A stretch of DNA of 57,017 nucleotides from positions 1-57,017 of IMG/VR virus record IMGVR_UViG_3300047356_000921; one strand, written 5' to 3'. How positions within the stretch are numbered: the first letter of the stretch is position 1; every line of letters starts with the position of its first letter. Made by a program: the position numbers and the translations under genes. The DNA comes from a virus. Under the pieces are notes generated by a model. The model saw nothing but the letters and a program-made list of their open reading frames with translations. It did no database searches and was not told where the DNA came from. Of the stretch, positions 1 to 57,017 are shown one piece after another.

Positions 1-1232
1 AACTTACACAAGCATCAGAAAGAATAACTGCTTCACGTGATACAGCACGTAGCGAACGTGACGAAGCAATTAACTTTGTTAAAGAAGTTACAGGAGTACT
101 TGTAACACTAGGTAACAAGGTACAAGGCTTCCAAGAAGACACTGATACAGAATCAATGACAGCCAAAGATAGAGCATCATTTAAAAAGATGGCTGTTAAT
201 GCAGAGAAGTTTACTAAAACACTAAAGCAAGCTCTGTTTGGTAAAATACTTGACATGCAAGAAGGCAGTGATGTTACTGGACAAGAAATAAAAGAATTTT
301 TAGAAGCATGTGTACGTGGCGATGTAATTAACATGCTACAAGTTATTGGCACAAGCCAAGGTAATATTAAAGATCATGTTAATCCAAAATATCAAAAAGT
401 GTTTGATGTATTTGTAGAAGAAAACATCTTTAGTTATGCGCCAGGCACAACATCAGGTGCTATTGGTCCAGGCGAAATGGCTCTGTCAATGATGGGTAAC
501 CCTGCTGAAAAAGGCAAGAAGGGCGACTTGAAGATTGGTGACGAAGAAGTTGAAATCAAAGCGAGTGCAAAAACAGGTGGACGCTTTAACAGTAAAGCTA
601 TTGCTAAAGCAACTACAGGTTGGCAAACTTGGGCTCAAAAGATTAACGACATAATGACTCAAGCACCAGAAGATGCAACTATATCAGTTACACAAAAAGA
701 TGGTTCAGAAAAACTTATTCCTGCACGTGAGTACAATGGTAACAGACACAATGTAATCAAAGGCAAAGCCAAAGAAGGTAGCAAGTACAATTGGAATGCA
801 TCAGGCTTTAAAGCTCTAAACATTGAAGTATTACAACCTTACTCAAACTTACGACAAACGTTTGACTTGTTTGAATCTACTATACGAGCTCTTGTACAGA
901 ACTATGACAAACTAAGTAAACCACAACAAGGTAATTCACATCACAAGCCATTTAATCCAGGTGACTTGATTGAAGCCGCTATCAACGATGACGGCACAGT
1001 TGATATGAAGAAAATGAATATTGCGTATTCTAAAATTGCATATGCAAGTTATCACTTAGCAGATGGTATTACAACTGTTATGCTTCTAAGAACTGATAAC
1101 TTAGAGTACACTATATTTAGAAACGCAGACGAACTAGTTGATCAAATGAACAGCGACAGTATTATTACTGGCGGTGGATTTAACTGGAATGACGATCAAC
1201 AAACACCTACTCCAGGTTATATAGCTTCCTAA
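1..1232 (+). CDS. Hypothetical protein, 5'-truncated, possible PD-(D/E)XK-like fold
   Basis: The frame is open from base 3, so the gene begins left of the window; an internal ATG at 156 is probably not the true start. The first 50 visible residues are charged and helical. Counting from the internal ATG, a stretch at residues 123-135 reads GDLKIGDEEVEIK and is followed by GGRF. A D-(about 9)-E-x-K arrangement after a Gly-rich loop is typical of PD-(D/E)XK nuclease-like proteins. No other family signature is visible, so the fold is an inference and a structural or regulatory role is equally possible. No gene symbol is justified. Confidence 0.75.
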   Translation, partial: LTQASERITASRDTARSERDEAINFVKEVTGVLVTLGNKVQGFQEDTDTESMTAKDRASFKKMAVNAEKFTKTLKQALFGKILDMQEGSDVTGQEIKEFLEACVRGDVINMLQVIGTSQGNIKDHVNPKYQKVFDVFVEENIFSYAPGTTSGAIGPGEMALSMMGNPAEKGKKGDLKIGDEEVEIKASAKTGGRFNSKAIAKATTGWQTWAQKINDIMTQAPEDATISVTQKDGSEKLIPAREYNGNRHNVIKGKAKEGSKYNWNASGFKALNIEVLQPYSNLRQTFDLFESTIRALVQNYDKLSKPQQGNSHHKPFNPGDLIEAAINDDGTVDMKKMNIAYSKIAYASYHLADGITTVMLLRTDNLEYTIFRNADELVDQMNSDSIITGGGFNWNDDQQTPTPGYIAS

Positions 1233-1264
1233 CTTTTTATATCTAAACCCATACTTTTGCTAGG

Positions 1265-1293
1265 TTGTATTCTCACGACTCTAATGCTATATT
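1265..1293 (+). promoter_or_regulatory. Sigma70-type promoter with extended -10
   Basis: TTGTAT (1265-1270), 17 bp, then TATATT (1288-1293) preceded by TGC, 20 bp upstream of the small ORF at 1313. It would drive that ORF only, since the next gene is convergent. Confidence 0.55.
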
Positions 1294-1312
1294 AGTACAA
1301 AGGAGAAACTCT

Positions 1313-1399
1313 ATGGAACTATTAATAATGATTATAGTAATTGGTTTAACTATCCCGTTTGTAGGATTGCTTTGGATGTTCTATGATATGTTCAAGTAA
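1313..1399 (+). CDS. 28-residue single-span membrane peptide
   Basis: A small ORF with a strong Shine-Dalgarno (AAGGAGAAA) eight bases before ATG. The peptide is almost entirely hydrophobic (MELLIMIIVIGLTIPFVG...) and ends FYDMFK, so it is a single membrane helix with a short basic tail. It has its own promoter at 1265 and its last 8 bases overlap the end of the convergent HTH gene. The function is unknown. Confidence 0.55.
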   Translation: MELLIMIIVIGLTIPFVGLLWMFYDMFK

Positions 1400-1652
1400 C
1401 GCTAGGAAATCCGTACTTTTTCATTTTAGCAATTAAATTGGTTCTGCCTATCTTTAATAGTTTGGCAGCCTTAGTTTGATTGCCTTCAGATCTTGCAAGT
1501 GCATCACTAATTCTATCACGTTCAAGCATTTCAACTTCATCAGGTAATGCAGTTTCAAATTTAAGTTGCTCGTGATATTCGGCAAGTTCTCCGCATATGT
1601 TCCAAAGTGCTTCTTGTTCTTCTCGGTATTTTTGAGTTTCTAAATCATTCAT
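1392..1652 (-). CDS. Fis-type helix-turn-helix DNA-binding protein
   Basis: This is an 86-residue protein. Residues about 47-82 match the HTH_8/Fis motif, the C-terminal DNA-binding segment of NtrC-type activators: ISDALARSEGNQTKAAKLL then GRTNLIAKMKKYGF. The N-terminal half is helical and acidic and may dimerise. It is transcribed away from the csgF-csgG cassette, with a late-type octamer just upstream of its start (1657-1664, reverse strand) and a palindrome in the shared intergenic region. Autoregulation or control of the curli-like genes is a reasonable inference. Similar orphan Fis-like proteins occur in T4-like marine phages. Confidence 0.8.
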   Translation of the reverse strand: MNDLETQKYREEQEALWNICGELAEYHEQLKFETALPDEVEMLERDRISDALARSEGNQTKAAKLLKIGRTNLIAKMKKYGFPSVT

Positions 1653-1656
1653 ATTG

Positions 1657-1664
1657 TATTTATT
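1657..1664 (-). promoter_or_regulatory. T4-type late promoter octamer AATAAATA
   Basis: On the reverse strand AATAAATA lies a few bases before the HTH gene start at 1652. Spacing that short would leave almost no leader, so transcription may start inside the leader or use a second element. Confidence 0.45.
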
Positions 1665-1696
1665 ACTGTATAATTTTTGGTGTAGTTATTATGTAG

Positions 1697-1714
1697 GTGT
1701 AAAAATATTTACAC
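1697..1714 (+). promoter_or_regulatory. Palindrome, candidate operator
   Basis: GTGTAAA-AATA-TTTACAC is a perfect 7-bp inverted repeat with a 4-bp centre. It is midway between the divergent HTH gene and csgF, and its size suits a dimeric HTH regulator. Binding by the neighbouring Fis-like protein is inference. Confidence 0.4.
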
Positions 1715-1746
1715 TTAACGCTAAATACAAACGCAGGGCACAGAAT

Positions 1747-1754
1747 AATAAATA
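1747..1754 (+). promoter_or_regulatory. Late promoter octamer AATAAATA for the csgF cassette
   Basis: The octamer lies 16 bp upstream of csgF, which also has a GGAGG Shine-Dalgarno. The flanking 12-mer TAAATACAAACG occurs twice, 27 bp apart (1722 and 1749), as if the promoter element had been duplicated. Confidence 0.6.
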
Positions 1755-1769
1755 CAAACGGAGGATCTT

Positions 1770-2228
1770 ATGAAAAGATTATTATTATTAGCGGCTATAT
1801 TTATTACCTTTGCTCCCAACATTGCGGCTAGCGAACTAAATTGGGGTTTCAAAAATCCTAGTTTTAGTGGACAAGGCTATTCATCGCACGTATTAAGTGC
1901 TGAACAGCTACAGTTTAATCGCAAGCAAGACATTGAAAAAGAGGCAGAAGCAGAGGCAAGAAGAATAGAACGCGAACTAGAAAACAGTACTCTTAATAAG
2001 TTTTTAAAGAACGTAGAGAGTAGAATATATGCACAAATATCCAAACAGATGGTTGATGCAATGTTTGCAGATTGTACAGATACGTGTTCTAACACAGGCA
2101 CAGCAGAGATTGAAGGTTCAACAATAACTTGGATAAAAGCAGACGGGATGATAACTTTGACTATTGTAGGTGAAGACGGTACAGTAACAGAGATAGCAAT
2201 ACCGGCAGATGGAGATTTTAGCTTTTAA
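1770..2228 (+). CDS. csgF: CsgF-like curli assembly protein
   Basis: In bacteria CsgF is secreted through CsgG, plugs the CsgG pore with its N-terminus and anchors the nucleator at the cell surface. This 152-residue protein has a Sec signal peptide (cleavage near NIAAS, residues 17-21). The mature N-terminus ELNWGFKNPSFSGQG carries the N-P-x-F-x-G signature by which E. coli CsgF binds CsgG. A charged helix follows (about 45-75), and the tail TVTEIAIPADGDFSF resembles CsgF C-termini. A Cys pair, CTDTC, is unusual. It is first in a late-promoted operon, with csgG starting one base after its stop. The assignment rests on motif and synteny. Confidence 0.87.
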   Translation: MKRLLLLAAIFITFAPNIAASELNWGFKNPSFSGQGYSSHVLSAEQLQFNRKQDIEKEAEAEARRIERELENSTLNKFLKNVESRIYAQISKQMVDAMFADCTDTCSNTGTAEIEGSTITWIKADGMITLTIVGEDGTVTEIAIPADGDFSF

Positions 2229-2229
2229 C

Positions 2230-3237
2230 ATGAAAGTACTCATTGCCCTATTATCACTAGCATTGCTAGGCGGGTGTGCTATGAATCCTAGTTTACAAAC
2301 GTTAAGAGATTCAGAGACGTCACCTGTAGTACAGGAATCACCAATCGCAGAACGATTAGAAGATGTACCTGTAATTGATGGACCCAAGATTACAATAGCT
2401 GTTTATAGTTTTAGTGATAAAACAGGACAGCGAAAACCAAGCGATGCTGTATCAAATTTGAGTTCAGCAGTAACACAAGGTGGTGAAGTTTGGGTAATCA
2501 AAGCTCTGCAAGATATAGGAAACGAAGGGTGGTTCGAAGTAGTTGAACGAGTAGGGATGGATAATCTCATTAAAGAAAGACAACTTATTCGACAAACACG
2601 TGAGCAGTACGAAGGCAAAGAAGCTACTAATTTACAGCCGTTGTTATTCGCAGGGCTTATTTTAGAGGGAGGCATAATTGGGTATGACAGCAATGTTGCT
2701 GTTGGAGGTGCAGGCGCAAGATGGCTAGGCGTTGGTTCTCAAACTCAATACAGAATAGATACCGTTACTATAGCATTAAGAATTGTTAGTGTAAGTACGG
2801 GGAAGGTGCTTTTAAGCATAGCAACTGAAAAAACGATTGCAAGCCATCAGTCCGGAGCGGACATATTTAAGTTCCTAGATATGGGGACTAGATTGTTAGA
2901 AACTGAGATAGGATTTTCAGTTAACGAACCGGTAAACTACGCTACAAGGGCTGCCATCGAGCAGGCAGTAGTTGAGTTAGTTTACGAAGGAGAAAAAAAG
3001 GGACTTTGGAAGTTTAAAGATAGAACATACACAGGAACATTACCTGCAACTAGACCATTAAAACTAAGCGAAGCATTAGAAAAATGGCCAGATCAAAGAT
3101 TGTATTGTGATGCAACTGATATGTGTTATCCGGCAACGGCTAAAGATAACAACCAAATGAGGGATAATAATGAAGTTAAAGATGTTAACATTGTCGTTGA
3201 TGACACTGCTAATGACGACTCCGGCTCTGGCGAATGA
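2230..3237 (+). CDS. csgG: CsgG-like outer-membrane curli secretion channel lipoprotein
   Basis: CsgG forms a nonameric outer-membrane pore for unfolded curlin subunits. The ATG at 2230 gives a lipoprotein signal with lipobox LGGC; a start at 2209 would add seven residues inside csgF and is less likely. Family motifs follow in order: IAVYSFSDKTGQ, a KP...NLSSAV loop, GWFEVVERVGMDNLIKERQ, LEGGIIGYDSN, GAGARWLGVGSQTQYRID, VSTGKVLLSIATEKTI, NEPVNYATRAAIEQAV and KGLWKF. Relative to E. coli, the constriction loop keeps Asn but has Leu for Phe56 and Ser/Asp at the Tyr51 position. About 60 extra C-terminal residues are acidic and overlap the next gene. Confidence 0.94.
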   Translation: MKVLIALLSLALLGGCAMNPSLQTLRDSETSPVVQESPIAERLEDVPVIDGPKITIAVYSFSDKTGQRKPSDAVSNLSSAVTQGGEVWVIKALQDIGNEGWFEVVERVGMDNLIKERQLIRQTREQYEGKEATNLQPLLFAGLILEGGIIGYDSNVAVGGAGARWLGVGSQTQYRIDTVTIALRIVSVSTGKVLLSIATEKTIASHQSGADIFKFLDMGTRLLETEIGFSVNEPVNYATRAAIEQAVVELVYEGEKKGLWKFKDRTYTGTLPATRPLKLSEALEKWPDQRLYCDATDMCYPATAKDNNQMRDNNEVKDVNIVVDDTANDDSGSGE

Positions 3238-3922
3238 TATCTATATTACACAAGTAGGTGATAATTTAGATTTAGACATTACACAAGACGGGTCTGATAA
3301 CCAGTTTGGTGATAGCACTACCGGTGTTTCACTAGCAGGTGACGGCATGGTGTTCTCAATTACACAAACGGGCGACAGCAATGATATTGCGGCAGTTATT
3401 AATGGTGATTCATATACTGGTACATGGGTATTTACTGGTAACACAAACGTAGTAGATTTTAAATGTGACAGTCTAGGTACCGCAGGTGCAGGCAACTGTG
3501 AATCTGTTGATCTTGATATTACTACTACAGGTGATGACAATACTTTTAAATTTTATATAGGCGAAAACTCAGACGCTGAAGGGGCTGATGTAACATTTAC
3601 TGTTACTGGCGACGACAACGTAGTTGATGCTGATATAGATGGTATAGATTCAACTGTAACCGTTGTAGTAAACAACAGTACTAGTTTACACTCTGGTGGT
3701 GCTACTAGTGCAACTGACAATACCTTAAGTTCAACTAATGCAGGTAACATTATTGATATAGACGTAGATGGTGCTGGTGATGCAAACGGACACTTGATAG
3801 ACTTAACAGTCACAGGTGGAGGTAATGTATTCACTATTACACAAAGCGGCACAGGCGATAACGTAATTGATGCAACTTTTACAACTGAAGGTAGTACAGT
3901 AGACATTACGCAGAGCGATTAG
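3170..3922 (+). CDS. Secreted curlin-repeat protein 1 (CsgA/CsgB-like)
   Basis: A 250-residue protein with a Sec signal peptide ending ALA, followed by mature ANDIYITQVGDNL. Curlin-type units (x-x-Q-x-G-D-x-N) recur, for example QVGDNLDLDITQDGSDN, SITQTGDSNDI, VTGDDNVVDADI and TQSGTGDNVID. The composition is Gly/Asp/Asn/Thr rich with alternating hydrophobics, as expected of a beta-helical amyloid. Its first 68 bases, coding only the signal peptide, overlap the end of csgG. It has one Cys pair. It is the probable substrate of the CsgG/CsgF pore; whether it is the major subunit or the nucleator cannot be told. Confidence 0.85.
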   Translation: MKLKMLTLSLMTLLMTTPALANDIYITQVGDNLDLDITQDGSDNQFGDSTTGVSLAGDGMVFSITQTGDSNDIAAVINGDSYTGTWVFTGNTNVVDFKCDSLGTAGAGNCESVDLDITTTGDDNTFKFYIGENSDAEGADVTFTVTGDDNVVDADIDGIDSTVTVVVNNSTSLHSGGATSATDNTLSSTNAGNIIDIDVDGAGDANGHLIDLTVTGGGNVFTITQSGTGDNVIDATFTTEGSTVDITQSD

Positions 3923-3923
3923 T

Positions 3924-5060
3924 ATGAAAATACTAATTCTCGTTTTATCCGTTTTTCTGGCTAGTTCAACGTTGGCGAATGCCCAAATAGGCACCGTAAC
4001 AGAACTTAACGGAGTTGGACAGATAAAACGTGACAAGGATATAATAGGCAACGACACAGGCACGTCTGTTGAACAAATGGACGAAGCAATTACAGAAAAG
4101 GGCAGGATGCGTATTGACTTTGTTGATGACACACGATTAGATGTTGTTGATCATAGCAGAGTAGTTATTGACGAATTTATATACGATCCTGCTACAGGCA
4201 CAGGGAAACTAGATATTAGAGCAAGCATTGGTGCTGTTCGATATGCTAGTGGACAGATTGCCAAAAACTCAAGACAGCAAGTAAGATTAAGAACTCCAAC
4301 AGCAACTATTTCTGTACGTGGCACAGACTTTGCTATGATTGTAAATGAAATTGGCGAAAGTTATGTAACATTACTACCTAGTTGCGAATATGACGGAATG
4401 GGCAACGAGCTCGAATGTGTAACCGGAGAAATTAAAGTAGAAAATGACGGCGGCTATGTTATTATGAATCAAGCATTTCAAATGACTCGTGTTAATAGTT
4501 ACAGCCAGCGTCCTAGTCCTCCTGTTATTGTTGACCTTACCGAACCACAGATTACAGGTATGCTTATAGTAAGACGCAAAGATCCTATTACTACAGCACA
4601 AGAAAAAGTATATCTAGAACAAAGAAAAACAGACATATTAAGTTTTGATTTTTTAAAGTTTGACGAATTAGAACAAGATGAACTTGTAGACAGCATCAAA
4701 GACATATGGGTAACAGAGTTAGATAGAGGTGCTGACTATTATCTACGTGAACAGTTGCTAAATATGATTGACGAGTTAAACAAGGCCTTATTAAAAAGTT
4801 TTCAAGATGAGCTACAAAAACAAAACGAAGAATTTTTTAAAGATAGAGCGTTAGGCTACGATGAAGATACAGGCATGTTTATAGATTTTGAAGATCCGAT
4901 GTGGCACATACGCAGACAGGATGTTAGTATAGAGAATACAATAGACATATATCTACACAACGAGTATGGATATAAACTTAATATAGAGCAGGGTGATGAA
5001 GCAGTATACGATTATATGCTTGGCGTTGGCAACAACAATATTAATATCAAACAACGCTAG
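3924..5060 (+). CDS. Secreted FecR-domain protein
   Basis: A 378-residue protein with a Sec signal peptide (cleavage near ANA/QIG, about residue 20). Residues about 22-200 form a FecR domain: early GxVxxLxGxxxIKR, GRMRIDFVDDTRLDVVDHS, IGAVRYASGQI, and the diagnostic RTPTATISVRGTDFAMIV. A charged helical region (about 220-320) follows, then a tail ending NNNINIKQR that echoes curlin strand units. There is no transmembrane segment, so unlike classical FecR it is not an inner-membrane anti-sigma sensor. Its place between two curlin genes suggests a periplasmic or surface scaffold for the fibre. It starts one base after curlin 1. Confidence 0.85.
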   Translation: MKILILVLSVFLASSTLANAQIGTVTELNGVGQIKRDKDIIGNDTGTSVEQMDEAITEKGRMRIDFVDDTRLDVVDHSRVVIDEFIYDPATGTGKLDIRASIGAVRYASGQIAKNSRQQVRLRTPTATISVRGTDFAMIVNEIGESYVTLLPSCEYDGMGNELECVTGEIKVENDGGYVIMNQAFQMTRVNSYSQRPSPPVIVDLTEPQITGMLIVRRKDPITTAQEKVYLEQRKTDILSFDFLKFDELEQDELVDSIKDIWVTELDRGADYYLREQLLNMIDELNKALLKSFQDELQKQNEEFFKDRALGYDEDTGMFIDFEDPMWHIRRQDVSIENTIDIYLHNEYGYKLNIEQGDEAVYDYMLGVGNNNINIKQR

Positions 5061-5709
5061 GGCAAATGACATTTATATCAACCAAGTAGGTGACAACTTG
5101 GAAATGCAAGTTATACAAGATGGCGATAACAACTATTTCCAGTATTGTACAAACGGCAATGATTCAAATTGTAAAGATGTAAACGGCAACGCACACGGTC
5201 GGGCAGACGGATTTACTAGTGACGATGCTATAGTGAATAGTGGTACAGTTGGCAACGATAATAAAGTTGTTGTAGCACACGCTACTGGAACAGGCAATAA
5301 TAACATCAATGAAACAAACATTGGAATCATAGGTGATCGCAACAAAGTACAAAACTTCTTTTCAAACCACAGTAGTGGAAGCCACAATTATAGTAATCAA
5401 GATTGGGGCGGTACTAAAGAAACTAATATTATGATTACAGGCGATGACAATTATGTAAAGGTTGACAGCGATAGTTATGGAGAAGTATATAGTGAGATTG
5501 AAGTAACTGGTGATGACAACAGTGTAATACTATGGCAAAGGTCAATGAATAATAGTGCTTCAATAGACGTAACCAATGCAGGCGGCCCTAGTACTGTTAC
5601 TGTTCATCAACTTGGTAGTAGTTACCAAGACACAGGATTAAACACATACGGTATTTCACAGACATGCGCTAATGCCAATGGTTGTTCAGTCACTGTGACG
5701 CAAAACTAA
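4996..5709 (+). CDS. Secreted curlin-repeat protein 2 (CsgA/CsgB-like)
   Basis: About 237 residues. ATG 4996 is preferred; a GTG at 4993 is also in frame. The signal peptide ends ARA, and mature ANDIYINQVGDNL nearly repeats the start of curlin protein 1. Units such as VIQDGDNNYF, VGNDNKVVV, IMITGDDNYVKV, IEVTGDDNSVIL and SVTVTQN recur to the C-terminus. It has two Cys pairs (CTNGNDSNC and a C-terminal pair). The signal peptide is coded within the 3' end of the FecR gene. With curlin 1 it probably forms the amyloid pair (main subunit and nucleator). Confidence 0.85.
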   Translation: MKQYTIICLALATTILISNNARANDIYINQVGDNLEMQVIQDGDNNYFQYCTNGNDSNCKDVNGNAHGRADGFTSDDAIVNSGTVGNDNKVVVAHATGTGNNNINETNIGIIGDRNKVQNFFSNHSSGSHNYSNQDWGGTKETNIMITGDDNYVKVDSDSYGEVYSEIEVTGDDNSVILWQRSMNNSASIDVTNAGGPSTVTVHQLGSSYQDTGLNTYGISQTCANANGCSVTVTQN

Positions 5710-5716
5710 ATAAATA
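5709..5716 (+). promoter_or_regulatory. Late promoter octamer AATAAATA
   Basis: It overlaps the end of curlin gene 2 and lies 39 bp before the GTG start at 5756. Confidence 0.5.
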
Positions 5717-5755
5717 CTACTGACAGAGGGCAATACTGTCAGAAAGTAGGGCGTA

Positions 5756-6238
5756 GTGATAGATCCAATTACAGCGATTGCTGGAGCAACCGCGGCGTTC
5801 AACACAATAAAGCAAGGCTTTGCAGTTGGACGTGACATAGAATCAATGGCTGGCGATCTCGGAAGATGGATGGGAGCAGTCAGTGATATCAAAAAAGCAG
5901 AGGAACTCAATAAAAAACCTCCGCTATTCAAAAAACTTTTCCAAGCAGGTAGTGTTGAAGAAGAAGCAATGCAAATCTTTATGGCTAAAAAGAAAGCCCA
6001 AGATATGCGAGAAGAACTGAAACAGATTATTAGTTTTACTAGAGGTCCAAGTGCTTGGGAAGAACTTCTAAAAACAGAAGCAGACATCCGTAAGAAAAGA
6101 CAAAAAGCAATATACGATCAAGAAGAAAGACAAAGAGCATTTATTGAAGGAACTGCCATTGTTATAGGACTTTTGATATTAGTTGGAGGAGTATTAGCGT
6201 TATTTTGGTTTGTAGCAAAAGCGAGGGGCATGATATAG
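5756..6238 (+). CDS. Hypothetical protein with C-terminal membrane anchor
   Basis: A 160-residue protein starting at GTG (no ATG for 30 codons; AGTAGGG upstream). The N-terminus MIDPITAIAGATAAFNTIK is apolar and is followed by a long charged helical region (about 45-130). One transmembrane helix lies near 134-154, with a short basic tail. It could place a coiled coil on the cytoplasmic face of the inner membrane. Its late promoter and its place between the curlin genes and the cyclase suggest an accessory envelope role. No family recognised. Confidence 0.7.
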   Translation: MIDPITAIAGATAAFNTIKQGFAVGRDIESMAGDLGRWMGAVSDIKKAEELNKKPPLFKKLFQAGSVEEEAMQIFMAKKKAQDMREELKQIISFTRGPSAWEELLKTEADIRKKRQKAIYDQEERQRAFIEGTAIVIGLLILVGGVLALFWFVAKARGMI

Positions 6239-6241
6239 ATA

Positions 6242-6463
6242 ATGGTATACAAATACCAAGACTACATATACGTACACGATTATGGTCGCGGCAAACTTTA
6301 CAAAGGAGATCATTTACTTTTTAAAGGAAATGCTTGGAGCGGCATTATAGAGTTTCTCAATGCTACAAACAATGCTTCAGAAGTAAGAGAAATGTTCAAA
6401 GCTCAACTTGAACAGCGCGAAGTAGTAAAATTTAGACAACATCAAGGAAACATAGAAAAATGA
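6242..6463 (+). CDS. Hypothetical 73-residue protein
   Basis: Small soluble protein that starts with a Tyr-rich segment (YKYQDYIYVHDYGRGKLYKG) suggesting a beta hairpin and ends with a helix. It sits three bases after the previous gene and overlaps the next by ATGA. No family recognised. Confidence 0.65.
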   Translation: MVYKYQDYIYVHDYGRGKLYKGDHLLFKGNAWSGIIEFLNATNNASEVREMFKAQLEQREVVKFRQHQGNIEK

Positions 6464-6678
6464 TACACGCATTTATGCTAGTAGTACTATTAGGTGGTGA
6501 GATACAACCGAGCCCTATGTATTTTAGAAGTATTGATGTTTGTCAATATTATGCTAAACGTATACCGAGACAGTATGGTAACTACGGATCAAAGTATCTA
6601 ATACCGGCAGAGCATAGAATTACAGCATATTGTAAGCCTGTAAAGGTTCAAGATGGTCCATACATATACGATCACTAA
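6460..6678 (+). CDS. Hypothetical exported 72-residue protein
   Basis: The start overlaps the previous stop (ATGA). A short apolar N-terminus (MIHAFMLVVLLGG) could be a signal peptide. The rest has two Cys and many Tyr, in the pattern F-x-S-x-D-x-C-x-Y/F-x-A-(R/K) with a later C. The protein encoded at 19732 has the same layout, so the two may be distant paralogues. No function known. Confidence 0.65.
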   Translation: MIHAFMLVVLLGGEIQPSPMYFRSIDVCQYYAKRIPRQYGNYGSKYLIPAEHRITAYCKPVKVQDGPYIYDH

Positions 6679-6684
6679 TAAATA
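6677..6684 (+). promoter_or_regulatory. Late promoter octamer AATAAATA for the cyclase gene
   Basis: The octamer is 35 bp upstream of the adenylate cyclase start, at the 3' end of the preceding gene. Confidence 0.5.
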
Positions 6685-6718
6685 GAGTTATAAAACAAAA
6701 GTTAATAGGAATTTAAAA

Positions 6719-8773
6719 ATGAAAAGATTACTAAGCCCTTGGTGGGCATTATTAACACTAGGGGTATTAGTATATGCGTTTGCAAATCCTAATAATTTTT
6801 TGCAAAGTATCAAACTAAATTACTTTGATCAACTGATTATTAATCAAGAACCAACGCAAAACAATATCTTTGTAGCAGAAATTGACGATGCTACTATAGA
6901 CAAGTTTGGACAATATCCTTTTCCAAGACACATATACTCAAACATTATTATTGACTTATATGACAAAGGAGCAGGGCTAGTTGTATGGAATATAATGATG
7001 CCCGAAGCAGACCGATTAGGTGGTGACGCTGATCTTGCAACAACAATGAGTCAGCTACCAGTTATACTAGCAAGTCGTCCCAGCGACAAAACAAAGAACG
7101 AACCTATAAATCCTGGGGCCGCAATATTACAAGCACAGTTTTTAGATCGCATATTACCATACGGCGGTATTATTGCAAATATTCCAGAACTTGAAAATAA
7201 TAGTGTTGGGGCAGGAATCGTTTCAACTGAGCCGGAGATAGATGGTGTTGTAAGACGCATGCCAACTGTCGCTGTCGTAGACGGTACACTATATCCTAGC
7301 CTAGCATTAGAAACTCTACGTGTTATTGCAGGCGATCCTAATTTCCAAATTAAACTTAATCAGTTTGGTATTGAAAAAATGCGTATACCAAACTTTGGTC
7401 CAATACCTACTGACTCAGAAGGGCGTGTATGGATAGACTGGAGTCAACGTTCTAATCGTATAAGCGTAACTGACTTATATAAAGAAGATGGTATAATGTC
7501 ATTTCAAGGTGCAATAGTAATAGTAGATGTTACAGCAACAGGTGTAGCAAACCCTGTTCCAACAGCAATAGGCGCACAATATGCAGGAACTACACAAGCG
7601 GCTGTACTAGGTACAATGTTTAATGGTACAAATATACAGCGTCCTGATTGGGCACCTGATGCAGAACTGTTAGCACTAGCTATAGGTGGGTTATTGCTTA
7701 TACTACTCAGCCGTTGGATGTGGTTAGGTCTTGTTACAACAGTTGTAATGATAGGCGGAGTTGTACCTTACAGCATATATGCGTACACAACAGAAAAGTT
7801 TCTTTTAGATGTTACAGCACCTGTTATAGTATTTGTAATAATTGCATTGCAAGTATATGGTATCAAATTTGTACGAGAATTCTTAGAAAAGCAAGCAATA
7901 AAGAAACAGTTCGCAGGATACGCATCACCTACTGTAGTACGCTTATTACAGGAAAATCCGGCACTTATTAAAGACGGTATGAAACGAGAAGTAAGCATAC
8001 TGTTCTCAGACTTGCGTGGCTTTACTCCACTAGGTGAATCATTTGGTGATGACGTAAAAGGACTTACCAAAATAATGAATGGCTATATGGATGCGATTAC
8101 ACAACCGGTGCTAGACGCAGACGGAATGATAATCAAGTATATTGGTGATGCTAGTATGCACATACACAACGCACCTATAGATGATCCTCATCATCCACGA
8201 ACCGCAGTGGAGACAGGATTATTAATGTTAAAAGCGGTGGAGAAGTTTAATGATAAAATTACAGCAGAAGGACGACCACCTGTCGGTATGGGTGCGGGAA
8301 TCAATACAGGACTGGGCTATCTTGGAGAAATGGGTAGCACCGCAAGACATTCGTACGATGTACTTGGAGACGCAGTCAGTACCGCCGCAAGAATCGAAAG
8401 CAAATGTAAAGAATACGGATGTCTACTCTTAGTTGGAGATGCAACTTATCAACAAACTAAAGACAACTTCTTTTACTTAAAGGTAGATGACTTGCAAGTA
8501 AAAGGTAAAAGTGTAGGATTAAGTATATACACTGTACTTGATGTTAAAGGAACACACGCCCAAAAGAAAAGTCAAGAAATGCACGAGCGTATGCACGATG
8601 CATATAGATCACAGAAGTTTGATGAAGCAATATATATTTGCGAAAGATTAAAACGTCATTTTGATGGCAAGATGGAAGGCTATTATGACATGTGGATTGA
8701 ACGTTGTGAGTTCCAAAAAACTCAAGATTTACCGTCTGATTGGAATGGTGTGTTTATTGCTACAAGTAAGTAG
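6719..8773 (+). CDS. CHASE2-domain membrane class III adenylate/guanylate cyclase
   Basis: A 684-residue protein with a full bacterial receptor-cyclase layout: transmembrane helix (about 8-22), extracytoplasmic CHASE2 sensor (about 45-290; EIDDATIDKFGQYPFPR, GAGLVVWNIMMPEAD), three helices (about 313-378), then a class III catalytic domain (about 422-607). Metal-binding D431 (FSDLRGFT) and D477 (KYIGD) are present. So are purine-specifying K473 and D547, which suggest ATP, and transition-state R558. The usual Asn of VNxAxR is Ser554 (AVSTAAR), so activity may be reduced or altered. Product is probably cAMP, but this is unproven. A late promoter precedes it. Phage-borne receptor cyclases are rare. 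Confidence 0.93.
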   Translation: MKRLLSPWWALLTLGVLVYAFANPNNFLQSIKLNYFDQLIINQEPTQNNIFVAEIDDATIDKFGQYPFPRHIYSNIIIDLYDKGAGLVVWNIMMPEADRLGGDADLATTMSQLPVILASRPSDKTKNEPINPGAAILQAQFLDRILPYGGIIANIPELENNSVGAGIVSTEPEIDGVVRRMPTVAVVDGTLYPSLALETLRVIAGDPNFQIKLNQFGIEKMRIPNFGPIPTDSEGRVWIDWSQRSNRISVTDLYKEDGIMSFQGAIVIVDVTATGVANPVPTAIGAQYAGTTQAAVLGTMFNGTNIQRPDWAPDAELLALAIGGLLLILLSRWMWLGLVTTVVMIGGVVPYSIYAYTTEKFLLDVTAPVIVFVIIALQVYGIKFVREFLEKQAIKKQFAGYASPTVVRLLQENPALIKDGMKREVSILFSDLRGFTPLGESFGDDVKGLTKIMNGYMDAITQPVLDADGMIIKYIGDASMHIHNAPIDDPHHPRTAVETGLLMLKAVEKFNDKITAEGRPPVGMGAGINTGLGYLGEMGSTARHSYDVLGDAVSTAARIESKCKEYGCLLLVGDATYQQTKDNFFYLKVDDLQVKGKSVGLSIYTVLDVKGTHAQKKSQEMHERMHDAYRSQKFDEAIYICERLKRHFDGKMEGYYDMWIERCEFQKTQDLPSDWNGVFIATSK

Positions 8774-8924
8774 TAGCAAGACACACAGTGGTTGCTAATA
8801 AACTTAGTATCAACGCACCAATACCAATACCACACACCCAATCACTATTGGCCCGTACCATTTCGCTAATAGTTTCCAAGGCACTGTTGACCGGTGTGGG
8901 TAATTGTAAATTACTTTTTTCCAC
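8760..8924 (-). CDS. Small membrane protein, 54 residues
   Basis: Start taken at GTG 8924, where GGGG lies upstream; an ATG at 8954 would add 10 residues inside the upstream gene. A polar helix is followed by one C-terminal transmembrane segment (VCGIGIGALILSLLATTVC). It is last of three leftward genes and overlaps the end of the cyclase by 14 bases. It could be part of a holin-type set. No family recognised. Confidence 0.5.
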   Translation of the reverse strand: MEKSNLQLPTPVNSALETISEMVRANSDWVCGIGIGALILSLLATTVCLATTYL

Positions 8925-9276
8925 TTTTATTCCCCGTAGAGTTGAAGGTGTCATTATCTAAATCAGTGTATTTTTGAACTATTTCTTCTAACTCTTTTCG
9001 TTTCTCTTTGTTAAGTTTTGCTTCATTTTCTAAAACCATACTTAACTTGGTATTCATTCTTATCATGTCATTGTCTAACATACGCACACGATCAACAAGT
9101 TTGATTAATGTACCCATTGTTTCTCCTATAACAGGATCAATTACAGTTGTTACCCATTGCCAGATAAAGTAGATAAAATAACCCATGCCTATAGCGGCAA
9201 TAATAGGAAATCCATAGTCACTTACCATTGAACCAATTGTGGTTCCTTGTTCTATAACTACTGTTGGATTTTCCAT
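8911..9276 (-). CDS. Membrane-anchored coiled-coil protein (holin-like candidate)
   Basis: A 121-residue protein. One hydrophobic stretch (about 22-45, GFPIIAAIGMGYFIYFIWQW) is followed by a long charged helix (about 50-110) with heptad-like spacing. The upstream gene product shares its layout (GFPI, then a membrane helix, then a D(N/R)-rich coiled coil), so they look like tandem paralogues. Size and topology resemble single-span holin-like proteins such as BhlA/UviB, but a structural role is possible. The start follows directly after the stop of the upstream gene. Confidence 0.65.
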   Translation of the reverse strand: MENPTVVIEQGTTIGSMVSDYGFPIIAAIGMGYFIYFIWQWVTTVIDPVIGETMGTLIKLVDRVRMLDNDMIRMNTKLSMVLENEAKLNKEKRKELEEIVQKYTDLDNDTFNSTGNKSGKK

Positions 9277-9561
9277 CTAGTCTCTCCTAGCATCGTCTTT
9301 ACCTTCATTGGCAGCGATTCTATCTACATTAGGTTTAATGTCTAAAGCATGGCTTAGGAGAGCATCAATTTTTACTAAATCATTATTCATAGTCTGTACT
9401 CGGTTGTCGAGTTGACCTATAATGTTTTTTAATGTTGTTACTGAGTCGGTTACACCTGCTAGGATAAATTTTAGGGTTAGAAAAACAAACCCACCTGCGG
9501 CTAGTGCTCCTGCTATAGGAAAACCGACTTCCCCAACAAGTGTTAGAAAGTCCATATTCAA
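9277..9561 (-). CDS. Membrane-anchored coiled-coil protein, paralogue of next gene
   Basis: A 94-residue protein, MNMDFLTLVGEVGFPIAGAL..., with one membrane helix (about 13-37) and a helical C-terminus (TLKNIIGQLDNRVQTMNND). It is first of three leftward genes, with late octamer CATAAATA on the reverse strand at 9590-9597. The divergent neighbour encodes a cell-wall peptidase-like lipoprotein, a context that fits a role in lysis. The holin role is inference. Confidence 0.65.
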   Translation of the reverse strand: MNMDFLTLVGEVGFPIAGALAAGGFVFLTLKFILAGVTDSVTTLKNIIGQLDNRVQTMNNDLVKIDALLSHALDIKPNVDRIAANEGKDDARRD

Positions 9562-9589
9562 ACGCCCTCACGCTTTGCTTATATAACAG

Positions 9590-9597
9590 TATTTATG
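9590..9597 (-). promoter_or_regulatory. Late promoter octamer CATAAATA, leftward
   Basis: Reverse-strand octamer 29 bp before the start of the leftward membrane-protein group. Confidence 0.5.
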
Positions 9598-9600
9598 TTA

Positions 9601-9608
9601 GATAAATA
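9601..9608 (+). promoter_or_regulatory. Late-type octamer GATAAATA, rightward
   Basis: Lies four bases before ATG 9613 and back-to-back with the leftward octamer at 9590. If used, the mRNA for the lipoprotein gene would be nearly leaderless. Confidence 0.35.
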
Positions 9609-9612
9609 TTTT

Positions 9613-10191
9613 ATGAAGCACACTTATACATTTTTTTTCACAATATTATTCACTGGATGCAGTACATATCTACTTTCCGATCCTACTACAGAAGCCGCAA
9701 CAATAGAAGTTAATAAAAATAATCCTTTAATACAAGCAAATGACTATTTAGGTTATCATGAAGATACGCACCGAGCTGAAATAGAAGAATTTACAGGAGT
9801 TGATCCTGTTTATACTCAATGGTGTGCGGCATTTGTAAATGCCGTACTAGAAGAAAGTAACTTAGCAAGTCTAAACACTCCCGGTGCTAGTCATTGTCAA
9901 AGTTGCAAGGAAAATTTACCACACCCTTATCCTTTGACTGCACGAAGTTTTTTGCACTACGGTATTTCTATATCTAAAGAAGATGTAATGCCCGGCGACC
10001 TAGTTATATTTCCTAGAGGTAATGAAGTATGGAAGGGACATGTTGGATTTTATTTACGTACAGTAGAAGTAAACGGAGTTGAATACTATTGGATACTAGG
10101 TGGAAATCAAAGTAACAAAGTTAGTGTAGTATTATATAGATCTTCAAAAGCCTTAGGTATTAGACGCCCAGTAAAATTAATTAATGGTTGA
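9613..10191 (+). CDS. Lipoprotein NlpC/CHAP-like cysteine amidase/peptidase (TIGR02594-like)
   Basis: Probably a peptidoglycan-cleaving enzyme anchored to a membrane. ATG 9613 is chosen because it gives a lipoprotein signal (FFFTILFTGC); an in-frame ATG at 9595 adds six residues. Neither has a clear Shine-Dalgarno. The catalytic layout of the TIGR02594 family is visible: Cys in QWCAAFVNAV, the PGDLVIFPRGN strand, His in GHVGFY, and LGGNQSNKVSV near the C-terminus. It stands opposite the holin-like genes. As a lipoprotein it may act from the outer membrane, unlike soluble endolysins. The main alternative is a virion-associated or host-wall remodelling enzyme. Confidence 0.8.
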   Translation: MKHTYTFFFTILFTGCSTYLLSDPTTEAATIEVNKNNPLIQANDYLGYHEDTHRAEIEEFTGVDPVYTQWCAAFVNAVLEESNLASLNTPGASHCQSCKENLPHPYPLTARSFLHYGISISKEDVMPGDLVIFPRGNEVWKGHVGFYLRTVEVNGVEYYWILGGNQSNKVSVVLYRSSKALGIRRPVKLING

Positions 10192-10216
10192 CATATCTCT
10201 AAAAAGGTGTTAGTAT
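10188..10216 (+). promoter_or_regulatory. Sigma70-type early promoter
   Basis: TTGACA (10188-10193), 17 bp, TAGTAT (10211-10216), then AAGGAG before the peroxiredoxin start at 10243. The -35 overlaps the stop of the upstream gene. Confidence 0.75.
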
Positions 10217-10242
10217 ATACATATTGACTAAGGAGAATATAT

Positions 10243-10791
10243 ATGATCGAAGGTTTTAAGTTACCTCAGGTAACATTTAAAACACGGGTCCGAGATGATA
10301 GTATTGACGGCCCAAACCCTTTCCGTTGGGAAGACAAAACTACTGATGATTATTTTAAAGGAAAACGAGTAGTACTTTTCAGTTTACCAGGTGCATTTAC
10401 ACCTACCTGCTCAACATATCAATTACCAGGTTTTGAAGAAAACTACAATAAGATTAAATCTTTTGGAGTTGACGAAATCTATTGTATGAGTGTTAATGAT
10501 GCATTTGTTATGAATGCATGGGCAAAAGCACAGTGTATTGAACGTGTGAAAGTTATTCCAGATGGCTCAGGAAACTTTACAAGATTCATGGGTATGCTTA
10601 TTGGTAAAAACCATTTAGGCTTTGGTTTACGCAGTTGGCGATACATGGCAATTATCAACGATGGTGTTGTAGAGAAATGGTGGCAAGAGCCAGGCATCAA
10701 CAACGATGGGGTTGACGATGATCCGTATGTGGCATCAACACCTGAAAACTGTATTACATATTTAGATAACGAAGAAATAACAATTGACTAG
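10243..10791 (+). CDS. Peroxiredoxin (Prx5/redoxin family)
   Basis: A thiol peroxidase reducing H2O2 or organic peroxides. The 182-residue protein has the Prx5-type peroxidatic site PGAFTPTCS with Cys56, the AFVMNAWAKAQ helix and a W-R-Y-MAIINDG strand. Another Cys (in AWAKAQC) could resolve, or the enzyme may be 1-Cys. Length is normal for the family, and no targeting signal is seen. It starts a strongly promoted early operon and overlaps the next gene, an oxygenase-like protein, by 8 bases. It may protect infected cells from oxidative stress. Confidence 0.9.
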   Translation: MIEGFKLPQVTFKTRVRDDSIDGPNPFRWEDKTTDDYFKGKRVVLFSLPGAFTPTCSTYQLPGFEENYNKIKSFGVDEIYCMSVNDAFVMNAWAKAQCIERVKVIPDGSGNFTRFMGMLIGKNHLGFGLRSWRYMAIINDGVVEKWWQEPGINNDGVDDDPYVASTPENCITYLDNEEITID

Positions 10792-11326
10792 TTATCGGTA
10801 TTATGATTGGAGTGCGCTCATTAACAATGACTCAAGAGAGCATTGTGCTAGAGACATTAAGGATACTGTTGCTCAAGGTAGATTTTGGCATAACAGTCCT
10901 CCCTATCAGACTAACATAAACATTTTTACTTTGCCAGGACAGCACTGGACTAATTTAAAAATGAGTTTTATTTGGAGTTGTTTTGCATATATGCAAAAAG
11001 AAGTTCAAATACGAGCTGTTAAGAGCTGGGGATATATGACATCACTTCAACGTGCTGAAAATAGAGATAAACTTTGGCACAATCATATACGTCCTGATGC
11101 ACAAGTGTTAAGTGGTGTATTCTACTTGTATATGCCACCTAACATTAACTTGGATACAGCAGGAACAGAATTTGCACCTAACGGTGTAAATGATCCAGAT
11201 AGTTTTCACTTTGCACCTGCAAAGATAGGACACTGGATAATATGGCCGGGTAAGGAATGGCACCGCCCGGGTATCTTACAATCAGAAAAAGATCGGTTCA
11301 TTGTGGCAGCCGATATGGAGTATTAA
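10784..11326 (+). CDS. 2OG-Fe(II) oxygenase-like protein
   Basis: A 180-residue protein starting at TTG, eight bases inside the peroxiredoxin gene; no ATG is available before residue 60. Residues about 97-173 resemble the 2OG-FeII_Oxy_5 fold: LWHNHIRPDAQVLSGVFYLY, then GHWIIWPGKEWHRP and KDRFIVAADM. H99/H101, D105 and H160 are candidate iron ligands, and R171 would bind 2-oxoglutarate. The substrate is unknown; many marine T4-like phages carry such enzymes. The coupling to peroxiredoxin is notable. Confidence 0.65.
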   Translation: MTSYRYYDWSALINNDSREHCARDIKDTVAQGRFWHNSPPYQTNINIFTLPGQHWTNLKMSFIWSCFAYMQKEVQIRAVKSWGYMTSLQRAENRDKLWHNHIRPDAQVLSGVFYLYMPPNINLDTAGTEFAPNGVNDPDSFHFAPAKIGHWIIWPGKEWHRPGILQSEKDRFIVAADMEY

Positions 11327-11327
11327 A

Positions 11328-12059
11328 ATGGCAACAACTGAAGAAAAAACAGAACTAGTAGAAACTCTCAAAGGTCCTCGCTTTTATCGACTTTCAGTAA
11401 ATGGGTACGGCGGCGAAGGTGCATACATTAATATTTCAAAAGAAGCACACGACTTTTGGAACAACCATATTGATGAAAATGGTGATGGAGACTTTGTACA
11501 GTATCTAGTAAACGATGATCCTGATGATATTGAATACGAAGATCTCGACGAAGTTCCGCCAGAAGCAGATTTCTTAAAAGTAAAAGGCGAAGACTACAAA
11601 CAACAGTGGTTTGAAGCAGAGGATGAGTTTTGTCACCAGTACGGTGTTGAATACGGAAGTGCTTGGTTGACTGTTGACGAAGTTGCTTCGGACGATTATT
11701 CAGCGGCACATATTGCTGACGTTATCGAAAGTAAAAATGTTTCTGAGCTAATTGATGAAATTGGTGAAGAAACAGACTGGGAAGTTGAATTACAAGATAG
11801 TACCGAAGACGACTGGTATGAGAAACAAGGTGACTATGTATGTCAAATGTATTCGAGTGAAAAAGGTTCTTTTATTGATGCTGTAATCGAAACAGTAGGC
11901 GACTTTGATCCTAAAAAACTAAAGTTTTATATTACTGAATATCCAAACGGTGAAGACATTATCGATAGTATATCTTACGACGGCGAAGAATTAGAAAACA
12001 ACGGCGGTGATACTAACGGTAAAGGATACTATGGACATGTTTGGAGCAATGTAGAGTAA
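11328..12059 (+). CDS. Hypothetical acidic protein, 243 residues
   Basis: ATG 11328 follows one base after the previous stop, with GGAG upstream; a longer in-frame start at 11301 would lie inside the oxygenase gene. The protein is very acidic (runs such as DDPDDIEYEDLDE and STEDDWYE), without Cys clusters or membrane segments. The first 40 residues (RFYRLSVNGYGGEGAYINI) look like a beta domain. Strong negative charge is common in phage proteins that mimic DNA or bind host enzymes, but nothing more specific can be said. Confidence 0.75.
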   Translation: MATTEEKTELVETLKGPRFYRLSVNGYGGEGAYINISKEAHDFWNNHIDENGDGDFVQYLVNDDPDDIEYEDLDEVPPEADFLKVKGEDYKQQWFEAEDEFCHQYGVEYGSAWLTVDEVASDDYSAAHIADVIESKNVSELIDEIGEETDWEVELQDSTEDDWYEKQGDYVCQMYSSEKGSFIDAVIETVGDFDPKKLKFYITEYPNGEDIIDSISYDGEELENNGGDTNGKGYYGHVWSNVE

Positions 12060-12066
12060 ATACAAT

Positions 12067-12258
12067 ATGGATGATAAACCACTAATTTTTAAAGCAGAAG
12101 AAATCTTCACAGATATACCCGGTGATGACAAAAACATCAATATGAAAATACCTGATGAAATAATGGAGTCACAAGGATGGAAACCAGGCGATACTATTAA
12201 AGTAGAGATCGGAGACCAGGGTACTATCATTATAACTAAAGTAGACGAAAAGGAGTAA
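12067..12258 (+). CDS. AbrB/MazE-like swapped-hairpin protein
   Basis: A 63-residue protein whose second half ([20 protein letters not shown] followed by GTIIITK) matches the AbrB/MazE DNA-binding hairpin: I-P-x-x-(6)-G-(W/L)-x-x-G-D-x-(I/V). The N-terminus is acidic. No toxin partner lies next to it, so a transcriptional regulator is likelier than an antitoxin. It sits between the acidic protein and the IF-1 gene. Confidence 0.65.
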
Positions 12259-12260
12259 CA

Positions 12261-12479
12261 TTGGCAAAGAATTCAGACTTACTAGAAGTCGAAGGTATAA
12301 TAGTAGACGTTTTACCTAATCAAATGTTCAAAGTAAAGATACATAATGAACATATCATAACTTGTTATACAGGTGGCAAAATGCGCCAGTTTAGAATTAG
12401 ACTAATATTAGGCGACAAAGTACGAATAGAAATGACACCATATGATCTCACAAAAGGACGTATAACATATAGACTTTAA
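12261..12479 (+). CDS. infA: Translation initiation factor IF-1 homologue
   Basis: IF-1 is an OB-fold protein that binds the A-site of the 30S subunit during initiation. This protein has 72 residues, the exact family size, and follows IF-1 along its length: [20 protein letters not shown], a short loop, [20 protein letters not shown] and [15 protein letters not shown]. It starts at TTG with AGGAG nine bases upstream. It is in the early transcription unit started at 10188. It might bias host initiation to phage mRNAs, many of which have non-ATG starts, but this is speculation. Confidence 0.92.
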
Positions 12480-12514
12480 TTTGTAAGTCATTGATTTTGC
12501 TAATCTTTTAGTTC

Positions 12515-12543
12515 TTGACAATCTTGCCTTTTGAGTGTATTAT
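12515..12543 (+). promoter_or_regulatory. Sigma70-type early promoter
   Basis: TTGACA (12515-12520), 17 bp, TATTAT (12538-12543), 33 bp before the metalloprotease start. Confidence 0.8.
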
Positions 12544-12575
12544 ATACATATACACTAAAAAAGCAGAGGCACAAT

Positions 12576-13049
12576 ATGAACATTACTATTAAAGGCGGTT
12601 CAGCAACACAAAAGAAATACACAAAAAGTATCGTAGAATTTTGTGTGAAAAAAATGATGCCTCGCATGAATGACTTAGATATCATTATACGATTAAAAAA
12701 TATCAAAGAAAATGCATACGGATATTGTCATGCTGATCCCGAAGGTGGCGCAGAGAGACTAGATCGTCCTCGTGAATTTGAGTTAGAAATCCACAACAAA
12801 ATGAAGTTACGTAAGTTATTACTAACTGTTGCACACGAAATGGTACATGTAAAGCAATATGCTCGTGGCGAGTTGTATCAAGGTACACGCATAGCTAAAC
12901 ATCGCTGGCAGGGTAAGTGGGTAAGTAATAATTTAGATTATTGGGATCAGCCGTGGGAAATTGAAGCGGCAGGTCGCGAAGTAGGATTATTTGTACAGTG
13001 GGCAGAAAAGAATAAAATTGGCCACTTGAAATGGACTCATGACGAATAA
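12576..13049 (+). CDS. SprT-like zinc metallopeptidase
   Basis: A 157-residue protein. ATG 12576 (with GAGG upstream) is chosen because it lies downstream of the promoter; an upstream in-frame ATG at 12531 falls within the promoter. It has a zincin signature, HEMVH (H87, E88, H91), within LLLTVAHEMVHVKQYARGE, and a downstream Glu-rich segment (WEIEAAGRE) that could supply the third ligand. It resembles the SprT/Spartan protease core, which cleaves proteins on DNA, but lacks the C-terminal Cys4 ribbon. The target in infection is unknown. Confidence 0.8.
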   Translation: MNITIKGGSATQKKYTKSIVEFCVKKMMPRMNDLDIIIRLKNIKENAYGYCHADPEGGAERLDRPREFELEIHNKMKLRKLLLTVAHEMVHVKQYARGELYQGTRIAKHRWQGKWVSNNLDYWDQPWEIEAAGREVGLFVQWAEKNKIGHLKWTHDE

Positions 13050-13062
13050 TTTAAAAAAGTGG

Positions 13063-13091
13063 TTGACACTTAACTTAAAGTAGTGTATAGT
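13063..13091 (+). promoter_or_regulatory. Sigma70-type early promoter
   Basis: TTGACA (13063-13068), 17 bp, TATAGT (13086-13091), upstream of the lipoprotein gene at 13127, which has GGAGG. Confidence 0.8.
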
Positions 13092-13126
13092 ATAACTATA
13101 ATGAACTTAAGGCTTAGGAGGCACTT

Positions 13127-13648
13127 ATGAAAAGGCAACTAATACTAGCAACAATCGGAGCAATCGCACTTAGTGGTTGTTCATCAATGAACCCATGGTC
13201 TGCCAATAGAATGGTAGAACTTGATAAAATTGAAGCAGAAGACGGCTTCAAAGTACCTAAGTATATTACTGAACCACAAGACGATGATATTGGTGTAGGC
13301 ATTGGTAGAGCTACCGATCCAGAAGCAAGTATCAACATGGCAACTCACTATGCTATTGTAGACTTGTGTCGTAAACTTTCACAAGAAGCAAAAAGTAAGA
13401 CTAGATCTACTGCAACACAAAACTCTAAAGGTGGTAGTAGTTTAACATCAGTTACTGGTGCGATTGTGTCTGAAACATCTTGTTCAGCTAGAGTAGGTAC
13501 ACCTAAAGAACTTAACAAAGATATGTTTCAAAAAGGTAACGAGTTTGTTACATTTGTAAGACTTGAATCGTCTAATGTTGAGCAAAGCCTAACTAACCAG
13601 TTTAGTTCCGCTGACCAAAATATTGCTGACTCTTTGGATGTAAACTAA
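13127..13648 (+). CDS. Lipoprotein, 173 residues
   Basis: Lipoprotein signal peptide with lipobox LSGC (Cys about residue 18). The mature part contains GVGIGRATDPEASINMATHYA and a Ser/Thr/Gly-rich stretch, then a VTGAIVSETSC strand. The G-x-G-x-A-x-(D/N)-x-x-x-A layout followed by an AR-(A/V) region is like LPP20/SH3-type lipoproteins of unknown role. It probably faces the periplasm. An early promoter suggests surface change soon after infection, for example against superinfection, though this is untested. Confidence 0.75.
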   Translation: MKRQLILATIGAIALSGCSSMNPWSANRMVELDKIEAEDGFKVPKYITEPQDDDIGVGIGRATDPEASINMATHYAIVDLCRKLSQEAKSKTRSTATQNSKGGSSLTSVTGAIVSETSCSARVGTPKELNKDMFQKGNEFVTFVRLESSNVEQSLTNQFSSADQNIADSLDVN

Positions 13649-13851
13649 TGTTTGGTCAAGGAGTCGCAACAGGATTCTTTATCGCGGTAATCGGTTTGCT
13701 TTTTTTAGCACCCGAGAGTGAAGAAAAAATCGTTGAGGTACTACCAGAAGAGTACTTTATGGAAACAAACATTCAAGACACTGTATGTATGGGTCCATTT
13801 CGTACTGAGGTAGTTGGCAGTCACATACAAAGTAGACGAATCACAAATTAA
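13648..13851 (+). CDS. Small membrane protein, 67 residues
   Basis: It overlaps the lipoprotein stop (TAATG). One transmembrane helix (about 4-22) is followed by an acidic periplasmic or cytoplasmic tail with one Cys. Cotranscribed with the lipoprotein and probably its partner; no family recognised. Confidence 0.65.
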   Translation: MFGQGVATGFFIAVIGLLFLAPESEEKIVEVLPEEYFMETNIQDTVCMGPFRTEVVGSHIQSRRITN

Positions 13852-13854
13852 AGG

Positions 13855-13882
13855 TTGACATCTACCTTAAAGATGTTATATT
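13855..13882 (+). promoter_or_regulatory. Sigma70-type early promoter
   Basis: TTGACA (13855-13860), 16 bp, TATATT (13877-13882). Between it and the gene at 13942 is a 10-codon ORF (ATG 13913) whose stop overlaps the gene start (ATGA), possibly a coupling leader. Confidence 0.75.
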
Positions 13883-13941
13883 AAAAGTACAGCTGAAAAT
13901 AGAAGTAGGCTAATGTTGAAATTAAGTAAACGGAGTACAAC

Positions 13942-15105
13942 ATGATAAAGACGAAAGTCAACAAGAAACAAGCCATTCGAGCATTTGTTTCAAAATTCAA
14001 AACTCAATTTGATATGAAGGATGATGCTATTGATCTACGGACAATGGCTGATAACTATGACAACGGTATTATTCCGTTAGAGGATATTCATCAAGCAATT
14101 CTAACAGTACTAGGTCCTAACTTTGAACCACAGGCGTTTGATTACGATCCGAGTGACGGAGTAGAAATTGTAATGGGCAACGGAACAGCCCGAAATCCAA
14201 AATTCACATACATTGATTGGAGCCAGGCATATCTTTGGCCTATCTTCCAACGTGATGTAGCACCAAATCACACTAGCAAAATTTATTCAGATTTTGATCC
14301 TACATGTGTAATTGTACCTTGTGCAATTAAATTTACAATTAAAGGCAAAGAATATTATTGTATCTGGGACGGACACCATACTATCCAAGTATGCCGCTTA
14401 AAAGGATATAATAAGTTTCCTGTATGGTTTATTGATACAGATATTATTGAAGACGATGCTATTGCAAAAGCAGGGTTTGATCCTAAAACAGAACGAATTG
14501 AATACGGTTGTTGGCTTGCAGGGCACAACATGATCCGTATTAACTCTAAGAACAAGCGTAAACTTTCTCCGTATGATGAGTTTATGATCAAACTAGAAAC
14601 TCGTGATGCAGACGCTGTTGCTATGATGAACATTTTACGCAAAAGCAACTGTACGCCTAAGCGTCATGCAACTATGGCAGGTGCGTTTACACAGATTAAA
14701 AGTGGGCAAGAGTGTTTTGAACTTGCTGACACATATGGCAACAAAGGACAGTATTGGGATCGTGCATTAAACTTCCATCGCACAGTATGGCCTAAGGCTC
14801 CGCTAGAGTTGGAGGTGTTTCGTCCGTTAAGTATCTTGTATCACAAAGCGGCAACACAAGGACTTGCATTAGATGCTAACTTTGATAAAGAGCTAGAATC
14901 ATTGTTAGTTGATACATACGGCGATCCAACAACTGTACAAGAAACTATCAAGGAAAGCTACTGGGATGCCTACTACAATAGCAAAGGCACAGGCCGTCCT
15001 GCAGAACACGACAAGACTCGTGTTGTTGACGGGTTAGTTAACTTGTACAATCAAAAAGTTAATCGTGCTACACTTCCGCCGGCAGACTATGTTTGGAAAG
15101 TATAA
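13942..15105 (+). CDS. ParB/sulfiredoxin-like domain protein
   Basis: A 387-residue protein. Residues about 90-170 contain a ParB/Srx-type fold: after I-V-P-C, YYCIWDGHHTIQVCRLKGY and then PVWFID correspond to the G-x-H-R-x-x-A and pV segments of ParB-like nucleases or NTPases. The Arg after the His is replaced by Thr. The rest is mixed alpha/beta with KRHATMAGAFTQI and no second known domain. ParB-like proteins in phages act in DNA modification, nicking or partition; which applies here cannot be told. It has its own early promoter. Confidence 0.7.
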   Translation: MIKTKVNKKQAIRAFVSKFKTQFDMKDDAIDLRTMADNYDNGIIPLEDIHQAILTVLGPNFEPQAFDYDPSDGVEIVMGNGTARNPKFTYIDWSQAYLWPIFQRDVAPNHTSKIYSDFDPTCVIVPCAIKFTIKGKEYYCIWDGHHTIQVCRLKGYNKFPVWFIDTDIIEDDAIAKAGFDPKTERIEYGCWLAGHNMIRINSKNKRKLSPYDEFMIKLETRDADAVAMMNILRKSNCTPKRHATMAGAFTQIKSGQECFELADTYGNKGQYWDRALNFHRTVWPKAPLELEVFRPLSILYHKAATQGLALDANFDKELESLLVDTYGDPTTVQETIKESYWDAYYNSKGTGRPAEHDKTRVVDGLVNLYNQKVNRATLPPADYVWKV

Positions 15106-15494
15106 TGCATTTACTATACATCTTCCAAGATCCGCTTGGCGCAGATGATAGCAAAGCAGGTAAAACAAGTCACCCAGATGTACGTTTGGGTGTCTATCAA
15201 AACAGTTACTCTGCTCGCAGTCATTTAGCACAATTTGACTATGCGTTTTATGGTTCAAAGAAAGCTGTGGATAACTTAGAAAAAGCAATCAAAACAGACT
15301 TTGACTGGGATATTGAACAAGACGGACGAGGCTTTTCGGAATGGATCGGGCATCATACTAGTGCGCAAGTACTTGAAAAAGTTGAGGATATCATTGATGG
15401 ATATCGTTCTAAAGTAACTAAAGTACCAGATGAGTTCTTACCGTTAAACATCAATAACTTACAAGCATTTAAAGAATGGTTGACAAATCAGTAG
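15105..15494 (+). CDS. Possible GIY-YIG/T5orf172-like protein
   Basis: 129 residues. The ATG overlaps the previous stop (TAATG). The N-terminus LLYIF... then AGKTSHPDVRLGVYQNSY resembles the VYI...KIGkT.....R...Y pattern of GIY-YIG-type T5orf172 domains, with a later NLEKAIK where the catalytic Glu would be. The first Tyr of GIY is degenerate, so activity is doubtful. The 3' end carries the -35 box of the next promoter. Confidence 0.6.
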   Translation: MHLLYIFQDPLGADDSKAGKTSHPDVRLGVYQNSYSARSHLAQFDYAFYGSKKAVDNLEKAIKTDFDWDIEQDGRGFSEWIGHHTSAQVLEKVEDIIDGYRSKVTKVPDEFLPLNINNLQAFKEWLTNQ

Positions 15495-15507
15495 TAGATG
15501 CTATAAT
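15480..15507 (+). promoter_or_regulatory. Sigma70-type early promoter, near consensus
   Basis: TTGACA (15480-15485), 16 bp, TATAAT (15502-15507). It probably drives the long run of small genes from 15543. Confidence 0.8.
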
Positions 15508-15542
15508 AGTTATAATAATTAGGCAAATGAGAGGCACAGAAT

Positions 15543-16283
15543 ATGACAACAACAATTTATAATCCAATTGGTTGGGCAAATAGAGTAAACAAGGATATAG
15601 TTCCTTTGAAAACAGTATCTACACAAGAAGCACTTGCAGTGGCTTGCGCCGCACAACGTATCAATGGTGGCTACATCAAGGACACCAGACGCTTTTCAGA
15701 GCCCGATAATAAAACACAATTTAGTAACAAAGACATTGTAAAGTTTGCATATCACGGTGACCCTGATTACTTGCCTATGGACTATGTGGCTCCTATTCCA
15801 ACAGAAGAGGACTATGAGCAAGTTGCTGAAATACAAAAGTGGATGCGTCGATATGTAATGCTAGGACTTGCTGACTTAGACGGCTTCAAACGTGATATGA
15901 TTAACAGCGTATCAGCAGATGTTGTGCCAGTAAACAACCTAGGCCGTGTTGCGTTTATACCTGAGTTTGTAAAACGTGATCAGCATGAAACAGGACTTAC
16001 AAAAGAGATTCGTGTAGAGTATCGTGACAGTCAATACCTAGGCAAAGAGAAAGATGTTGTTGAAGGTGTTATTAAGATACTAGACAAGCGTTACAGCACA
16101 CAGTGGGAGAGCTATAACTACACAGCAGTTATGGACGGCAACCTTTTGTCGTTTATGAACAAGTTCGAACACGAAGTAGGTACTATGAAACGTATCAAAG
16201 CAAAAGTAAAAGCACAAGGCAAGAATAAACTGTTTAGTGCAAACGAAACACGTCTTAACTACGTAAAACTATATAAGGTGTAA
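15543..16283 (+). CDS. Hypothetical protein, 246 residues
   Basis: Soluble protein with no membrane segments, preceded by GAGG. It is basic near the C-terminus (KRIKAKVKAQGKNK), which suggests nucleic-acid binding. It is the first gene after a strong early promoter and is followed at two bases by a SWIM zinc-finger gene. No family recognised. Confidence 0.75.
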   Translation: MTTTIYNPIGWANRVNKDIVPLKTVSTQEALAVACAAQRINGGYIKDTRRFSEPDNKTQFSNKDIVKFAYHGDPDYLPMDYVAPIPTEEDYEQVAEIQKWMRRYVMLGLADLDGFKRDMINSVSADVVPVNNLGRVAFIPEFVKRDQHETGLTKEIRVEYRDSQYLGKEKDVVEGVIKILDKRYSTQWESYNYTAVMDGNLLSFMNKFEHEVGTMKRIKAKVKAQGKNKLFSANETRLNYVKLYKV

Positions 16284-16284
16284 C

Positions 16285-16533
16285 ATGGCTAAGTTCAAAC
16301 AATCATATTTCAAACCTGACTTTGACTTTGCACGTGATCTATTTGAAGGTCTAACGTGGAAAGAACCTAACTCAAAAGGCACAGGTACATATGACATCAC
16401 ACTAGAGCCTAAAGGCTTTACTTGTGACTGTCCCGGCTTTACCTTTCGTGGTAAATGTAAACACACCTTAAACGTAAACAATCGAATCAAGGAGGCTGTA
16501 CATGGCCAAGTCCCCGAATACTACACCCTTTAA
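16285..16533 (+). CDS. SWIM zinc-finger protein
   Basis: 82 residues with one SWIM motif: CDCPGFTFRGKCKHTLNV, i.e. C-x-C-x(8)-C-x-H, preceded by the usual beta strand (TYDITLEPKGF). SWIM fingers bind DNA or proteins in recombination (Shu2/SWI2) and transposase-type proteins. Here it stands alone. The gene overlaps the next by 32 bases. Confidence 0.8.
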   Translation: MAKFKQSYFKPDFDFARDLFEGLTWKEPNSKGTGTYDITLEPKGFTCDCPGFTFRGKCKHTLNVNNRIKEAVHGQVPEYYTL

Positions 16534-16744
16534 TGGCATTAGTGCTAGTTTCACATATTCATATCCAGATTGGAATAATAGTTTTGCAAATGCATTGTTT
16601 AATGCGGCAGACAAAGAACGTAATGAAGCCGTTCAGAATGAACTAGCATGGCTTGACTATGTTGAAGATGAATTCATATCAGAAATGACTGAATATCCAG
16701 AAGCAGAACAAATTATAAAAAATATTCTTGATAAAGGAGTGTAA
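16502..16744 (+). CDS. Hypothetical protein, 80 residues
   Basis: Has AAGGAGG before ATG 16502. Two aromatic-rich segments (ASFTYSYPDWNNSF) precede an acidic helical C-terminus. No family recognised; part of the translationally coupled small-gene run. Confidence 0.65.
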   Translation: MAKSPNTTPFNGISASFTYSYPDWNNSFANALFNAADKERNEAVQNELAWLDYVEDEFISEMTEYPEAEQIIKNILDKGV

Positions 16745-16745
16745 T

Positions 16746-16964
16746 ATGGAATTGTTCACAGCAAATACAGGCTGGTTGTTATTTACATATATTGTAGGAA
16801 CAGGAGCAGGACTATACATGGGATACCGGTGGCAGTTACATAATGTTGCTGAATCAGTTATCGACAGTTTAATTGAACAAAAGTATCTTAAAACTCGTGG
16901 GGTTGGACAGAATGTTGAAATCCTAAAGCACACGGAATGGTGCGATGATCAAAATTCAAAATAA
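16746..16964 (+). CDS. Small membrane protein, 72 residues
   Basis: ATG 16746 is chosen: it lies one base after the upstream stop and gives a protein with one transmembrane helix (about 9-28, GWLLFTYIVGTGAGLYMGY) and a charged cytoplasmic tail. It overlaps tilS by 20 bases. Confidence 0.65.
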   Translation: MELFTANTGWLLFTYIVGTGAGLYMGYRWQLHNVAESVIDSLIEQKYLKTRGVGQNVEILKHTEWCDDQNSK

Positions 16965-17550
16965 ACTTCCTCGCGAAATTTATCTTGCATGTTCAGGCGG
17001 TATTGATAGTATGGCCGCACTTGACTTCTTAAGTAATAATCACGATGTTACAGTTTGCTTTTTTGATCATGAAACTGGTCATAGTAGAGAAGCATTAGAA
17101 TTTGTTAGTAAACAAACAAAAAGATACAACTGTGGATTCATATACGGCAAAATAAATCGTAAAAAGCATAATAGAGAAAGCCAAGAAGAATTTTGGCGGG
17201 CAGAACGATACAAGTTCTTTCACAGTATTAATGCTCCTGTTGTAACAGCACATCATTTAGACGATTGTGTCGAAACTTGGGTATGGTCAAGTATGCACGG
17301 CACCGGCAAAATTATTCCTTATGCTAATAAAAATGTTATTCGTCCGTTCCGTCTAAACAAAAAACGAGAATTAGAGCTTTGGGCAAATTTACACGGAGTT
17401 GAATATATTGAGGATGACAGCAACGCTGATACGTGTTATACTCGTAACTATATTAGACATGAGATGATGCCAAACGTACTCAGGGTAAATCCTGGGATTC
17501 ATAAGACTATTGCTAAGAAGGTAAAAGATGAAAGTTGGATTAAGCCTTAG
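16945..17550 (+). CDS. tilS: TilS, tRNA(Ile2)-lysidine synthetase, minimal form
   Basis: TilS adds lysine to C34 of tRNA-Ile(CAU), changing its charging from Met to Ile and its reading to AUA. The PP-loop ATPase motif SGGIDS (17-22) is present, then AHHLDDCVETW, VIRPF and the TilS-specific stretch EDDSNADTCYTRNYIRHEMM. At 201 residues it has only the catalytic N-terminal domain; E. coli TilS is more than twice as long, with extra tRNA-binding domains. No tRNA-Ile(CAU) is seen in this window, so the substrate would be the host's or one coded elsewhere. AUA codons are common in these genes, which gives a motive. Confidence 0.9.
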   Translation: MIKIQNKLPREIYLACSGGIDSMAALDFLSNNHDVTVCFFDHETGHSREALEFVSKQTKRYNCGFIYGKINRKKHNRESQEEFWRAERYKFFHSINAPVVTAHHLDDCVETWVWSSMHGTGKIIPYANKNVIRPFRLNKKRELELWANLHGVEYIEDDSNADTCYTRNYIRHEMMPNVLRVNPGIHKTIAKKVKDESWIKP

Positions 17551-17926
17551 TCGCTGTATGCGAGATATCGTAGAAGCACGGGTAGACTACGATGATGTAC
17601 TAGTAATTATTGCTCGCACAGACTTTGATCCGCACGATGATGCACATTGGGGAGCAATCTGGGACGGATATCGCTACGGTGGAATGAGCAATGCCGAGTG
17701 GGCAGAAGCGGAGCCTAATGCAACAGACGAAGAAGCAAGCGAAATTTATCGCAACGTAGCTATTCGATTGTACGAAGGCGGCAAGTTTCATCAGCCGCGA
17801 CAGTTTGGAGCTCATCCTCCGCGGATGCCCTACTATTGGTTGGAATGTGTTGTGCCTGAAGAAGAACATAATCCCGCACAACAGAAAGCGTGGGATAACT
17901 ATAAGATGATTACAGGACTATCTTAA
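17528..17926 (+). CDS. Hypothetical protein, 132 residues
   Basis: Overlaps tilS by 23 bases. It begins MKVGLSLSRCMRDIVEAR, followed by VLVIIARTDFDPHDD, and is rich in His, Trp and Asp. The conserved-looking first third resembles small proteins seen in other T4-like marine phages. Function unknown. Confidence 0.7.
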   Translation: MKVGLSLSRCMRDIVEARVDYDDVLVIIARTDFDPHDDAHWGAIWDGYRYGGMSNAEWAEAEPNATDEEASEIYRNVAIRLYEGGKFHQPRQFGAHPPRMPYYWLECVVPEEEHNPAQQKAWDNYKMITGLS

Positions 17927-18249
17927 TGAGTGAAGAAGATAAAAAGCGTAGCAAGGCACTAGACGGTCTCGCTGACCTCTCACAAGAGATGGAAAAGTCT
18001 CGCAAGATTTACGAGCACGATAATGACACTTGGTGGAACGGCTTAACTGAACAAGAACGTGAAGATGCGTTCTATGCTGTTGTGAAGCGTATTCATCAAG
18101 CCGAACTGAAAGATAAAGGCTCTTATCGTTATGCATTATATGATGTATTTGGATTCGACCCTGGTATGTACATGAAAGGTATGGATTGCGGTTATATGGC
18201 AATTCACAATGCTATTGTTAATGGTGAAGAAGATGACACTACCAATTGA
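17926..18249 (+). CDS. Hypothetical protein, 107 residues
   Basis: Starts on the last base of the previous gene (TAATG). Charged helical N-terminus (EEDKKRSKALDGLADLSQEM), then an aromatic region with GLTEQEREDAFYAVVKR. Soluble; no family recognised. Confidence 0.65.
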   Translation: MSEEDKKRSKALDGLADLSQEMEKSRKIYEHDNDTWWNGLTEQEREDAFYAVVKRIHQAELKDKGSYRYALYDVFGFDPGMYMKGMDCGYMAIHNAIVNGEEDDTTN

Positions 18250-18439
18250 AAGAACAAATGCAGTTCTAAATGTAGAACAATTTCTAATGGATCTAAGTAA
18301 TCCAAGGAAGACACCGCGAGTACCCAGTGAAGTTCGCAAACAAGCACGTAACCTACTCAGGCACTATCCTCGCAAGTTTGACATGATGGATCCTGCGGAA
18401 AGTTTTGAACCTATCAAGGAATGGTCATATGAAAGTTAA
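18233..18439 (+). CDS. BPSL0761-like small protein
   Basis: ATG 18233 is chosen over 18209, which lies deeper in the upstream gene. The 68-residue protein follows a pattern known from BPSL0761-family proteins: T-x-P-x-E-R-T-x-A-(V/L), a central PSEVRKQARNLLRHYP and a short tail. The family is small, helical and without known function. Confidence 0.65.
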   Translation: MTLPIERTNAVLNVEQFLMDLSNPRKTPRVPSEVRKQARNLLRHYPRKFDMMDPAESFEPIKEWSYES

Positions 18440-18857
18440 TATCGAAGAATACACAGACAACGGTGAAGATCAAAAAGTAGAAGTGCATATTGATCCTTGG
18501 GACACTTGGAGTATGGATCATACCCTTGCTCCTATTATCTTGCCTATGCTGATTCAACTTAAAAAAGAAACGCACGGTGCTCCTTGTGTTGACCTAGAGG
18601 ATGTTCCAGAAGAGTTGCATCCTACTAATACAGAAGAATGGCAAAAGTTGTACAACGAAGGCGGCGAGACTGACGATAAGTTCTTTAAACGTTGGGATTG
18701 GGTCTTGGACGAAATGATCTATGCTTTTGACTGTAAAGCAAACAAAGATGATGTGATTATGCGATTTGAAGATCGAGAAGAAATACAAAAAGAACAAGAC
18801 CGCATTTCGAACGGGTTCCTACTTTTTGGCAAATATTATGAAAACTTATGGGATTAG
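18429..18857 (+). CDS. Hypothetical protein, 142 residues
   Basis: ATG 18429 overlaps the previous gene by 11 bases. Acidic, with IDPWDTWSMDHTLAPIILPM and KRWDWVLDEMIYAF. This segment is like other small T4-like phage proteins, but no function is recognised. Confidence 0.7.
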   Translation: MKVNIEEYTDNGEDQKVEVHIDPWDTWSMDHTLAPIILPMLIQLKKETHGAPCVDLEDVPEELHPTNTEEWQKLYNEGGETDDKFFKRWDWVLDEMIYAFDCKANKDDVIMRFEDREEIQKEQDRISNGFLLFGKYYENLWD

Positions 18858-18859
18858 AA

Positions 18860-19297
18860 ATGAATATACAACACGAGAATTTATTTGACATTGAAAAGGT
18901 GACAGCTCACTACACTGAAAAAGACGGTGAGCCTGTACACTATGTTTGCACTACAGACTTGAATGCAAGTGATGTGCCTGTAGACGTTTACTATAGAGCT
19001 ACACCTCATCCTCAGTTTGGCAATCGTTACTTTGGTTTATACCACGATCATGTGCGCGGACACATGATGATTACAAACGCTGATATCGTAGAGTCACTTG
19101 AGTTCGGTATGATCGAAGTAGAAGGTAAGTATTATTATAGTCAATCACACCATGATTATAAAGTTGTAGGTGATAAAATGATTGACGGTGGAAGAGCATA
19201 TATTAAAAGTAGTGGTGGTGCCGTTGCAATGCGTATCAAAGACGGCAAATTTTATATCAAAGAGTTGGAGGATATGATAGAACATTATGAAAAATAA
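18860..19297 (+). CDS. Hypothetical protein, 145 residues
   Basis: ATG 18860 is favoured because GGGA is correctly spaced; an ATG at 18848 overlaps the previous stop and is the alternative. Mixed alpha/beta soluble protein with paired aromatic strands (YYRATPHPQFGNRYFGLYHD). No family recognised. Confidence 0.65.
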   Translation: MNIQHENLFDIEKVTAHYTEKDGEPVHYVCTTDLNASDVPVDVYYRATPHPQFGNRYFGLYHDHVRGHMMITNADIVESLEFGMIEVEGKYYYSQSHHDYKVVGDKMIDGGRAYIKSSGGAVAMRIKDGKFYIKELEDMIEHYEK

Positions 19298-19499
19298 AAA
19301 AGTTACTTTCGAAGAAACCCTCGACGACGATGATTGGGGTTTAATTATTGACTCAAACGGTAAACTAAAAGGATTGTTTATACCTGACGGCGCAGACGAA
19401 GATGATGTGCCTGAAAGTATTGTTGATCTCTGTGTTGCAGTGTTTGGAATTGATCCGTCAGAATTTGATGAAGACGAAGGACCTAGAGTGTATCACTAA
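19287..19499 (+). CDS. Hypothetical acidic protein, 70 residues
   Basis: Overlaps the previous gene by 11 bases. Contains DDDDWGLIIDSNGKLKGLFI and ends DEDEGPRVYH. Acidic, no membrane segment, function unknown. Confidence 0.65.
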   Translation: MKNKKVTFEETLDDDDWGLIIDSNGKLKGLFIPDGADEDDVPESIVDLCVAVFGIDPSEFDEDEGPRVYH

Positions 19500-19735
19500 T
19501 GCAACCTATAGAAATTTTTGAATATAAAAAACGTTGGCAACGTAAAGGTGCTCACAGTGTAAGACTACACAGTGACCTAAGACGCCAAGGTAAAGAATAT
19601 TGTAAAGTGCAAATGATGCCTCAACAATGGGACATATCAGAATATACTAACGTATATGAAGACACATTTCATTTTGAATACAAACAGGACGCAGATGCAT
19701 TTTCTCGTCAATGGCCGGAGTACATAAATCAATGA
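19499..19735 (+). CDS. Hypothetical protein, 78 residues
   Basis: Coupled by TAATG to the gene before. Basic first half (KKRWQRKGAHSVRLHSDLRR), aromatic second half. Possibly nucleic-acid binding by charge only. Confidence 0.6.
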   Translation: MQPIEIFEYKKRWQRKGAHSVRLHSDLRRQGKEYCKVQMMPQQWDISEYTNVYEDTFHFEYKQDADAFSRQWPEYINQ

Positions 19736-19929
19736 AGTGGGTATTAGTATTAATTTTCATTACTAACGGAGAATCAAACTCAGATTATATTGGAGAGTTT
19801 GATTCTATGTATGACTGCTTTTATGCAAGAGAAGACCTTGCAAGACAAACAGGTTCCGATCGAACTGGATATTTTTTACCCGGAATGCAAGGAATATGCA
19901 TAGCAACACAACAAGAGGAGTTGAAGTGA
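19732..19929 (+). CDS. Hypothetical exported protein, 65 residues
   Basis: ATG 19732 overlaps the upstream stop (ATGA). Short hydrophobic N-terminus (MKWVLVLIFITNG), then SMYDCFYAREDLA and a late Cys. The layout is the same as the protein at 6460-6678, with two Cys that could pair in the periplasm. Confidence 0.6.
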   Translation: MKWVLVLIFITNGESNSDYIGEFDSMYDCFYAREDLARQTGSDRTGYFLPGMQGICIATQQEELK

Positions 19930-19930
19930 G

Positions 19931-20182
19931 TTGGAACAAGAAGCGAAACTTATTCTTATTACAGACTTTATTGAACAAAAGTTACGTAAAGAACAAGAAC
20001 TTGATTTCTATCTAAAAGAATTAGAAGAACTACAACGTAAGATTGGTTGGTTACGTAGAGAAGTTGATCTTACAAATACAATTATTAGTATGATAAAAAC
20101 AGAAACTGTATACGACATAAAAGAAGAAATGATTGCCAATAATGAAAACAGGGTAATTAAATTACCCGAGGATAATAAATGA
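19931..20182 (+). CDS. Hypothetical coiled-coil protein, 83 residues
   Basis: TTG start at 19931 with GAGGAG upstream. Almost wholly charged helix (QKLRKEQELDFYLKELEELQ) with Leu/Ile heptads. No family recognised. Confidence 0.6.
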   Translation: MEQEAKLILITDFIEQKLRKEQELDFYLKELEELQRKIGWLRREVDLTNTIISMIKTETVYDIKEEMIANNENRVIKLPEDNK

Positions 20183-20421
20183 GCGATATGTTTGAAATAA
20201 CAAACGAAGCAATAGCAAATTTAGTTATGCTTGCTAAAGAAGGTGAAACAATGGATCCTATTGATTGGGGCGATTTAAACATCTCAGAAGACCAAGCATA
20301 CGTAATGATGGCAGCCCATGTTTTAGAAATGGAAAGAAATCACTTGACAGATGGCGCAATTATTGTTAAACTATTAGTAGAGAACTTTGTATTAAACCTT
20401 AAACTGTTAGGAAAAAAATGA
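20179..20421 (+). CDS. Hypothetical protein, 80 residues
   Basis: ATGA overlap with the previous gene. Helical, acidic; IDWGDLNISEDQAYVMMA in the middle. No family recognised. Confidence 0.65.
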   Translation: MSDMFEITNEAIANLVMLAKEGETMDPIDWGDLNISEDQAYVMMAAHVLEMERNHLTDGAIIVKLLVENFVLNLKLLGKK

Positions 20422-20648
20422 ATATAATATATGAAAAAACAGCAATGCTAACTAACACACGTAGTGAAGTTGCAGTTGAAGCTGAAGTTGATAATATACA
20501 AGAACACAAATCACTAGATGCATTTATTGCAACTAATAAGATTCATATGCGTTGGAACGGGAAAGTATATGTGGGCAACGCACACGGCATGGAGTTTACT
20601 ACGGCTGGACCAACTCAACGTGTAATTAACAAACAACGAGGTTTTTAA
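20418..20648 (+). CDS. Hypothetical protein, 76 residues
   Basis: ATGA overlap. Contains a compact beta stretch (HMRWNGKVYVGNAHGMEFTT). Soluble, function unknown. Confidence 0.65.
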   Translation: MNIIYEKTAMLTNTRSEVAVEAEVDNIQEHKSLDAFIATNKIHMRWNGKVYVGNAHGMEFTTAGPTQRVINKQRGF

Positions 20649-20650
20649 TC

Positions 20651-21370
20651 TTGAAGGTATATTACACTAACGATGAAGCAGTATTGCAAGACAGTGTCAA
20701 TGTCAAGCAAGATATGTCTATGGCATATCTACCGCCAGAGTTGTTAGGTAAACATATACCAGAAAAGATGAAACTAAGTGACTATGTACAATGTCCAGCG
20801 TTTACTGGCACTATTAGAAATACATATGCACTTAGATTTCCTTTTGATTTTACACTTAAGATAAACACACAAACTTGGAATATAGAATCAAATCGACCTG
20901 AGTTTGTAAAAACATATCTTACTCCACCTTACGATAATAGCGGAGTGTTACAGTTACACTTAGGAACATTATTTTTTGCAGACAAGTCGTGTGTAGCAGA
21001 GCAAGTACATCCTTATCTACACAGTAATAGCTTAACACAAAACGCAAACGTATTACAAGGTCAATTTGATATAGGAAAATGGTTTAGACCAATAAATCTT
21101 GCATTTCGTATCAACTCTACAGATAAAGAAGTTGTTATTGATTTTAATCGAGGTGATGTGTACAGTTATTTAAGACTTCATACTAACGAAAAAGTAAACA
21201 TGTATGAGTTTGAAAACACACCAGATATAAACACAATAATGGCTCGTTGCGTAAGTTTTAAAAATGCAAAAACACAACCTCTAAAACAAATGTATGATAG
21301 TTTCTTAAGAAAAAAGTACAATAAGAAATTATTAAAATTAATCCAACAAAATAAAATAGGAGAAATATAA
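20651..21370 (+). CDS. Hypothetical protein, 239 residues
   Basis: TTG start at 20651, two bases after the previous stop. Beta-rich core ([34 protein letters not shown]) and a basic C-terminal helix ([15 protein letters not shown]). Similar proteins are found in T4-like cyanophages, as far as can be recalled; no function is known. The stop is followed at once by clpP. Confidence 0.7.
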
Positions 21371-21987
21371 TGCCTTTAATTCCAATGGTAGTAGAACAGG
21401 AGAGTCGAGGCGAACGCTCTTGGGACATTTATAGTCGTCTAATGAAGGACCGCATTATTATGCTTAATGGTCCAGTTGAAGATGTAATGGCTAATGTAGT
21501 CGTTGCACAAATGCTTTATTTGGAGAGTGAAAATCCTGACAAGGATATTAACTTATATATTAATTCACCTGGTGGGCAAGTAACAGCCGGACTTGCGATC
21601 TATGATACAATGCAATACATCAAATGTGATGTTAAAACTATTGTAATGGGTCAAGCATGTTCAATGGGTTCGTTCCTAGCACAAGCAGGTACAGCAGGTA
21701 AGCGTATTGTACTGCCCGAAAGTCGTACAATGATTCATAGAGTAAGTTCAGGCACACCAGGTACAAGTGGTAGTGTACATATTCAAGAACTACAAATTGA
21801 AGACATCAATCGACATTATGAAGAGTCACAAAAAATTAACAAGCGTCTTACAGAATTGTATGTCAAACACAATACCGCAGGTAAGTCCTATGAAGAACTG
21901 TTTGAAACAATGAAGTTTGATACTTTCTTGACAGCGCAAGAAGCAGTAGAAAATGGACTTGCTGATAAAGTAGTAGAGAAAAGATAA
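21370..21987 (+). CDS. clpP: ClpP-like serine protease
   Basis: 205 residues, the usual length of ClpP, the proteolytic ring that works with ClpX/ClpA. The catalytic triad is S98 ([14 protein letters not shown]), H123 (RTMIHRV) and D184 ([18 protein letters not shown]). The [18 protein letters not shown] segment is typical. GGAG precedes the start. No Clp ATPase gene is nearby, so it may join host ClpX or assemble with host ClpP. Phage ClpP also occurs as a head-maturation protease, but capsid genes are absent around it and the sequence is close to housekeeping ClpP. Confidence 0.92.
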
Positions 21988-22178
21988 TGGAAGTAGCAAG
22001 TAAAGATCCAGGCAAGTTTCACTTTTATGTGAGTCTTGTAAAAAGTGCAGTACGTATAGCCGCAGGTATTGCATTAATGATAGGCGGCTGGTACCTTGAA
22101 GAGTGGGGTACATGGATTATGGCAAGTGGCGGATTATTAATTGCCGCAGAAGTTTTAGGTATTGTGGAGGAACTATGA
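21987..22178 (+). CDS. Small membrane protein, 63 residues
   Basis: Starts on the last base of clpP. Two hydrophobic helices (about 17-35 and 42-60; GIALMIGGWYLEEWG, ASGGLLIAAEVLGIV), a likely hairpin in the inner membrane. Overlaps the next gene by ATGA. Confidence 0.65.
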   Translation: MEVASKDPGKFHFYVSLVKSAVRIAAGIALMIGGWYLEEWGTWIMASGGLLIAAEVLGIVEEL

Positions 22179-22504
22179 ACCAAGTTGCAGATAAAGTTGC
22201 CGACCTTAAAGGCATTCCTACTAGAAACGAACTGTTAAAGTTGTTAAAAGAAAACGTGGTGGAAGTTACGTTTACCAAATTAAATGGCGATGAGCGTATA
22301 ATGCCCTGTACGCTTGTCGAATCGTACCTTCCGCCCGCTCGCAAAGACGATGCAATTACTCAAAAGAAAGTTCGAGAGATATCTGATGCTGTTGTTGCAG
22401 TATGGGCTATCGAGTCTAAAGGTTTTCGTAGTTTCCGTTATGATAGAGTCAAAAAAGTTACAGTGTTAGATAACTTTTCAGTTGACAATAATACAAAAAC
22501 GTAG
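22175..22504 (+). CDS. DUF2693-like SH3-fold protein
   Basis: ATG 22175 has GGAGG and is preferred to an in-frame ATG at 22103. Residues 28-95 fit the DUF2693/WYL-like small beta-barrel seen in T4-like phages: VEVTFTKLNGDERIMPCTLV, then VVAVWAIESKGFRSFRYDRV. It may bind nucleic acid. It ends at the promoter of the tRNA cluster. Confidence 0.75.
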   Translation: MNQVADKVADLKGIPTRNELLKLLKENVVEVTFTKLNGDERIMPCTLVESYLPPARKDDAITQKKVREISDAVVAVWAIESKGFRSFRYDRVKKVTVLDNFSVDNNTKT

Positions 22505-22510
22505 TAGTAT
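22482..22510 (+). promoter_or_regulatory. Sigma70-type promoter of the first tRNA group
   Basis: TTGACA (22482-22487), 17 bp, TAGTAT (22505-22510), 12 bp before tRNA-Ser. Confidence 0.75.
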
Positions 22511-22522
22511 AAGTAATAAGCT

Positions 22523-22612
22523 GGAAGATTGGCTGAGTGGTTTAAAGCGGCGGATTACTAATCCGTTGTACGTGAGAGCGTACCGTGGGTTCGAATCCTA
22601 CATCTTCCGCCA
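22523..22612 (+). tRNA. tRNA-Ser, anticodon ACU
   Basis: Class II tRNA with a 7-bp acceptor (GGAAGAT/ATCTTCC), D-arm, long variable arm, T-arm and coded CCA. The anticodon stem is GCGGA/TCCGT and the loop TTACTAA puts ACT at positions 34-36. Bacterial Ser tRNAs for AGY codons normally have GCU, so A34 is unusual. Confidence 0.92.
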
Positions 22613-22616
22613 AGAA

Positions 22617-22690
22617 GCGGGTGTTGTGTAATGGTAAGACCTTAGCCTTCCAAGCTAATGATAGGAGTTCGATTCTCCTCACCCGCTCCA
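22617..22690 (+). tRNA. tRNA-Gly, anticodon UCC
   Basis: Acceptor GCGGGTG/CACCCGC, anticodon stem TTAGC/GCTAA with loop CTTCCAA, T-loop TTCGATT, coded CCA. Four bases after tRNA-Ser, so cotranscribed. Confidence 0.95.
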
Positions 22691-22708
22691 AAAGAAAGGA
22701 GTCGCATT

Positions 22709-22858
22709 ATGCGACAAACAAAAGAACAACGTGAAGCAATTATTGCAGGTGCAGTAGCTCAGATAAAAGCAAACGTTGAAAAACTAAATAGTGGACCTAT
22801 GGAACATACGTTAAAACGTAGAGCCGCACTTGAAAAGAAAGCGAATAAACGCAGATAA
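22709..22858 (+). CDS. Basic 49-residue protein
   Basis: ATG 22709 has AAAGGAG upstream. The start codon lies in a perfect 7-bp inverted repeat (22701-22715, GTCGCAT-T-ATGCGAC). The protein is short, helical and basic (MRQTKEQREAIIAGAV then KRRAALEKKANKRR), so it could bind RNA. It lies between tRNA-Gly and tRNA-Thr and is probably on the same transcript. Confidence 0.6.
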   Translation: MRQTKEQREAIIAGAVAQIKANVEKLNSGPMEHTLKRRAALEKKANKRR

Positions 22859-22863
22859 AAAAT

Positions 22864-23040
22864 ATGAATAATCCTGTTGTAAAAGTTGTTTATAGGCATT
22901 GGAAGACTGGTAAAGAATTAGAAGTTACTGGTAAAATAATTCCAATAAACGAGAACAGTGATCGAATAGTAGTATTGTGTGAAAATGGTGTGTACGAAGA
23001 TATCATACGTGATACTATAATAAGTCAAACGCCGGCATAG
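22864..23040 (+). CDS. Hypothetical 58-residue protein overlapping tRNA-Thr
   Basis: ATG AAT AAT start six bases after the previous gene. Beta-rich (PVVKVVYRHWKTGKE, DRIVVLCENG). Its last ten bases, including the stop TAG, are the first ten bases of tRNA-Thr, so mRNA and tRNA share sequence. Function unknown. Confidence 0.6.
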   Translation: MNNPVVKVVYRHWKTGKELEVTGKIIPINENSDRIVVLCENGVYEDIIRDTIISQTPA

Positions 23041-23106
23041 CTCAGTTGGTAGAGCAACTGATTTGTAATCAGTAGGTCCCGAGTTCGAATCTTGGTGCCG
23101 GCACCA
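23031..23106 (+). tRNA. tRNA-Thr, anticodon UGU
   Basis: Acceptor GCCGGCA/TGCCGGC, anticodon stem ACTGA/TCAGT with loop TTTGTAA, coded CCA. Reads ACA, a frequent Thr codon in these genes. Confidence 0.97.
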
Positions 23107-23113
23107 TATTATT

Positions 23114-23198
23114 GCGCCTGTGGTGAAATTGGTAGACACGCTAGATTTAGGTTCTAGTGCTTTACGGCGTGGGGGTTCAAGTCCCTCCAGGCGCACCA
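23114..23198 (+). tRNA. tRNA-Leu, anticodon UAG
   Basis: Class II, acceptor GCGCCTG/CAGGCGC, anticodon stem CTAGA/TCTAG with loop TTTAGGT, long variable arm, coded CCA. Confidence 0.96.
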
Positions 23199-23220
23199 AA
23201 CAAAAAGAAAGGACCCTAAG

Positions 23221-23526
23221 ATGAGAGAATGGGTATTCAATTGTTGGAATGTAGTAATGGATCATAATATGAATCCGCTGAGTAACATTCCAGACTTCAG
23301 TACACGACATATGATTATGCAAGTCCTTGCATGGATGTGGTGTATTGTATTTGCTATTATTGTAGGTAGTATGTGGGCAGGAGTGTTTAGTATGATGCTA
23401 CATACATTATTACTAGGTGCTATCGCAATCACAGTAGCAACATTCGAAACAGCTAAACGCAATCCAAAAGCATTCCGTAGAGACAACGGTATTAATTCAC
23501 GTGGATACGGTGGTGAACACGAATGA
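23221..23526 (+). CDS. Membrane protein, 101 residues
   Basis: GAAAGGA precedes ATG. Two transmembrane helices (about 34-52 and 55-75; VLAWMWCIVFAIIVGSMWAG, MLHTLLLGAIAITVA) and a basic soluble tail. Overlaps the next gene by ATGA. No family recognised. Confidence 0.65.
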   Translation: MREWVFNCWNVVMDHNMNPLSNIPDFSTRHMIMQVLAWMWCIVFAIIVGSMWAGVFSMMLHTLLLGAIAITVATFETAKRNPKAFRRDNGINSRGYGGEHE

Positions 23527-23681
23527 GTGAACAAACTAATTATTGTACCACAAAAGGATTGTTACCAGCATTCCTTATCATTGCTTTCTTTATTGTAGGC
23601 ATTCCGTTATTAATGGTAGACAATGCAAAATATTGTAAGCAGAGTATTATTCCTTGTTATCCTTGGGTAACACCGGAGTAG
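23523..23681 (+). CDS. Small membrane protein, 52 residues
   Basis: ATGA overlap. One hydrophobic helix (about 13-32, LLPAFLIIAFFIVGIPLLMV) flanked by Cys-containing ends (NYC, KYC, PCY). Probably partners the protein before it. Confidence 0.6.
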   Translation: MSEQTNYCTTKGLLPAFLIIAFFIVGIPLLMVDNAKYCKQSIIPCYPWVTPE

Positions 23682-23697
23682 GCTAAATACTTTTACA

Positions 23698-23871
23698 ATG
23701 TTTAGTGCAGTCAAAGAAATAATTTGGCATTTAACGTGCAAGGGTTGTAGCAATTGGTTTACATATGCTACAATGGAAGATAAGTATTGCATTGAACGAA
23801 CAACATTTCATTGTCCACACTGCGGGAAAAAAGGCAGAGTAGATAAAAAAGATGTTGACATAACAGAATAA
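23698..23871 (+). CDS. Zinc-ribbon protein, 57 residues
   Basis: Two zinc knuckles, CKGC and CPHC, 25 residues apart: LTCKGCSNWFTYAT ... HCPHCGKKGRV. A single compact ribbon typical of small nucleic-acid- or protein-binding factors. The -35 of the next promoter lies in its 3' end. No family recognised. Confidence 0.65.
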   Translation: MFSAVKEIIWHLTCKGCSNWFTYATMEDKYCIERTTFHCPHCGKKGRVDKKDVDITE

Positions 23872-23888
23872 AGAGTGTATTATAAATA
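23855..23888 (+). promoter_or_regulatory. Fused early and late promoter
   Basis: TTGACA (23855-23860), 17 bp, TATTAT (23878-23883), overlapped by a perfect T4 late octamer TATAAATA (23881-23888). Drives the leader RNA at 23890 and possibly the Trp-Gln-Cys tRNA group. Confidence 0.7.
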
Positions 23889-23914
23889 CATAATAAGAAA
23901 TAAGGAATACTAAC

Positions 23915-23983
23915 GTGTTAAGAACTGTACAACAATCGTCATTACAGAATTGGTGCCCAATACATGGAAGGGGTATGTCTTAA
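23915..23983 (+). CDS. Candidate 22-residue leader peptide
   Basis: GTG start with AAGGA eight bases upstream. The peptide VLRTVQQSSLQNWCPIHGRG then MS contains Gln (three codons), Trp and Cys. The three tRNA genes directly downstream of the terminator are Trp, Gln and Cys. It could be a stalling sensor for those charged tRNAs, or chance. Length and lack of homologues keep confidence low. Confidence 0.35.
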   Translation: MLRTVQQSSLQNWCPIHGRGMS

Positions 23984-24012
23984 CGCGACTTTATAAAAAA
24001 GTTATTTTAAGC

Positions 24013-24047
24013 AAGCCCCTAGTGTTAATTCATTAGGGGCTTTTTTT
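24013..24047 (+). terminator. Rho-independent terminator
   Basis: AAGCCCCTAGTG pairs with CATTAGGGGCTT around TTAATT (one mismatch), followed by a run of seven T. tRNA-Trp starts at the next base, so the T-run abuts the mature tRNA 5' end. Confidence 0.88.
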
Positions 24048-24121
24048 GTCGGTGAAGTGTTATGGTAGCACGGCGGTCTCCAAAACCGCAAGCGGGGGTT
24101 CGACTCCCTCCACCGATGCCA
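24048..24121 (+). tRNA. tRNA-Trp, anticodon CCA
   Basis: Acceptor GTCGGTG/CACCGAT (first pair G-U), anticodon stem GCGGT/ACCGC with loop CTCCAAA, coded CCA. Confidence 0.95.
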
Positions 24122-24126
24122 ATTAC

Positions 24127-24201
24127 TGGGGAATAGTCTAGAGGTAGGACGACTGTTTTTGATACAGTAGATCGTAGGTTCGAATCCTACTTCCCCAGCC
24201 A
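24127..24201 (+). tRNA. tRNA-Gln, anticodon UUG
   Basis: Acceptor TGGGGAA/TTCCCCA (U1-A72 as usual for Gln), anticodon stem ACTGT/ACAGT with loop TTTTGAT, coded CCA. Confidence 0.95.
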
Positions 24202-24202
24202 A

Positions 24203-24276
24203 CACTAAGTGGCAGAGTGGCTATGCAACGGACTGCAACTCCGTGTACGCCGGTTCGATTCCGGCCTTAGTGTCCA
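24203..24276 (+). tRNA. tRNA-Cys, anticodon GCA
   Basis: Acceptor CACTAAG/CTTAGTG, discriminator U as in Cys tRNAs, anticodon stem ACGGA/TCCGT with loop CTGCAAC, coded CCA. Confidence 0.94.
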
Positions 24277-24283
24277 TTTTCGG

Positions 24284-24312
24284 TTGACATAGTATCAAAT
24301 ATGTCGTATAAT
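24284..24312 (+). promoter_or_regulatory. Perfect consensus sigma70 promoter
   Basis: TTGACA (24284-24289), 17 bp, TATAAT (24307-24312), 35 bp before the phosphoesterase gene. Confidence 0.88.
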
Positions 24313-24346
24313 AGTTGTATAATTAGGCACACAAGGGCATAAGGCT

Positions 24347-24865
24347 ATGGCAATATTCGTAATCAGTGACACACACTTTAACCACGCAAACATCCTTGAC
24401 TTTAAGGATTACGTTGGTAAGCCGTGTAGAGAGTTTGATAGTGTTGATCAAATGAACCAGTGTATGTTAGACAACTGGAACGATACAGTTGGTCCTAACG
24501 ACACTGTTATTCACTGTGGTGACGTTCTTTTTGGTATGGACAAAGTTGATTGGTTAACAGCAAACTTTGCAAAGTTGCCTGGTAAGAAAAGACTTGTTCT
24601 TGGTAACCACGACAATGTAAAGCACCTTGCACCGTTCTTCAAAGATATCCAGTTATGGATTGATATGAGTGATAAAGGTTTAATCTTTACTCACACACCT
24701 TTGCACCCTAGCACACTTGCTGAGAAGCATAGGTTTGGTGACGGCGACTTGTTGAACGTACACGGACATATCCACACTAATCCTTCACCCGAAGGACCTT
24801 ACAAGTGTGTTTGTGTTGAGCAGATCAACTTTACTCCGATAGACATAGATAGTTTGAGGGCGTGA
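24347..24865 (+). CDS. Calcineurin-like metallophosphoesterase
   Basis: 172 residues with the metal-binding blocks in order: SDTHFNH (D8, H10), HCGDVLFG, LGNHDN, FTHTPLH and VHGHIHTNP. This is the small YfcE/phage-type class acting on phosphodiesters or nucleotides. The first gene after a perfect early promoter, it begins a run reaching the DNA ligase. The substrate is not predictable. Confidence 0.9.
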   Translation: MAIFVISDTHFNHANILDFKDYVGKPCREFDSVDQMNQCMLDNWNDTVGPNDTVIHCGDVLFGMDKVDWLTANFAKLPGKKRLVLGNHDNVKHLAPFFKDIQLWIDMSDKGLIFTHTPLHPSTLAEKHRFGDGDLLNVHGHIHTNPSPEGPYKCVCVEQINFTPIDIDSLRA

Positions 24866-25017
24866 TGGCTAAGAAGGTTAGGCGCCCTCAAGCACCTAAG
24901 GTTAGGAATTGGGTAGCAAAACAAGTTCGTGATTTAGACGGACCTTTTCGTCCAAAGGTAATTAAAAACAAGGTTAAGAAGAAACCTAAGTATAACAGAA
25001 TAGATTGGGATGATTGA
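24865..25017 (+). CDS. Basic 50-residue protein
   Basis: ATG shares a base with the upstream stop (TGATG). Highly basic (MAKKVRRPQAPKVRNWVAKQ, later KNKVKKKPKYNRIDWDD), like small nucleic-acid-associated phage proteins. Overlaps the next gene by 8 bases. Confidence 0.6.
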   Translation: MAKKVRRPQAPKVRNWVAKQVRDLDGPFRPKVIKNKVKKKPKYNRIDWDD

Positions 25018-25204
25018 ACATCGTATGTACGAATTAGAAAAGTGGAAGAACGGTAAAATCGTTGAAAGACATATTGTCCTTGCCACACCCAAAAAAGCAA
25101 CGTGGTATGCTTTACAAGGATGGGACGTATTTGATTACCACAAGAACTTAGATATGGAGCCAGAATATTATGAAACTGAAGGACTTTCAATTATTGGAAA
25201 CTGA
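25010..25204 (+). CDS. Hypothetical protein, 64 residues
   Basis: Starts within the previous gene. Short alpha/beta protein (VLATPKKATWYALQGWDVFD). Overlaps the next gene by 35 bases. No family recognised. Confidence 0.6.
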   Translation: MIEHRMYELEKWKNGKIVERHIVLATPKKATWYALQGWDVFDYHKNLDMEPEYYETEGLSIIGN

Positions 25205-25454
25205 TGTACCAAAAGGTGTACAAGCTATTGTTAACTTTGGTAAGTATGAACTTAGCATCGTTAACAACGAAGCGTCATACGGCAACAAACAGGGCTTGTT
25301 TGAAATTGCTGTATTCAAAGATGGTGAACAAACCGAACTTCCTGGTATTACCCAGCCTGGTGATACAGTAAAAGGCTTCTTGACAAGTGAAGAAGTTGAT
25401 GCTATACTAACTAAAATGTACACAATAACAGGCAAAGAAGGCAAACAGATATGA
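25170..25454 (+). CDS. Hypothetical protein, 94 residues
   Basis: Beta-rich middle (GKYELSIVNNEASYGNKQGL, LFEIAVFKDGE) and a helical end (SEEVDAILTKMYTITG). Overlaps the ligase gene by ATGA. Similar small proteins occur in T4-like cyanophages, as far as can be recalled. Function unknown. Confidence 0.7.
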   Translation: MKLKDFQLLETDVPKGVQAIVNFGKYELSIVNNEASYGNKQGLFEIAVFKDGEQTELPGITQPGDTVKGFLTSEEVDAILTKMYTITGKEGKQI

Positions 25455-26758
25455 GAACACAACCACAGGACATTATTGCACGTTTAGAAGCAGACAATAG
25501 TCGACTTGCAAAAGAAGCAATTCTAAAAGAAGCACACGAGGAAGGACTTCCAGAGTTCTTTGAAGGTCTTACAATGGCCCTTGACCCACTTGTTACATTT
25601 GGAGTTAAGCAAGTGCCTGAACGTTCAGATGTACTAAGTGGTCAAGGTCTTGAATGGCCCGTGTTCAAAGAATTGTGCCGTAAGTTACAAGACCGTAGCC
25701 TTACTGGTCACGCCGCTCGTGATGCAATTATTTTGTGTAAAGATACTGCTACTGAAGAACAATGGAACGGATGGTACCGTAGGATTCTTATCAAGGATTT
25801 GCGTTGCGGCGTTTCAGAAAAAACTGTAAACAAGATTGCACCAGGTACAGTACCTATGTTTACTTGTAGTCTAGCACATGACTCTGCTAACCACGAAAAG
25901 AAGATGGTTGGTAAAAAGCAAATTGAAATTAAACTAGACGGTGTTCGTGTACTTACAGTTATTCAAGGTGATAAGGTTGAGATGTTTAGTCGTAACGGTA
26001 AACAGTTTCACAACTTTGGTCACATCATTGCAGAGATTGAAGCAGTAATTAAAGAACACCCTGTGCCTTATCCGCTTGTACTAGACGGAGAAGTAATGAG
26101 TGCTAACTTCCAAGACCTTATGAAGCAAGTGCATCGTAAAGACGGTAAGCAATCAACTGATGCTGTACTACACTTGTTTGATACTATTCCATTAGGTTGT
26201 TTCAAAGCAGGTAGTTGGGACAAGCCACAGAGCTTTAGGAGCCTTATTACTAACCATTGGGTACGTGATCATCAAGACGCCTTAGCGCACGTACAAGCGT
26301 TGGATTGGGAAGATGTTGACTTGGACACACCCGAAGGTCAAGAACGCTTTGTAGCGTTAAATAAAGCGGCTGTAGACGGTGGTTATGAAGGTGTTATGAT
26401 TAAGGACACTGATGCACCATACGAATGTAAGCGTACACACGCTTGGCTAAAGGCAAAACCATTTATAGAAGTAACATTGGAGGTAGTAGATGTTGAAGAA
26501 GGTACTGGCCGTAATGAAGGCAGACTTGGAGCGATTGTCTGCAACGGAGTCGACGACGGTAAGACTATTAGCGTTAATGTCGGTAGTGGCTTCACTGATG
26601 TTCATAGGGACGACTATTGGAATAATCGTGATGCTCTTATTGGCAATCTTGTAGAGGTGCGAGCAGATGCAATTACACAAAATCAAGACGGTACTTACTC
26701 GCTTCGTTTCCCAAGGTTCAAAACCTTCCGAGGATTCGAAGTTGGTGAAAAAGTCTAA
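25451..26758 (+). CDS. ATP-dependent DNA ligase
   Basis: Seals nicks via an enzyme-AMP intermediate. 435 residues, close to T4 gp30. Motif I is EIKLDGVR with nucleophile K161. Then motif III (VLDGEVMS), motif IV (GGYEGVMIKD), motif V (WLKAKPF), and an OB domain from about 325 with VDVEEGTGRNEGRLGAI. A helical N-terminal domain (1-135) is present as in the T4-type enzyme. The start overlaps the previous gene by ATGA. Expression is early, from the promoter at 24284. Confidence 0.95.
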   Translation: MRTQPQDIIARLEADNSRLAKEAILKEAHEEGLPEFFEGLTMALDPLVTFGVKQVPERSDVLSGQGLEWPVFKELCRKLQDRSLTGHAARDAIILCKDTATEEQWNGWYRRILIKDLRCGVSEKTVNKIAPGTVPMFTCSLAHDSANHEKKMVGKKQIEIKLDGVRVLTVIQGDKVEMFSRNGKQFHNFGHIIAEIEAVIKEHPVPYPLVLDGEVMSANFQDLMKQVHRKDGKQSTDAVLHLFDTIPLGCFKAGSWDKPQSFRSLITNHWVRDHQDALAHVQALDWEDVDLDTPEGQERFVALNKAAVDGGYEGVMIKDTDAPYECKRTHAWLKAKPFIEVTLEVVDVEEGTGRNEGRLGAIVCNGVDDGKTISVNVGSGFTDVHRDDYWNNRDALIGNLVEVRADAITQNQDGTYSLRFPRFKTFRGFEVGEKV

Positions 26759-26831
26759 AATACAAAGATACACCAAGAGCAAGGCAAACGAAAATGCTCG
26801 TTGCGTATGGGACTTAGAGCATGAAGGCTGA
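26745..26831 (+). CDS. Possible 28-residue basic peptide
   Basis: GTG start inside the end of the ligase gene and stop inside the start of the next gene, filling the 62-bp gap. Basic (KKSKIQRYTKSKANENAR). No Shine-Dalgarno of note; it may be accidental. Confidence 0.3.
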   Translation: MKKSKIQRYTKSKANENARCVWDLEHEG

Positions 26832-27060
26832 ATATGTTCTCTACAAGTTTAACATGGCTGATGTAGAAGATCCCGACATCTATGCCGCCGCACCATTATA
26901 CGAATGGCAACAAACACCAGAGGGAAAATGGTGTATGGAATATGCCGAAGATCCTAAGTATCATATTGCTGTAGATGACCACTCATATGGATACATAGTT
27001 ACCGTTACAGGAACACTCAAAGACAAGTACGCAACATACTATGCTCTCAAAAAGCCTTGA
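26821..27060 (+). CDS. Hypothetical protein, 79 residues
   Basis: Tyr- and Asp-rich small protein (MKAEYVLYKFNMADVEDP; ...YGYIVTVTGTLKDKYATYYA). Probably a beta sheet. The stop contains the -35 of the next promoter. No family recognised. Confidence 0.65.
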   Translation: MKAEYVLYKFNMADVEDPDIYAAAPLYEWQQTPEGKWCMEYAEDPKYHIAVDDHSYGYIVTVTGTLKDKYATYYALKKP

Positions 27061-27085
27061 CTTTTTTAAAACTTGGCTATATACT
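27057..27085 (+). promoter_or_regulatory. Sigma70-type early promoter
   Basis: TTGACT (27057-27062), 17 bp, TATACT (27080-27085), upstream of the gene at 27121, which has AGGAG. Confidence 0.75.
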
Positions 27086-27120
27086 AAAAATAATTGTTAA
27101 TTGCTGTTAGGAGATAACAA

Positions 27121-28410
27121 ATGGCACTGCCAAAGACAAAACGTAAAAAGCCTAGAGCCGCACCCCGTATTCAACGAGGAGCAAAACTTACAGAACCAAG
27201 TTGGGAAGGCTGGGAAGAGTGGGACGGACAGACAATTCAACGGCATCGCCGATCTACACATGAATTTTATTACGAACATTTTAAGCCTGCAGACTTATAT
27301 GGTTATGTCCCGGAGTGGATGGAAGCAAACGATTATTCAAAAGAAGAAATTTCTGCACTAAAGGCAGCCCCTAATCATGTGTTAAGTATTACAGCAAGTA
27401 TTGTTGCACGTATGGATATGAAAGGTGCGCCTCGTTACAGTAAGAAAGAAGCAGAATACTGGCATTCACTTCCTGGTACATCAGGTGAGCTAAAAAGTAC
27501 AACAATATTTTTAGAAAAACGTGTAAAAGAGGCAATCGAAGCAGGTAGAAAAGCCGCACTAGAAAAGAAGGAAGTTGAAGTAGAAAAGAAAAAAGTATAT
27601 GTTCCAACTATTCAAGAACGTATACGAGATCAATCAATTGCAATGTCTGAAGGAATTGATGAATGGCTAGAAGGTTGGATAGAAAACCCAAAGTCATTTG
27701 ATCCTAAAGGATTTGATATCAAAGCACACTTTAAAAAAGTACAGCCTACACAAGCACACGCTCGTAAGATGCGTACAATGTGGGAAATGGAATTAGTAGA
27801 TTTTGACGATTTAGAGCGTATGCCAACAAAAGGACAGTTGTCTAAAATGAGCGAATTAGATGCTGATTTGTGGGCACAGCTCAAAGAAGGTTACTCACAT
27901 CTTAAAAAAGCAGACATCGCTAAAAAGCGAAAAGCAATTGATTCTATAAATGCAGAATTAGACTTTATTATTGAACAAGCAAAGGCAACACGTAAGCCAC
28001 GTAAGCCTAAGCAACGTTCAGCAAGCAAAGTAGTGGAGAAACTAAAGTACAACAAAGCAGATTCTAAATATTCACTTGCATCAATTGATCCTACACTTAT
28101 TGTAGGCGCAAACGAGCTTTGGGTGTTTAATGTTAAGACACGTAAACTAGGAAAGTATATTGCAAGTAATATTGATCCTAAAGGTCTGCAACGTGATGGT
28201 ACAGGTCTAAGTGTTAAAGGCACAACTATTATTGGGTTTGACGAAACAGCAAGTATACAAAAAACATTGCGTAAGCCTGCAGACCAGTTAAAAGACTTTA
28301 AATCATCAGGTAAAGTTGCTTTGCGTAAATTCTTAGATGAGATACCTACTACAGACACAAAACTTAATGGTCGATGTAATCCTGACACAGTACTTCTCAA
28401 GGTAGTCTGA
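27121..28410 (+). CDS. Hypothetical basic helical protein, 429 residues
   Basis: Basic N-terminus (LPKTKRKKPRAAPRIQRGAK), a long helical middle with Lys/Glu runs (about 115-150, 255-295), and a C-terminal beta region (about 310-429) with ANELWVFNVKTRKLGKYIA and a repeated KG(L/T)-x-x-x-G-T pattern. No membrane segment, no Cys until the end. Unrelated to any family I recognise. It could be a DNA-binding or internal protein. Early promoter. Confidence 0.75.
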   Translation: MALPKTKRKKPRAAPRIQRGAKLTEPSWEGWEEWDGQTIQRHRRSTHEFYYEHFKPADLYGYVPEWMEANDYSKEEISALKAAPNHVLSITASIVARMDMKGAPRYSKKEAEYWHSLPGTSGELKSTTIFLEKRVKEAIEAGRKAALEKKEVEVEKKKVYVPTIQERIRDQSIAMSEGIDEWLEGWIENPKSFDPKGFDIKAHFKKVQPTQAHARKMRTMWEMELVDFDDLERMPTKGQLSKMSELDADLWAQLKEGYSHLKKADIAKKRKAIDSINAELDFIIEQAKATRKPRKPKQRSASKVVEKLKYNKADSKYSLASIDPTLIVGANELWVFNVKTRKLGKYIASNIDPKGLQRDGTGLSVKGTTIIGFDETASIQKTLRKPADQLKDFKSSGKVALRKFLDEIPTTDTKLNGRCNPDTVLLKVV

Positions 28411-28416
28411 TAAATA
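28409..28416 (+). promoter_or_regulatory. Late promoter octamer GATAAATA
   Basis: Overlaps the stop of the previous gene, 24 bp before the fibre gene at 28441. Confidence 0.55.
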
Positions 28417-28440
28417 CTGTATAACGAACAGGAACCTCAG

Positions 28441-29529
28441 ATGACCATACGTGATAGTTTAAATAATGTTGCAAATGCAATAGAAGAATTACAAAATAAA
28501 CCTGCACCAAGGGTTGAAATTGCCGATAGAGAACTTAGCGGTAATAAGATACACGGTGGGAGAATCACAAAGTTCTCTAGTCAGGGTATAGTAGACAATG
28601 CTACAGAACAACTTCTTAAAGTTGAAAATGATGGCATCCATATAAGTGTTATACACACTGCTACATTAAAAGGACCTGTAAGCGTTGAAGGTAATTTAAA
28701 TGTAACTGGTGAAATACATGCTACAAAGTTGTTTGTTGATGAGATACAAGCAGATGTGCGTAATAAACGTTCTGAGCCGTTGTCATTTACTACCGAAGAT
28801 AATAACGGAGTTGCATATAGTAAGGGGCTTTTATGGCCTGGAGGCGATTATACTAAGCAGTTTGTTTTACAGCAACGTCCGGATAGATTCTTTTCAACAG
28901 AAAGTATCGAAGTTGCCTCAGATAAGTTCTTTATGGTTGGTCAAAATGAAGTACTTAACAGCAACACATTAGGATCTACAGTAGTAAACAGTAGCCTACG
29001 TACTCTTGGTACGTTATCTAAACTAAATGTAGAAGGTCCTCTTAACGTAGATGATTTTGTAATTTATGATGCTAATATGCAACGACTTGGTATTGGCACA
29101 GACGAACCCAATGGCACACTGTCTATTGAAAATTTTGATAACGAATTTATAATTGACAGTAATAACGAAAATGAATTTGTTATTGGCGCATATACTAACA
29201 CTTCAGTTAATATTATTACTGATAATACTGAACGTGTAACAGTTACTCAAGCAGGAACTTTGATTGTACGCAACAAAGCATTATTTAAAGGTAAGATCGG
29301 AGTAGGAGTAACAAACTTTGCTGAAGATGCTGATATTACAACAGCTGGACCAGTAAGGTTCCAAAATAAAAAGTTTGAAGTTAATGACAATATACCCGGT
29401 AGTGGACAATACCACAAAGGAGATATTGTTTGGAATAGTGACCCATCTCCATCAGGTTACGTTGGTTGGATTTGTATTAAGACCGGCACACCAGGAGAAT
29501 GGAAATCATTTGGTCCAATTTCAGCTTAA
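28441..29529 (+). CDS. Fibre-type virion protein
   Basis: 362 residues. N-terminal helix (SLNNVANAIEELQ), then beta-repeat segments of the form GPVSVEGNLNVTGEIHATKLF and VEGPLNVDDFVIYDANMQRL, followed by GIGTDEPNGTLSIEN and a C-terminal GDIVWNSDPSPSGYVGWICI plug. This layout is usual in fibre and receptor-binding proteins of T4-like marine phages. A late promoter agrees with a virion role. It lies apart from the main fibre block at 38688. Confidence 0.75.
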   Translation: MTIRDSLNNVANAIEELQNKPAPRVEIADRELSGNKIHGGRITKFSSQGIVDNATEQLLKVENDGIHISVIHTATLKGPVSVEGNLNVTGEIHATKLFVDEIQADVRNKRSEPLSFTTEDNNGVAYSKGLLWPGGDYTKQFVLQQRPDRFFSTESIEVASDKFFMVGQNEVLNSNTLGSTVVNSSLRTLGTLSKLNVEGPLNVDDFVIYDANMQRLGIGTDEPNGTLSIENFDNEFIIDSNNENEFVIGAYTNTSVNIITDNTERVTVTQAGTLIVRNKALFKGKIGVGVTNFAEDADITTAGPVRFQNKKFEVNDNIPGSGQYHKGDIVWNSDPSPSGYVGWICIKTGTPGEWKSFGPISA

Positions 29530-29629
29530 ATCTGTATATAATAATTTACTAAAAACTCTTAAATACTGTTGTACACTTAGTACAACGGAGTTTGTCACGA
29601 GCCTCCGATAACAAAAGGCAGGAAAAATA

Positions 29630-29956
29630 ATGAACAAAGAACAGGCTGAACAGGCAAAAAAACAACATGACATAGAAGCACAAGTAGAACGTTGGGATAT
29701 GTTCGCACGATTAGTTCCAACATTATTCTTACTAATTAACGTAATGCTAGTAGCAACTAACGTAATTGACTTTAAAACAGCATTTTGGACAGGGCTTGGT
29801 CTATTTGCAATGACAGCAGTTACCTGGTGGTTTTGGACCATTTATACTATTAAATTATTAGTAAAAACTTTAACTAGAGCAAGTAAAAACTTAGGCGAAG
29901 TAAGAGAAGAATTTAAAAAAGTTAGTAAGGAAGTTGAGGCATTAAGAAATGAATAA
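29630..29956 (+). CDS. Two-span membrane protein with coiled-coil tail
   Basis: 108 residues: charged N-terminus, two transmembrane helices (about 27-44 and 50-72; LVPTLFLLINVMLVATNVI, AFWTGLGLFAMTAVTWWFW), then a charged helix (TRASKNLGEVREEFKKVSKE). Late-like TTAAATAC lies about 70 bp upstream. Overlaps the next gene by 8 bases. Holin or envelope role possible; unproven. Confidence 0.65.
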   Translation: MNKEQAEQAKKQHDIEAQVERWDMFARLVPTLFLLINVMLVATNVIDFKTAFWTGLGLFAMTAVTWWFWTIYTIKLLVKTLTRASKNLGEVREEFKKVSKEVEALRNE

Positions 29957-30425
29957 TAGTAGATATAAGATAATAAAGGCGGCTACGAATGTCGTAAGTG
30001 GACTTAGTATGGTAACACTAATTACACTAGGTGTTATGTATATGAGTTTTGACAATGCTTTTGTATTTACAGATACAGAAATTAGCATTACAAACAATCC
30101 AATAACCAAAGATCAAGACATAGAATTCTATATGGTTGGATCAAAGAAATATGAGTGCAATAGCACAGCCGCATATGGTGTGGCACATGCAGTAGACGGA
30201 AGTCACTCACACAACCTAGACACATTTACAAAACGCTACATACAAGCAACAGCACCAGGCGACCGTGTTGAAAATGGCTGGCACATGAAAGTACCTGACG
30301 GTATGATAGCAGGCGGAGAGTATCGTGTTAGCATGACTGGTGAATTTGAATGTATATACTTAATATTCAAAACAGAAAAAAAACAAGTATTCGATAATAT
30401 CTATCTAAAAGTAGAGCCACGCTAA
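29949..30425 (+). CDS. Membrane-anchored hypothetical protein, 158 residues
   Basis: One N-terminal signal anchor (about 16-34, VVSGLSMVTLITLGVMYMSF), then a beta-rich extracytoplasmic domain with two Cys (YECNS, FECIY) that may pair. Overlaps the gene before and is probably its partner in the envelope. Confidence 0.65.
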   Translation: MNNSRYKIIKAATNVVSGLSMVTLITLGVMYMSFDNAFVFTDTEISITNNPITKDQDIEFYMVGSKKYECNSTAAYGVAHAVDGSHSHNLDTFTKRYIQATAPGDRVENGWHMKVPDGMIAGGEYRVSMTGEFECIYLIFKTEKKQVFDNIYLKVEPR

Positions 30426-30433
30426 ATAATTTT

Positions 30434-31033
30434 ATGTTAGCTATTGGCAACGGCGAAAGTCGCACCTCTATTGATATCAATAAAATTAATAGTCCAAAAG
30501 TAGGATGTAATGCAATTATGCGTGATTACTTTGTTGACTATCTAGTCTGTGTTGACCGACGTATGGTCCAAGAATCTATTGGTCGGCGATATAACGAAAC
30601 TAGTCTAATTTATACTCGTTCGAATTGGATTAGTTTATACAGCCCAGAACACAAGCGAATACGAGAACTACCAGCATTACCTTATAGTGGTGATACAAGA
30701 ATGGATGAACCCTTCCAATGGGGTAGTGGGCCGTACGCTGTTCTTTTAAGTGCTAGGTACGCAAAAGAACAATATGTTAATTTATTAGGTTTTGACTTAC
30801 ATAGCAAGACTGGTTTAACAAATAACATCTATAAAGATACTCCTAGTTACAACACATCAGATAAAAGAGCAGTTGATCCTCGCTATTGGGTACATCAAAT
30901 AGGAATGGTAATCAATTGTTTTCCTAAAATAAAGTTTACAATATATCAAGAAGATAATTGGGAATTGCCGCAAGCCTGGAATTACCCTAATGTAATGGTT
31001 GACAAGATAAGTAATATATACTATAATACATAG
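30434..31033 (+). CDS. Putative DUF115/glycosyltransferase-like protein
   Basis: 199 residues opening with a Rossmann-like MLAIGNGESR, then VGCNAIMRDYFVDYLVCVD and GSGPYAVLLSARYAKEQYVNLLGFDL. The I-G-N-G-x-S start and the (G)-x-(N)-x-x-(Y) pattern recall DUF115/MAF and sialyltransferase-like sugar enzymes. The next genes include a GT8-like glycosyltransferase, which supports a sugar role. CTAAATAA at 30422 may be a weak late promoter. Assignment tentative. Confidence 0.65.
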   Translation: MLAIGNGESRTSIDINKINSPKVGCNAIMRDYFVDYLVCVDRRMVQESIGRRYNETSLIYTRSNWISLYSPEHKRIRELPALPYSGDTRMDEPFQWGSGPYAVLLSARYAKEQYVNLLGFDLHSKTGLTNNIYKDTPSYNTSDKRAVDPRYWVHQIGMVINCFPKIKFTIYQEDNWELPQAWNYPNVMVDKISNIYYNT

Positions 31034-31034
31034 T

Positions 31035-31127
31035 ATGAAACAAGTAGTCTTAAATGCTCATCCTACTATAAACACTCTGCGCATAAAACTTACTCGACTT
31101 ATATTACAGGAGGCAAGATATGGGTAA
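31035..31127 (+). CDS. Possible 30-residue peptide
   Basis: ATG 31035 two bases after the previous stop, ending 8 bases inside the PTPS-like gene. Basic and helical (MKQVVLNAHPTINTLRIKLT). It lacks a good Shine-Dalgarno but carries the AGGAGG of the next gene near its end, which suits coupled translation. Confidence 0.35.
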   Translation: MKQVVLNAHPTINTLRIKLTRLILQEARYG

Positions 31128-31569
31128 ACATTACAGTACAAAACATTACGGACACAACATTGGCTTATCAGCGGTGTTCCGTCAACCTAACGCTGATCAT
31201 TCACACTGTCATCTACTACACGGTTACAGTCTAGCATTTACATTTACATTTGGTTGTGATGAACTAGATAATAAAAACTGGGCAGTTGACTTTGGTGGAC
31301 TAAAACCTTTGAAGGCATGGCTAGAAGATCACTTTGATCACAAAGTAGCTGTAGACTCTGAAGATCCAGAGATGGAAACTATGTTAATGCTACAAAACTT
31401 AGGACTAGCAGAAATTAGAATCTTTGACGGTGTGGGTGCAGAGAAGTTTGCAGAACACGCATTTAACTTTGCAGATAAACTTATCAGAGAAGCAACAGAC
31501 AATCGTTGCTATTGTGTTAAAGTTGAATGTGCAGAACACGGAGCAAACTCAGCAATCTACGAGGCATAG
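31120..31569 (+). CDS. 6-pyruvoyl-tetrahydropterin synthase/QueD-like protein
   Basis: 149 residues. T-fold family enzyme in pterin or 7-deazaguanine (queuosine) synthesis. FRQPNADHSHCHLLHGYSL holds the catalytic Cys30 and zinc His residues, then WAVDFGGLKPLKAWLEDHFDHK and a C-terminal KVECAEHGANSAIYE. The usual H-G-H zinc pair reads H-G-Y (Y36), so zinc binding must differ. No QueC, QueE or FolE gene is in the window. Strong AGGAGG. Role in DNA or tRNA base modification is possible but unsupported here. Confidence 0.82.
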   Translation: MGKHYSTKHYGHNIGLSAVFRQPNADHSHCHLLHGYSLAFTFTFGCDELDNKNWAVDFGGLKPLKAWLEDHFDHKVAVDSEDPEMETMLMLQNLGLAEIRIFDGVGAEKFAEHAFNFADKLIREATDNRCYCVKVECAEHGANSAIYEA

Positions 31570-31570
31570 T

Positions 31571-32392
31571 TTGGTTAAAAAGTATATCGATGGTGAAACA
31601 AAAGAACAACGTAAATTACGTAAGGATATAGAAAAGGCGCAGAAAAGTGCAGAATCTATACAATCTTCACCGCAGAAAAATGCAAACAAATACTATGTGT
31701 TGTGCCTAAAGCATGGCACAAAGTATTCACACCATTATGTAAATCGTTTACATAATATGGTAAGACGATATTGTTCTTACGACTTTGAATTTGTATGCAT
31801 CACCGACGATACTAATGGCATTGATCCTAATATTACTACACTAACATTACCTCAAGAACTATCTGGATGGTGGTGCAAGCCATACATGTTTTCAAATCAA
31901 TTACCTATAAACGGTACTGTACTATATATGGATCTTGATGTAGTAATATCAGGAAGTATTGATAGATTGTTTACATGGGAGAAGGACAGTTGGTGTATAA
32001 TAAGAGACTTTACACGTAAACAGCGACCTAATTGGCAAAAGTACAACAGTAGTGTAATTAGATTTCAAGCAGGTGAACTGGATCATCTTTGGCAACAGTT
32101 TAAAGAAAATAGACAAGAAATGGAACGTAAGTTTCATGGTGACCAAGACTGGTTGTACGAAATGACTAGTCAAAGTAATCCTGCAAAATTATTTCCTGAT
32201 GAATGGATTCTTAGCTGGAAATGGGAAATAAGACAAACAAAAGATTTAAACTATAACGAGCCTAGAGGCAGACGAACATTACGAACAGTAGAAAACGTTA
32301 CTCCGCCAAAGGATTGTAAAATATGCGTATTCCACGGAGACCCAAATCCAGAATACTGTCAAGACCCTTGGGTGAAAGAAAACTGGAGGTAA
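31571..32392 (+). CDS. GT8-like glycosyltransferase
   Basis: TTG 31571 is chosen, one base after the previous stop; the longer in-frame start lies inside the PTPS-like gene. 273 residues. After a charged N-terminus, YYVLCLKHGTKYSHHYVNRL opens a Rossmann domain. The metal-binding DxD is in LYMDLDVVISGSIDRLF, followed by KYNSSVIRFQAGE and HGDQDWLYE, a layout of GT-A enzymes of the GT8/GT24 type. It may glycosylate virion proteins, host surface or modified bases; acceptor unknown. Confidence 0.8.
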   Translation: MVKKYIDGETKEQRKLRKDIEKAQKSAESIQSSPQKNANKYYVLCLKHGTKYSHHYVNRLHNMVRRYCSYDFEFVCITDDTNGIDPNITTLTLPQELSGWWCKPYMFSNQLPINGTVLYMDLDVVISGSIDRLFTWEKDSWCIIRDFTRKQRPNWQKYNSSVIRFQAGELDHLWQQFKENRQEMERKFHGDQDWLYEMTSQSNPAKLFPDEWILSWKWEIRQTKDLNYNEPRGRRTLRTVENVTPPKDCKICVFHGDPNPEYCQDPWVKENWR

Positions 32393-32393
32393 T

Positions 32394-33098
32394 ATGTTAC
32401 TAAAAGTAACAGAAGTACAACACTATACAGATACACTGTTTAGATTTAAAACAGAACGTCCTAATACATTTAAATTTACAGCAGGTGAATTTACAATGAT
32501 AGGTATGCCCGACAACGATATTATGCGAGCTTATAGCATCACAAGTGGACCTTATGATGACTACTTAGAGTTTTATAGTATTAAAGTACCAGATGGGCCG
32601 TTAACCAGTAGACTACAAAAGATACAAGTAGGTGATGAAGTAGAAGTAGGTCATAAGCCTACAGGAACACTTACACACGCTAATTTAGAACTAAGTGGTG
32701 ACTTGTGGATGTTAGCTACAGGCACCGGCATAGCACCGTTTATATCGCTTCTAAGAGACCCTGCAACATACGAATTGTTTGACTATGTCCGAGTATTATG
32801 GAGTGTAAGAGAACAAGCCGAGTTACTTGCATATGATAGCTTCTTAAGAGATTTAGATATTGAGTATCTACCTATAGTAACACAAGATCCCGAATGGCCT
32901 TTTGAAAATAAAAGAATAACCACACTTATAGAAGAAGGCTTACTAATAAATGATGCACCTGAATTAAACAAAGTAATGATATGTGGTAGTATGCCTTTTA
33001 ATAATGATGTTAAAGATTTGCTTATTCCAAATGGTTGGGAAGAAGGTAATAGAAAAACCGCAGGAACATTTGTACAAGAAAGGGCATTTGTAAGTTGA
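32394..33098 (+). CDS. fpr: Ferredoxin/flavodoxin-NADP+ reductase
   Basis: 234 residues, size of bacterial Fpr. The FAD site is RAYSITSGP (45-53) with EFYSIKVPDGPLTSRLQ. The NADP pocket is ATGTGIAPFISLLRDP and MICGSMPFNNDVKDLL. The C-terminus FVQERAFVS is typical of the bacterial subclass. It transfers electrons between NADPH and ferredoxin or flavodoxin. Partners could be the radical SAM protein (36837) or oxygenase-like proteins of this phage; no ferredoxin gene is present here. GGAGG precedes the ATG. Confidence 0.93.
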   Translation: MLLKVTEVQHYTDTLFRFKTERPNTFKFTAGEFTMIGMPDNDIMRAYSITSGPYDDYLEFYSIKVPDGPLTSRLQKIQVGDEVEVGHKPTGTLTHANLELSGDLWMLATGTGIAPFISLLRDPATYELFDYVRVLWSVREQAELLAYDSFLRDLDIEYLPIVTQDPEWPFENKRITTLIEEGLLINDAPELNKVMICGSMPFNNDVKDLLIPNGWEEGNRKTAGTFVQERAFVS

Positions 33099-33123
33099 CA
33101 AACATACGCAAACGTGTTATACT
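33095..33123 (+). promoter_or_regulatory. Sigma70-type early promoter
   Basis: TTGACA (33095-33100), 17 bp, TATACT (33118-33123). It would drive uvsE with a leader of about 118 bases. Confidence 0.7.
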
Positions 33124-33244
33124 ATACAGACAATGGTACAAACAATTACGACAACATCCAGACTATGCATGGTACAACTGTGTACAATGGGCGTGGTCAA
33201 ACTCAGGCACACACGAACTAGACGGCTCTTACAGGAAATTTTAA
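33095..33244 (+). CDS. Possible 49-residue protein in the fpr-uvsE gap
   Basis: TTG overlaps the fpr stop, with AAAGGG upstream. The product has a natural composition (KRVILYRQWYKQLRQHPDY, YNCVQWAWSN), ends three bases before uvsE and fills the gap exactly. Its first codons coincide with the -35 box of the promoter at 33095, so one reading may be by chance; both may hold. Confidence 0.45.
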   Translation: MTNIRKRVILYRQWYKQLRQHPDYAWYNCVQWAWSNSGTHELDGSYRKF

Positions 33245-33247
33245 TAT

Positions 33248-34381
33248 ATGGATCTTAAATTTACAACAGCAGGTGATTTTTTATCAGCACAACAACAGCG
33301 TATAGGTTTTGCTTGCAAGTATATGCATCCAGACCAATCGCAGAAGAAGAAATTACTTGAGGAAATACAACGCCCGCTAAATACTCGTAGCACAACAGTA
33401 CAGTGGCTCAATAGGCAGACACGTGATGTTGCTGAAGAACGCTTATGGGACATCATGGTCCATAACATTGCGTCATACAAAAGGTTGATTGAATATGTTG
33501 GATCACTTCCTCCCCAACTTAGGATGGTACGACTTGGTAGTGATGTACTTCCTGTTTATACCCAGCGCGATTGGTGCTATTTTTGGCATCGTCCTGACGT
33601 TGTGGCTTACTGTGAGAGAGCGTTCGCAGAAGTCGGTGCTACGGCAAGAGCCCTTGATGTCCGACTTTCCATGCATCCAGGTCAGTTCACAGTCCTCGCC
33701 AGTGATAACGAAGACATTGTCGAACGATCAATAGAGGAGTTTGAATATCATGTTAATTGCATCAGATGGATGGGCTACGGCCAATCGTTCCAAGACTTCA
33801 AGTGTAACGTACACATATCCGGCAGACAAGGTCCAGCCGGTATCAAACACGCAGTCAACAACAGACTTTCTACAGAAGCGAGAAACACGATTACGATCGA
33901 GAACGACGAAAACAAATGGGGACTCGACGCAAGCCTCGAGCTTGTTGACACCTGCGCATTGGTACTCGACATACACCATCACTGGTGCCGTGAAGGTGAA
34001 TATATACGTCCCACCGACGATAGATTTACTCGCGTAATAGACAGCTGGCGTGGTGTACGTCCTGTAATACATTATTCATACAGTCGTAACGAACACTTAC
34101 CCGAAGGTTATGCACACGACACAATGCCCGACATGTCAGCACTACTAGAAGCAGGCTACAAGAAAGCAAAACTACGAGCGCACAGTGACTACTATCCCAA
34201 TCAACTTGTTAACGACTGGGCATTGAGCTTTTTGCCTTATGCAGATATTATGTGCGAGAGCAAGTGTAAGAATCTTGCCAGCATTGACCTATATAAATAC
34301 AAAGAGGAGTTAGAACACTATGAGCTATTTGAACAAAATGTACGGGAGCAAGCAACAGACCCCGACCCAATCATCATCTGA
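33248..34381 (+). CDS. uvsE: UV damage endonuclease UvsE/UVDE
   Basis: 377 residues; TIM-barrel endonuclease that nicks DNA 5' of UV photoproducts. Motifs: RIGFACKYM near the N-terminus, RLGSDVLPVYT, LSMHPGQFTVLAS, CNVHISGRQG, ITIENDENKWGL, LVLDIHHHWC and HYSYSRNEH, which carry the His/Glu/Asp metal ligands of the family. Codon use between about 33640 and 34020 is visibly richer in C-ending codons (GTC, CTC, ATC, GAC) than the neighbours, hinting at recent transfer. Start preceded by only a weak Shine-Dalgarno. Confidence 0.93.
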   Translation: MDLKFTTAGDFLSAQQQRIGFACKYMHPDQSQKKKLLEEIQRPLNTRSTTVQWLNRQTRDVAEERLWDIMVHNIASYKRLIEYVGSLPPQLRMVRLGSDVLPVYTQRDWCYFWHRPDVVAYCERAFAEVGATARALDVRLSMHPGQFTVLASDNEDIVERSIEEFEYHVNCIRWMGYGQSFQDFKCNVHISGRQGPAGIKHAVNNRLSTEARNTITIENDENKWGLDASLELVDTCALVLDIHHHWCREGEYIRPTDDRFTRVIDSWRGVRPVIHYSYSRNEHLPEGYAHDTMPDMSALLEAGYKKAKLRAHSDYYPNQLVNDWALSFLPYADIMCESKCKNLASIDLYKYKEELEHYELFEQNVREQATDPDPIII

Positions 34382-34610
34382 TAAAAACCCAAACAGAGTT
34401 ACAGGCGGACTAAAAGCACAAGGTGTTGATCGTTTTACTATGATTAGTGAAGACGGCACTCAACAAGAAATACCTACAATTCAATATGTAAATAGTTTGG
34501 AAGAGCAGTCAAGAAAACAGCGAGCCGCTATCACTACATTAGAGCGTAAGCTGACTCGCTGTGAGACTGCAATTGAACAATTAAGAGGTTTAGCTCTTAA
34601 GTCTACTTAA
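34320..34610 (+). CDS. Hypothetical protein with coiled coil, 96 residues
   Basis: Overlaps uvsE by 62 bases; GAGG before ATG. Polar N-terminus, a small beta segment (RFTMISEDGTQQEIPTIQYV) and a C-terminal helix (RKQRAAITTLERKLTRCETA). Ends convergent with, and overlapping by 21 bases, the leftward SAP-like gene. No family recognised. Confidence 0.65.
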   Translation: MSYLNKMYGSKQQTPTQSSSDKNPNRVTGGLKAQGVDRFTMISEDGTQQEIPTIQYVNSLEEQSRKQRAAITTLERKLTRCETAIEQLRGLALKST

Positions 34611-34856
34611 AATTTCTGCTTTTGTAAGACTTGCATTAGCTTTTACACCACGCTTCTTAGCTTCTTTTAAAAGTTGAGCTTTGTTCAATTTGTCAAAATC
34701 GCAACTACCTGAACTCTTCTTTTTAGTAGAAGTCTTTTTAGTAGATGCTTTTTTTACTACTTTCTTACCAGGCTCCTCTGGGATTTCTGGAAACACTTCA
34801 TTAACCACGTCAACTACTGTTCCAAAACCTAATAAGTTTTTTAACCATTTTATCAT
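34590..34856 (-). CDS. SAP/HeH-domain basic protein
   Basis: 88 residues with AAGGAGG. Short hydrophobic start (IKWLKNLLGFGTVVDVV), Lys/Ser/Thr-rich linker (about 30-50), and a C-terminal helix-extended-helix of the SAP or Rho-N type: LNKAQLLKEAKKRGVKANAS then LTKAEILSRLK. Such modules bind DNA. The linker resembles histone-like tails. Confidence 0.75.
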   Translation of the reverse strand: MIKWLKNLLGFGTVVDVVNEVFPEIPEEPGKKVVKKASTKKTSTKKKSSGSCDFDKLNKAQLLKEAKKRGVKANASLTKAEILSRLKS

Positions 34857-34931
34857 AATTTCCTCCTTAAGGAATAATTATTTAATTCAAGAACACTTGT
34901 GTCCACACAAAAATGGTTTAAATAGTTTATA

Positions 34932-35801
34932 ATGAATTTAAGAAATGCACAACCTATTTTAGATCAAAGTATAAAACAGTTTATCAATTCACTTGATACA
35001 ACTGATTTTTTATATGACGAAAATATATCCAACGAGTTTGTTGAAAATTTTTACAACTGGATTAATAGTAGTAAAAACAATAATCTGTTAGGATTAGATA
35101 AATTTACTAATAGAAAAATAACAGCTGGCACTATACAAGCATTTGATCATTGGTATTGGCGACATAAAAATAGAACTATTAGATTTTTCAAAGGTGAATT
35201 TATGTATCATCAGGCTGTACTAAAGAATGGCGGTGTTTGGGAATATATCGACAATCGAAGATTACAAAAACACGATGCAGTAATAATAAGTGTTCCCTTT
35301 TCTGATTGGGGAGAACAACGAGACGACTTATTATATTTTTTACACAACTGTAATGTAATGAATATTCCAGTAATGCTAGACTTTGCATATTATCCTTGTG
35401 CTAAAGATATTGATATAAATTTATCAGAATATGAATGTATTGATACTATTGCTTTTTCAATATCAAAAGCATTTTACGGAGCAGAGTTTTTAAGAGTTGG
35501 TATGCGACTAGAAAGAACTGATACTGACGATGCTATTGATGTGTTCAACTCTGTTAATATGCACAATAGAGTTTCATTAGGCATAGCGAATAAGTTAATT
35601 AATAAGTATTCTATAGACCATAATTGGAATACTTACAATACTATATACACAGAAGTATGTAAAGAACATAATTTAACTGAAACAGATTGTGTTATGTTTG
35701 GGCTTGGCGGTGAAGAATGGAAACATATGAATCGTGGAACCTTTGCTAACAGAGTTTGTGTGTCAAATCTTATAGGAGAAAAACTTGCCAGTCCAAAGTA
35801 A
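34932..35801 (+). CDS. PLP-dependent fold-type I aminotransferase-like protein
   Basis: 289 residues. The active-site elements of class I/II aminotransferases are recognisable: VMLDFAYYP (D150 and Y153 for the pyridine ring) and SISKAFYGAEFLRVGM, in which K179 would form the Schiff base and R188 bind phosphate. ITAGTIQAFDHWYW resembles the N-terminal cofactor loop. The protein is about 100 residues shorter than usual enzymes, with a reduced small domain. It overlaps the amidinotransferase gene by 17 bases, so the two are probably expressed together. Confidence 0.7.
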   Translation: MNLRNAQPILDQSIKQFINSLDTTDFLYDENISNEFVENFYNWINSSKNNNLLGLDKFTNRKITAGTIQAFDHWYWRHKNRTIRFFKGEFMYHQAVLKNGGVWEYIDNRRLQKHDAVIISVPFSDWGEQRDDLLYFLHNCNVMNIPVMLDFAYYPCAKDIDINLSEYECIDTIAFSISKAFYGAEFLRVGMRLERTDTDDAIDVFNSVNMHNRVSLGIANKLINKYSIDHNWNTYNTIYTEVCKEHNLTETDCVMFGLGGEEWKHMNRGTFANRVCVSNLIGEKLASPK

Positions 35802-36837
35802 CAACGATTGGGATCCTTTAGAAGAAATTATTGTTGGCACTGCTGATAATTGTGTGCATCCTACTATGAATATTAGTACACACAGTTTTATGTATGGCGG
35901 CGAACAACTTAAAGACATTTATCAATTTGACGGTCAACCACAGGATCAATGGATTGTTGATGAAGCAAACGAAGATTTAGATAAACTTGCAGAATGTCTT
36001 AAAGGGCTTGGCGTTAAAGTTATGCGCCCTGACTCAGTAGATCATAATAAAGTGTTTAGTACTCCTGAATGGAAATCAACAGGTTGGTATACATTCTGCC
36101 CACGTGATTTGTTGTTGCCATTAGATAATATGATTATCGAATGTCCTAGTCCTATGCGAGCTCGTTATTTTGAAACTAGAGCCTATTATAAACATCTGTA
36201 TAAATGGATGAAAGAAGGCACTCAATGGATTAATGCACCAAAGCCTATACTTACAGATGATAACTATCAGCTTGAAGATCGTAGTGAAGCTACTTTACTT
36301 AACAAAGAAATTATTTTTGATGCACCAAACGTAGTACGCTTAGGTAGAGATTTACTATGTCAAGTTAGTAATAGTGGTAACCAACTTGGGTTTGAGTGGC
36401 TAAAGACTATACTAGAGCCTAGAGGCTATCGTATCCACGTAGCAGAAAAGTATTATAGTTTTGCACACTTTGACAGTACAGTGTTGCCATTGCGCCCAGG
36501 TTTGGTATTATTTAATGCAGGTAGATTAAGCCCTGATTGGTATCCTCCTATCTTTAAGGATTGGGATAAGATTTGGGTCGGTGAAGAAGACTTACATATT
36601 CCGCCGGCAAACACAGGTGTTGCTCCTTGTTCACCATACATTGGTTTAAACTTTTTAAGTGTAAACGAAGAACTAGTTATTGTAGATGAAAAACAAGAAA
36701 AGTTAAGACGTATACTAGGCAAGCATGGTATTGAAACTATTGGGTTGCCGTGTAGACAGTCACGTAGTATGAGCGGCGGATTCCATTGTCAAACATTAGA
36801 CACAAAACGCAAAGGAACTTTGCAGGATTATTTTTAA
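35785..36837 (+). CDS. Amidinotransferase (glycine/inosamine type)
   Basis: 350 residues; TTG start with AGGAG. Transfers an amidino group from arginine to an amine. Catalytic residues in family order: D179 (FDAPNVVRLGRDLL), H228 (YSFAHFDSTVLPLRPGLV) and nucleophile C335 (SMSGGFHCQTLD). The N-terminal DWDPLEEIIVGTAD is also typical. The acceptor could be glycine (guanidinoacetate), an amino sugar or a protein. The adjacent PLP enzyme could make the amine. Amidinotransferases are known in some marine phages. Shares a base with the next gene (TAATG). Confidence 0.92.
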   Translation: MPVQSNNDWDPLEEIIVGTADNCVHPTMNISTHSFMYGGEQLKDIYQFDGQPQDQWIVDEANEDLDKLAECLKGLGVKVMRPDSVDHNKVFSTPEWKSTGWYTFCPRDLLLPLDNMIIECPSPMRARYFETRAYYKHLYKWMKEGTQWINAPKPILTDDNYQLEDRSEATLLNKEIIFDAPNVVRLGRDLLCQVSNSGNQLGFEWLKTILEPRGYRIHVAEKYYSFAHFDSTVLPLRPGLVLFNAGRLSPDWYPPIFKDWDKIWVGEEDLHIPPANTGVAPCSPYIGLNFLSVNEELVIVDEKQEKLRRILGKHGIETIGLPCRQSRSMSGGFHCQTLDTKRKGTLQDYF

Positions 36838-37787
36838 TGAAGTGTAGTGCATTTTGGAACTATGTTAATGTTCGTCCTGGAGATAGAGTGTATCCCTGTT
36901 GCAGATTCAAAAAGCCTGTTGCAACATTTAAAGGTGACTTAGAACAAATAATAAATGGTCCAGAATACATTGAACTTAGAGAACGCAGTGAAGCAGGTGA
37001 ATTTATACCTGAATGTCAAAAGTGTTATAATGAAGAAGCATTAGGACACGAAAGCCTTCGACAAAGATTAAACAAGCAATATACAACAGATACGCCAGCA
37101 ATTAAATTTTTAGAAATTGGTATGGACAACTTGTGTAATCTTGTTTGTGACGGGTGTAATTCAGAGTTTAGTTCTAGTTGGATTATCAAAGAAAAGGAAC
37201 TATACGGAAAACCTTTGAATAAAAAACTAGGTATTAGCGAAGTTACTAATATACCAAACAGTGTAGAAAAAATATTATTTTTAGGAGGCGAACCTCTTAT
37301 TACTGACAAACATTTATCTGTTTTAGAATTACATAATAATCCTTCAAATTGTAATGTTATATACAATACTAATTGCAGTTATATACCAACAGATAAATGT
37401 AAAGAAAAATGGGATAATTTTAATTCTGTGCATTTTATTTTAAGTATTGACGGTGTTGCAGAAATAAACGAAAAGGTTAGAGGCGGCAGCGTATGGCAAG
37501 ATACTTTAAACTTTATTGAATACTGTACTATAAATAATTATACATTTGAATTTAACACAGTATTGCATCGAAACAACTGGTTTGATTTAAGTAATCTTAT
37601 AAACTTTATGGAAGAATATAATAGAGATTGGTATATTAATTTACTAACATATCCTAAACATCTAGCAATTGATACACTATCGACTACAGAATTACATAAC
37701 TTTTTACAAAAAGCAGAGTTTTTAACATTTCCAAATAAAACATACATATTAAATTATGTAAAAGACGCTATAAATAAACAACTATAA
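36837..37787 (+). CDS. Radical SAM protein with SPASM/Twitch-like Cys
   Basis: ATG 36837 overlaps the upstream stop. 316 residues. Radical SAM cluster motif C100-x3-C104-x2-C107 (DNLCNLVCDGC), then GGEPL (the S-adenosylmethionine GGE) and LSIDG. Additional Cys at 21, 22, 60 and 63 (RVYPCCRF, ECQKC) sit N-terminally and could hold an auxiliary cluster, as in 'Twitch' radical SAM proteins found in phages. Product unknown. Its position after the amidinotransferase suggests a shared pathway, perhaps peptide or sugar modification. Confidence 0.87.
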   Translation: MKCSAFWNYVNVRPGDRVYPCCRFKKPVATFKGDLEQIINGPEYIELRERSEAGEFIPECQKCYNEEALGHESLRQRLNKQYTTDTPAIKFLEIGMDNLCNLVCDGCNSEFSSSWIIKEKELYGKPLNKKLGISEVTNIPNSVEKILFLGGEPLITDKHLSVLELHNNPSNCNVIYNTNCSYIPTDKCKEKWDNFNSVHFILSIDGVAEINEKVRGGSVWQDTLNFIEYCTINNYTFEFNTVLHRNNWFDLSNLINFMEEYNRDWYINLLTYPKHLAIDTLSTTELHNFLQKAEFLTFPNKTYILNYVKDAINKQL

Positions 37788-37797
37788 GGAGAATACA

Positions 37798-37959
37798 ATG
37801 AGAAATTGGATTAAAAATAGACTAGACGAACGTACATCATGGGACGGAGCCGCAATTATTGCGCTTGGCCTTGTTGTTCTTATTGCAGGACCATTTGCTA
37901 AACTAGCCGCATATGCCGCTATTGCATACGGTGCTTGGACTATCTGGAAATCAGAATAA
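37798..37959 (+). CDS. Small membrane protein, 53 residues
   Basis: AAGGAG before ATG. Basic N-terminus (MRNWIKNRLDERTSWDGA), then a hydrophobic hairpin (IIALGLVVLIAGPFAKLAAY, AAIAYGAWTIW). Similar two-span peptides occur in marine T4-like phages, as far as can be recalled. Function unknown. Confidence 0.65.
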   Translation: MRNWIKNRLDERTSWDGAAIIALGLVVLIAGPFAKLAAYAAIAYGAWTIWKSE

Positions 37960-37961
37960 TC

Positions 37962-38249
37962 CTATAATTTACTGATAGGCGTAGAACTAGAAGCAGACAT
38001 ATTCCATACTTGTTTCTTTTCTACGCCTTTCTTTTGGGCAAATTTTTTGCTATCACAGTTACTACACACATGAAAGTAATTGTTGTTTAGACGTTTAGGA
38101 TCCATACTTCCTCTAGACCGTTCAAACTCTGTATCGCAATTATCACATCTAAAAACACAAACCGTTAATTCACGCTTATAGAGGTGTTCCTTGCCGGTTT
38201 TACTTTTACGGACATGTCGTGTTTGCTTTTTAAATTCTCTTAAGAACAT
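37962..38249 (-). CDS. Zinc-ribbon protein, 95 residues
   Basis: Leftward gene, two bases from the convergent membrane protein. Basic N-terminus (FKKQTRHVRKSKTGKEHLYK) and two knuckles, CDNC and CSNC, about 28 residues apart, with an RSRGSMDPKR loop between. Nucleic-acid binding is likely by analogy. Confidence 0.7.
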   Translation of the reverse strand: MFLREFKKQTRHVRKSKTGKEHLYKRELTVCVFRCDNCDTEFERSRGSMDPKRLNNNYFHVCSNCDSKKFAQKKGVEKKQVWNMSASSSTPISKL

Positions 38250-38282
38250 AACTATATTTACATTAAGATTATAAAAAGCAAC

Positions 38283-38290
38283 GATAAATA
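38283..38290 (+). promoter_or_regulatory. Late promoter octamer GATAAATA
   Basis: 20 bp before the A-type carrier gene, with AAGGA following. It may drive the whole virion block, since the giant gene starts 26 bp after the carrier gene. Confidence 0.6.
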
Positions 38291-38310
38291 ACAGTAAGGA
38301 AACAAGAAAT

Positions 38311-38661
38311 ATGACAGTTTGTACAATAACACCATCAGCAAATCAACAAATTAGTACTTTATGCGAGGAAAACAACTGCTATGCCATTACATTAGACATC
38401 AAAGGTGGCGGATGTGCAGGTTTTGAGTACGCATGGGGAACTGCTCAAGCAGAAGATCTTGAAGAAGGTGACGAAATAGTACAATGTGACAATGGCAACT
38501 TTGCTATTAGTAAGCATTCTGTTATGTTTTTAATAGGAACTGAAGTAGACTATGTAAAGAGTTTAGTAGGATCTAACTTCGAAATAAGAAATCCTAACGC
38601 ACAATCAGCATGTGGTTGTGGTGTTAGTGTAAACTTTAATATGGATACAATTCCACTATAA
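38311..38661 (+). CDS. A-type iron-sulfur carrier (IscA/HesB-like)
   Basis: 116 residues with three conserved Cys: C35 (IKGGGCAGFEY) and C101, C103 (QSACGCGVSVNF), the ligands of the Fe-S cluster or iron. Family fold complete. Carries clusters to apo-proteins such as the phage radical SAM protein. Under a late promoter in front of the virion genes, which suggests that a late or virion process needs Fe-S supply. Confidence 0.92.
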   Translation: MTVCTITPSANQQISTLCEENNCYAITLDIKGGGCAGFEYAWGTAQAEDLEEGDEIVQCDNGNFAISKHSVMFLIGTEVDYVKSLVGSNFEIRNPNAQSACGCGVSVNFNMDTIPL

Positions 38662-38687
38662 GCTAGTTAACTGGAGCAAAGAAGAAG

Positions 38688-41600
38688 ATGGCAAAACAAG
38701 AAATTGATATTGGTGTAGAGGGTAATGACGGAACTGGTGATAGTATACGTGAATCCTTTCGTAAGGTAAACGAAAACTTTACAGAAGTATACGCAGTATT
38801 TGGCGAAGGCGGACAAATTAGTTTTTCTACGCTTAGTGATACACCGGACAACTTAATACCAAACACAATACCATTAGTAAATGACGGGGCAACTGGTTTT
38901 GACCTAACTACATTAGCAAGTGATTCAGCAATTGATGATGATTTTGTTGATAGTGTTCTAATAAGCTATACTCCTAGTAGAGATAAGATTATACTTAGAA
39001 CAACATTTAAGCAACTGTCGCAAGATCTTACACCTACACTAGGCGGGCCATTAGATGCTAGAGGTAACGAGCCTGACAACATTACTGGTATTGCTCTAGG
39101 ACCAAGTGGTGTTACACAAGATGCTGTTAACGCATTTAATCTTGCACACGATACAACTATTACAGTTGATGACCTTGTTATTAACAAAGGTTATGCTGAT
39201 GCAAGATACATTGCAGGCGAACTGCCAATTCGTGTTGAAGACGAGCCAGCAGATGCATCTGAATATACACTTACTATTAGTTCTTATTCTGCAGGTAACA
39301 TTGTTATTGACTCGCATGGATTTGATAGAACAATTAACGGTGTACCTTATACATTCAATGCTGAAGATACAGTACCAACAGCATTAACAAATAACACAGT
39401 TTACTATCTACGATATGCTAACCCAAACCAATTAAGTTTACACGCAACTAAAGAACAAGCAAAAGTTCAGAGTCAAGCAGATGCTGAAGCTAACAAAATT
39501 TATGTTACAGGTGCTATTGCTCTTGACGATATACACACTTTAGTTGATACAGGATATGATGCTTCACTACAAGGATTCTTCTTATCAAACGAAGCAATGC
39601 CACGTAAGAGTATTGTAAGACGTCAAGGCGACGAAATGACTGGGCCTCTTATCTTGCATGATAGCCCCGGGGAACTTTCAGGCTTAACTAGTTCAAAAGG
39701 TGAACTACAGGCCGCAACAAAATACTACGTTGATAATACATCTTATTCTGCAAAAGATAACTTGTTTGTAAGCACACAAGGTGACGATGCAATGGCTGGC
39801 GTGCCTGCAGGTAAAGAAGGTACATCAAACAACTACGCTTATCGTACAATTAATAAAGCGGCAGAACGTGCAGAAGAAATGATTCGTGCATCAGAAGCTG
39901 AGCCAGGACCTTATTTCCAAACTATTACAGTAGATGACGGAGCAAGCAATGCGTTTGTAACACAAGGTGATTTGAACAGCGCATTACCGCAGTTTACTCT
40001 TGCTAAAGACAAGATTGATGCTAACAGAGAATTTGTTATACGTGAAATTACAGCGTATCTAAAATTTACATATCCTGATTTTGACTACAATATTCAATTG
40101 TGTGAAAGAGATCTAGGGTTAATAATGGACAGTATTGCTTTTGATATTGCAAAAAGTTTTAGCGATTCGTTAACTAATGCTAACTCATTAACACGAAAAG
40201 CGGCTGAACGCTATTATGCTAGTTCGTCGGGTCGTATTGCAATTACTAGACAGGCAGTTGAAACTATTGATTCAATTGAAACTGCTAAAGACATTATAGC
40301 CGCTGTACTTTTAGATAGACCATTAAATCAAGTACCAATTAGTGATATAACACAAGACAACATTGCTAAAGTTACTACATCAAGTGGACACGGATTAATA
40401 GATAAAAATATTGTTAAAATTACAACCGTTGCTGGTATGACCGATGTAAACGACAACTTCTATTATGTAAAAGTTGTTGATGCAACATCATTTGAATTAT
40501 TTACAAACGAAGAGTTAACTTTACCAGTTGATAGTAGTGCATTTGGTGTATATGCGTCAGGCGGCATTATTGGTCAAGTTTATCAAACAGATGAAAAACA
40601 AGTATTTGACGGATCACAAGCAACTGCACCTGCAAGAAATGGTGTTGCTGATAAATTTGATCTTGTTGTTGAAATTATTCAAGACGGTCTTGATGCAGGG
40701 CAGGTTACTAACTTTGGTAAAACTTATTATATCTATGTTGATCCAGGTGCCGGCAACTCAACAGACCAAGCAAAATTAGGCAACAAAGACGTTATACCAG
40801 GTAAAGTAATTGTTGGTAAAATATCTGGTGCACAAGGTAGAATTGTAAACTACTATACTAAAACAGATAATGCAAACCCGGATGTTTCTGGTAATAATGA
40901 TGTTATTGAAGTACACTTATTAAAACCAAAAGATTTTATTGCTAACGAAGATGTAGAATACGGAAACTTTGTTAATAAAAAACAAATTACTATTTTTGTT
41001 GAATCAGGTCAGTACGAAGAAGACTATCCAATTAAAGTTAGTGCAAACGTGTCAATTAAAGGTGACGAGTTTAGACGTGTAATTGTAAAACCTAAAAATA
41101 GAATATCACAATCTAAATGGGCCAATACGTACATGTATCGTGACAGGTACTTTGATGGTATTACTGTTGCAGAAAAAGGTGCTAGATTCTACAACCAAAC
41201 TGGAGAGTTCCAAGGACACTTTGGTCGTCACTATCTAAGTGATCCTGAAAAAGAACAGAACATTGGCCTACCTGTAACTAATGCTGGCGGATACAATTCT
41301 GCGGCAGCAATTCTATTAGAAAACAAAAAGTTCATACAAGAAGAAATTGTTAATTTTGTAAACAACAATATTGACGATATTTTATATGACAAGACACAAT
41401 TCCAAGCTGACTTAGAAAATATTTTAACAGGTATCACTTATGATATAGTACTAGGTACTACGTATCATTCAACATTGCAAGGACTAAAGTTTCAAAGAAA
41501 CAAAAGTATCTACAAAGATACAAAATTAAAAAATATTTGGGCGGCGGCACTAACAGAAGCAAAATCAATTGTAGCTACATACGCAAACGTAGGAACACTT

Positions 41601-44600
41601 GCTAATGCTAGTTTTGATGAAATTGTAAATATTATTAATAATGGTAGTATGGATACCGATATTGGCGTAACATATCCTCTTACATTTACTGACTTTGCAA
41701 CTAGTTCATCTAACGCAGTAAATGCTAAAACTAAACTACAAGAAAACAAAGACTTTATTGCGGCAGAAGCATTAGCCTATCTTAAATCAGTTACACCTAA
41801 AAAATATTTAGATGAAGCAATTCGTTTAAGAGATTATAAAAACATAGTTGATATGCTAACCCATGATATACTGTATGGTGGGAATTATGCAACTATTGAA
41901 TTCTGTAAAGACTTATTCATTGATGATGTTATTAGATTAGAAATTACAACTAGACCAGAAACATTGCAAACACTAACACACCTTAAAGACGTTGTTGAAG
42001 ACGTTATACTAGGGCAAGCAGTAACACCAACTGTTGGTAACGCCGAGTCACAGATTACTAGCGGAGCAGTTGCATCTGCAACTGAAGTAGGATTATTAAA
42101 TTCATATATCCAAAAAGTATTTGACATGGTTAATAACGATAACTTGCTTGCACTTGGCAATCAAAATTATCCAACATTAGCAGGCGGCGATGCAGGCAAG
42201 TTAAATGCTAAATCAAGTATTGACGGAAATGTTGGCGCATTGTTACCACAGATTATAACCTTTAATGATAATGGTGTTGACACTGTTCTTACATTTGATA
42301 GTGCAAAATGTGCTAGAGATGTAGGATTAATTGTTGAAGCACTAGTTGATGATTTAAAAATTGGCGGCGATGAATTTTCTCGAGAAGCACAAGGTCAATA
42401 TTTTGAAAGCTATGTACAACAATATAACTCGGGTGGATTTAGCGGACAAGAGAATGCAACTAAAGCGGCGATCACTCAAATTGGCGTAATTGCTGACAGG
42501 CTGTTTGACGGATCTTATGCAACTAACTTGTTGGAGCAAAATGTAAACGATGTTGATTATATTGCTCCGGACTTCAAATACGGAACTGGTGAAAACGGTA
42601 CTGATCTAGTTGTACAGAACTTATTAGCAAAAATAAACTTTGCATTTAATAGATTGTATAACCCACCGAGACGTAATGATGAAATGGATGTATTCTTAAT
42701 GAATGATGCTACAATCTTACGTAACTTAACAGTACAAGGGCATGGCGGATTCTTACTAGTTCTTGATCCAGACGGACAAATTTTAACTAAGTCACCATAT
42801 ATACAAACAGGTTCAAGTTTTTCAAAATCAAAGAATGCTAAAATATTTGGCGGCGGAATGTTTGTTGATGCATACACAGGTAACGTACCTGTTTATGTTC
42901 CTGAAACAATTAATCCAGACGGCCTTGGTGATGTTAGCGGTAAGGTTAATAATTACGAAATTTGGGTACGTTCTGAAGAAGGACAAGGACTGTTTATTAG
43001 ACAGCCTCAACTTCCTTGCCCGTTCTATATAGAAGGTAGACGATTCCAAGTTAATGCAATTTCAGACTATAGTCAGTCAAACGGTTGGTGTAAACTAACC
43101 CTTGACGCTACTTCAAACGAAGGCGATGGCTTTGACGAAACACAATTTGAAGAAAATAGAGGTAACATAGGTCGAGTAATTTATCTGCAAACAGCAGGTA
43201 ACAGAAGTATGCTTGGTAATGACTTTACACAGATTAACGATTTAGGATATGGACTGGTTACAAACAACGGTGCATTTTCTGAGATGGTTAGTATGTTTAC
43301 ATACTATTGTCAAGCGGCATACTATGCTAAAAACGGTTCAGAAATTAGATCACTTAATGGTTCTAATGGTTACGGTAACTTTGGTCTAGTATCAGAAGGC
43401 GCTGATCCAAACGAAATTCCAGATCAAGTTACATATGCTACAGACATGACAATGCCCGGAAAGTCGTATGTGTTCCAACAAAGTGGTTCACCAACTAACG
43501 AAATAACTGAAACTGGTATATATTTAACAGATTTAAAATTTCCACCAGGGCCAAACTCAATTGTACAAATTGATCACGGCACACAAACTATTGATGGGAA
43601 TCCAGTAGATGTAGGCGTAAAACGCTATAGAATTAGTGCAGTATCAAGAGTACTTGGTCAAACAGCAACTGGCGGCATTTACAATGACGATGTATACAGA
43701 TTACAAATTGAAGGTAAACCGGCTGGTGAAAATGGAGACTTTTTCTCCGCACTTCAAGGTACAGTTGCAAATGGCGATTTTGTAGAAATTAGATACTCCG
43801 AGACACACACGTTTGACAAAGTTAGAAACAAATCCGGCGTTGTTGAACGTCCAAGTACAGCTATTAACTTTGACGAATCAGACGAGATTACTTATCGTTC
43901 AGTTTCTTTTAGTGGAGTTAACAACTTTGGTGATAACTTAGGAGATGCTGAAGTACAAACTACATTCAATATACCATACGATCATATTGAACTACCAGTT
44001 GACTATGCAAATGTCGGAAGCGGTAATGGTAACGGTGCAGGTAATACTAATATTGCTATACGTACAGATGACGATACCGGTAATGCTCTTGATGAATTTG
44101 AAATAGCTCGTTTAACTAGAGACATATACGGCAATCAACCGCCTGTATCAACACTATATCCGAATGCACATGATTTGATTGCACGTAACTTACGATTTGT
44201 GCAAGAAGAAGTTGTTGCATGGATCAATGCTAATAATATTGTACCTGGTGGTTATAATCAACGTAAATGTTATAGAGATACAGGACTAATTGTACGTGGT
44301 GTTGCAATGGACTTGTTATATGGCGGCAACGCAGGTACAGTACAGAACGCAAACAAATACTATGTTGGTACTGTTTTACAATTACCAGCAGATCAAGACA
44401 GTGAAACAGTTCAAGCAATTGACAAAGCAAAAGAAATTATCAAAGACTATGTGTTAACTAAGACATCTTGGACTGCAATTAACAGTAACGGATATACTCA
44501 AGACACTGGCGGCTCAAATGCAGAAGCAGGATCGGCTACTGCATCAGGTACATTATTTGATATTGTTACAGATGCTATCGGCGACATTACAACTATACCG

Positions 44601-47600
44601 TTAACTAGTACAATAACTGGTTATGCTGGCGGTATGATTTTTGCATATGGCGGTAGAACACACCAGATTGTTGGTATTACTGACAACGGTGGCGGATCAT
44701 CAACAGTTGTTATTGATCCAATGCCGGTAACTGACCTTACAACAGGAAGTACTGAAGGAATTAGTACAGCGTTCACAGAAGACAGAGTCTTGTATGCAGG
44801 TCTTCCAGTTGATAGTACAGGTGAAATTACTATTAAAATATCACTATGTCGTGCAACTGGACATGACTTCACACAAATTGGTACAGGTTCGTTTAACGAT
44901 TCAAACTATCCAAATGTTATTTTAGGTGATCCGGTAGGTGGATTAAATTTTGCACCATACTACAGTGACTCGCCAACAGCAACATCGGCACAAGTTTGGG
45001 AAAGACGTAAAGGTCGTGTGTTTTGGATGAGTACAGACCAATACGGTTTCTTCCGTGTAGGACAGTTCTTTGCAGTTGACCAAGCACAAGGGTCAATTAG
45101 CTTCTCAGGTGAAATTGGTATTACAGGTGCTACTGAATTAGGATTTAAGAAAGGTGTGTCAGTTGACGAGTTCTCAATTGACGACACTATGGTTGACGAA
45201 TCAGATACAGCAGTTCCGGTTGAGAGTGCAGTTGTAGGTTATATCGACAAACGCTTAGGCAGAGATAAAAATGATGCGGCTATTCCAAATGGTGATAGAA
45301 TTGGTCCAAAATATGTAACTGCTACAGGGTCAGTTGAAATGGAAGCTGACTTACAAATGGGAACCAACAAAATTGAAAATGTTGGCACTCCGACTAGTGG
45401 GTCTGATGTAGCTACCAAAGCATATGTTGATGCTGGAGTACTAGGACAAGATAACTGGGACGTACTACGTGAAAGTAGTAAAAATGACATTGCAGTAGGT
45501 GACTTACTTGCTTACACTGGAAACAGAAAAGTTTTAATTACTGTTCCTGATGATGCTTCAGGCAGTGATACATTTGAAGTAGGAGATACTATTGAAAATG
45601 CAAGTAGCAATAAAACAGCAGTTATTAAAGACATTGTTCAAACTACTGATACAGTAGTAGGAGAAAACGAACCTGGAAACAATATTTGGATACTAACATA
45701 CGAACTAACTGCTGGTGCAGACTTTGTTGCAGAACAAATTGAAGGCACAGGTGGCAAAGCAGATGTAAGTGCAACTATATTACGTGGACCATTTGATGAA
45801 ATTGGTAATGCTTCAAATAGTAGTAATAGTGATGTTTCGTTTACGCTTACTCGCCAACCAGATATACTAAACGGATCATTAGCAGGTTCGATTGGTGAAT
45901 ACGATATACAGCTGAGAGCTGGCGTAGTTGAAAATGCTGATGTTAGTGGAACAGCAAGCATTGTACAAAGTAAACTATTGCTTGAAAGAGCAGGAGTACT
46001 TGATAGTAGTGCATCATTGTTAGGCGCATCAGGCGATGCAGTTGGTCAAACAAACAGAGGTCTAGCGGCATTTGATGCTAATCACTTTACTGAAGAAGTT
46101 GAACTTACAGTAAGTGCTAATATTACTGCAAATGCAGGCGACTATATCTATCAAGGAGCATTGTACGGTGAAGTAGTTGCTAATGTTAGTAATAGTGTAC
46201 TTGTTAAAATTAGAACAAATGATCAATTTATATCAAGTTCAACAGTATTACAAAAAGCAATATTTACAAACGGCCAGCAGGCAGCACCAACATCATTAGG
46301 TGTACAATGTACGTCTGTAAAAGTATCAGGCTTTATTGGGCTATTGCCTAGATCAATACAGCTAACTGACTTGGCGCCAATAACTACCGATACCGTAATA
46401 GGTAGATCGACAACAGGTACAGGCGATACTGAATTAGTTCCATTTGCAGATATAGCTAAACAAGGTTTTGCAATTGAAGATAAAGATTTTGATCAAAGTG
46501 TAATTTCTAAAATTTCAGGGCAAAGACTTAACTTTGGAAGTGAAGTAACAGTAGTCAACGGTGAAACAATTACTCAAGGTAATATTGAAGGACAAGTACA
46601 AGGTTCAGTGTTTGGTGAAACTTCATTTTATGTTGTTGATGCTATTAATACACAAACAAGTAACCCAGCTAACTTTTCAAACGGTGCTGTAACAGGCAGT
46701 GTAAGTGGATCAATTGGTAACGTAACAGCCGTTAATACTAGTGTAAACTTGCTTGGCGAAGCAATGGTTAAACTAGACGACGGTGTTTACGGAAGTGTAC
46801 CGATTAGTACAGGTAACTCTAGTGATAGTATTGCAAGAAGAACAGCAAGTGGTGGTCTACAGGTTGAATCACTTATATTAGGTGGATCGAGTACAAACAC
46901 TGTGCTTTCAGAATCTGGTGGTACATTAACATTCTCAACACTAACTGGTGGTAAGATTTTAGAAGCTAGTGGCGCAACTGCTCCAACTGTTACAACAGGC
47001 GGCAGACTGCAAATTGGCGACACAGCTATTACGGCTGCCAATAGTACTTTTTATGATAATACTATTTACGGCGCTGGCGGCGCAAGTGAAGAACAATCTG
47101 CGCTTGCTACACGATGGATTTATACATCGTTCATTGAAGCTGGCGGAGAAAAAGGAGCTGGTTCAACTGGTATATCAATCGGTGCAGGAACTGGATTTGA
47201 CAGTTCTGCCGCAGACGTAATATCATTAATTACAGGCGGTGCTGAACAATTAATAGTATCGTCAAGTACAATGACTGTTAACAATAATATGACAGTTAGC
47301 GGAGAACTAAACGTAAGTGGCGGAAGTTTAATTGAAACTATTGCCGGCGACATTAGAGTTAGAAATGCCGTAGACAATGCTAACTTGTTTAATGTGTCAG
47401 GATCAAATGGTAATACAACCGTTGCAGGTACACTAGGAGTTACTAGTTCAATTAGTACAAACACTAGTTTGAGTGTTGGCACCAGCGCAACATTCGGAGG
47501 CGGTTATGGTAGTACTGGTGTAACAATTAGTAGTGCAGGTGCTATTAGTGCAAACAGTAATATTATTACTGGCGGTAACTTAACAGTTGATGGTAATACT

Positions 47601-48152
47601 ACACTAAAAGGCAATATGGACTTTGGTAATGCTTCAACAGACACATTAACATTTAATTGTAGAGTTGATAGTGCAATTATTCCAACAGGTACACGAAACT
47701 TAGGTAGTTCAACAAACGCATGGAGTACAGTATACGGCGGCACGTTTAGTGGTACAGCAACTACAGCAAAATATGCTGACTTGGCAGAAAACTATTTAGG
47801 TGATGCAGACTACGAACCAGGTACAGTTGTTGTGCTAGGTGGCGATGCAGAAGTTACTACAACTAACAAAAAAGGTGACACAAGAGTTGCTGGAGTTGTT
47901 ACAACTAATCCAGCACACTTAATGAACAGTGCATTAGAAGGCGATTACGTTACAGGCATTGCACTAGCAGGTCGTGTTCCGTGTAAAGTAATTGGCGTAG
48001 TTGCTAAAGGTGACATACTAGTTTCAAGTGCTATTCCAGGATATGCTATGGTAGATAACAATCCGTCATACGGTACTATAATTGGTAAAGCAGTAGCATC
48101 AAAAGAAGATAACGAAAGAGGTTTTGTTGAAGTGTTAGTAGGCAAATCATAA
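38688..48152 (+). CDS. Giant fibre/virion structural protein, 3154 residues
   Basis: N-terminal head-piece EIDIGVEGNDGTGDSIRESF then RKVNENFTEVY is shared with other fibre proteins here. Next come beta repeats and GYADARY-type segments, a NLFVSTQGDDAMAGVPAGKE block typical of fibres, and a helical module of about 70 residues repeated five times (see findings). Then GLFIRQPQLPCPFYIEGRRF, further collagen-free beta repeats, and a C-terminal cap with YADLAENYLGDADYEPGTVV and GIALAGRVPCKVIG, found at the ends of many phage fibres. No membrane segment. Likely long tail fibre or whisker; exact virion place unknown. Confidence 0.9.
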   Translation: MAKQEIDIGVEGNDGTGDSIRESFRKVNENFTEVYAVFGEGGQISFSTLSDTPDNLIPNTIPLVNDGATGFDLTTLASDSAIDDDFVDSVLISYTPSRDKIILRTTFKQLSQDLTPTLGGPLDARGNEPDNITGIALGPSGVTQDAVNAFNLAHDTTITVDDLVINKGYADARYIAGELPIRVEDEPADASEYTLTISSYSAGNIVIDSHGFDRTINGVPYTFNAEDTVPTALTNNTVYYLRYANPNQLSLHATKEQAKVQSQADAEANKIYVTGAIALDDIHTLVDTGYDASLQGFFLSNEAMPRKSIVRRQGDEMTGPLILHDSPGELSGLTSSKGELQAATKYYVDNTSYSAKDNLFVSTQGDDAMAGVPAGKEGTSNNYAYRTINKAAERAEEMIRASEAEPGPYFQTITVDDGASNAFVTQGDLNSALPQFTLAKDKIDANREFVIREITAYLKFTYPDFDYNIQLCERDLGLIMDSIAFDIAKSFSDSLTNANSLTRKAAERYYASSSGRIAITRQAVETIDSIETAKDIIAAVLLDRPLNQVPISDITQDNIAKVTTSSGHGLIDKNIVKITTVAGMTDVNDNFYYVKVVDATSFELFTNEELTLPVDSSAFGVYASGGIIGQVYQTDEKQVFDGSQATAPARNGVADKFDLVVEIIQDGLDAGQVTNFGKTYYIYVDPGAGNSTDQAKLGNKDVIPGKVIVGKISGAQGRIVNYYTKTDNANPDVSGNNDVIEVHLLKPKDFIANEDVEYGNFVNKKQITIFVESGQYEEDYPIKVSANVSIKGDEFRRVIVKPKNRISQSKWANTYMYRDRYFDGITVAEKGARFYNQTGEFQGHFGRHYLSDPEKEQNIGLPVTNAGGYNSAAAILLENKKFIQEEIVNFVNNNIDDILYDKTQFQADLENILTGITYDIVLGTTYHSTLQGLKFQRNKSIYKDTKLKNIWAAALTEAKSIVATYANVGTLANASFDEIVNIINNGSMDTDIGVTYPLTFTDFATSSSNAVNAKTKLQENKDFIAAEALAYLKSVTPKKYLDEAIRLRDYKNIVDMLTHDILYGGNYATIEFCKDLFIDDVIRLEITTRPETLQTLTHLKDVVEDVILGQAVTPTVGNAESQITSGAVASATEVGLLNSYIQKVFDMVNNDNLLALGNQNYPTLAGGDAGKLNAKSSIDGNVGALLPQIITFNDNGVDTVLTFDSAKCARDVGLIVEALVDDLKIGGDEFSREAQGQYFESYVQQYNSGGFSGQENATKAAITQIGVIADRLFDGSYATNLLEQNVNDVDYIAPDFKYGTGENGTDLVVQNLLAKINFAFNRLYNPPRRNDEMDVFLMNDATILRNLTVQGHGGFLLVLDPDGQILTKSPYIQTGSSFSKSKNAKIFGGGMFVDAYTGNVPVYVPETINPDGLGDVSGKVNNYEIWVRSEEGQGLFIRQPQLPCPFYIEGRRFQVNAISDYSQSNGWCKLTLDATSNEGDGFDETQFEENRGNIGRVIYLQTAGNRSMLGNDFTQINDLGYGLVTNNGAFSEMVSMFTYYCQAAYYAKNGSEIRSLNGSNGYGNFGLVSEGADPNEIPDQVTYATDMTMPGKSYVFQQSGSPTNEITETGIYLTDLKFPPGPNSIVQIDHGTQTIDGNPVDVGVKRYRISAVSRVLGQTATGGIYNDDVYRLQIEGKPAGENGDFFSALQGTVANGDFVEIRYSETHTFDKVRNKSGVVERPSTAINFDESDEITYRSVSFSGVNNFGDNLGDAEVQTTFNIPYDHIELPVDYANVGSGNGNGAGNTNIAIRTDDDTGNALDEFEIARLTRDIYGNQPPVSTLYPNAHDLIARNLRFVQEEVVAWINANNIVPGGYNQRKCYRDTGLIVRGVAMDLLYGGNAGTVQNANKYYVGTVLQLPADQDSETVQAIDKAKEIIKDYVLTKTSWTAINSNGYTQDTGGSNAEAGSATASGTLFDIVTDAIGDITTIPLTSTITGYAGGMIFAYGGRTHQIVGITDNGGGSSTVVIDPMPVTDLTTGSTEGISTAFTEDRVLYAGLPVDSTGEITIKISLCRATGHDFTQIGTGSFNDSNYPNVILGDPVGGLNFAPYYSDSPTATSAQVWERRKGRVFWMSTDQYGFFRVGQFFAVDQAQGSISFSGEIGITGATELGFKKGVSVDEFSIDDTMVDESDTAVPVESAVVGYIDKRLGRDKNDAAIPNGDRIGPKYVTATGSVEMEADLQMGTNKIENVGTPTSGSDVATKAYVDAGVLGQDNWDVLRESSKNDIAVGDLLAYTGNRKVLITVPDDASGSDTFEVGDTIENASSNKTAVIKDIVQTTDTVVGENEPGNNIWILTYELTAGADFVAEQIEGTGGKADVSATILRGPFDEIGNASNSSNSDVSFTLTRQPDILNGSLAGSIGEYDIQLRAGVVENADVSGTASIVQSKLLLERAGVLDSSASLLGASGDAVGQTNRGLAAFDANHFTEEVELTVSANITANAGDYIYQGALYGEVVANVSNSVLVKIRTNDQFISSSTVLQKAIFTNGQQAAPTSLGVQCTSVKVSGFIGLLPRSIQLTDLAPITTDTVIGRSTTGTGDTELVPFADIAKQGFAIEDKDFDQSVISKISGQRLNFGSEVTVVNGETITQGNIEGQVQGSVFGETSFYVVDAINTQTSNPANFSNGAVTGSVSGSIGNVTAVNTSVNLLGEAMVKLDDGVYGSVPISTGNSSDSIARRTASGGLQVESLILGGSSTNTVLSESGGTLTFSTLTGGKILEASGATAPTVTTGGRLQIGDTAITAANSTFYDNTIYGAGGASEEQSALATRWIYTSFIEAGGEKGAGSTGISIGAGTGFDSSAADVISLITGGAEQLIVSSSTMTVNNNMTVSGELNVSGGSLIETIAGDIRVRNAVDNANLFNVSGSNGNTTVAGTLGVTSSISTNTSLSVGTSATFGGGYGSTGVTISSAGAISANSNIITGGNLTVDGNTTLKGNMDFGNASTDTLTFNCRVDSAIIPTGTRNLGSSTNAWSTVYGGTFSGTATTAKYADLAENYLGDADYEPGTVVVLGGDAEVTTTNKKGDTRVAGVVTTNPAHLMNSALEGDYVTGIALAGRVPCKVIGVVAKGDILVSSAIPGYAMVDNNPSYGTIIGKAVASKEDNERGFVEVLVGKS

Positions 48153-48156
48153 TTAC

Positions 48157-48164
48157 GATAAATA
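48157..48164 (+). promoter_or_regulatory. Late promoter octamer GATAAATA
   Basis: Five bases after the giant gene, 21 bp before the next fibre gene. Confidence 0.65.
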
Positions 48165-48184
48165 TGTAAAATAGGACAAATCGA

Positions 48185-49897
48185 ATGGCAAATAAATTTC
48201 CTTTAGTTTATGATACAACTGGTAAAAGTTTACAAGAACTAAGCACAACTGATAACTTAGACTTAACAGGTAGCAGTATAGTAAATGCTGTTAACGTTAC
48301 AGCAACAGGAGCAGTAAATGCTGGCAATGTTGTTGCAGGATCTTTAACAGTTGGAGGGCAAACATTAGGAGCAGTAGCTACGTCAAATGACTATAACGAC
48401 TTAACTAATAAACCTGCATTGTTTAGTGGTGATTACAACGACTTAACAAATTTGCCAAACAGTGTTTCAAGTGACTGGGCAGACATTACAAATAAACCAG
48501 TAATAGCAACTAGTTTAAGTCAGTTAACAAATGATACAAATTTTGTTACTAATGCACAGATTAATATTATACCAGGACAAGTTACCGGATTGGCAACAGT
48601 TGCTAGTACAGGATCATTTAGTGATTTGACTGGGGTTCCGAACTATGTTACTAATGAACAAATTAATGGTGGCACACTAACTGTTGAAGTTAGTAATACT
48701 GGTGATTTGCAAGGTAGTGTGTTTGCTGATGACAGTTCTTTGATGCTTGATCATTTAAACAATAGGTTATATTCGTCTAAAGTAGATACTGACATACTTA
48801 CAGTTAATGGAATTTTATCAGCTGACGACTTATCTATCAATGCTGAAACACAGTTAACTATACAAACTGATACATATGTAACTATACAGTCGACTAGTTT
48901 TAATTTACTTAACACAGTATCAGGTACAAATATATACGATGTAGACGAATTACGTTTTCAAGGAGATGTTGACTTTAGTTTGGCATCTGTTACAGGATTA
49001 ACACTTAATCAAGTTGTAGGTGACTTAACTGGTAGTGTGTTTGCTGACGATAGTTCAGTTATTATTGACGGTATAAGCAGATCTGTAACTGCAGATACAA
49101 TTAATGGTAATGTTATAGATGCACCAGTATTAAAAGGTAACTTACAAAATAGATTGCCTGGACAGTCAGTATCAATAACTGGTGAAGCAGGAATTACTTT
49201 ATCACCGTCAGGGCCATTAAATGTGCCAAATGCAACTAGTATACAACTAGCAGGTACACAAGGTATTACGATTGCGGCTACTAACGATTTAGCACTTAGT
49301 ACTAGTTCAGGAAATATTACATTCTCAGGACCAGTTGATTTTACAGCATCAACAGTTACAGGACTCAGTGTTGAAGGTAATTTTGTTGGTAGTGTTTTTG
49401 GCGATGATAGTACACCGTTAGTTGATGGTGTTAATAGTAAACTTACAGGTAAAATTGACACTACTGAAGCAATAGTTAATCAAGGTAGCTATAGTCTTAC
49501 AGTTAATTCAACTGGTGCAAAATTACAAAGAACCAGTGGAGCAGGCGGAGGCCTTGTAGTAACTAATGCTACTGGTGTAGTACTAGGAGGCGAAGCACCT
49601 ATTGAAATATCAACAGCAGGTGATACTATTGTAATTGGTAACGGAAGTTCAGGTAACATTGAGATTGGTAACGGTACTAATACAATCCAGATAACAAATG
49701 GAAGCACATTAGATCTTACAGATGCTACAGCAATTAACTTTCAAAACTCAACTATACAAAATTTAGCATCAAGCAGTATTGAGTATACTCCGGGTAATAA
49801 TAGTTACTGGAATGGAACGCCACCCGATGATGTGGAAGATGCAATTAATAGAATAGTAGCTTATCTATACAGTACAAACGGCGGCAACCCAGTTTAA
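48185..49897 (+). CDS. Fibre-type virion protein, 570 residues
   Basis: A beta-repeat fibre. It has YNDLTNKPALFSGDYNDLTN (the widespread 'DLTNKP' trimeric fibre repeat) and three copies of a (G)xGSVFxDDS unit at about residues 175, 280 and 400 (LQGSVFADDSS, LTGSVFADDSS, FVGSVFGDDST), each followed by a predicted beta stretch. Short C-terminal helix (PDDVEDAINRIVAYLYS). AT-rich and late-promoted. Probably trimeric, part of tail fibres. Confidence 0.85.
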   Translation: MANKFPLVYDTTGKSLQELSTTDNLDLTGSSIVNAVNVTATGAVNAGNVVAGSLTVGGQTLGAVATSNDYNDLTNKPALFSGDYNDLTNLPNSVSSDWADITNKPVIATSLSQLTNDTNFVTNAQINIIPGQVTGLATVASTGSFSDLTGVPNYVTNEQINGGTLTVEVSNTGDLQGSVFADDSSLMLDHLNNRLYSSKVDTDILTVNGILSADDLSINAETQLTIQTDTYVTIQSTSFNLLNTVSGTNIYDVDELRFQGDVDFSLASVTGLTLNQVVGDLTGSVFADDSSVIIDGISRSVTADTINGNVIDAPVLKGNLQNRLPGQSVSITGEAGITLSPSGPLNVPNATSIQLAGTQGITIAATNDLALSTSSGNITFSGPVDFTASTVTGLSVEGNFVGSVFGDDSTPLVDGVNSKLTGKIDTTEAIVNQGSYSLTVNSTGAKLQRTSGAGGGLVVTNATGVVLGGEAPIEISTAGDTIVIGNGSSGNIEIGNGTNTIQITNGSTLDLTDATAINFQNSTIQNLASSSIEYTPGNNSYWNGTPPDDVEDAINRIVAYLYSTNGGNPV

Positions 49898-49909
49898 GAG
49901 GAACAACTT

Positions 49910-50617
49910 ATGGCAATTGAATATATTAATACAGGAACAATAGCAAACGATGGCACAGGCGATGCACTTCGAGAAGCATTTATTAAAGTAAATGATAATT
50001 TTGAAGAACTTGATCTTAGAGTAATTGAAACAACACAATTTGAAAATGTTGGATCAGTTGGTCAAGGAGTTTTTGCTGGCAAAGACGGAACTACAGCACA
50101 GTTTAAAAAACTAGTTGCAGGCACAAATGTTAATATTACACCAACTGCTACTACGTTAACAATTGATGTTGATAATGCATTAGAACAACTTTTAATTATA
50201 AGTGATAACGGAAGTTTAACAGTAGCCCCGGGGCAAAGCGTAAACTTCAACGGCGGCAATGGAGTTAGTACATCTATAACTGGTCAAACAATGACTATTG
50301 GATTAGATACAACTAATATTGTTTCTAATGATACTAATCCAACGTTGTCAGCTACACTAAATGCTAATGGTAATGATATTACTAGTGCTGGCACAATTAC
50401 TGCTAATACTGTTACAGGAGCATTTCAAGGTCTTGTTTACGGATTTGACATAAGAGATTTTGGGCCTTATTTGTCAGGTTTTGATTTTGGCGGAGTGCGT
50501 AACACATACGGTAGCGCACTTGATTTCATTGTTAGGAATACTGATATTGATTTAGGACCAATTGATCCTGAAAGAACTGATCTAACTATTGACTTAGGGT
50601 TCTTACCATCTGTTTAA
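49910..50617 (+). CDS. Fibre-type virion protein, 235 residues
   Basis: N-terminus YINTGTIANDGTGDALREAF then IKVNDNFEELD is the same head-piece as the giant protein. A beta middle (TNVNITPTATTLTIDV) and a TSAGTITANTVTGAFQGLVY repeat follow, with a short C-terminal domain. 12 bases after the previous gene, GAGG upstream, so cotranscribed with it. Confidence 0.85.
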   Translation: MAIEYINTGTIANDGTGDALREAFIKVNDNFEELDLRVIETTQFENVGSVGQGVFAGKDGTTAQFKKLVAGTNVNITPTATTLTIDVDNALEQLLIISDNGSLTVAPGQSVNFNGGNGVSTSITGQTMTIGLDTTNIVSNDTNPTLSATLNANGNDITSAGTITANTVTGAFQGLVYGFDIRDFGPYLSGFDFGGVRNTYGSALDFIVRNTDIDLGPIDPERTDLTIDLGFLPSV

Positions 50618-50624
50618 CTAATAC

Positions 50625-50632
50625 GATAAATA
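50625..50632 (+). promoter_or_regulatory. Late promoter octamer GATAAATA
   Basis: 21 bp before the 943-residue gene; same spacing as at 48157. Confidence 0.65.
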
Positions 50633-50652
50633 TGTTATAGAAGGAATGATCT

Positions 50653-53484
50653 ATGGCATTATGGACAACAGGTACAAATAAACTACTTTCCACGGTTACT
50701 GAACAACAAACAGTATCAATAGCATTGCCTGTTGATGCAGATGCAACTATTACGTTAATCAGTGGTAAACTGCCTACCGGCATGAAAATTAACGGAGTTA
50801 ATTTAATTGGTACTCCGCAAGAAGTAGCCCGAGTAACTGACTTTAGGTTTGTACTTAGAGCAACATTAAATACCCAAATTGAAGATAGAACTTTTACTAT
50901 AAAAGTAGAAGGGCCTGACACACCAATATGGCAAACACCTGCAGGTGATCTAGCTGTTGGCAACAACGACACATTTTATATATTAGACAGTAGTCCTATA
51001 GATTTTCAACTAGTAGCAATTGACGACGACATTCAGGCAGGACAAACTCTTTCATACTTTATGAAAGACGGTGACGGGCAATTGCCGCCTGGAACTACAC
51101 TTACTACCGATGGACGAATTATAGGTATAGTTGATCCTTTACTTGCAATTGAACGTGGAGAAATTTATTCAAGCGGATTTTATGACACTAGTCCTTATGA
51201 TTTGCAGTCAGGCGGTTACGACTTTGGTATAAGAAGTTCAAACGGTTTTGATAGCTTTTTTTATGACACAACTGTTTGGGACTTTAGTTATACTGAAAAA
51301 GCACCAAACAAATTAAATAGATACTATGAATTTACAGTTAATGTAACTGACGGTGACATTATTGCAAGACGAACATTTAAAATATTTGTAGTAGGTGATG
51401 ATTTTTTCCGTGCTGATAACACAGTTTTACAAGTTGGCAGTGGAACATTTACAGCTGATAATACTAACTTGCGAACTCCTATATGGATCACTCCAGGAAA
51501 CTTAGGTATAAAACGTGCTAATAACTATATTACATTACAATTAGATATTATTGATACAAACTCACAAGTTGGCTTTGTAAACTACAGTCTTGAAGATACC
51601 AATCCAGGGACATATAAATTAAAAGCAACTGGTGAAATTATTTACAACGGAAAATATGAAGTTACTGGCACACTACCTAAATTTATAGATAGTGGACGAG
51701 GTCCTGACAGTTTTTCAGGTATTACTCCTGATCCAATACAACCAAGCGAATGGGAAGTAATTGTACCTGAAACAGTAAGTAAATTACCAACAGGATTAGA
51801 ACTAGATACTTCAAACGGAGAAATAGCAGGCAGAGTTCCATACCAAGCAGAAGTAACAATTGATTATAGATTTACAATAAAAGCAACTCGATTCACTCCA
51901 GACGAACCTGATATTAATGTTAGTACAGTTAAAGTATTTGATATTAAATTACTAGGAGAAATTAATTCTAACACAACATGGAATACCCTTCCAGATCTAG
52001 GTATACTAAATTCAAACTCAATTAGTGTACTACGAGTTGAAGCAGAAACTAATGTACCAAATGCACAAGTACTTTACAGCCTAAAGTCTGGTAAACTGCC
52101 TCCAGGACTAGAACTAACATATGATGGAGAAATTGTTGGCAGAGTAAATGCATACGGTCAAAATGTTTATAAGAGTATTTGGAAAGGTTCACGCAATTAC
52201 ACAGCTGGCGATATTGTAAAAGTAGATGATGTATTTTATAGAACTGCTAGTAATCATACAAGTAGTTCAAGTGGAATATTTACAAACGACTCAGCATATT
52301 GGGTTGAATTTAATTACACAAGACTTGGTCTAACAACTATTGATAGTGATGCTACTACATTTGATGTACCAAATACAACCATTGATCGACAGTATAACTT
52401 TGTTATAAATGCAGAAGACCAATACAAATATAGTATAAAAGAGCAACAATTTAGTATTACGGTAACAGACCCTGAAGTTATAAAATATAGTAATGTATAT
52501 CTTAAACCGTTTCTTAAAGAAACTACAAGACGTGAGTTCAGTGACTTCTTATCAGATCCAGAGATCTTTATTCCAGAAAATATCTATAGACCAGGAGATC
52601 CAAATTTTGGTATACAAACAGATATTAAAATACCAATATATTACGGCATTGAAGCACGAAACTTATCAGAGTTTCAGGCAGTAACAGCAAAGAATCACAA
52701 AAGAAAACAATATAGAATTGGCGAATTAAAAACTGCAGAAGCTAAAAAAGAAGGCACAAATGATGTTCTTTATGAAGTAATATATGTAGAGGTTATTGAT
52801 GCACAAGATACTAAGTTAGGTAGAACACGTAACAGTATTCAAATAAAAACAAATAATAAAATTACAGTTGATAGTGTAAACTATGATCCTAACGATATGT
52901 TTTATGATTACGAAGTTAAACCATCATTTACTATACAAACACGTAGTGGACTTATATCAGTAAAATTAGGTGAAGACTTTAATATTGTTACTCGTGCTGA
53001 TGGTACATTTAATTTAAATTGGACACTCGGAATAGAAGTTGACGGACGAACTGAAGACAACCTTATTAAAATATTAGAAGGATTTGGCGATACATACCGA
53101 CTCCGTCCTGATTACGCAAATACATTAAAAGTAGATAGTAATACAATAACTGTATCTCAAAATAATGATAGTTTACGATACATCAGTAATATAAACAATA
53201 TGCGAGACAATCTGCGATCTGTAGGTGAAACAAATAGATCGTTTGTTCCGTTATGGATGCGTAGTCAGCAACAAGGTAGTGTAAATGAGTTAGGCTATAC
53301 ACCTGCATTAGTATTATGCTATTGTAAGCCAGGCAAGTCTGCATTAATTAAGGCAGCAATCGAAGCCAACGGTTTTGATTTTAAAACATTTAACTTAGAC
53401 GTTGATAGATATATAATTGACAGTACTGATGTAAGTAGCAGTGATAGTTACTTGGTATTCGCAAATTATAGACACAATGTATAA
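50653..53484 (+). CDS. Virion protein with He_PIG Ig-like repeats, 943 residues
   Basis: At least four putative Ig-like (He_PIG type) repeats, each with (K)LP-x-G-x-x-(L)-x-x-(D/N)G-x-I-x-G: SGKLPTGMKINGVNLIGTP, QLPPGTTLTTDGRIIG, KLPTGLELDTSNGEIAG and SGKLPPGLELTYDGEIVG. Between them lie RFTIKA-type strand pairs. After about residue 640 a distinct C-terminal domain follows (YGIEARNLSEFQAVTAKNHK, ...NNMRDNLRSVGETNRSFVP). Ig-like domains in phage virions mediate surface adhesion. Late promoter and fibre neighbours support a surface or baseplate role. Confidence 0.85.
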   Translation: MALWTTGTNKLLSTVTEQQTVSIALPVDADATITLISGKLPTGMKINGVNLIGTPQEVARVTDFRFVLRATLNTQIEDRTFTIKVEGPDTPIWQTPAGDLAVGNNDTFYILDSSPIDFQLVAIDDDIQAGQTLSYFMKDGDGQLPPGTTLTTDGRIIGIVDPLLAIERGEIYSSGFYDTSPYDLQSGGYDFGIRSSNGFDSFFYDTTVWDFSYTEKAPNKLNRYYEFTVNVTDGDIIARRTFKIFVVGDDFFRADNTVLQVGSGTFTADNTNLRTPIWITPGNLGIKRANNYITLQLDIIDTNSQVGFVNYSLEDTNPGTYKLKATGEIIYNGKYEVTGTLPKFIDSGRGPDSFSGITPDPIQPSEWEVIVPETVSKLPTGLELDTSNGEIAGRVPYQAEVTIDYRFTIKATRFTPDEPDINVSTVKVFDIKLLGEINSNTTWNTLPDLGILNSNSISVLRVEAETNVPNAQVLYSLKSGKLPPGLELTYDGEIVGRVNAYGQNVYKSIWKGSRNYTAGDIVKVDDVFYRTASNHTSSSSGIFTNDSAYWVEFNYTRLGLTTIDSDATTFDVPNTTIDRQYNFVINAEDQYKYSIKEQQFSITVTDPEVIKYSNVYLKPFLKETTRREFSDFLSDPEIFIPENIYRPGDPNFGIQTDIKIPIYYGIEARNLSEFQAVTAKNHKRKQYRIGELKTAEAKKEGTNDVLYEVIYVEVIDAQDTKLGRTRNSIQIKTNNKITVDSVNYDPNDMFYDYEVKPSFTIQTRSGLISVKLGEDFNIVTRADGTFNLNWTLGIEVDGRTEDNLIKILEGFGDTYRLRPDYANTLKVDSNTITVSQNNDSLRYISNINNMRDNLRSVGETNRSFVPLWMRSQQQGSVNELGYTPALVLCYCKPGKSALIKAAIEANGFDFKTFNLDVDRYIIDSTDVSSSDSYLVFANYRHNV

Positions 53485-53488
53485 CACA

Positions 53489-53496
53489 GATAAATA
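53489..53496 (+). promoter_or_regulatory. Late promoter octamer GATAAATA
   Basis: 18 bp before the 207-residue virion gene. Confidence 0.65.
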
Positions 53497-53514
53497 AGTG
53501 TAGGAGAACACACT

Positions 53515-54138
53515 ATGGCAACAAGCGATAATATTACACCAGAACAAATAGATGAAGAATTTCCAATTGCAGGTCAAGATAATGACTCGCAAGGATTTCG
53601 TGACAACTTTGCGGCAATACAATCAAGTTTAAGTGCATCAAAGACAGCAATAAAAGATATTGAAGCAAAGGGCGTTTTTAAAGCGGCACTTGGTTCAGGT
53701 TCTTTAGATAACGACTTACAGGGCAATAAACTTACTAATGGTGTATTACAAGGCGTAGCATCAGAACATTTTAATAGTGGTAATATTACGCAAAACTCCG
53801 AAGCTAACATATTGTGGTCTACAGCAGAATATCATGACATTACTATGGCTAATCCAAGTTCAGTACGTTTGAGCTTAGGTGGATGGCCTACAGCAGGTAC
53901 ATATGGTAGAATGCGTCTTGCTATTCGAAGTAATGATGGCTCTGAAAGAACTGTTACTTTTGAAGCGGCAAATGCTGGAACTTTAAGAGTTAATCAAACA
54001 AACTGGACTAGTGCATTAGACGCAGGTGACTTTAAAGTTACTAGTGCAACAAGTCCTAAAATTGTAGACGTATGGACAGTTGATGGTGGCATCACAGTAT
54101 TCATGGAGTACGTCGGAGAGTATACGATACTGTCATAA
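53515..54138 (+). CDS. Virion protein, 207 residues
   Basis: Begins EEFPIAGQDNDSQGFRDNFA then AIQSSLSASKTAIKDIE, an attachment module widespread at fibre N-termini of T4-like marine phages, and continues as a beta domain (SVRLSLGGWPTAGTYGRMRL, ...SERTVTFEAANAGTLRV) ending ITVFMEYVGEYTIL. Likely a short fibre or baseplate-associated trimer. Confidence 0.8.
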   Translation: MATSDNITPEQIDEEFPIAGQDNDSQGFRDNFAAIQSSLSASKTAIKDIEAKGVFKAALGSGSLDNDLQGNKLTNGVLQGVASEHFNSGNITQNSEANILWSTAEYHDITMANPSSVRLSLGGWPTAGTYGRMRLAIRSNDGSERTVTFEAANAGTLRVNQTNWTSALDAGDFKVTSATSPKIVDVWTVDGGITVFMEYVGEYTILS

Positions 54139-54377
54139 TGTTTAATCCATTAGTAGATAATTTTAATCAACTAAGTGATAGCGAAGTAGAAGATAAACTT
54201 ACTGAGCTTGGACGTAAATATTGGATGACACGCAATCCCGAAGTTCAGAGTCAAATTGCAGTCTTAATGGATATGTATAAACTTGAACTCACATCTCGTA
54301 GAGCTATTCAGCAACAAAAAATTAAAGATCAAGATAATGGCGATAATTCTCTTGACAATTTAATTAATATCAGTTAA
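54138..54377 (+). CDS. Hypothetical protein, 79 residues
   Basis: Starts on the last base of the previous gene (TAATG). Helical, acidic and charged (LVDNFNQLSDSEVEDKLTEL; PEVQSQIAVLMDMYKLELTS). The pattern is similar to small T4-like 'helical' proteins after fibre genes, possibly an assembly factor. Overlaps the next promoter. Confidence 0.65.
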   Translation: MFNPLVDNFNQLSDSEVEDKLTELGRKYWMTRNPEVQSQIAVLMDMYKLELTSRRAIQQQKIKDQDNGDNSLDNLINIS

Positions 54378-54380
54378 AAT
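54352..54380 (+). promoter_or_regulatory. Sigma70-type promoter
   Basis: TTGACA (54352-54357), 17 bp, TAAAAT (54375-54380). Transcription would start about at 54387, the first ATG of the next gene, giving a leaderless or near-leaderless mRNA. Confidence 0.65.
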
Positions 54381-54386
54381 ACATGT

Positions 54387-54908
54387 ATGCTTATGAAAAC
54401 AGATTCTCTCGGTATCCCGCGATTTACAAATAAAGATTTAGTCGATATGATCTATAGTGGCAATGTAGATAAATGTCACGTAGTTCTATGTGACGAATCA
54501 GATGATGTAGATAAATTTAACGAGGCTATGGAAGAACAAGGTCTTGACAAACTACAAAAGTATATTCCATTAGATGTAGATCAAAAGACTTTTGACGGTG
54601 TATGTCAAAGTGAATGGTTTATGCCTGATGAATACAAAAACATGGATATTGCAGAATACTTGCAAAGTAAATGCAAAACGCAAGAAGAACTTACACGTTA
54701 TTTTGAAGAATATGCAGAGTTTAACAAACGAGGTATGCTACCGCTATTACGCTATATGATTTATCTTGTAGACTTTATGCGTGAGAATGACATTGTATGG
54801 GGAGTAGGTAGAGGATCAAGTGTAGCAAGTTATGTGTTGTATTTGATAGGTGTACACAAAATTAATTCAATCCAGTTTGGCCTGGATTGGAGAGAGTTCT
54901 TAAGATAA
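54387..54908 (+). CDS. Short DnaE (Pol III alpha)-like protein
   Basis: 173 residues; ATG 54387, or ATG 54393. The C-terminus VWGVGRGSSVASYVLYLIGV then HKINSIQFGLDWREFL resembles the GxGRGSSAGSLVAYxLxI...DPL.YGLLFERFL segment of bacterial DNA polymerase III alpha subunits. The upstream EEYAEFNKRGMLPLLRYMIY then VDFMRENDI also fits that region. The polymerase catalytic Asp residues are missing, so it is not a polymerase. It could interfere with host replisome assembly or be a reused fold. An early promoter precedes it. Confidence 0.75.
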   Translation: MLMKTDSLGIPRFTNKDLVDMIYSGNVDKCHVVLCDESDDVDKFNEAMEEQGLDKLQKYIPLDVDQKTFDGVCQSEWFMPDEYKNMDIAEYLQSKCKTQEELTRYFEEYAEFNKRGMLPLLRYMIYLVDFMRENDIVWGVGRGSSVASYVLYLIGVHKINSIQFGLDWREFLR

Positions 54909-54938
54909 GTAAGCATATAACATTTAGGAGAAACTAAA

Positions 54939-55325
54939 ATGGTACAAAAAGCAAAAGGACAAAAAGTCTATAAGACCATGCAAGGTAAGATGGTTGATAT
55001 GGATATGCTCCGAAAGAAAAACGAACTAACTCAAGCAGTAGGTAATGCAAAGGTTAATGCCCGTGGTGATGAATTAGGACCTGGCGGCAAAATTATTAAA
55101 AAACGTGAAGATGTAGTTAAAGAATACTATGAATCGCATCAAGGAGTTGTTGACGAGCCTGCGGTTAAAGAGCCGGAAAAAGACTTGACAGATGACTGGG
55201 AAGAACCTGCACCTGTAAAAGAAACAACAAAAGCTAAAACTCGCACAACAACAAAATCTAAAGTTGAAGTTGAAGACGAATGGGTCGAAGACGAAGACGG
55301 TAACTTTGTAAAAAAAGGTGACTAA
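54939..55325 (+). CDS. Hypothetical basic/acidic tail protein, 128 residues
   Basis: TAGGAG before ATG. The conserved-looking first part (KMVDMDMLRKKNELTQAVGN then AKVNARGDELGPGGKI) is followed by a low-complexity region rich in Lys, Thr, Glu and Pro and a C-terminus of mostly acidic residues. Such proteins occur beside co-chaperonin genes in T4-like marine phages, as far as can be recalled. Overlaps groES by one base. Confidence 0.65.
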   Translation: MVQKAKGQKVYKTMQGKMVDMDMLRKKNELTQAVGNAKVNARGDELGPGGKIIKKREDVVKEYYESHQGVVDEPAVKEPEKDLTDDWEEPAPVKETTKAKTRTTTKSKVEVEDEWVEDEDGNFVKKGD

Positions 55326-55723
55326 TGAATAAAGCAATTAAAGGTAACGTCAGAGCCATTGGCGATCGTGTTTTAGTAGCAAATATGTACTTTGGTGAAC
55401 AAAAAACTAAAGGTGGTATTATTATTCAAGACGATGATGGCAAAACTCGCGGCATTTATCCTCGTTGGGGGCAGGTACACTCTAAAGGTCCTCGAAACAA
55501 TGACATTTATGATGTAGGTGATTGGATACTTATTGAACACGGACGATGGACTCGCGCAATGAAACTAGAAACAGATGATGGTGAAGAACTTGAGGTTCGA
55601 ATGATTGATGCCGAGTGTGTATTAGCCATGTCAGATGAAAAGCCAGATGAAGTACAGATTGGTTCAGAGTACGCAGACGGTGAACATGCAACAATTGACC
55701 CTAGTAGTTTTGTAAGGACATAA
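55325..55723 (+). CDS. GroES-like co-chaperonin (gp31 analogue)
   Basis: 132 residues, GroES fold: RAIGDRVLVANMYFGEQKTK then GGIIIQDDDGK (mobile-loop region), RWGQVHSKGP, YDVGDWILIEHGRWTRAM. Partners host GroEL; in T4, gp31 replaces GroES to fold the major capsid protein. The sequence has a longer C-terminal tail than GroES (about 95 residues). Starts on the last base of the previous gene. No GroEL gene nearby. Confidence 0.9.
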   Translation: MNKAIKGNVRAIGDRVLVANMYFGEQKTKGGIIIQDDDGKTRGIYPRWGQVHSKGPRNNDIYDVGDWILIEHGRWTRAMKLETDDGEELEVRMIDAECVLAMSDEKPDEVQIGSEYADGEHATIDPSSFVRT

Positions 55724-55724
55724 A

Positions 55725-56078
55725 ATGACAAACCCATTTGAAGATATCAATAAATTCGCAACGGCTTGTGATCAAGAGCCAAGCGAAGCAAACTATAATA
55801 TGTATCTTGATTTAATTCGAGAAGAAGTAGGCGAACTAGAAGAAGCCATTACAGAAAACGACAGGATAGAACAGTTAGACGCACTAATTGATATCTTAGT
55901 TGTTACATTAGGCGCCGTTCGAGCAGGAGGCTTTAAAGGTCAAGATGCTTGGAAAGAAGTAATGGACACAAACTTTGCTAAAATTGATCCTACTACAGGC
56001 AAAGTTATCAAACGAGAAGATGGTAAAGTACTAAAGCCCGAAGGTTGGAAGGCTCCAAAACTTGAACCATTTATTTGA
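55725..56078 (+). CDS. MazG-like nucleotide pyrophosphohydrolase
   Basis: 117 residues. All-alpha NTP pyrophosphatase core: DLIREEVGELEEAI (Glu pair), then DALIDILVVTLGAVRA (Asp/Glu metal ligands of E-x-x-E ... D-x-x-D type). C-terminal GKVIKREDGKVLKPEGWKAP is typical of the phage subgroup. Hydrolyses (d)NTP or, in T4-like phages, has been proposed to reduce ppGpp. One base after groES. Confidence 0.88.
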   Translation: MTNPFEDINKFATACDQEPSEANYNMYLDLIREEVGELEEAITENDRIEQLDALIDILVVTLGAVRAGGFKGQDAWKEVMDTNFAKIDPTTGKVIKREDGKVLKPEGWKAPKLEPFI

Positions 56079-56244
56079 AAATTTTGAATGGTATGACATT
56101 CCTGTCATACTGTTCTTTGCAAACACACTTGCTACACTAGGATTAACGACTTTATTTGGTGGCGGCTTTGTCACAGGCATTATGCTAGTAGTAACTTGGG
56201 AGTGTTGGAAACTCTACGAAAAATATCGTGCAAAAAACACTTGA
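56062..56244 (+). CDS. Small membrane protein, 60 residues
   Basis: TTG 56062, 17 bases inside the MazG gene; a second TTG at 56074 also fits. Two hydrophobic segments (IPVILFFANTLATLGLTTLF, FVTGIMLVVTW) and a basic end. The coding end carries the -35 of the tRNA-Arg promoter. Moderate support. Confidence 0.5.
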   Translation: MNHLFENFEWYDIPVILFFANTLATLGLTTLFGGGFVTGIMLVVTWECWKLYEKYRAKNT

Positions 56245-56269
56245 CTTCTAAAGCAATCTCTGCTATAAT
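56241..56269 (+). promoter_or_regulatory. Sigma70-type promoter of tRNA-Arg
   Basis: TTGACT (56241-56246), 17 bp, TGC-TATAAT (56264-56269), 17 bp before the tRNA. Confidence 0.82.
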
Positions 56270-56286
56270 TAACTTAAATTAAACGA

Positions 56287-56363
56287 GCGGCTATAGCTCA
56301 GCTGGATAGAGCGTAGGTTTGCGGAACCTAAGGTCAGGAGTTCGAATCTCTTTAGCCGCGCCA
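56287..56363 (+). tRNA. tRNA-Arg, anticodon GCG
   Basis: Acceptor GCGGCTA/TAGCCGC, D-arm GCTCAGCTGGATAGAGC, anticodon stem TAGGT/ACCTA with loop TTGCGGA, T-stem AGGAG/CTCTT, coded CCA. Bacteria normally read CGU/CGC with ACG (inosine); GCG is uncommon. Confidence 0.95.
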
Positions 56364-56377
56364 AACGAGGATTTTTT

Positions 56378-56920
56378 ATGGCTACACACGGTATGATTGA
56401 TTTAGAAACACTAGGCGTAGAACCTGATAGTGTTGTAATGACGTTAGGTGCTATTAAGTTTGATCCGTTTACAGATACAGAACCGCACAGTCCTTTATAC
56501 TTGCGTGGCGATGTAGAAGAACAAACAGAACACTACAATCGTTCTATTGACGAAAACACTCTTGCTTGGTGGGCAACTCAACCACAAGAAATTCAAGACG
56601 AAGCATTTGGTGATGACTTAGAAAGAGTAAGTGTACAAGAAATGCTACGTCAACTTAATAAATGGTGTGTAGGATTAGACTATATTTGGTGTCAAGGTCC
56701 TACATTTGATTTTGTAATACTACAGCATTTATACAAAGAAGCAGAAAAGCCTGCTCCGTGGAACTACTGGCAAATTAGAGATAGTCGAACATTGTTTGCT
56801 ATGATGCCAAGTGATCCACGCAAAGCAATACAAGAAAGCCTTCACAACGCACTGGCAGATTGTTATTATCAAGCAAAGTGCGTACAACAATCATATAAAC
56901 ATTTTGGAGTTACAAAATAA
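56378..56920 (+). CDS. Rv2179c/DexA-like 3'-5' exonuclease
   Basis: 180 residues with a DEDDh exonuclease core. D8 and E10 (GMIDLETLG) fall in the first motif, followed by VVMTLGAIKFDP. The second Asp is in WCQGPTFDFVIL, and the H...D is in LHNALADCYYQAK. This is the Rv2179c-like class, related to T4 DexA, acting on RNA or DNA 3' ends. Has AACGAGG before ATG, and is cotranscribed with tRNA-Arg from 56241, which could link it to tRNA trimming. Confidence 0.92.
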   Translation: MATHGMIDLETLGVEPDSVVMTLGAIKFDPFTDTEPHSPLYLRGDVEEQTEHYNRSIDENTLAWWATQPQEIQDEAFGDDLERVSVQEMLRQLNKWCVGLDYIWCQGPTFDFVILQHLYKEAEKPAPWNYWQIRDSRTLFAMMPSDPRKAIQESLHNALADCYYQAKCVQQSYKHFGVTK

Positions 56921-57017
56921 ATGAACCCAGTATCACGAGAAGTAGACGACGAATCTAAACGATTAATACAAGAATATCTTGACAAGGGCGGCAAAATTAC
57001 ATATTGTGAGCCAATGG
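56921..57017 (+). CDS. Partial hypothetical protein (cut by window end)
   Basis: ATG follows the previous stop at once. 32 visible residues: NPVSREVDDESKRLIQEYLD then KGGKITYCEPM. Acidic helix then a short strand with Cys; related small proteins are common in T4-like phages, as far as can be recalled. 3' end missing. Confidence 0.6.
   Translation, partial: MNPVSREVDDESKRLIQEYLDKGGKITYCEPM

Follow-up and report, generated by a model that had tools for sequence, protein, structure and literature searches.

The window analysed here, 57,017 nucleotides of viral DNA from IMG/VR record IMGVR_UViG_3300047356_000921, carries a set of genes resembling those of bacterial curli systems. This raises the questions of whether a phage encodes a curli export system together with its own substrates, and of what use such a system would be to it.

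Gene content and extent of the curli module

The original prediction placed csgF, csgG, a first curlin-repeat gene (curlin-1), a FecR-domain gene and a second curlin-repeat gene (curlin-2) in one operon at positions 1770 to 5709. Re-analysis recovered the same colinear, overlapping genes, with curlin-1 starting 68 nt within csgG and curlin-2 starting 65 nt within the FecR gene. The end of the module at 5709, however, was wrong: the region 5756-6678, a cyclase gene (6719-8773) and the MemA/MemB pair (8911-9561, minus strand) also belong to it.

The csgF gene (1770..2228, plus strand) encodes a secreted curli chaperone or pore partner with a Sec-type signal sequence. It matches Pfam CsgF at 4.4e-14 and presents the predicted N-P-x-F-x-G motif as N-P-S-F-S-G; a phmmer search against the PDB returned no match. 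The product of csgG (2230..3237, plus strand) is the full outer-membrane lipoprotein pore that had been proposed, with a lipoprotein signal, the lipobox LGGC and a Pfam CsgG match at 1.3e-51. Its residues 3-266 match the solved E. coli CsgG at 4.3e-52, and it has an additional C-terminal extension of about 70 residues.

Both curlin-type proteins carry Sec-type signals, as predicted. Curlin-1 (3170..3922, plus strand; 250 aa) matches Curlin_rpt at 3.3e-4, its 21.0 bits lying just above the cut-off of 20.7, and so do 31 of 49 homologues. Its AlphaFold2 model is all-beta (pLDDT 84, pTM 0.79), and foldseek found no significant match to that model. Curlin-2 (4996..5709, plus strand; 237 aa) yields a Curlin_rpt value of 0.026 by itself, under the cut-off, and is supported through its family: 29 of 37 homologues match Curlin_rpt at E<=0.01, and the family profile hits 8c50, a curlin-repeat protein of solved structure, at 1.3e-15. 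An invariant Cys pair lies close to the curlin-2 C terminus, and two homologues contain a PA14 domain. Pfam support was thereby obtained for CsgF, CsgG and curlin-1 directly, and for curlin-2 at family level.

In comparison with the curli (type VIII secretion) systems of E. coli and Alphaproteobacteria, the window shares CsgG, CsgF and a curlin-repeat substrate with a Sec signal, yet it lacks CsgE, for which no match was found anywhere in the 57 kb, in line with the original prediction. Given CsgE is also reported missing in pelagiphages and in alphaproteobacterial modules (PMC9599517), CsgE is not a defining feature there.

A search for the five-gene order in other phages revealed synteny over more than 100 loci, and the order csgF-csgG-curlin-FecR-(curlin)-cyclase is common to about 130 IMG/VR loci. 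The dN/dS values of csgF, csgG, curlin-1, FecR and the cyclase (0.06-0.18) indicate purifying selection; curlin-2, with a dN/dS of 0.33, is the fastest-evolving and most length-variable. Sequence, synteny and purifying selection together support the view that the phage encodes curli export along with substrates of its own.

The late promoter proposed ahead of the operon holds as a motif. A late-promoter-like ATAAATA (1748..1754, plus strand) stands 22 nt upstream of csgF and, with CTAAATA at 1721, forms the 12-base direct repeat TAAATACAAACG. The pattern [AT]TAAATA occurs at most 45 nt upstream of 9 of the window's 68 genes, where random positions would give 0.8, and its sites at 48185, 50653 and 53515 fall in the tail-gene region. 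Across clusters, a late-type site precedes csgF in 21 of 58 (5 expected) and csgG in 0 of 49. Divergent from csgF is a small ORF (1392..1652, minus strand), kept in 11 loci, whose C terminus resembles by eye a Fis-like helix-turn-helix; going by its sequence, it is a possible regulator.

The FecR protein, the cyclase and the membrane pair

The FecR-domain protein (3924..5060, plus strand; Pfam FecR 1.2e-7, with the domain found in 42 of 42 homologues) has a Sec signal followed by no transmembrane segment. Its predicted model hits the cell-surface signalling domain of PupR at 7.7e-5. It shares the periplasmic FecR domain with FecR/PupR-type iron regulators but differs from them in having a Sec signal instead of a transmembrane anchor, and Pfam detects no N-terminal anti-sigma domain in it.

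Motif and profile comparison delimit a curlin-like C-terminal tail in this protein (GYKLNIEQ ... NNNINIKQR; 4959..5057, plus strand). The motif ends 41 of 43 csg-linked FecR clusters, and even a distant csg-linked FecR of 739 aa retains the tail, while it is present in 2/76 cellular FecRs and 0/9 T1SS-linked phage FecRs. The tail profile aligns co-terminally with both curlins and scores 30.0 against curlin-2 and 25.2 against curlin-1, compared with 9.8 for column shuffles (maximum 14.5). The match is moderate, with a probability of 59-68% for curlin-2 and 7-24% for curlin-1, and for curlin-1 block-of-4 shuffles come near the real score (maximum 25.6 vs 25.2). Searching the PDB with the tail profile found no curlin, and Pfam Curlin_rpt matched 2 of 42 FecRs, weakly.

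The cyclase gene (6719..8773, plus strand) encodes a CHASE2 sensor joined to a probable class III adenylate cyclase (CHASE2 2.2e-32, cyclase 9e-16). The metal-binding Asp pair, the substrate Lys and Asp and the transition-state Arg are kept, and the transition-state Asn is replaced by Ser. Three plus-strand ORFs precede it: orf6 (5756..6238), a membrane protein kept in some modules and 45% identical to a homologue at locus L147 that adjoins a cyclase and MemAB there, and the small orf7 (6242..6463) and orf8 (6460..6678), which co-occur with orf6 and with each other.

On the minus strand lie MemA (8911..9276; 121 aa, one hydrophobic segment) and its paralogue MemB (9277..9561; about 92 aa), both small membrane proteins. 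The pair is present in 111 of 111 loci with flanking sequence and, among the 50,697 phage records of INPHARED, in csg-bearing phages only, so a general holin pair was discarded. Pfam matches to the two proteins are weak and mixed (e.g., YvrJ). For 25 MemA/MemB-type proteins of about 83-126 aa, no kinase is among the 25 Pfam families listed of the 36 matched at E<=1, and the published 'HK' preceding csgF in podophages is probably MemA/MemB. A bacterial source for MemAB and the cyclase, suggested by the MED657 bin (L147), was rejected because the contigs of that bin are phage, sharing structural genes with the window; the single occurrence of MemAB in 385 alphaproteobacterial genomes is the MED657 bin itself. 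A lysozyme-like gene (9595-10191) adjoins the pair.

Relation to known systems and carrier lineages

The window is not the first phage DNA with a complete curli system and its own substrates. For Pelagibacter myo- and podophages, PMC9599517 already reports csgF, csgG, two csgA/B genes, FecR and a cyclase; modules of SAR11 and OM43 phages, curlins, FecR and cyclase included, were published in 2020-2022 (PMC7029224, PMC9599517, PMC9004378). The window has the same order as the pelagiphage module (PMC9599517; HTVC008M, KC465899), although its MemA/MemB pair is convergent after the cyclase rather than before csgF, and three extra ORFs lie ahead of the cyclase. The six genes of the curli operon of methylophage Melnitz (PMC9004378, MZ577098) are identical in kind and order to those of the window. 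That operon was taken as cargo-less, and a pinholin or secretin was proposed (PMC9004378), whereas in the deposited record (MZ577098) two proteins are annotated as curlin-repeat and one as FecR-domain.

T4-like gp23 capsid and gp20 portal genes are present in HTVC008M and Melnitz, but neither was found in the window or in its closest long relatives, contigs of 134 and 141 kb that are possibly incomplete. The window phage is accordingly probably not an ordinary T4-like pelagimyophage of the Kyanoviridae; judging by the available sequence, it and its longest relatives are probably a third carrier lineage. A record of Salmonella phage S.Kent 1-2-1 with a csgG-like gene was set aside, as its 1,499 unannotated bases are too short to judge.

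In related phages, FecR, the cyclase and the membrane pair are kept but joined to a probable type I secretion system (T1SS) and a giant FecR-domain adhesin, in the order FecR adhesin-TolC-TM protein-HlyD-cyclase-MemA/B in marine viral contigs. A TolC-type outer-membrane efflux protein and an HlyD-type membrane fusion protein are present in the two T1SS-type loci checked, and of three adhesins one carries RTX repeats; no ABC ATPase signature occurs within the available sequence of these loci. An exact-peptide-pattern search for phage HlyD in viral contigs returned nothing, and the same genes were found via the cyclase.

Bacterial csg operons were dismissed as donors of FecR and the cyclase, given neither lies within 10 kb of any of five alphaproteobacterial csg operons. 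Of 71 loci outside csg-bearing contigs, 17 have a CHASE2-cyclase no more than 4 kb away from FecR, and csg genes are absent there. The Burkholderia BiofilmReg operon, which regulates biofilm, likewise has an exported FecR protein beside a CHASE2 sensor, in that case a histidine kinase (PMC5192318); it differs in its kinase output, a LysM domain and the lack of curli genes. What is new here is the probable third lineage, the curlin-like FecR tail, the constant MemA/MemB pair and the T1SS swap in relatives.

Proposed role of the module

The exporter genes, two curlin cargos, tailed FecR, CHASE2-cyclase and MemA/MemB are kept together in unrelated phages. The explanation we consider somewhat probable is a late phage module that covers the infected cell with an adhesive coat or fibre of curlin and keeps watch on how it is exported. 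The evidence for adhesin export is good; from the cargo-linked FecR we infer that it reports to the cyclase. The curlins would exit through CsgG-CsgF and polymerise outside, where the FecR tail may join or cap the polymer in a CsgB-like role, or act in a gate-like role that replaces CsgE. Contact of the tail with curlin would let FecR sense at the pore whether cargo is there; alone or together with MemA/MemB, FecR would then act on the periplasmic CHASE2 domain, whose input would set the level of cAMP made in the cytoplasm. The presence of FecR with an adhesin and the same cassette in T1SS loci counts for a surface-adhesin programme, and the FecR-CHASE2 pairing outside csg loci and in Burkholderia also speaks for the explanation, as do the family matches, the shared gene order, the dN/dS values, the FecR tail, the PA14 domains and the late-type promoter. 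Against this explanation stand the moderate tail-curlin match, the cyclase Ser for Asn, the foldseek result and the Melnitz-infected culture, in which clumping was not seen (PMC9004378).

A broader form, to which we give a little under an even chance, is a constant sensing cassette (exported FecR, CHASE2-cyclase and MemA/MemB) plugged into interchangeable adhesin exporters: a type VIII system when the cargo is curlin, a type I system when it is a giant adhesin. FecR would always be physically part of the cargo, through its curlin-like tail or through fusion, and so would report export to the cyclase.

Among the functions suggested earlier, surface adhesion is favoured over outer-membrane perforation by the exchange for a T1SS and by the two curlin-2 homologues with a PA14 domain, while aggregation of cells is undemonstrated in view of the Melnitz culture. 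The most likely benefit is adhesion, by holding neighbouring cells or progeny or by masking the surface against other phages. Superinfection exclusion as the main benefit, with a receptor-masking coat and incidental aggregation, is a variant using the same machinery; the rapid evolution and variable length of curlin-2 would suit a surface layer caught up in an arms race, yet a late-type promoter would delay exclusion, and we regard it as rather unlikely.

The proposal for Melnitz (PMC9004378) that CsgG-CsgF is a lysis-timing pore, a pinholin or secretin depolarising or perforating the envelope late, is weaker and appears improbable. The late-promoter-like site, the two small membrane proteins adjoining the module and the neighbouring lysozyme-like gene agree with it, but CsgG belongs to the outer membrane rather than the inner, the curlin-1 cargo is conserved under purifying selection, MemA/MemB is unlike a general holin in its confinement to csg-bearing phages within INPHARED, and the cassette is also used with a T1SS and giant adhesin. 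We hold it equally improbable that the curlins decorate released particles or tie progeny to debris rather than act on living cells: the late-type promoter is common to tail-region genes and the FecR tail could tether fibres, but the proteins bear Sec or lipoprotein signals and have an exporter in the outer membrane, which routes them to the envelope, away from cytoplasmic assembly. Import of iron chelates or cofactors with FecR as iron regulator, suggested in PMC9599517 and in keeping with the FecR domain seen here, is also among the weaker readings and very unlikely, since FecR here combines a Sec signal with a curlin-like tail and shows no further transmembrane segment or Pfam anti-sigma domain, and an import pore would not need conserved curlins.

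Under the adhesion-and-monitoring explanation, an abundant phage module, whose curli genes take up about 7.8% of a podophage genome (PMC9599517), would be tied to surface adhesion and a sensor loop. The FecR tail, MemA/MemB and the exporter swap offer testable predictions as to why phages of tiny-genome ocean bacteria give over so large a share of their coding capacity to curli genes.

The curli module and its putative promoter

Phage-borne curli modules are already known. The genes csgF and csgG were described together with hypothetical genes, and sibling capture was proposed (PMC7029224, 2020); the full set, including curlins, FecR and cyclase, was reported in Pelagibacter myophages and podophages, with expression of the module seen in metatranscriptomes (PMC9599517, 2022); and csgGF was described in Melnitz, for which clumping was not seen and a lysis-timing pore was proposed (PMC9004378, 2022). 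The original prediction of a phage system with its own substrates had thus been anticipated by PMC9599517.

All five predicted genes, namely csgF (1770-2228), csgG (2230-3237), curlin-1 (3170-3922), FecR (3924-5060) and curlin-2 (4996-5709), are present on the + strand of the window. Pfam matches were obtained for CsgF (4.4e-14), CsgG (1.3e-51) and the FecR domain (1.2e-7), and a sequence search against solved structures matched CsgG to that of E. coli (4e-52). For the predicted curlin repeats, curlin-1 is barely over the Curlin_rpt cut-off and curlin-2, by itself, is under it. Among 37 relatives of curlin-2, 29 match Curlin_rpt at E<=0.01, and a profile of the curlin-2 family hits 8c50, a curlin-repeat protein of solved structure (1.3e-15). 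Export signals are present, with Sec-type N-termini on CsgF, FecR and both curlins, and a lipobox on CsgG. Given the curlin-1 and curlin-2 start codons lie inside csgG and FecR, respectively, their translation is probably coupled to that of the preceding genes. Curlin-2 is the fastest-evolving module gene tested (dN/dS of 0.33, against 0.06-0.18 for the others). The PA14 domain, known from carbohydrate-binding adhesins, is present in two of 37 curlin-2 homologues, one of which is likely the long curlin-2 of Pelagibacter phage HTVC008M (KC465899). The fetched locus L001 has its curlin-2 homologue at 10638-11963.

The module extends beyond these five genes. Downstream of curlin-2 are three small ORFs, a predicted adenylate cyclase with CHASE2 and cyclase domain matches (6719-8773, + strand), which has Ser where the catalytic Asn is expected, and the small paralogous membrane proteins MemA and MemB (8911-9561, - strand). 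The order csgF-csgG-curlin-FecR-(curlin)-cyclase is recurrent among approximately 130 viral loci fetched through CsgG or FecR. MemA or MemB is upstream of csgF in 95 loci, and downstream of the cyclase, convergent, in 16; a further 16 loci have neither and, among those listed, the contig stops short of the expected position. Of 79 loci picked by MemA, 55 have csg genes, another 17 have FecR and/or cyclase, and seven have neither, most of which are on contigs that stop shortly past MemA. Within a collection of 50,697 phage records, MemA and MemB are confined to HTVC008M and the Melnitz (MZ577098) phages, i.e., to carriers of the csg module. The one or two histidine kinases reported to be always upstream of the podophage csg operon (PMC9599517) are probably MemA/MemB, for which no kinase family is among the Pfam matches listed. 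MemA relatives within loci L320-L398 include those on viral contigs of 357 and 383 kb (e.g., L358 and L392), so the family extends to jumbo-sized phages.

The operon was predicted to lie behind a late promoter. The motif ATAAATA is found 22 nt 5' of csgF, and sites of this type precede nine of 68 window genes, tail-region genes included, where 0.8 would be expected from random positions and 1.9 from shuffled upstream DNA. Across 58 homologous clusters, the site is 5' of csgF in 21, and 5' of csgG or FecR in none. This enrichment and the placement before csgF make a late promoter likely.

The FecR protein and its curlin-like tail

The csg-linked FecR was previously interpreted as an iron regulator (PMC9599517). 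The window protein has a signal peptide and no further membrane segment, and its model matches the PupR signalling domain (7.7e-5), with a periplasmic FecR fold. Csg-linked FecRs end in a conserved unit, GYxIxxxQxG...NxIxIxQxx-stop, in which Q356, I373, I375 and Q377 are conserved at 90% or more, and which is predicted to form confident beta strands. The tail profile is co-terminal with the ends of curlin-2 (score of 30.0) and curlin-1 (25.2), where column shuffles gave a mean of 9.8 and a maximum of 14.5, reversed profiles 12-13, and block-of-4 shuffles at most 25.6. The terminal motif is present in 41 of 43 csg-linked FecR clusters, two of 76 cellular ones (a set including the L147 FecR, later recognised as phage) and none of nine linked to type I secretion (T1SS), these sequences being mutually related, so that the Fisher value for the comparison does not represent a real probability. 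The tail is retained even in a distant phage, whose 739-aa csg-linked FecR has approximately 500 residues of unlike sequence ahead of it. These sequence patterns suggest the csg-linked FecR is tied to the curlin cargo via its tail.

Outside csg-bearing contigs, FecR relatives have a CHASE2-cyclase within approximately 4 kb in 17 of 71 loci and no csg neighbours; no FecR or cyclase lies within 10 kb of five alphaproteobacterial csg operons. A biofilm-regulating operon of Burkholderia (PMC5192318) resembles the phage module in that a CHASE2 sensor has a FecR protein as its neighbour. Hence, the phage module combines a curli exporter with a FecR/CHASE2 pair.

Carrier phages and a second exporter

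No match to T4 gp23 or gp20 was found in the window or in two of its relatives (contigs of 134 kb and 141 kb), a search that did not locate the capsid genes of the window phage; matches are present in HTVC008M, Melnitz and one further contig. The window ClpP has 59-90% identity to that of seven related records, a near-identical copy not being counted. The window phage is probably another carrier lineage of the module. This ClpP-type protease (21370-21987) has 67.5% identity to that of the Pseudomonas jumbo phage PA5oct. The window also contains seven clustered tRNA genes (22523-24276), a tRNA-Arg near its end (56287-56363), and a 3154-aa ORF (38688-48152), probably a giant structural or tail protein, upstream of which are smaller genes linked to putative late promoters. 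The 134-kb viral contig L227 (IMGVR_UViG_3300027859_000890, also L064), which carries the csg module, encodes full-length cytochrome c oxidase subunit II- and I-like proteins (13989-14726, Pfam COX2 1.2e-45; 15234-16889, Pfam COX1 9e-159), in addition to GAPDH, DnaJ and UvdE.

Contig L147, binned as Rickettsiales, is assigned to a phage by structural genes in common with the window. Its gene order is FecR-domain protein (1317 aa)-TolC-membrane protein-HlyD-cyclase-MemB-MemA-orf6. With its cyclase as query, the same cassette was found in many viral contigs, with T1SS genes in 34 loci, nine of which are complete, having the FecR protein and the exporter genes as well as the cyclase. In loci tested, matches are to OEP for the outer-membrane protein (6e-49) and to HlyD_3 for the fusion protein (1e-17). 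Of three T1SS-linked FecR-domain proteins of approximately 1200-1700 aa, one has RTX repeats and the others cadherin-like domains; inspection by eye showed a Sec signal in none of them. The 250-aa membrane gene matched no family, and the flanking DNA examined showed no signature of an ABC ATPase, so the phage T1SS may be a reduced version. On viral contigs of up to 148 kb (L246, L258, L268, L281, L284, L286 and L147), the T1SS and giant FecR-domain adhesin adjoin the CHASE2-cyclase and MemA/MemB. In L242 (3851-10533) and L305 (1157-7839), a single contig carries a T1SS-type cyclase and, after it, a divergent csg module that has a second cyclase of its own. No phage T1SS of this FecR-adhesin/cyclase/MemAB kind is reported in the open-access literature searched; the cassette is tentatively regarded as new, on weak evidence.

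A proposed surface-adhesin programme

Comparison of the two cassettes suggests the FecR domain, CHASE2-cyclase and MemA/MemB are constant, and the exporter and cargo change. A CsgG-CsgF lysis pore, in place of adhesin export, would be a poorer fit to such exchange around fixed parts, and so would an exporter serving as an import channel. Since the putative sensor parts are fixed and the exporter and cargo are exchanged, a surface-adhesin programme fits better, beside which we set the PA14 domains and the high dN/dS of curlin-2. In such a programme, we infer that CHASE2 would sense the FecR carried on the cargo, and that this sensing would alter cAMP through the predicted cyclase.

Follow-up and report, generated by a model that had tools for sequence, protein, structure and literature searches.

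Curli modules carried by phages are widespread in the ocean, and the ideas published for them include sibling capture, pores and lysis timing.

The closest described system is the pelagiphage T8SS (curli)-FecR-adenylate cyclase module. PMC9599517 reports an alphaproteobacterial origin and metatranscriptomic evidence of expression for it, and regards FecR as an iron-dependent regulator; CsgGF alone is discussed in PMC7029224 and PMC9004378. In bacteria, a FecR-TPR-CHASE2 cyclase cluster has been described in Campylobacterota (PMC9239204) and FecR-CHASE2 kinase operons in Burkholderia (PMC5192318), and the S. meliloti CHASE2 cyclases CyaD1, CyaD2 and CyaK respond through the outer-membrane barrel NsrA (PMC13001267). 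Active cyclases without the transition-state Asn are also known. In Ma1120 of M. avium, Ala replaces the Asn and the Lys-Asp pair is kept; the enzyme is active, and changing the Ala to Asn drastically lowers its adenylyl cyclase activity and abolishes its guanylyl cyclase activity (PMC4215837). Rv1900c, likewise an active cyclase, has His at this position (PMC4886424).

We analysed a 57-kb IMG/VR virus record (57,017 nucleotides; this whole stretch is referred to as the window) that carries a CHASE2 receptor cyclase with Ser at the position of the transition-state Asn.

A receptor cyclase beside a phage curli cassette

Among isolates, the cyclase of the window (Table 1) is closest to those of Methylophilales phage Melnitz (53% identity) and Pelagibacter phage HTVC008M (33%). 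A sequence-only reading of the window had placed a membrane CHASE2 cyclase on a phage, just after a curli-like cassette. Both placements are right: the source is an IMG/VR virus record with Melnitz and HTVC008M as kin, and the gene follows CsgF-CsgG-curlin-FecR-curlin with two small ORFs between. The window holds CsgF, CsgG, curlin repeats, FecR and cyclase in the conserved order of the pelagiphage module, whose gene families are also those of the window. This order is kept in Melnitz, in HTVC008M and with both types of cyclase distinguished below, which have Ser or Asn at position 554. Counting only loci with at least 5.5 kb of upstream sequence, we found FecR upstream of the cyclase in 54 of 58 Ser loci and 64 of 75 Asn loci, and CsgG in 52 of 58 and 61 of 75, respectively. 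Curlin-repeat protein 1 occupies the same position in Melnitz and HTVC008M, and the 5′ end of curlin-like protein 2 overlaps the 3′ end of the FecR gene in a different frame. The 160-aa membrane protein was found in 11/58 Ser-type loci and 0/75 Asn-type loci.

Table 1. Features of the curli cassette and the receptor cyclase in the window
Feature	Coordinates	Strand	Basis
Late-promoter-like box NATAAATA, 15 bp before the csgF-like ORF	1747..1754	+	Motif scan, consensus match only
CsgF-like protein, 152 aa	1770..2228	+	Pfam CsgF E 4e-14
CsgG outer-membrane secretion pore, 342 aa	2209..3237	+	Pfam CsgG E 1e-51
Curlin-repeat protein 1, 250 aa	3170..3922	+	Pfam Curlin_rpt E 3e-4
Secreted FecR-domain protein, 378 aa	3924..5060	+	Pfam FecR E 1e-7, AlphaFold2 pLDDT 81.7
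Curlin-like protein 2 with signal peptide	4996..5709	+	Curlin_rpt E 0.026, position conserved
C-terminal curlin-like strand of the FecR protein, GVGNNNINIKQR	5022..5057	+	N-x-I-x-I-x-Q, curlin-repeat spacing
Small membrane-anchored protein, 160 aa	5756..6238	+	PHROG 32327
Late-promoter-like box AATAAATA, T4-late type, 34 bp before the cyclase ATG	6677..6684	+	Motif scan
CHASE2 receptor class III nucleotide cyclase, 684 aa	6719..8773	+	ORF, Pfam, AlphaFold2 model
CHASE2 domain (periplasmic sensor), aa 16-328, takes in part of the first membrane helix	6764..7702	+	Pfam
Class III cyclase catalytic domain, aa 422-598	7982..8512	+	Pfam, PDB matches
Ser554 codon AGT, transition-state Asn position	8378..8380	+	Alignment to solved cyclases

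Besides the late-promoter-like boxes before the csgF-like ORF and the cyclase, further boxes lie before the ORF at 5756 (5709) and before structural genes (48157, 50625 and 53489). Upstream of related phage cyclases, boxes were present in 24/88 and 21/135 cases against a 2.4% background, an enrichment of about 10-fold. The late promoter proposed for the cyclase from the letters of the window is backed by its box and by this enrichment, and the cyclase is probably expressed late.

Several other genes of the window stand out. A Fis-type helix-turn-helix protein (1392-1652, minus strand) is encoded divergently from it and could regulate it. On the minus strand, two neighbouring genes (8911-9276 and 9277-9561) encode small membrane proteins, both PHROG 18771, and are apparently a tandem duplication; a divergent NlpC/P60-like lysozyme gene follows at 9595, and the group is possibly a lysis cluster. 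Host-like genes encode a redoxin (10243-10791), a 6-pyruvoyl tetrahydropterin synthase (31120-31569) and an Fe-S cluster assembly protein (38311-38661).

The cyclase matches CHASE2 (PF05226, E 2e-32, aa 16-328) and Guanylate_cyc (PF00211, E 9e-16, aa 422-598) in Pfam. Its AlphaFold2 model (pLDDT 87.7) has helices at residues 7-22, 312-332, 334-359 and 366-398, which together with the Pfam domains give the CHASE2 receptor layout: a first membrane helix, CHASE2, three helices and a C-terminal cyclase. The best fold match of the model was CyaB (3r5g; Z 25.0, rmsd 1.8 over 189 residues), with CyaC at Z 23 and both Ma1120 and Rv1900c at Z about 21. No solved sequence relative of CHASE2 was found. 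The receptor layout and the residues D431, K473, D477, D547, S554 and R558 are as first described for this 684-aa ORF. These results support a real membrane cyclase encoded by the phage gene.

Serine 554 and the catalytic domain

By fold and profile (CyaB 3r5g, PF00211), the catalytic domain belongs to class III. Ser554 aligns with the conserved transition-state Asn of solved bacterial cyclases, which bears out the substitution noted in the sequence-only reading. Lacking the Asn of the Asn-Arg pair, the window cyclase falls outside the canonical Asn-Arg subgroup; class III enzymes can do without this Asn, as Ma1120 and Rv1900c show.

A survey of phage cyclases for the same change had been suggested, and we carried it out on 246 cyclases from three IMG/VR scans and two isolates, a set that was not deduplicated. 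Position 554 is Ser in 95 and Asn in 150, and one sequence is cut off there. With 95 occurrences the residue is no one-off, and we rejected a single-genome lesion or sequencing error. All 95 Ser-type sequences have Ile472, His481, Ile or Val482 and Asp547, and 94 have His483. All 150 Asn-type sequences have Asp472 and Ser or Thr547, nearly always with Ala481, Phe482 and Trp483. When 59 rows were compared, the Ser type stood apart from Asn-type phage and cellular sequences at 21 of 213 catalytic positions, and 9 of the 21 fall in 472-483 and 545-555, the segments that bear the substrate residues. Five residues, Asp431, Asp477, Lys473, Arg558 and Lys597, vary little or not at all among the phage types: the metal-binding D431 and D477 are invariant in 245 phage sequences, the transition-state R558 is present in all phage sequences but one, and the phosphate Lys, K597, is conserved. 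Ser554 is a clade hallmark that comes with several other active-site changes; it is not damage.

In a tree built with 12 trait columns removed, the Ser-type sequences group together as a single clade (SH-aLRT 99). It sits within a larger phage clade (100) that otherwise consists of Asn-type sequences, and the branch carrying the Asn-to-Ser change is long (1.02 changes per column). Because the Ser clade is monophyletic and nested within phage Asn types, the Ser type appears to have a single origin, inside phages. For the catalytic domain, Nei-Gojobori dN/dS was 0.106 in Ser-type and 0.103 in Asn-type sequences; dS is near saturation in these estimates, and the pairs are not independent. By this measure, the Ser-type catalytic domain is as constrained as those of the Asn type and is under purifying selection.

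Many CHASE2 cyclases were present in 190 alphaproteobacterial genomes searched. All 29 alphaproteobacterial relatives examined have Asn554, with Ser or Thr547 in the motifs displayed, and the 29 best catalytic-domain matches among 299 Pseudomonadota genomes likewise have Asn. We also scanned the 299 genomes with a degenerate codon pattern that admits either Ser or Thr. The Ser matches were confined to two contigs of phage-like character, both in the bin of one genome, and there were three cases of Thr. The many inactive cellular homologues with Ser that the sequence-only reading had named as part of a refutation did not appear: zero cellular Ser homologues were found in the two sets of 29 relatives and the scan, and we rejected such homologues as the source of the Ser type. 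MAG-binned contigs L084-L086 were counted as phage, on account of 55-72% identity to the window and of cassette genes on two contigs of one MAG in this set, and were left out of the cellular counts. In L084-L087, phage cyclase and cassette genes occur in Rhodobacteraceae and Pirellulales MAGs, which is likely phage contamination of bins.

The alphaproteobacterial enzymes have CHASE2, membrane helices and a class III cyclase in common with the phage cyclase, and 25/29 relatives also have its W-[N/D]-G-V C-terminal tail. They differ in carrying D472, A481, F482, W483, Ser/Thr547 and Asn554, where the phage clade has I472, H481, I/V482, H483, Asp547 and Ser554.

Sensor and catalytic domains were compared separately. 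The window and Melnitz cyclases are 85% identical in the catalytic domain and 35% in CHASE2; for the Asn-type L078, identity to the window cyclase is 58% over CHASE2 and 47% over the catalytic domain. A tree of the CHASE2 domain unites Melnitz (Ser) and HTVC008M (Asn) with support of 99; on it the Ser label has to change five times, and well-supported branches force two of these changes. These patterns indicate that one catalytic type is recombined with divergent CHASE2 sensors, and such sensor swapping would fit a working output module.

Ser554 need not mean a dead enzyme, because active cyclases without the Asn exist. Ma1120 and Rv1900c have the same catalytic fold as the phage cyclase and keep the metal Asp and Arg residues, and Ma1120 also has the Lys-Asp pair. 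They differ in that they are soluble or hydrolase-fused, with Ala and His, respectively, whereas the phage residue is Ser, fixed clade-wide, in a membrane receptor. The notion implied at the outset, that Ser cripples catalysis, is weakened by these enzymes (PMC4215837, PMC4886424), and we think it likely that the Ser-type cyclase is active. Its product would most likely be cAMP, because Lys473-Asp547 is the ATP-specifying pair.

The Ser type could instead be inactive and conserved as a binding domain, a nucleotide-binding or dimerising relay for FecR/CHASE2 that no longer cyclises. Loss of the transition-state Asn on a long branch fits this alternative. We nonetheless consider it unlikely, because both metal Asp, needless in a mere scaffold, are kept along with the purine Lys/Asp, the transition-state Arg and the phosphate Lys, because constraint is the same as in the Asn types, and because of the active Asn-less cyclases. 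Quite unlikely, in our view, is an active Ser type with a different product, such as cGMP or a cyclic pyrimidine, serving as a private phage signal. The concerted change at about nine pocket positions, including Ser/Thr547 to Asp and A-F-W481-483 to H-I-H, and a weak match to the PycC HMM (E 2e-15) speak for it, but the pair Lys473-Asp547 is the usual one for ATP, general homology among class III cyclases accounts for the PycC match, and the reported pocket residues of pyrimidine cyclases vary between clades.

The FecR protein and its bacterial counterparts

The FecR protein is composed of a signal peptide, a FecR domain, a helical middle and a C-terminal beta domain, the last modelled by AlphaFold2 at residues 311-377 with pLDDT of about 85-92 over most of its length. 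The best Foldseek matches of the model were the anti-sigma factors PupR and BDI_1681, over the FecR part only, and the best cellular FecR matches span only about residues 15-220. A Foldseek search with the C-terminal beta domain gave zero curli matches, an absence that is no evidence.

Among 160 phage FecR proteins, the tail positions Gln377, Ile373, Ile375 and Asn371 are conserved in 99%, 87%, 81% and 71%, respectively. The N-x-I-x-I-x-Q motif occurs in 91 of 134 unique FecR tails against 3.1% of shuffled tails, and in 0/118 CsgG tails and 0/102 CsgF tails. The curlin-like tail is present with both cyclase types. We note that the FecR tail codons overlap the signal-peptide codons of the next gene, in a different frame, in 96/108 loci, and this overlap could shape the tail. 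The strict motif is found in 6 of the 12 FecR tails without overlap; overlap with the following curlin gene also occurs for CsgG tails (the window is an example), yet these never carry the motif. These observations suggest that the FecR tail is a curlin-type strand and that the fibre may be sensed via the cyclase module.

FecR is also a partner of CHASE2 cyclases in bacteria. Among the alphaproteobacterial matches listed, FecR lies within 4 kb of 27/92 CHASE2 cyclases where 0.48 would be expected, about 55 times above chance. The partnership surfaced only with a separate FecR search and a 4 kb limit; directly upstream of the 29 closest cellular cyclases, in flanks of about 1.2 kb or less, FecR was not evident. 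Under stricter ORF settings 5 of the 27 FecR loci were dropped, and partner counts rest on 21-22 loci. FecR was confirmed in 21/21 scanned loci, with C-terminal surface-type domains in some (TbpB barrel 2, Ig 2, RTX 2, VWA 2). The third partner is a TPR-repeat protein in 14/15 loci, with a recognisable SlipAM (Slam) barrel in 5/15 (one of the 15 is a mis-picked photolyase). In the alphaproteobacterial loci L337-L363, where FecR, a TPR/Slam-like barrel protein and a CHASE2 cyclase recur side by side, the surface-type domains at the FecR C-termini vary and sometimes include a TbpB barrel, resembling Slam cargo.

These bacterial clusters of FecR, TPR/beta-barrel and CHASE2 genes share with the phage cassette a FecR envelope protein, a CHASE2 cyclase and an outer-membrane barrel of export type. 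In the phage the outer-membrane part is CsgG/CsgF, with no TPR or SlipAM domain detected in the cassette genes by Pfam scan, and FecR ends in a curlin strand, whereas the bacterial FecR proteins end in TbpB-, Ig-, cadherin- or RTX-type domains. Near three cellular curli clusters (L334-L336) neither FecR nor a CHASE2 cyclase was recognisable, and the FecR-curli link may be phage-specific.

A possible envelope circuit and its alternatives

We propose that a working Ser-type cyclase provides the cytoplasmic output of an envelope circuit with three layers, in which FecR senses curli export, and we assign this reading a probability of roughly 50%. CsgG/CsgF would form the outer-membrane pore for curlin-like proteins. 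The secreted FecR protein, with its curlin-type C-terminus, would be kept in the periplasm and touch curlin subunits, the nascent fibre or the pore. CHASE2 in the inner membrane would read the state of FecR and switch the dimeric cyclase domain. Late in infection, the concentration of a cyclic nucleotide would change as a result, cAMP being the likeliest. This nucleotide would be read by host receptors. No cNMP-binding protein (PF00027) was found in the window and nine other phage records, including the complete Melnitz and HTVC008M genomes, so that any target would have to be a host protein. A membrane cyclase that is tied to the curli cassette and probably late supports, as a possibility, the earlier suggestion that the phage could raise a second messenger during infection. 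A bolder form of the proposal, which we hold to be rather unlikely, is a phage-born cyclase class with a re-engineered site and possibly a changed product, acting as the output of a ‘cargo-mimic’ FecR sensor that reports curli export.

The cyclase might merely raise host cAMP to redirect metabolism or surface genes, with the curli neighbourhood reflecting a shared late operon. Its own late-type promoter box would fit this, as would the loci from which FecR and CsgG are missing. We regard it as improbable, given that the CsgF-CsgG-curlin-FecR-curlin-cyclase order is conserved in both types and the two isolates, and that FecR commonly partners CHASE2 cyclases in bacteria. The enterobacterial circuit of cAMP-CRP and curli, which the sequence-only reading had brought up, finds no support: the complete Melnitz and HTVC008M genomes yielded no cNMP-binding protein, and PMC9599517 reports that CsgD is absent from these modules. 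A decoy or anti-defence factor against cyclic-nucleotide immunity (Pycsar, CBASS), also raised in the sequence-only reading, is highly improbable: a class III cyclase is carried by a phage and weakly matches the PADLOC PycC models, but the protein is a CHASE2 receptor in the membrane whose complete catalytic set is under purifying selection, it travels with CsgG and FecR in a cassette with zero defence-related neighbours, the cNMP-binding effector that accompanies PycC in Pycsar is missing (no PF00027 match in ten phage records), and the phage answers to Pycsar described in the accessible part of PMC9117128 are nucleases.

The curli-FecR-cyclase module itself was already known. What appears to be new is the Ser-type site, the recombination of domains, the curlin tail of FecR and the excess of FecR beside bacterial CHASE2 cyclases. 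We found no mention of the Asn-to-Ser type in the accessible sections of PMC9599517, PMC7029224 and PMC9004378, and none of sensor/catalytic recombination or of a curlin-like FecR tail in those of the pelagiphage module papers, including PMC9599517.

Sensing of curlin by the FecR tail, with the cyclase as reporter, would make the module a regulated system of fibre export, whose function could then be tested. The Ser type is a natural experiment, a class III cyclase without the Asn that has close Asn-type sisters for comparison. The C-termini of bacterial FecR proteins seem matched to the partnered exporter, and their partnership with CHASE2 could account for the signals to which FecR-linked CHASE2 receptors respond across bacteria.

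Follow-up and report, generated by a model that had tools for sequence, protein, structure and literature searches.

Why should a phage place a Rho-independent terminator directly in front of its own tRNA genes, and why should a short reading frame upstream of this terminator hold codons for the very amino acids carried by those tRNAs? This question is raised by the tRNA-Trp-Gln-Cys genes of IMGVR_UViG_3300047356_000921, a viral contig of 57,017 bases which was analysed as a whole and is hereafter called the window. A preliminary description of the sequence had suggested that ribosome stalling at the Gln, Trp and Cys codons of the leader might raise expression of the matching tRNAs, and had allowed for chance as the cause of the correspondence. 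On the basis of comparative sequence statistics and RNA folding, we consider that the element is probably (at about 0.88) a ribosome-mediated leader-peptide transcription attenuator of a phage tRNA operon and one of a widespread class.

Organization of the leader in the window

The window carries seven tRNA genes at 22.5–24.3 kb and one more at 56.3 kb. Trp-Gln-Cys forms the last group of the 22.5–24.3 kb cluster; in a terminator scan none of the other groups of this cluster was preceded by a terminator of similar strength. The features of the leader are collected in Table 1. The strong promoter, the 22-codon GTG frame with its AAGGA, the terminator touching tRNA-Trp, the 10-bp closing stem (helix P1 of Table 1) and the three tRNA isotypes had all been noted in the preliminary description, and all were recovered. 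Within the frame, the three Gln codons start at 23930, 23933 and 23945, the single Trp codon TGG is at 23951-23953 and the single Cys codon TGC at 23954-23956. The proposed pairing of AGGGG (23969-23973) with CCCCT (24016-24020) is likewise feasible. The segments have the arrangement expected of an attenuator: a short frame with start codon and ribosome binding site lies between promoter and terminator, control codons for the operon's amino acids lie 5' of the antiterminator strand, the predicted antiterminator and the intrinsic terminator are mutually exclusive, and the stop codon is placed where a terminating ribosome would cover the antiterminator strand.

Table 1. Features of the putative attenuator and of the tRNA genes that follow it (window coordinates).
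Feature	Position	Strand	Basis
Sigma70-type promoter TTGACA-N17-TATTAT	23855..23883	+	11/12 consensus; position kept in relatives
Shine-Dalgarno AAGGA of leader ORF	23902..23906	+	sequence; conserved in relatives
Helix P1, 5' strand (start-codon region), predicted anti-antiterminator	23914..23923	+	folding; cognate vs swapped z=-8.3, compensatory changes
Leader ORF, GTG start, 22 codons, MLRTVQQSSLQNWCPIHGRGMS, stop TAA 23981-23983	23915..23983	+	sequence; 71 distinct relatives
Control codons CAA CAA (Gln-Gln)	23930..23935	+	match operon's tRNA-Gln(ttg); family Gln-tRNA association p=3e-4
Control codons CAG AAT TGG TGC (Gln-Asn-Trp-Cys)	23945..23956	+	15-24 nt 5' of antiterminator strand
Segment B, antiterminator 5' strand AGGGGT	23969..23974	+	fold pairing with C; B:C z=-17.2, 122 clusters
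Predicted antiterminator, B:C enclosing further helices	23969..24020	+	minimum-energy fold, nascent RNA ending at 24024
Helix P1, 3' strand, overlaps leader stop codon	23978..23987	+	folding; covariation
Intrinsic terminator stem-loop (arms C, D), 12 pairs, 6 GC	24013..24042	+	terminator scan; C:D cognate vs swapped z=-15.9
Terminator T-run, adjoins tRNA-Trp directly	24041..24047	+	sequence, terminator scan
tRNA-Trp(cca)	24048..24121	+	tRNA search
tRNA-Gln(ttg)	24127..24201	+	tRNA search
tRNA-Cys(gca), final member of the putatively regulated group	24203..24276	+	tRNA search

As to the surroundings of the leader, a small zinc-ribbon-like ORF (CxxC...CPHCG, 23698-23871) is found immediately 5', with similar sequence in several relatives and a replacement in others. 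Just 3' of tRNA-Cys there is a perfect (12/12) sigma70 consensus promoter (24284-24312), which appears to drive the following metallophosphoesterase gene separately from the tRNA group. Elsewhere in the window, genes with curlin-like repeats (3170-3922 and 4993-5709) and one for a CHASE2-like/adenylate cyclase-like protein (6719-8773) were recognized by eye only and, judged in this way, would be unusual cargo for a phage contig.

Leader residues follow the tRNA genes in a family of marine phages

The metallophosphoesterase gene downstream of the window's tRNAs (24347-24865) was used to reach 80 loci. In the tRNA groups that adjoin this gene, tRNA-Trp is nearly always first and the later tRNAs vary, while promoter, ORF and terminator recur upstream as in the window. 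The family itself was fetched with the pattern GGGGYNTGTCTTRAYRYGACTTT, which includes neither control codons nor terminator and covers only sequence between the two; it yielded 71 distinct leaders from marine-phage relatives; the window leader was found neither in annotated phages nor, by exact pattern, in genome contigs. All complete ORFs among the 71 have a TGG in frame upstream of the conserved core, a few having a second TGG later, and all 71 leaders are followed by tRNA-Trp, the two apparent exceptions being a tRNA that ARAGORN failed to detect and another truncated at a contig end.

The remaining residues vary with the remaining tRNAs. A leader reading ..SIICWPS.. precedes Trp-Pro-Cys-Ser-Ile (L188), and a relative with a Gly tRNA and no Cys reads ..SIIGWPS.. 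(L088); ..YLYWCPP.. stands before Trp-Pro-Tyr-Cys (L026) and ..YITYWP.. before Trp-Tyr (L147). When tRNA sets were permuted among 54 distinct family members, the agreement between leader residues and operon tRNAs gave z=6.8, with individual associations for Cys (p=6e-4), Gln (p=3e-4), Tyr (p=1e-3) and Gly (p=2e-3). Between close relatives, matching gains of residue and tRNA were concordant in 48 cases and opposite in 10, these pairs not being independent of one another. The preliminary description had regarded relatives with the same leader and other tRNAs as the case that would speak against it; these were looked for, and a difference in the tRNAs tends to be accompanied by a difference in the codons. 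The match is imperfect, as 23 of the 61 family leaders with Cys have no tRNA-Cys in the adjacent group. We had also considered that, given the varying tRNAs after Trp, only the Trp codon was meaningful and the Gln and Cys matches incidental, an idea overturned by the finding that the other residues vary alongside their tRNAs.

A difficulty for the attenuator reading is posed by the shortest leaders, such as L083 (W-P-L-R-G-M-S), in which the Trp codon is only ~10 nt from B and a ribosome stalled there might partly mask this strand. A leader more remote from the family but similarly organized (L348:3460-3950; ITWS, GTGGGGTTT/AAAGCCCCAC) has one TGG and precedes tRNA-Thr(tgt)-Ser(tga), with Thr and Ser codons on either side of the Trp codon; tRNA-Trp was not found in this 69.8 kb record. 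In several relatives (L007, L020, L105, L160) terminator and tRNA-Trp are separated by an inserted element of ~80 nt, the ends of which are inverted (ATGACTACACTACGCC...AGTGTAGT).

The same organization in unrelated phages

Scanning for terminators before tRNA-Trp revealed unrelated phages with the same build and little or no sequence similarity, and an isotype-blind scan, which relies on terminator and T-arm and ignores tRNA type, was carried out in addition. The ORF was chosen blind to the tRNAs, as the longest ATG ORF of 10–40 codons ending 5–60 nt before the terminator, and B was taken to be the strand with the best complementarity to the 5' arm of the terminator. The ATG-only rule picked the wrong ORF at the locus of the window itself (L001, where the start is GTG), which adds noise only; ARAGORN missed or misnamed some tRNAs (tRNA-Trp at L142 and L129, and a Trp apparently read as Gln at L251), errors that work against the effect.

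The leaders of these phages mirror the tRNA sets of their operons. An operon with four Gln tRNAs is preceded by MNNLVQQVQQQQINLMIDW (..QQVQQQQ..), a Glu, Tyr operon by MATFETYYYEAYEE, a Phe, Glu, Asp operon by MRTINNIFEFDFF, a Thr, Lys, Asn, Arg, Val, Ala, Met, Gly operon by MKNTNKNMTRVAKATTKGGDRNTT and a Pro, Cys, Thr, Phe, Trp, Gln, His, Arg operon by MKKNRQHTWFTFTQCPF. At L612 all ten control-region residues (WQNFTNTFEM) match the Glu-Thr-Asn-Trp-Phe-Met-Gln tRNAs, and at L691 the same is true of the ten residues of FNNFTPDQQD. Terminators before tRNA genes are also found where a matching leader is lacking (L196, L201 and most of a tRNA-Thr set).

The statistics, obtained by permuting tRNA sets between clusters from a rough k-mer clustering, show both the correspondence between residues and tRNAs and its placement before B. 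Matching residues reach 37–46% at -33 to -10 nt from the start of B, against 15–17% after permutation (z 9.7–11.4), and fall to background at B and beyond, while the leader stop codon ends 15–26 nt (interquartile range) after the start of B. Over the interval from -36 to -7 nt the match is 0.375 against 0.148 expected (z=17.8, 122 clusters), and in the isotype-blind subset 0.412 against 0.165 (z=13.2, 69 clusters); from 0 to +30 nt there is no excess (z=0.6). The window's control codons at 23945..23956 fall within the zone where matching codons peak. A held-out set, taken from two further scans with the analysis fixed beforehand and discovery-like sequences excluded (34 independent ORFs, 32 clusters), gave 0.500 against 0.186 (z=9.7), with z=-0.8 downstream of B. 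Since the architecture recurs in over 120 sequence clusters and was confirmed with held-out data, chance no longer stands as the cause. The same scan of cellular sequences returned 27 operons with terminators, a few of which match; they are few and form a weak control.

As for distribution, the class comprises marine contigs related to the window, contigs resembling Bacteroidota phages (judged from promoter and leader style), many of whose leaders have no obvious Shine-Dalgarno, and huge phages. Two records, LR745206 (634,780 bp) and LR756502 (642,428 bp), which presumably come from the huge-phage tRNA-array study, hold four candidate attenuators each in the 49 kb read per record (L698, LR745206.1:335000-384000; L699, LR756502.1:360000-409000). 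These genomes are unannotated and have their tRNAs divided into blocks; the candidates precede the blocks His-Phe (with Trp and Lys farther downstream), Arg-Ser, Glu-Tyr and Ile-Gly. Not all members of the class are viral, since a Chitinophagaceae chromosome contig (L582:3900-4600) has leader MNLVLHIQRPLQPGSG before Pro-Gln-His-Leu-Arg tRNAs; the system is present in, or has moved into, cellular genomes. By the criteria used, no matching leader was found in the stretches read of XacN1 and crAss001, two cultured phages with many tRNAs, and the 30 kb read of Cellulophaga phage phi14:2 held no tRNA. A different arrangement was noted upstream of tRNA-Trp at L263 and L267, where a 10-bp complement of the terminator arm lies in the last part of a longer reading frame (..NFRVWT*) and is followed by the TGG.

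Pairing of the leader RNA and proposed mechanism

Complementarity between leader and terminator is specific to each operon. The last 33 nt of the ORF pair with the terminator arm of their own operon at -11.25 kcal/mol, against -7.81 kcal/mol for swapped partners (z=-17.2, 122 clusters), and the held-out set behaves alike (z=-9.3); the 5' part of the ORF has no operon-specific pairing with this arm (z=-0.7). In the marine family B and C are nearly invariant and their covariation is weak (z=-2.2), the terminator arms C and D co-vary (z=-15.9), and the A:B hairpin shows no covariation. Helix P1, which joins the start-codon and stop-codon regions, co-varies as well (z=-8.3), ATG starts going mostly with CGTG, CATG or TGTG and GTG starts with CGCG or CACG; a P1-like helix is also evident across clusters (z=-7.5).

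Folding of the window leader with and without a ribosome footprint, as the preliminary description had recommended, gave a probability of 1.0 for B:C when C is transcribed and a Gln, Trp or Cys codon is in the A site, and of 0.0 when the stop codon UAA is in the A site. In the absence of a ribosome and before C is made, the probability of P1 is 0.97–1.0. The complete leader at equilibrium always favours the terminator, and antitermination must for this reason be kinetic, as trp attenuation is also understood to be; P1 must act kinetically too, because once C is made and D is not yet, B:C prevails over P1 even without a ribosome.

From these results we infer that the ORF is translated and that stalling on it leads to antitermination, with the following direction of control. 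Transcription would start at about 23890 and a ribosome would initiate on the leader ORF. With aminoacylated Gln-, Trp- or Cys-tRNA scarce, it would stall at 23930-23956 and leave B (23969-23974) free to pair with C (24015-24020) once this is made, so that no terminator would form and tRNA-Trp-Gln-Cys would be transcribed. When the control codons are read fast, the ribosome at the stop codon would cover B, C would pair with D, and transcription would end before tRNA-Trp. If the leader is not translated, P1 would fold first and keep B from C, with termination as well. The net effect would be a feedback in which the operon is turned on whenever its own tRNA species limit decoding, and the comparative data back the early suggestion that stalling at the matching codons may raise tRNA expression.

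Alternative explanations

We have considered whether the peptide, rather than the decoding of its codons, could be what matters, as in nascent-peptide arrest of the TnaC/Erm type, where the leader peptide stalls the ribosome on a ligand and the matching residues would be an arrest motif. The marine family does keep a W-C/P-P (WCPP-like) motif and a conserved C-terminus, and Pro-Pro is translated slowly by ribosomes (PMC8129111). The conserved C-terminus, however, overlies B and P1 at the RNA level, and from phage to phage the peptides lack a shared arrest sequence and vary according to the tRNAs of the operon. An arrest mechanism gives no reason to expect leaders rich in Q in front of Gln tRNAs, or leaders rich in E and Y in front of Glu and Tyr tRNAs. 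Among Arg codons of the control region, CGN stands at 16:1 in operons with CGN tRNAs and at 11:20 where there is no Arg tRNA, and the codon box follows the tRNA box (Fisher p=0.008, CGN- vs AGR-tRNA operons), which favours decoding over peptide function without being decisive. In the same region the codon-box match for Ser, Leu and Ile was not significant, and over whole ORFs the test was weak. We regard arrest as very unlikely, though less so within the marine family, where the WCPP-like motif is kept.

Slighter still are the chances of a constitutive terminator, which would end an upstream transcript or insulate the tRNA operon, the ORF being a by-product. The terminators without a matching leader at L196 and L201 show that tRNA genes can be preceded in this way, yet a constitutive terminator leaves unexplained the codon/tRNA correspondence, its position and the operon-specific B:C pairing, and in the window the promoter sits directly before the leader.

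Direct sensing, by binding of uncharged tRNA to the leader RNA without translation, would suit the fact that the regulated genes are tRNAs and that several leaders hold several anticodon-complementary triplets. T-box riboswitches work in this manner, and they resemble the phage leaders in responding to poor tRNA charging by antitermination; unlike these, they bind tRNA directly and need no leader translation. The triplets of the phage leaders, in contrast, belong to the reading frame of a short ORF that has its own start codon, plus a Shine-Dalgarno in the marine family, a T-box would not be expected to have a stop codon placed at B, and neither specifier loop nor T-box bulge was detected, the Rfam T-box model failing to match either at its gathering score or at E<=10. 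Such sensing is hardly credible here. Equally hard to credit is that leaders and tRNA sets co-vary only through kinship and composition, for although many loci are related and the k-mer clustering is rough, permutation was made between clusters, the correspondence persisted in held-out sequences unlike those of discovery, and the same ORFs have no excess downstream of B.

Relation to known attenuators and biological meaning

Attenuation by leader translation, the reading we favour, is a known mechanism class represented by the trp and his leaders. The enterobacterial trp/his/leu/thr/phe attenuators (Rfam Trp_leader RF00513, His_leader RF00514) share with the phage elements the promoter, the short ORF with control codons, the stop codon near the antiterminator strand, the mutually exclusive antiterminator and terminator, and an extra helix protecting the terminator if the leader is untranslated. 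They differ in acting on biosynthesis in place of tRNA genes and in not being set in phages, where one leader may hold codons for up to eight or more amino acids, chosen by the operon's tRNAs. No Rfam family scored above cut-off for the window (Trp_leader RF00513, 19.6 bits against a cut-off of 41). The E. coli pheST attenuator, which is ribosome-mediated and controls phenylalanyl-tRNA synthetase, is comparable in that it too adjusts the supply of charged tRNA rather than of an amino acid; its target is a synthetase, in a cell and for a single amino acid, unlike the phage tRNA attenuators.

The candidate attenuated operons of LR745206 and LR756502 belong to the tRNA arrays of huge phages (PMC7162821), and the main text of that article mentions neither attenuators, leader peptides nor terminators. 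No report of leader-peptide attenuation of phage tRNA genes was found in full-text searches of published, mostly open-access papers. The tRNA genes as target, the multi-amino-acid leaders and the viral setting thus appear to be new, which is probable rather than certain.

The reasons for the presence of tRNA genes in phages, and the manner of their control, have long been in question, and the argument is usually made from codon usage. With a switch that specifies its own tRNAs the matter becomes testable, as each leader would state which decoding events the phage monitors; such a switch also offers a route to unannotated regulatory leaders and missed tRNAs. Leader-peptide attenuation would be extended from amino-acid biosynthesis to tRNA genes, to viruses and to the integration of many amino acids. 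Tentatively, phage tRNA sets may be split into blocks, each with a multi-codon attenuator sensing limitation of its own tRNAs, and the system may have arisen as a means of restoring just those tRNAs which are missing from the host or are destroyed by anticodon nucleases of host defence; it would then be a viral, codon-specific sensor and repair circuit, and possibly a sensor for defence systems that cut tRNAs.
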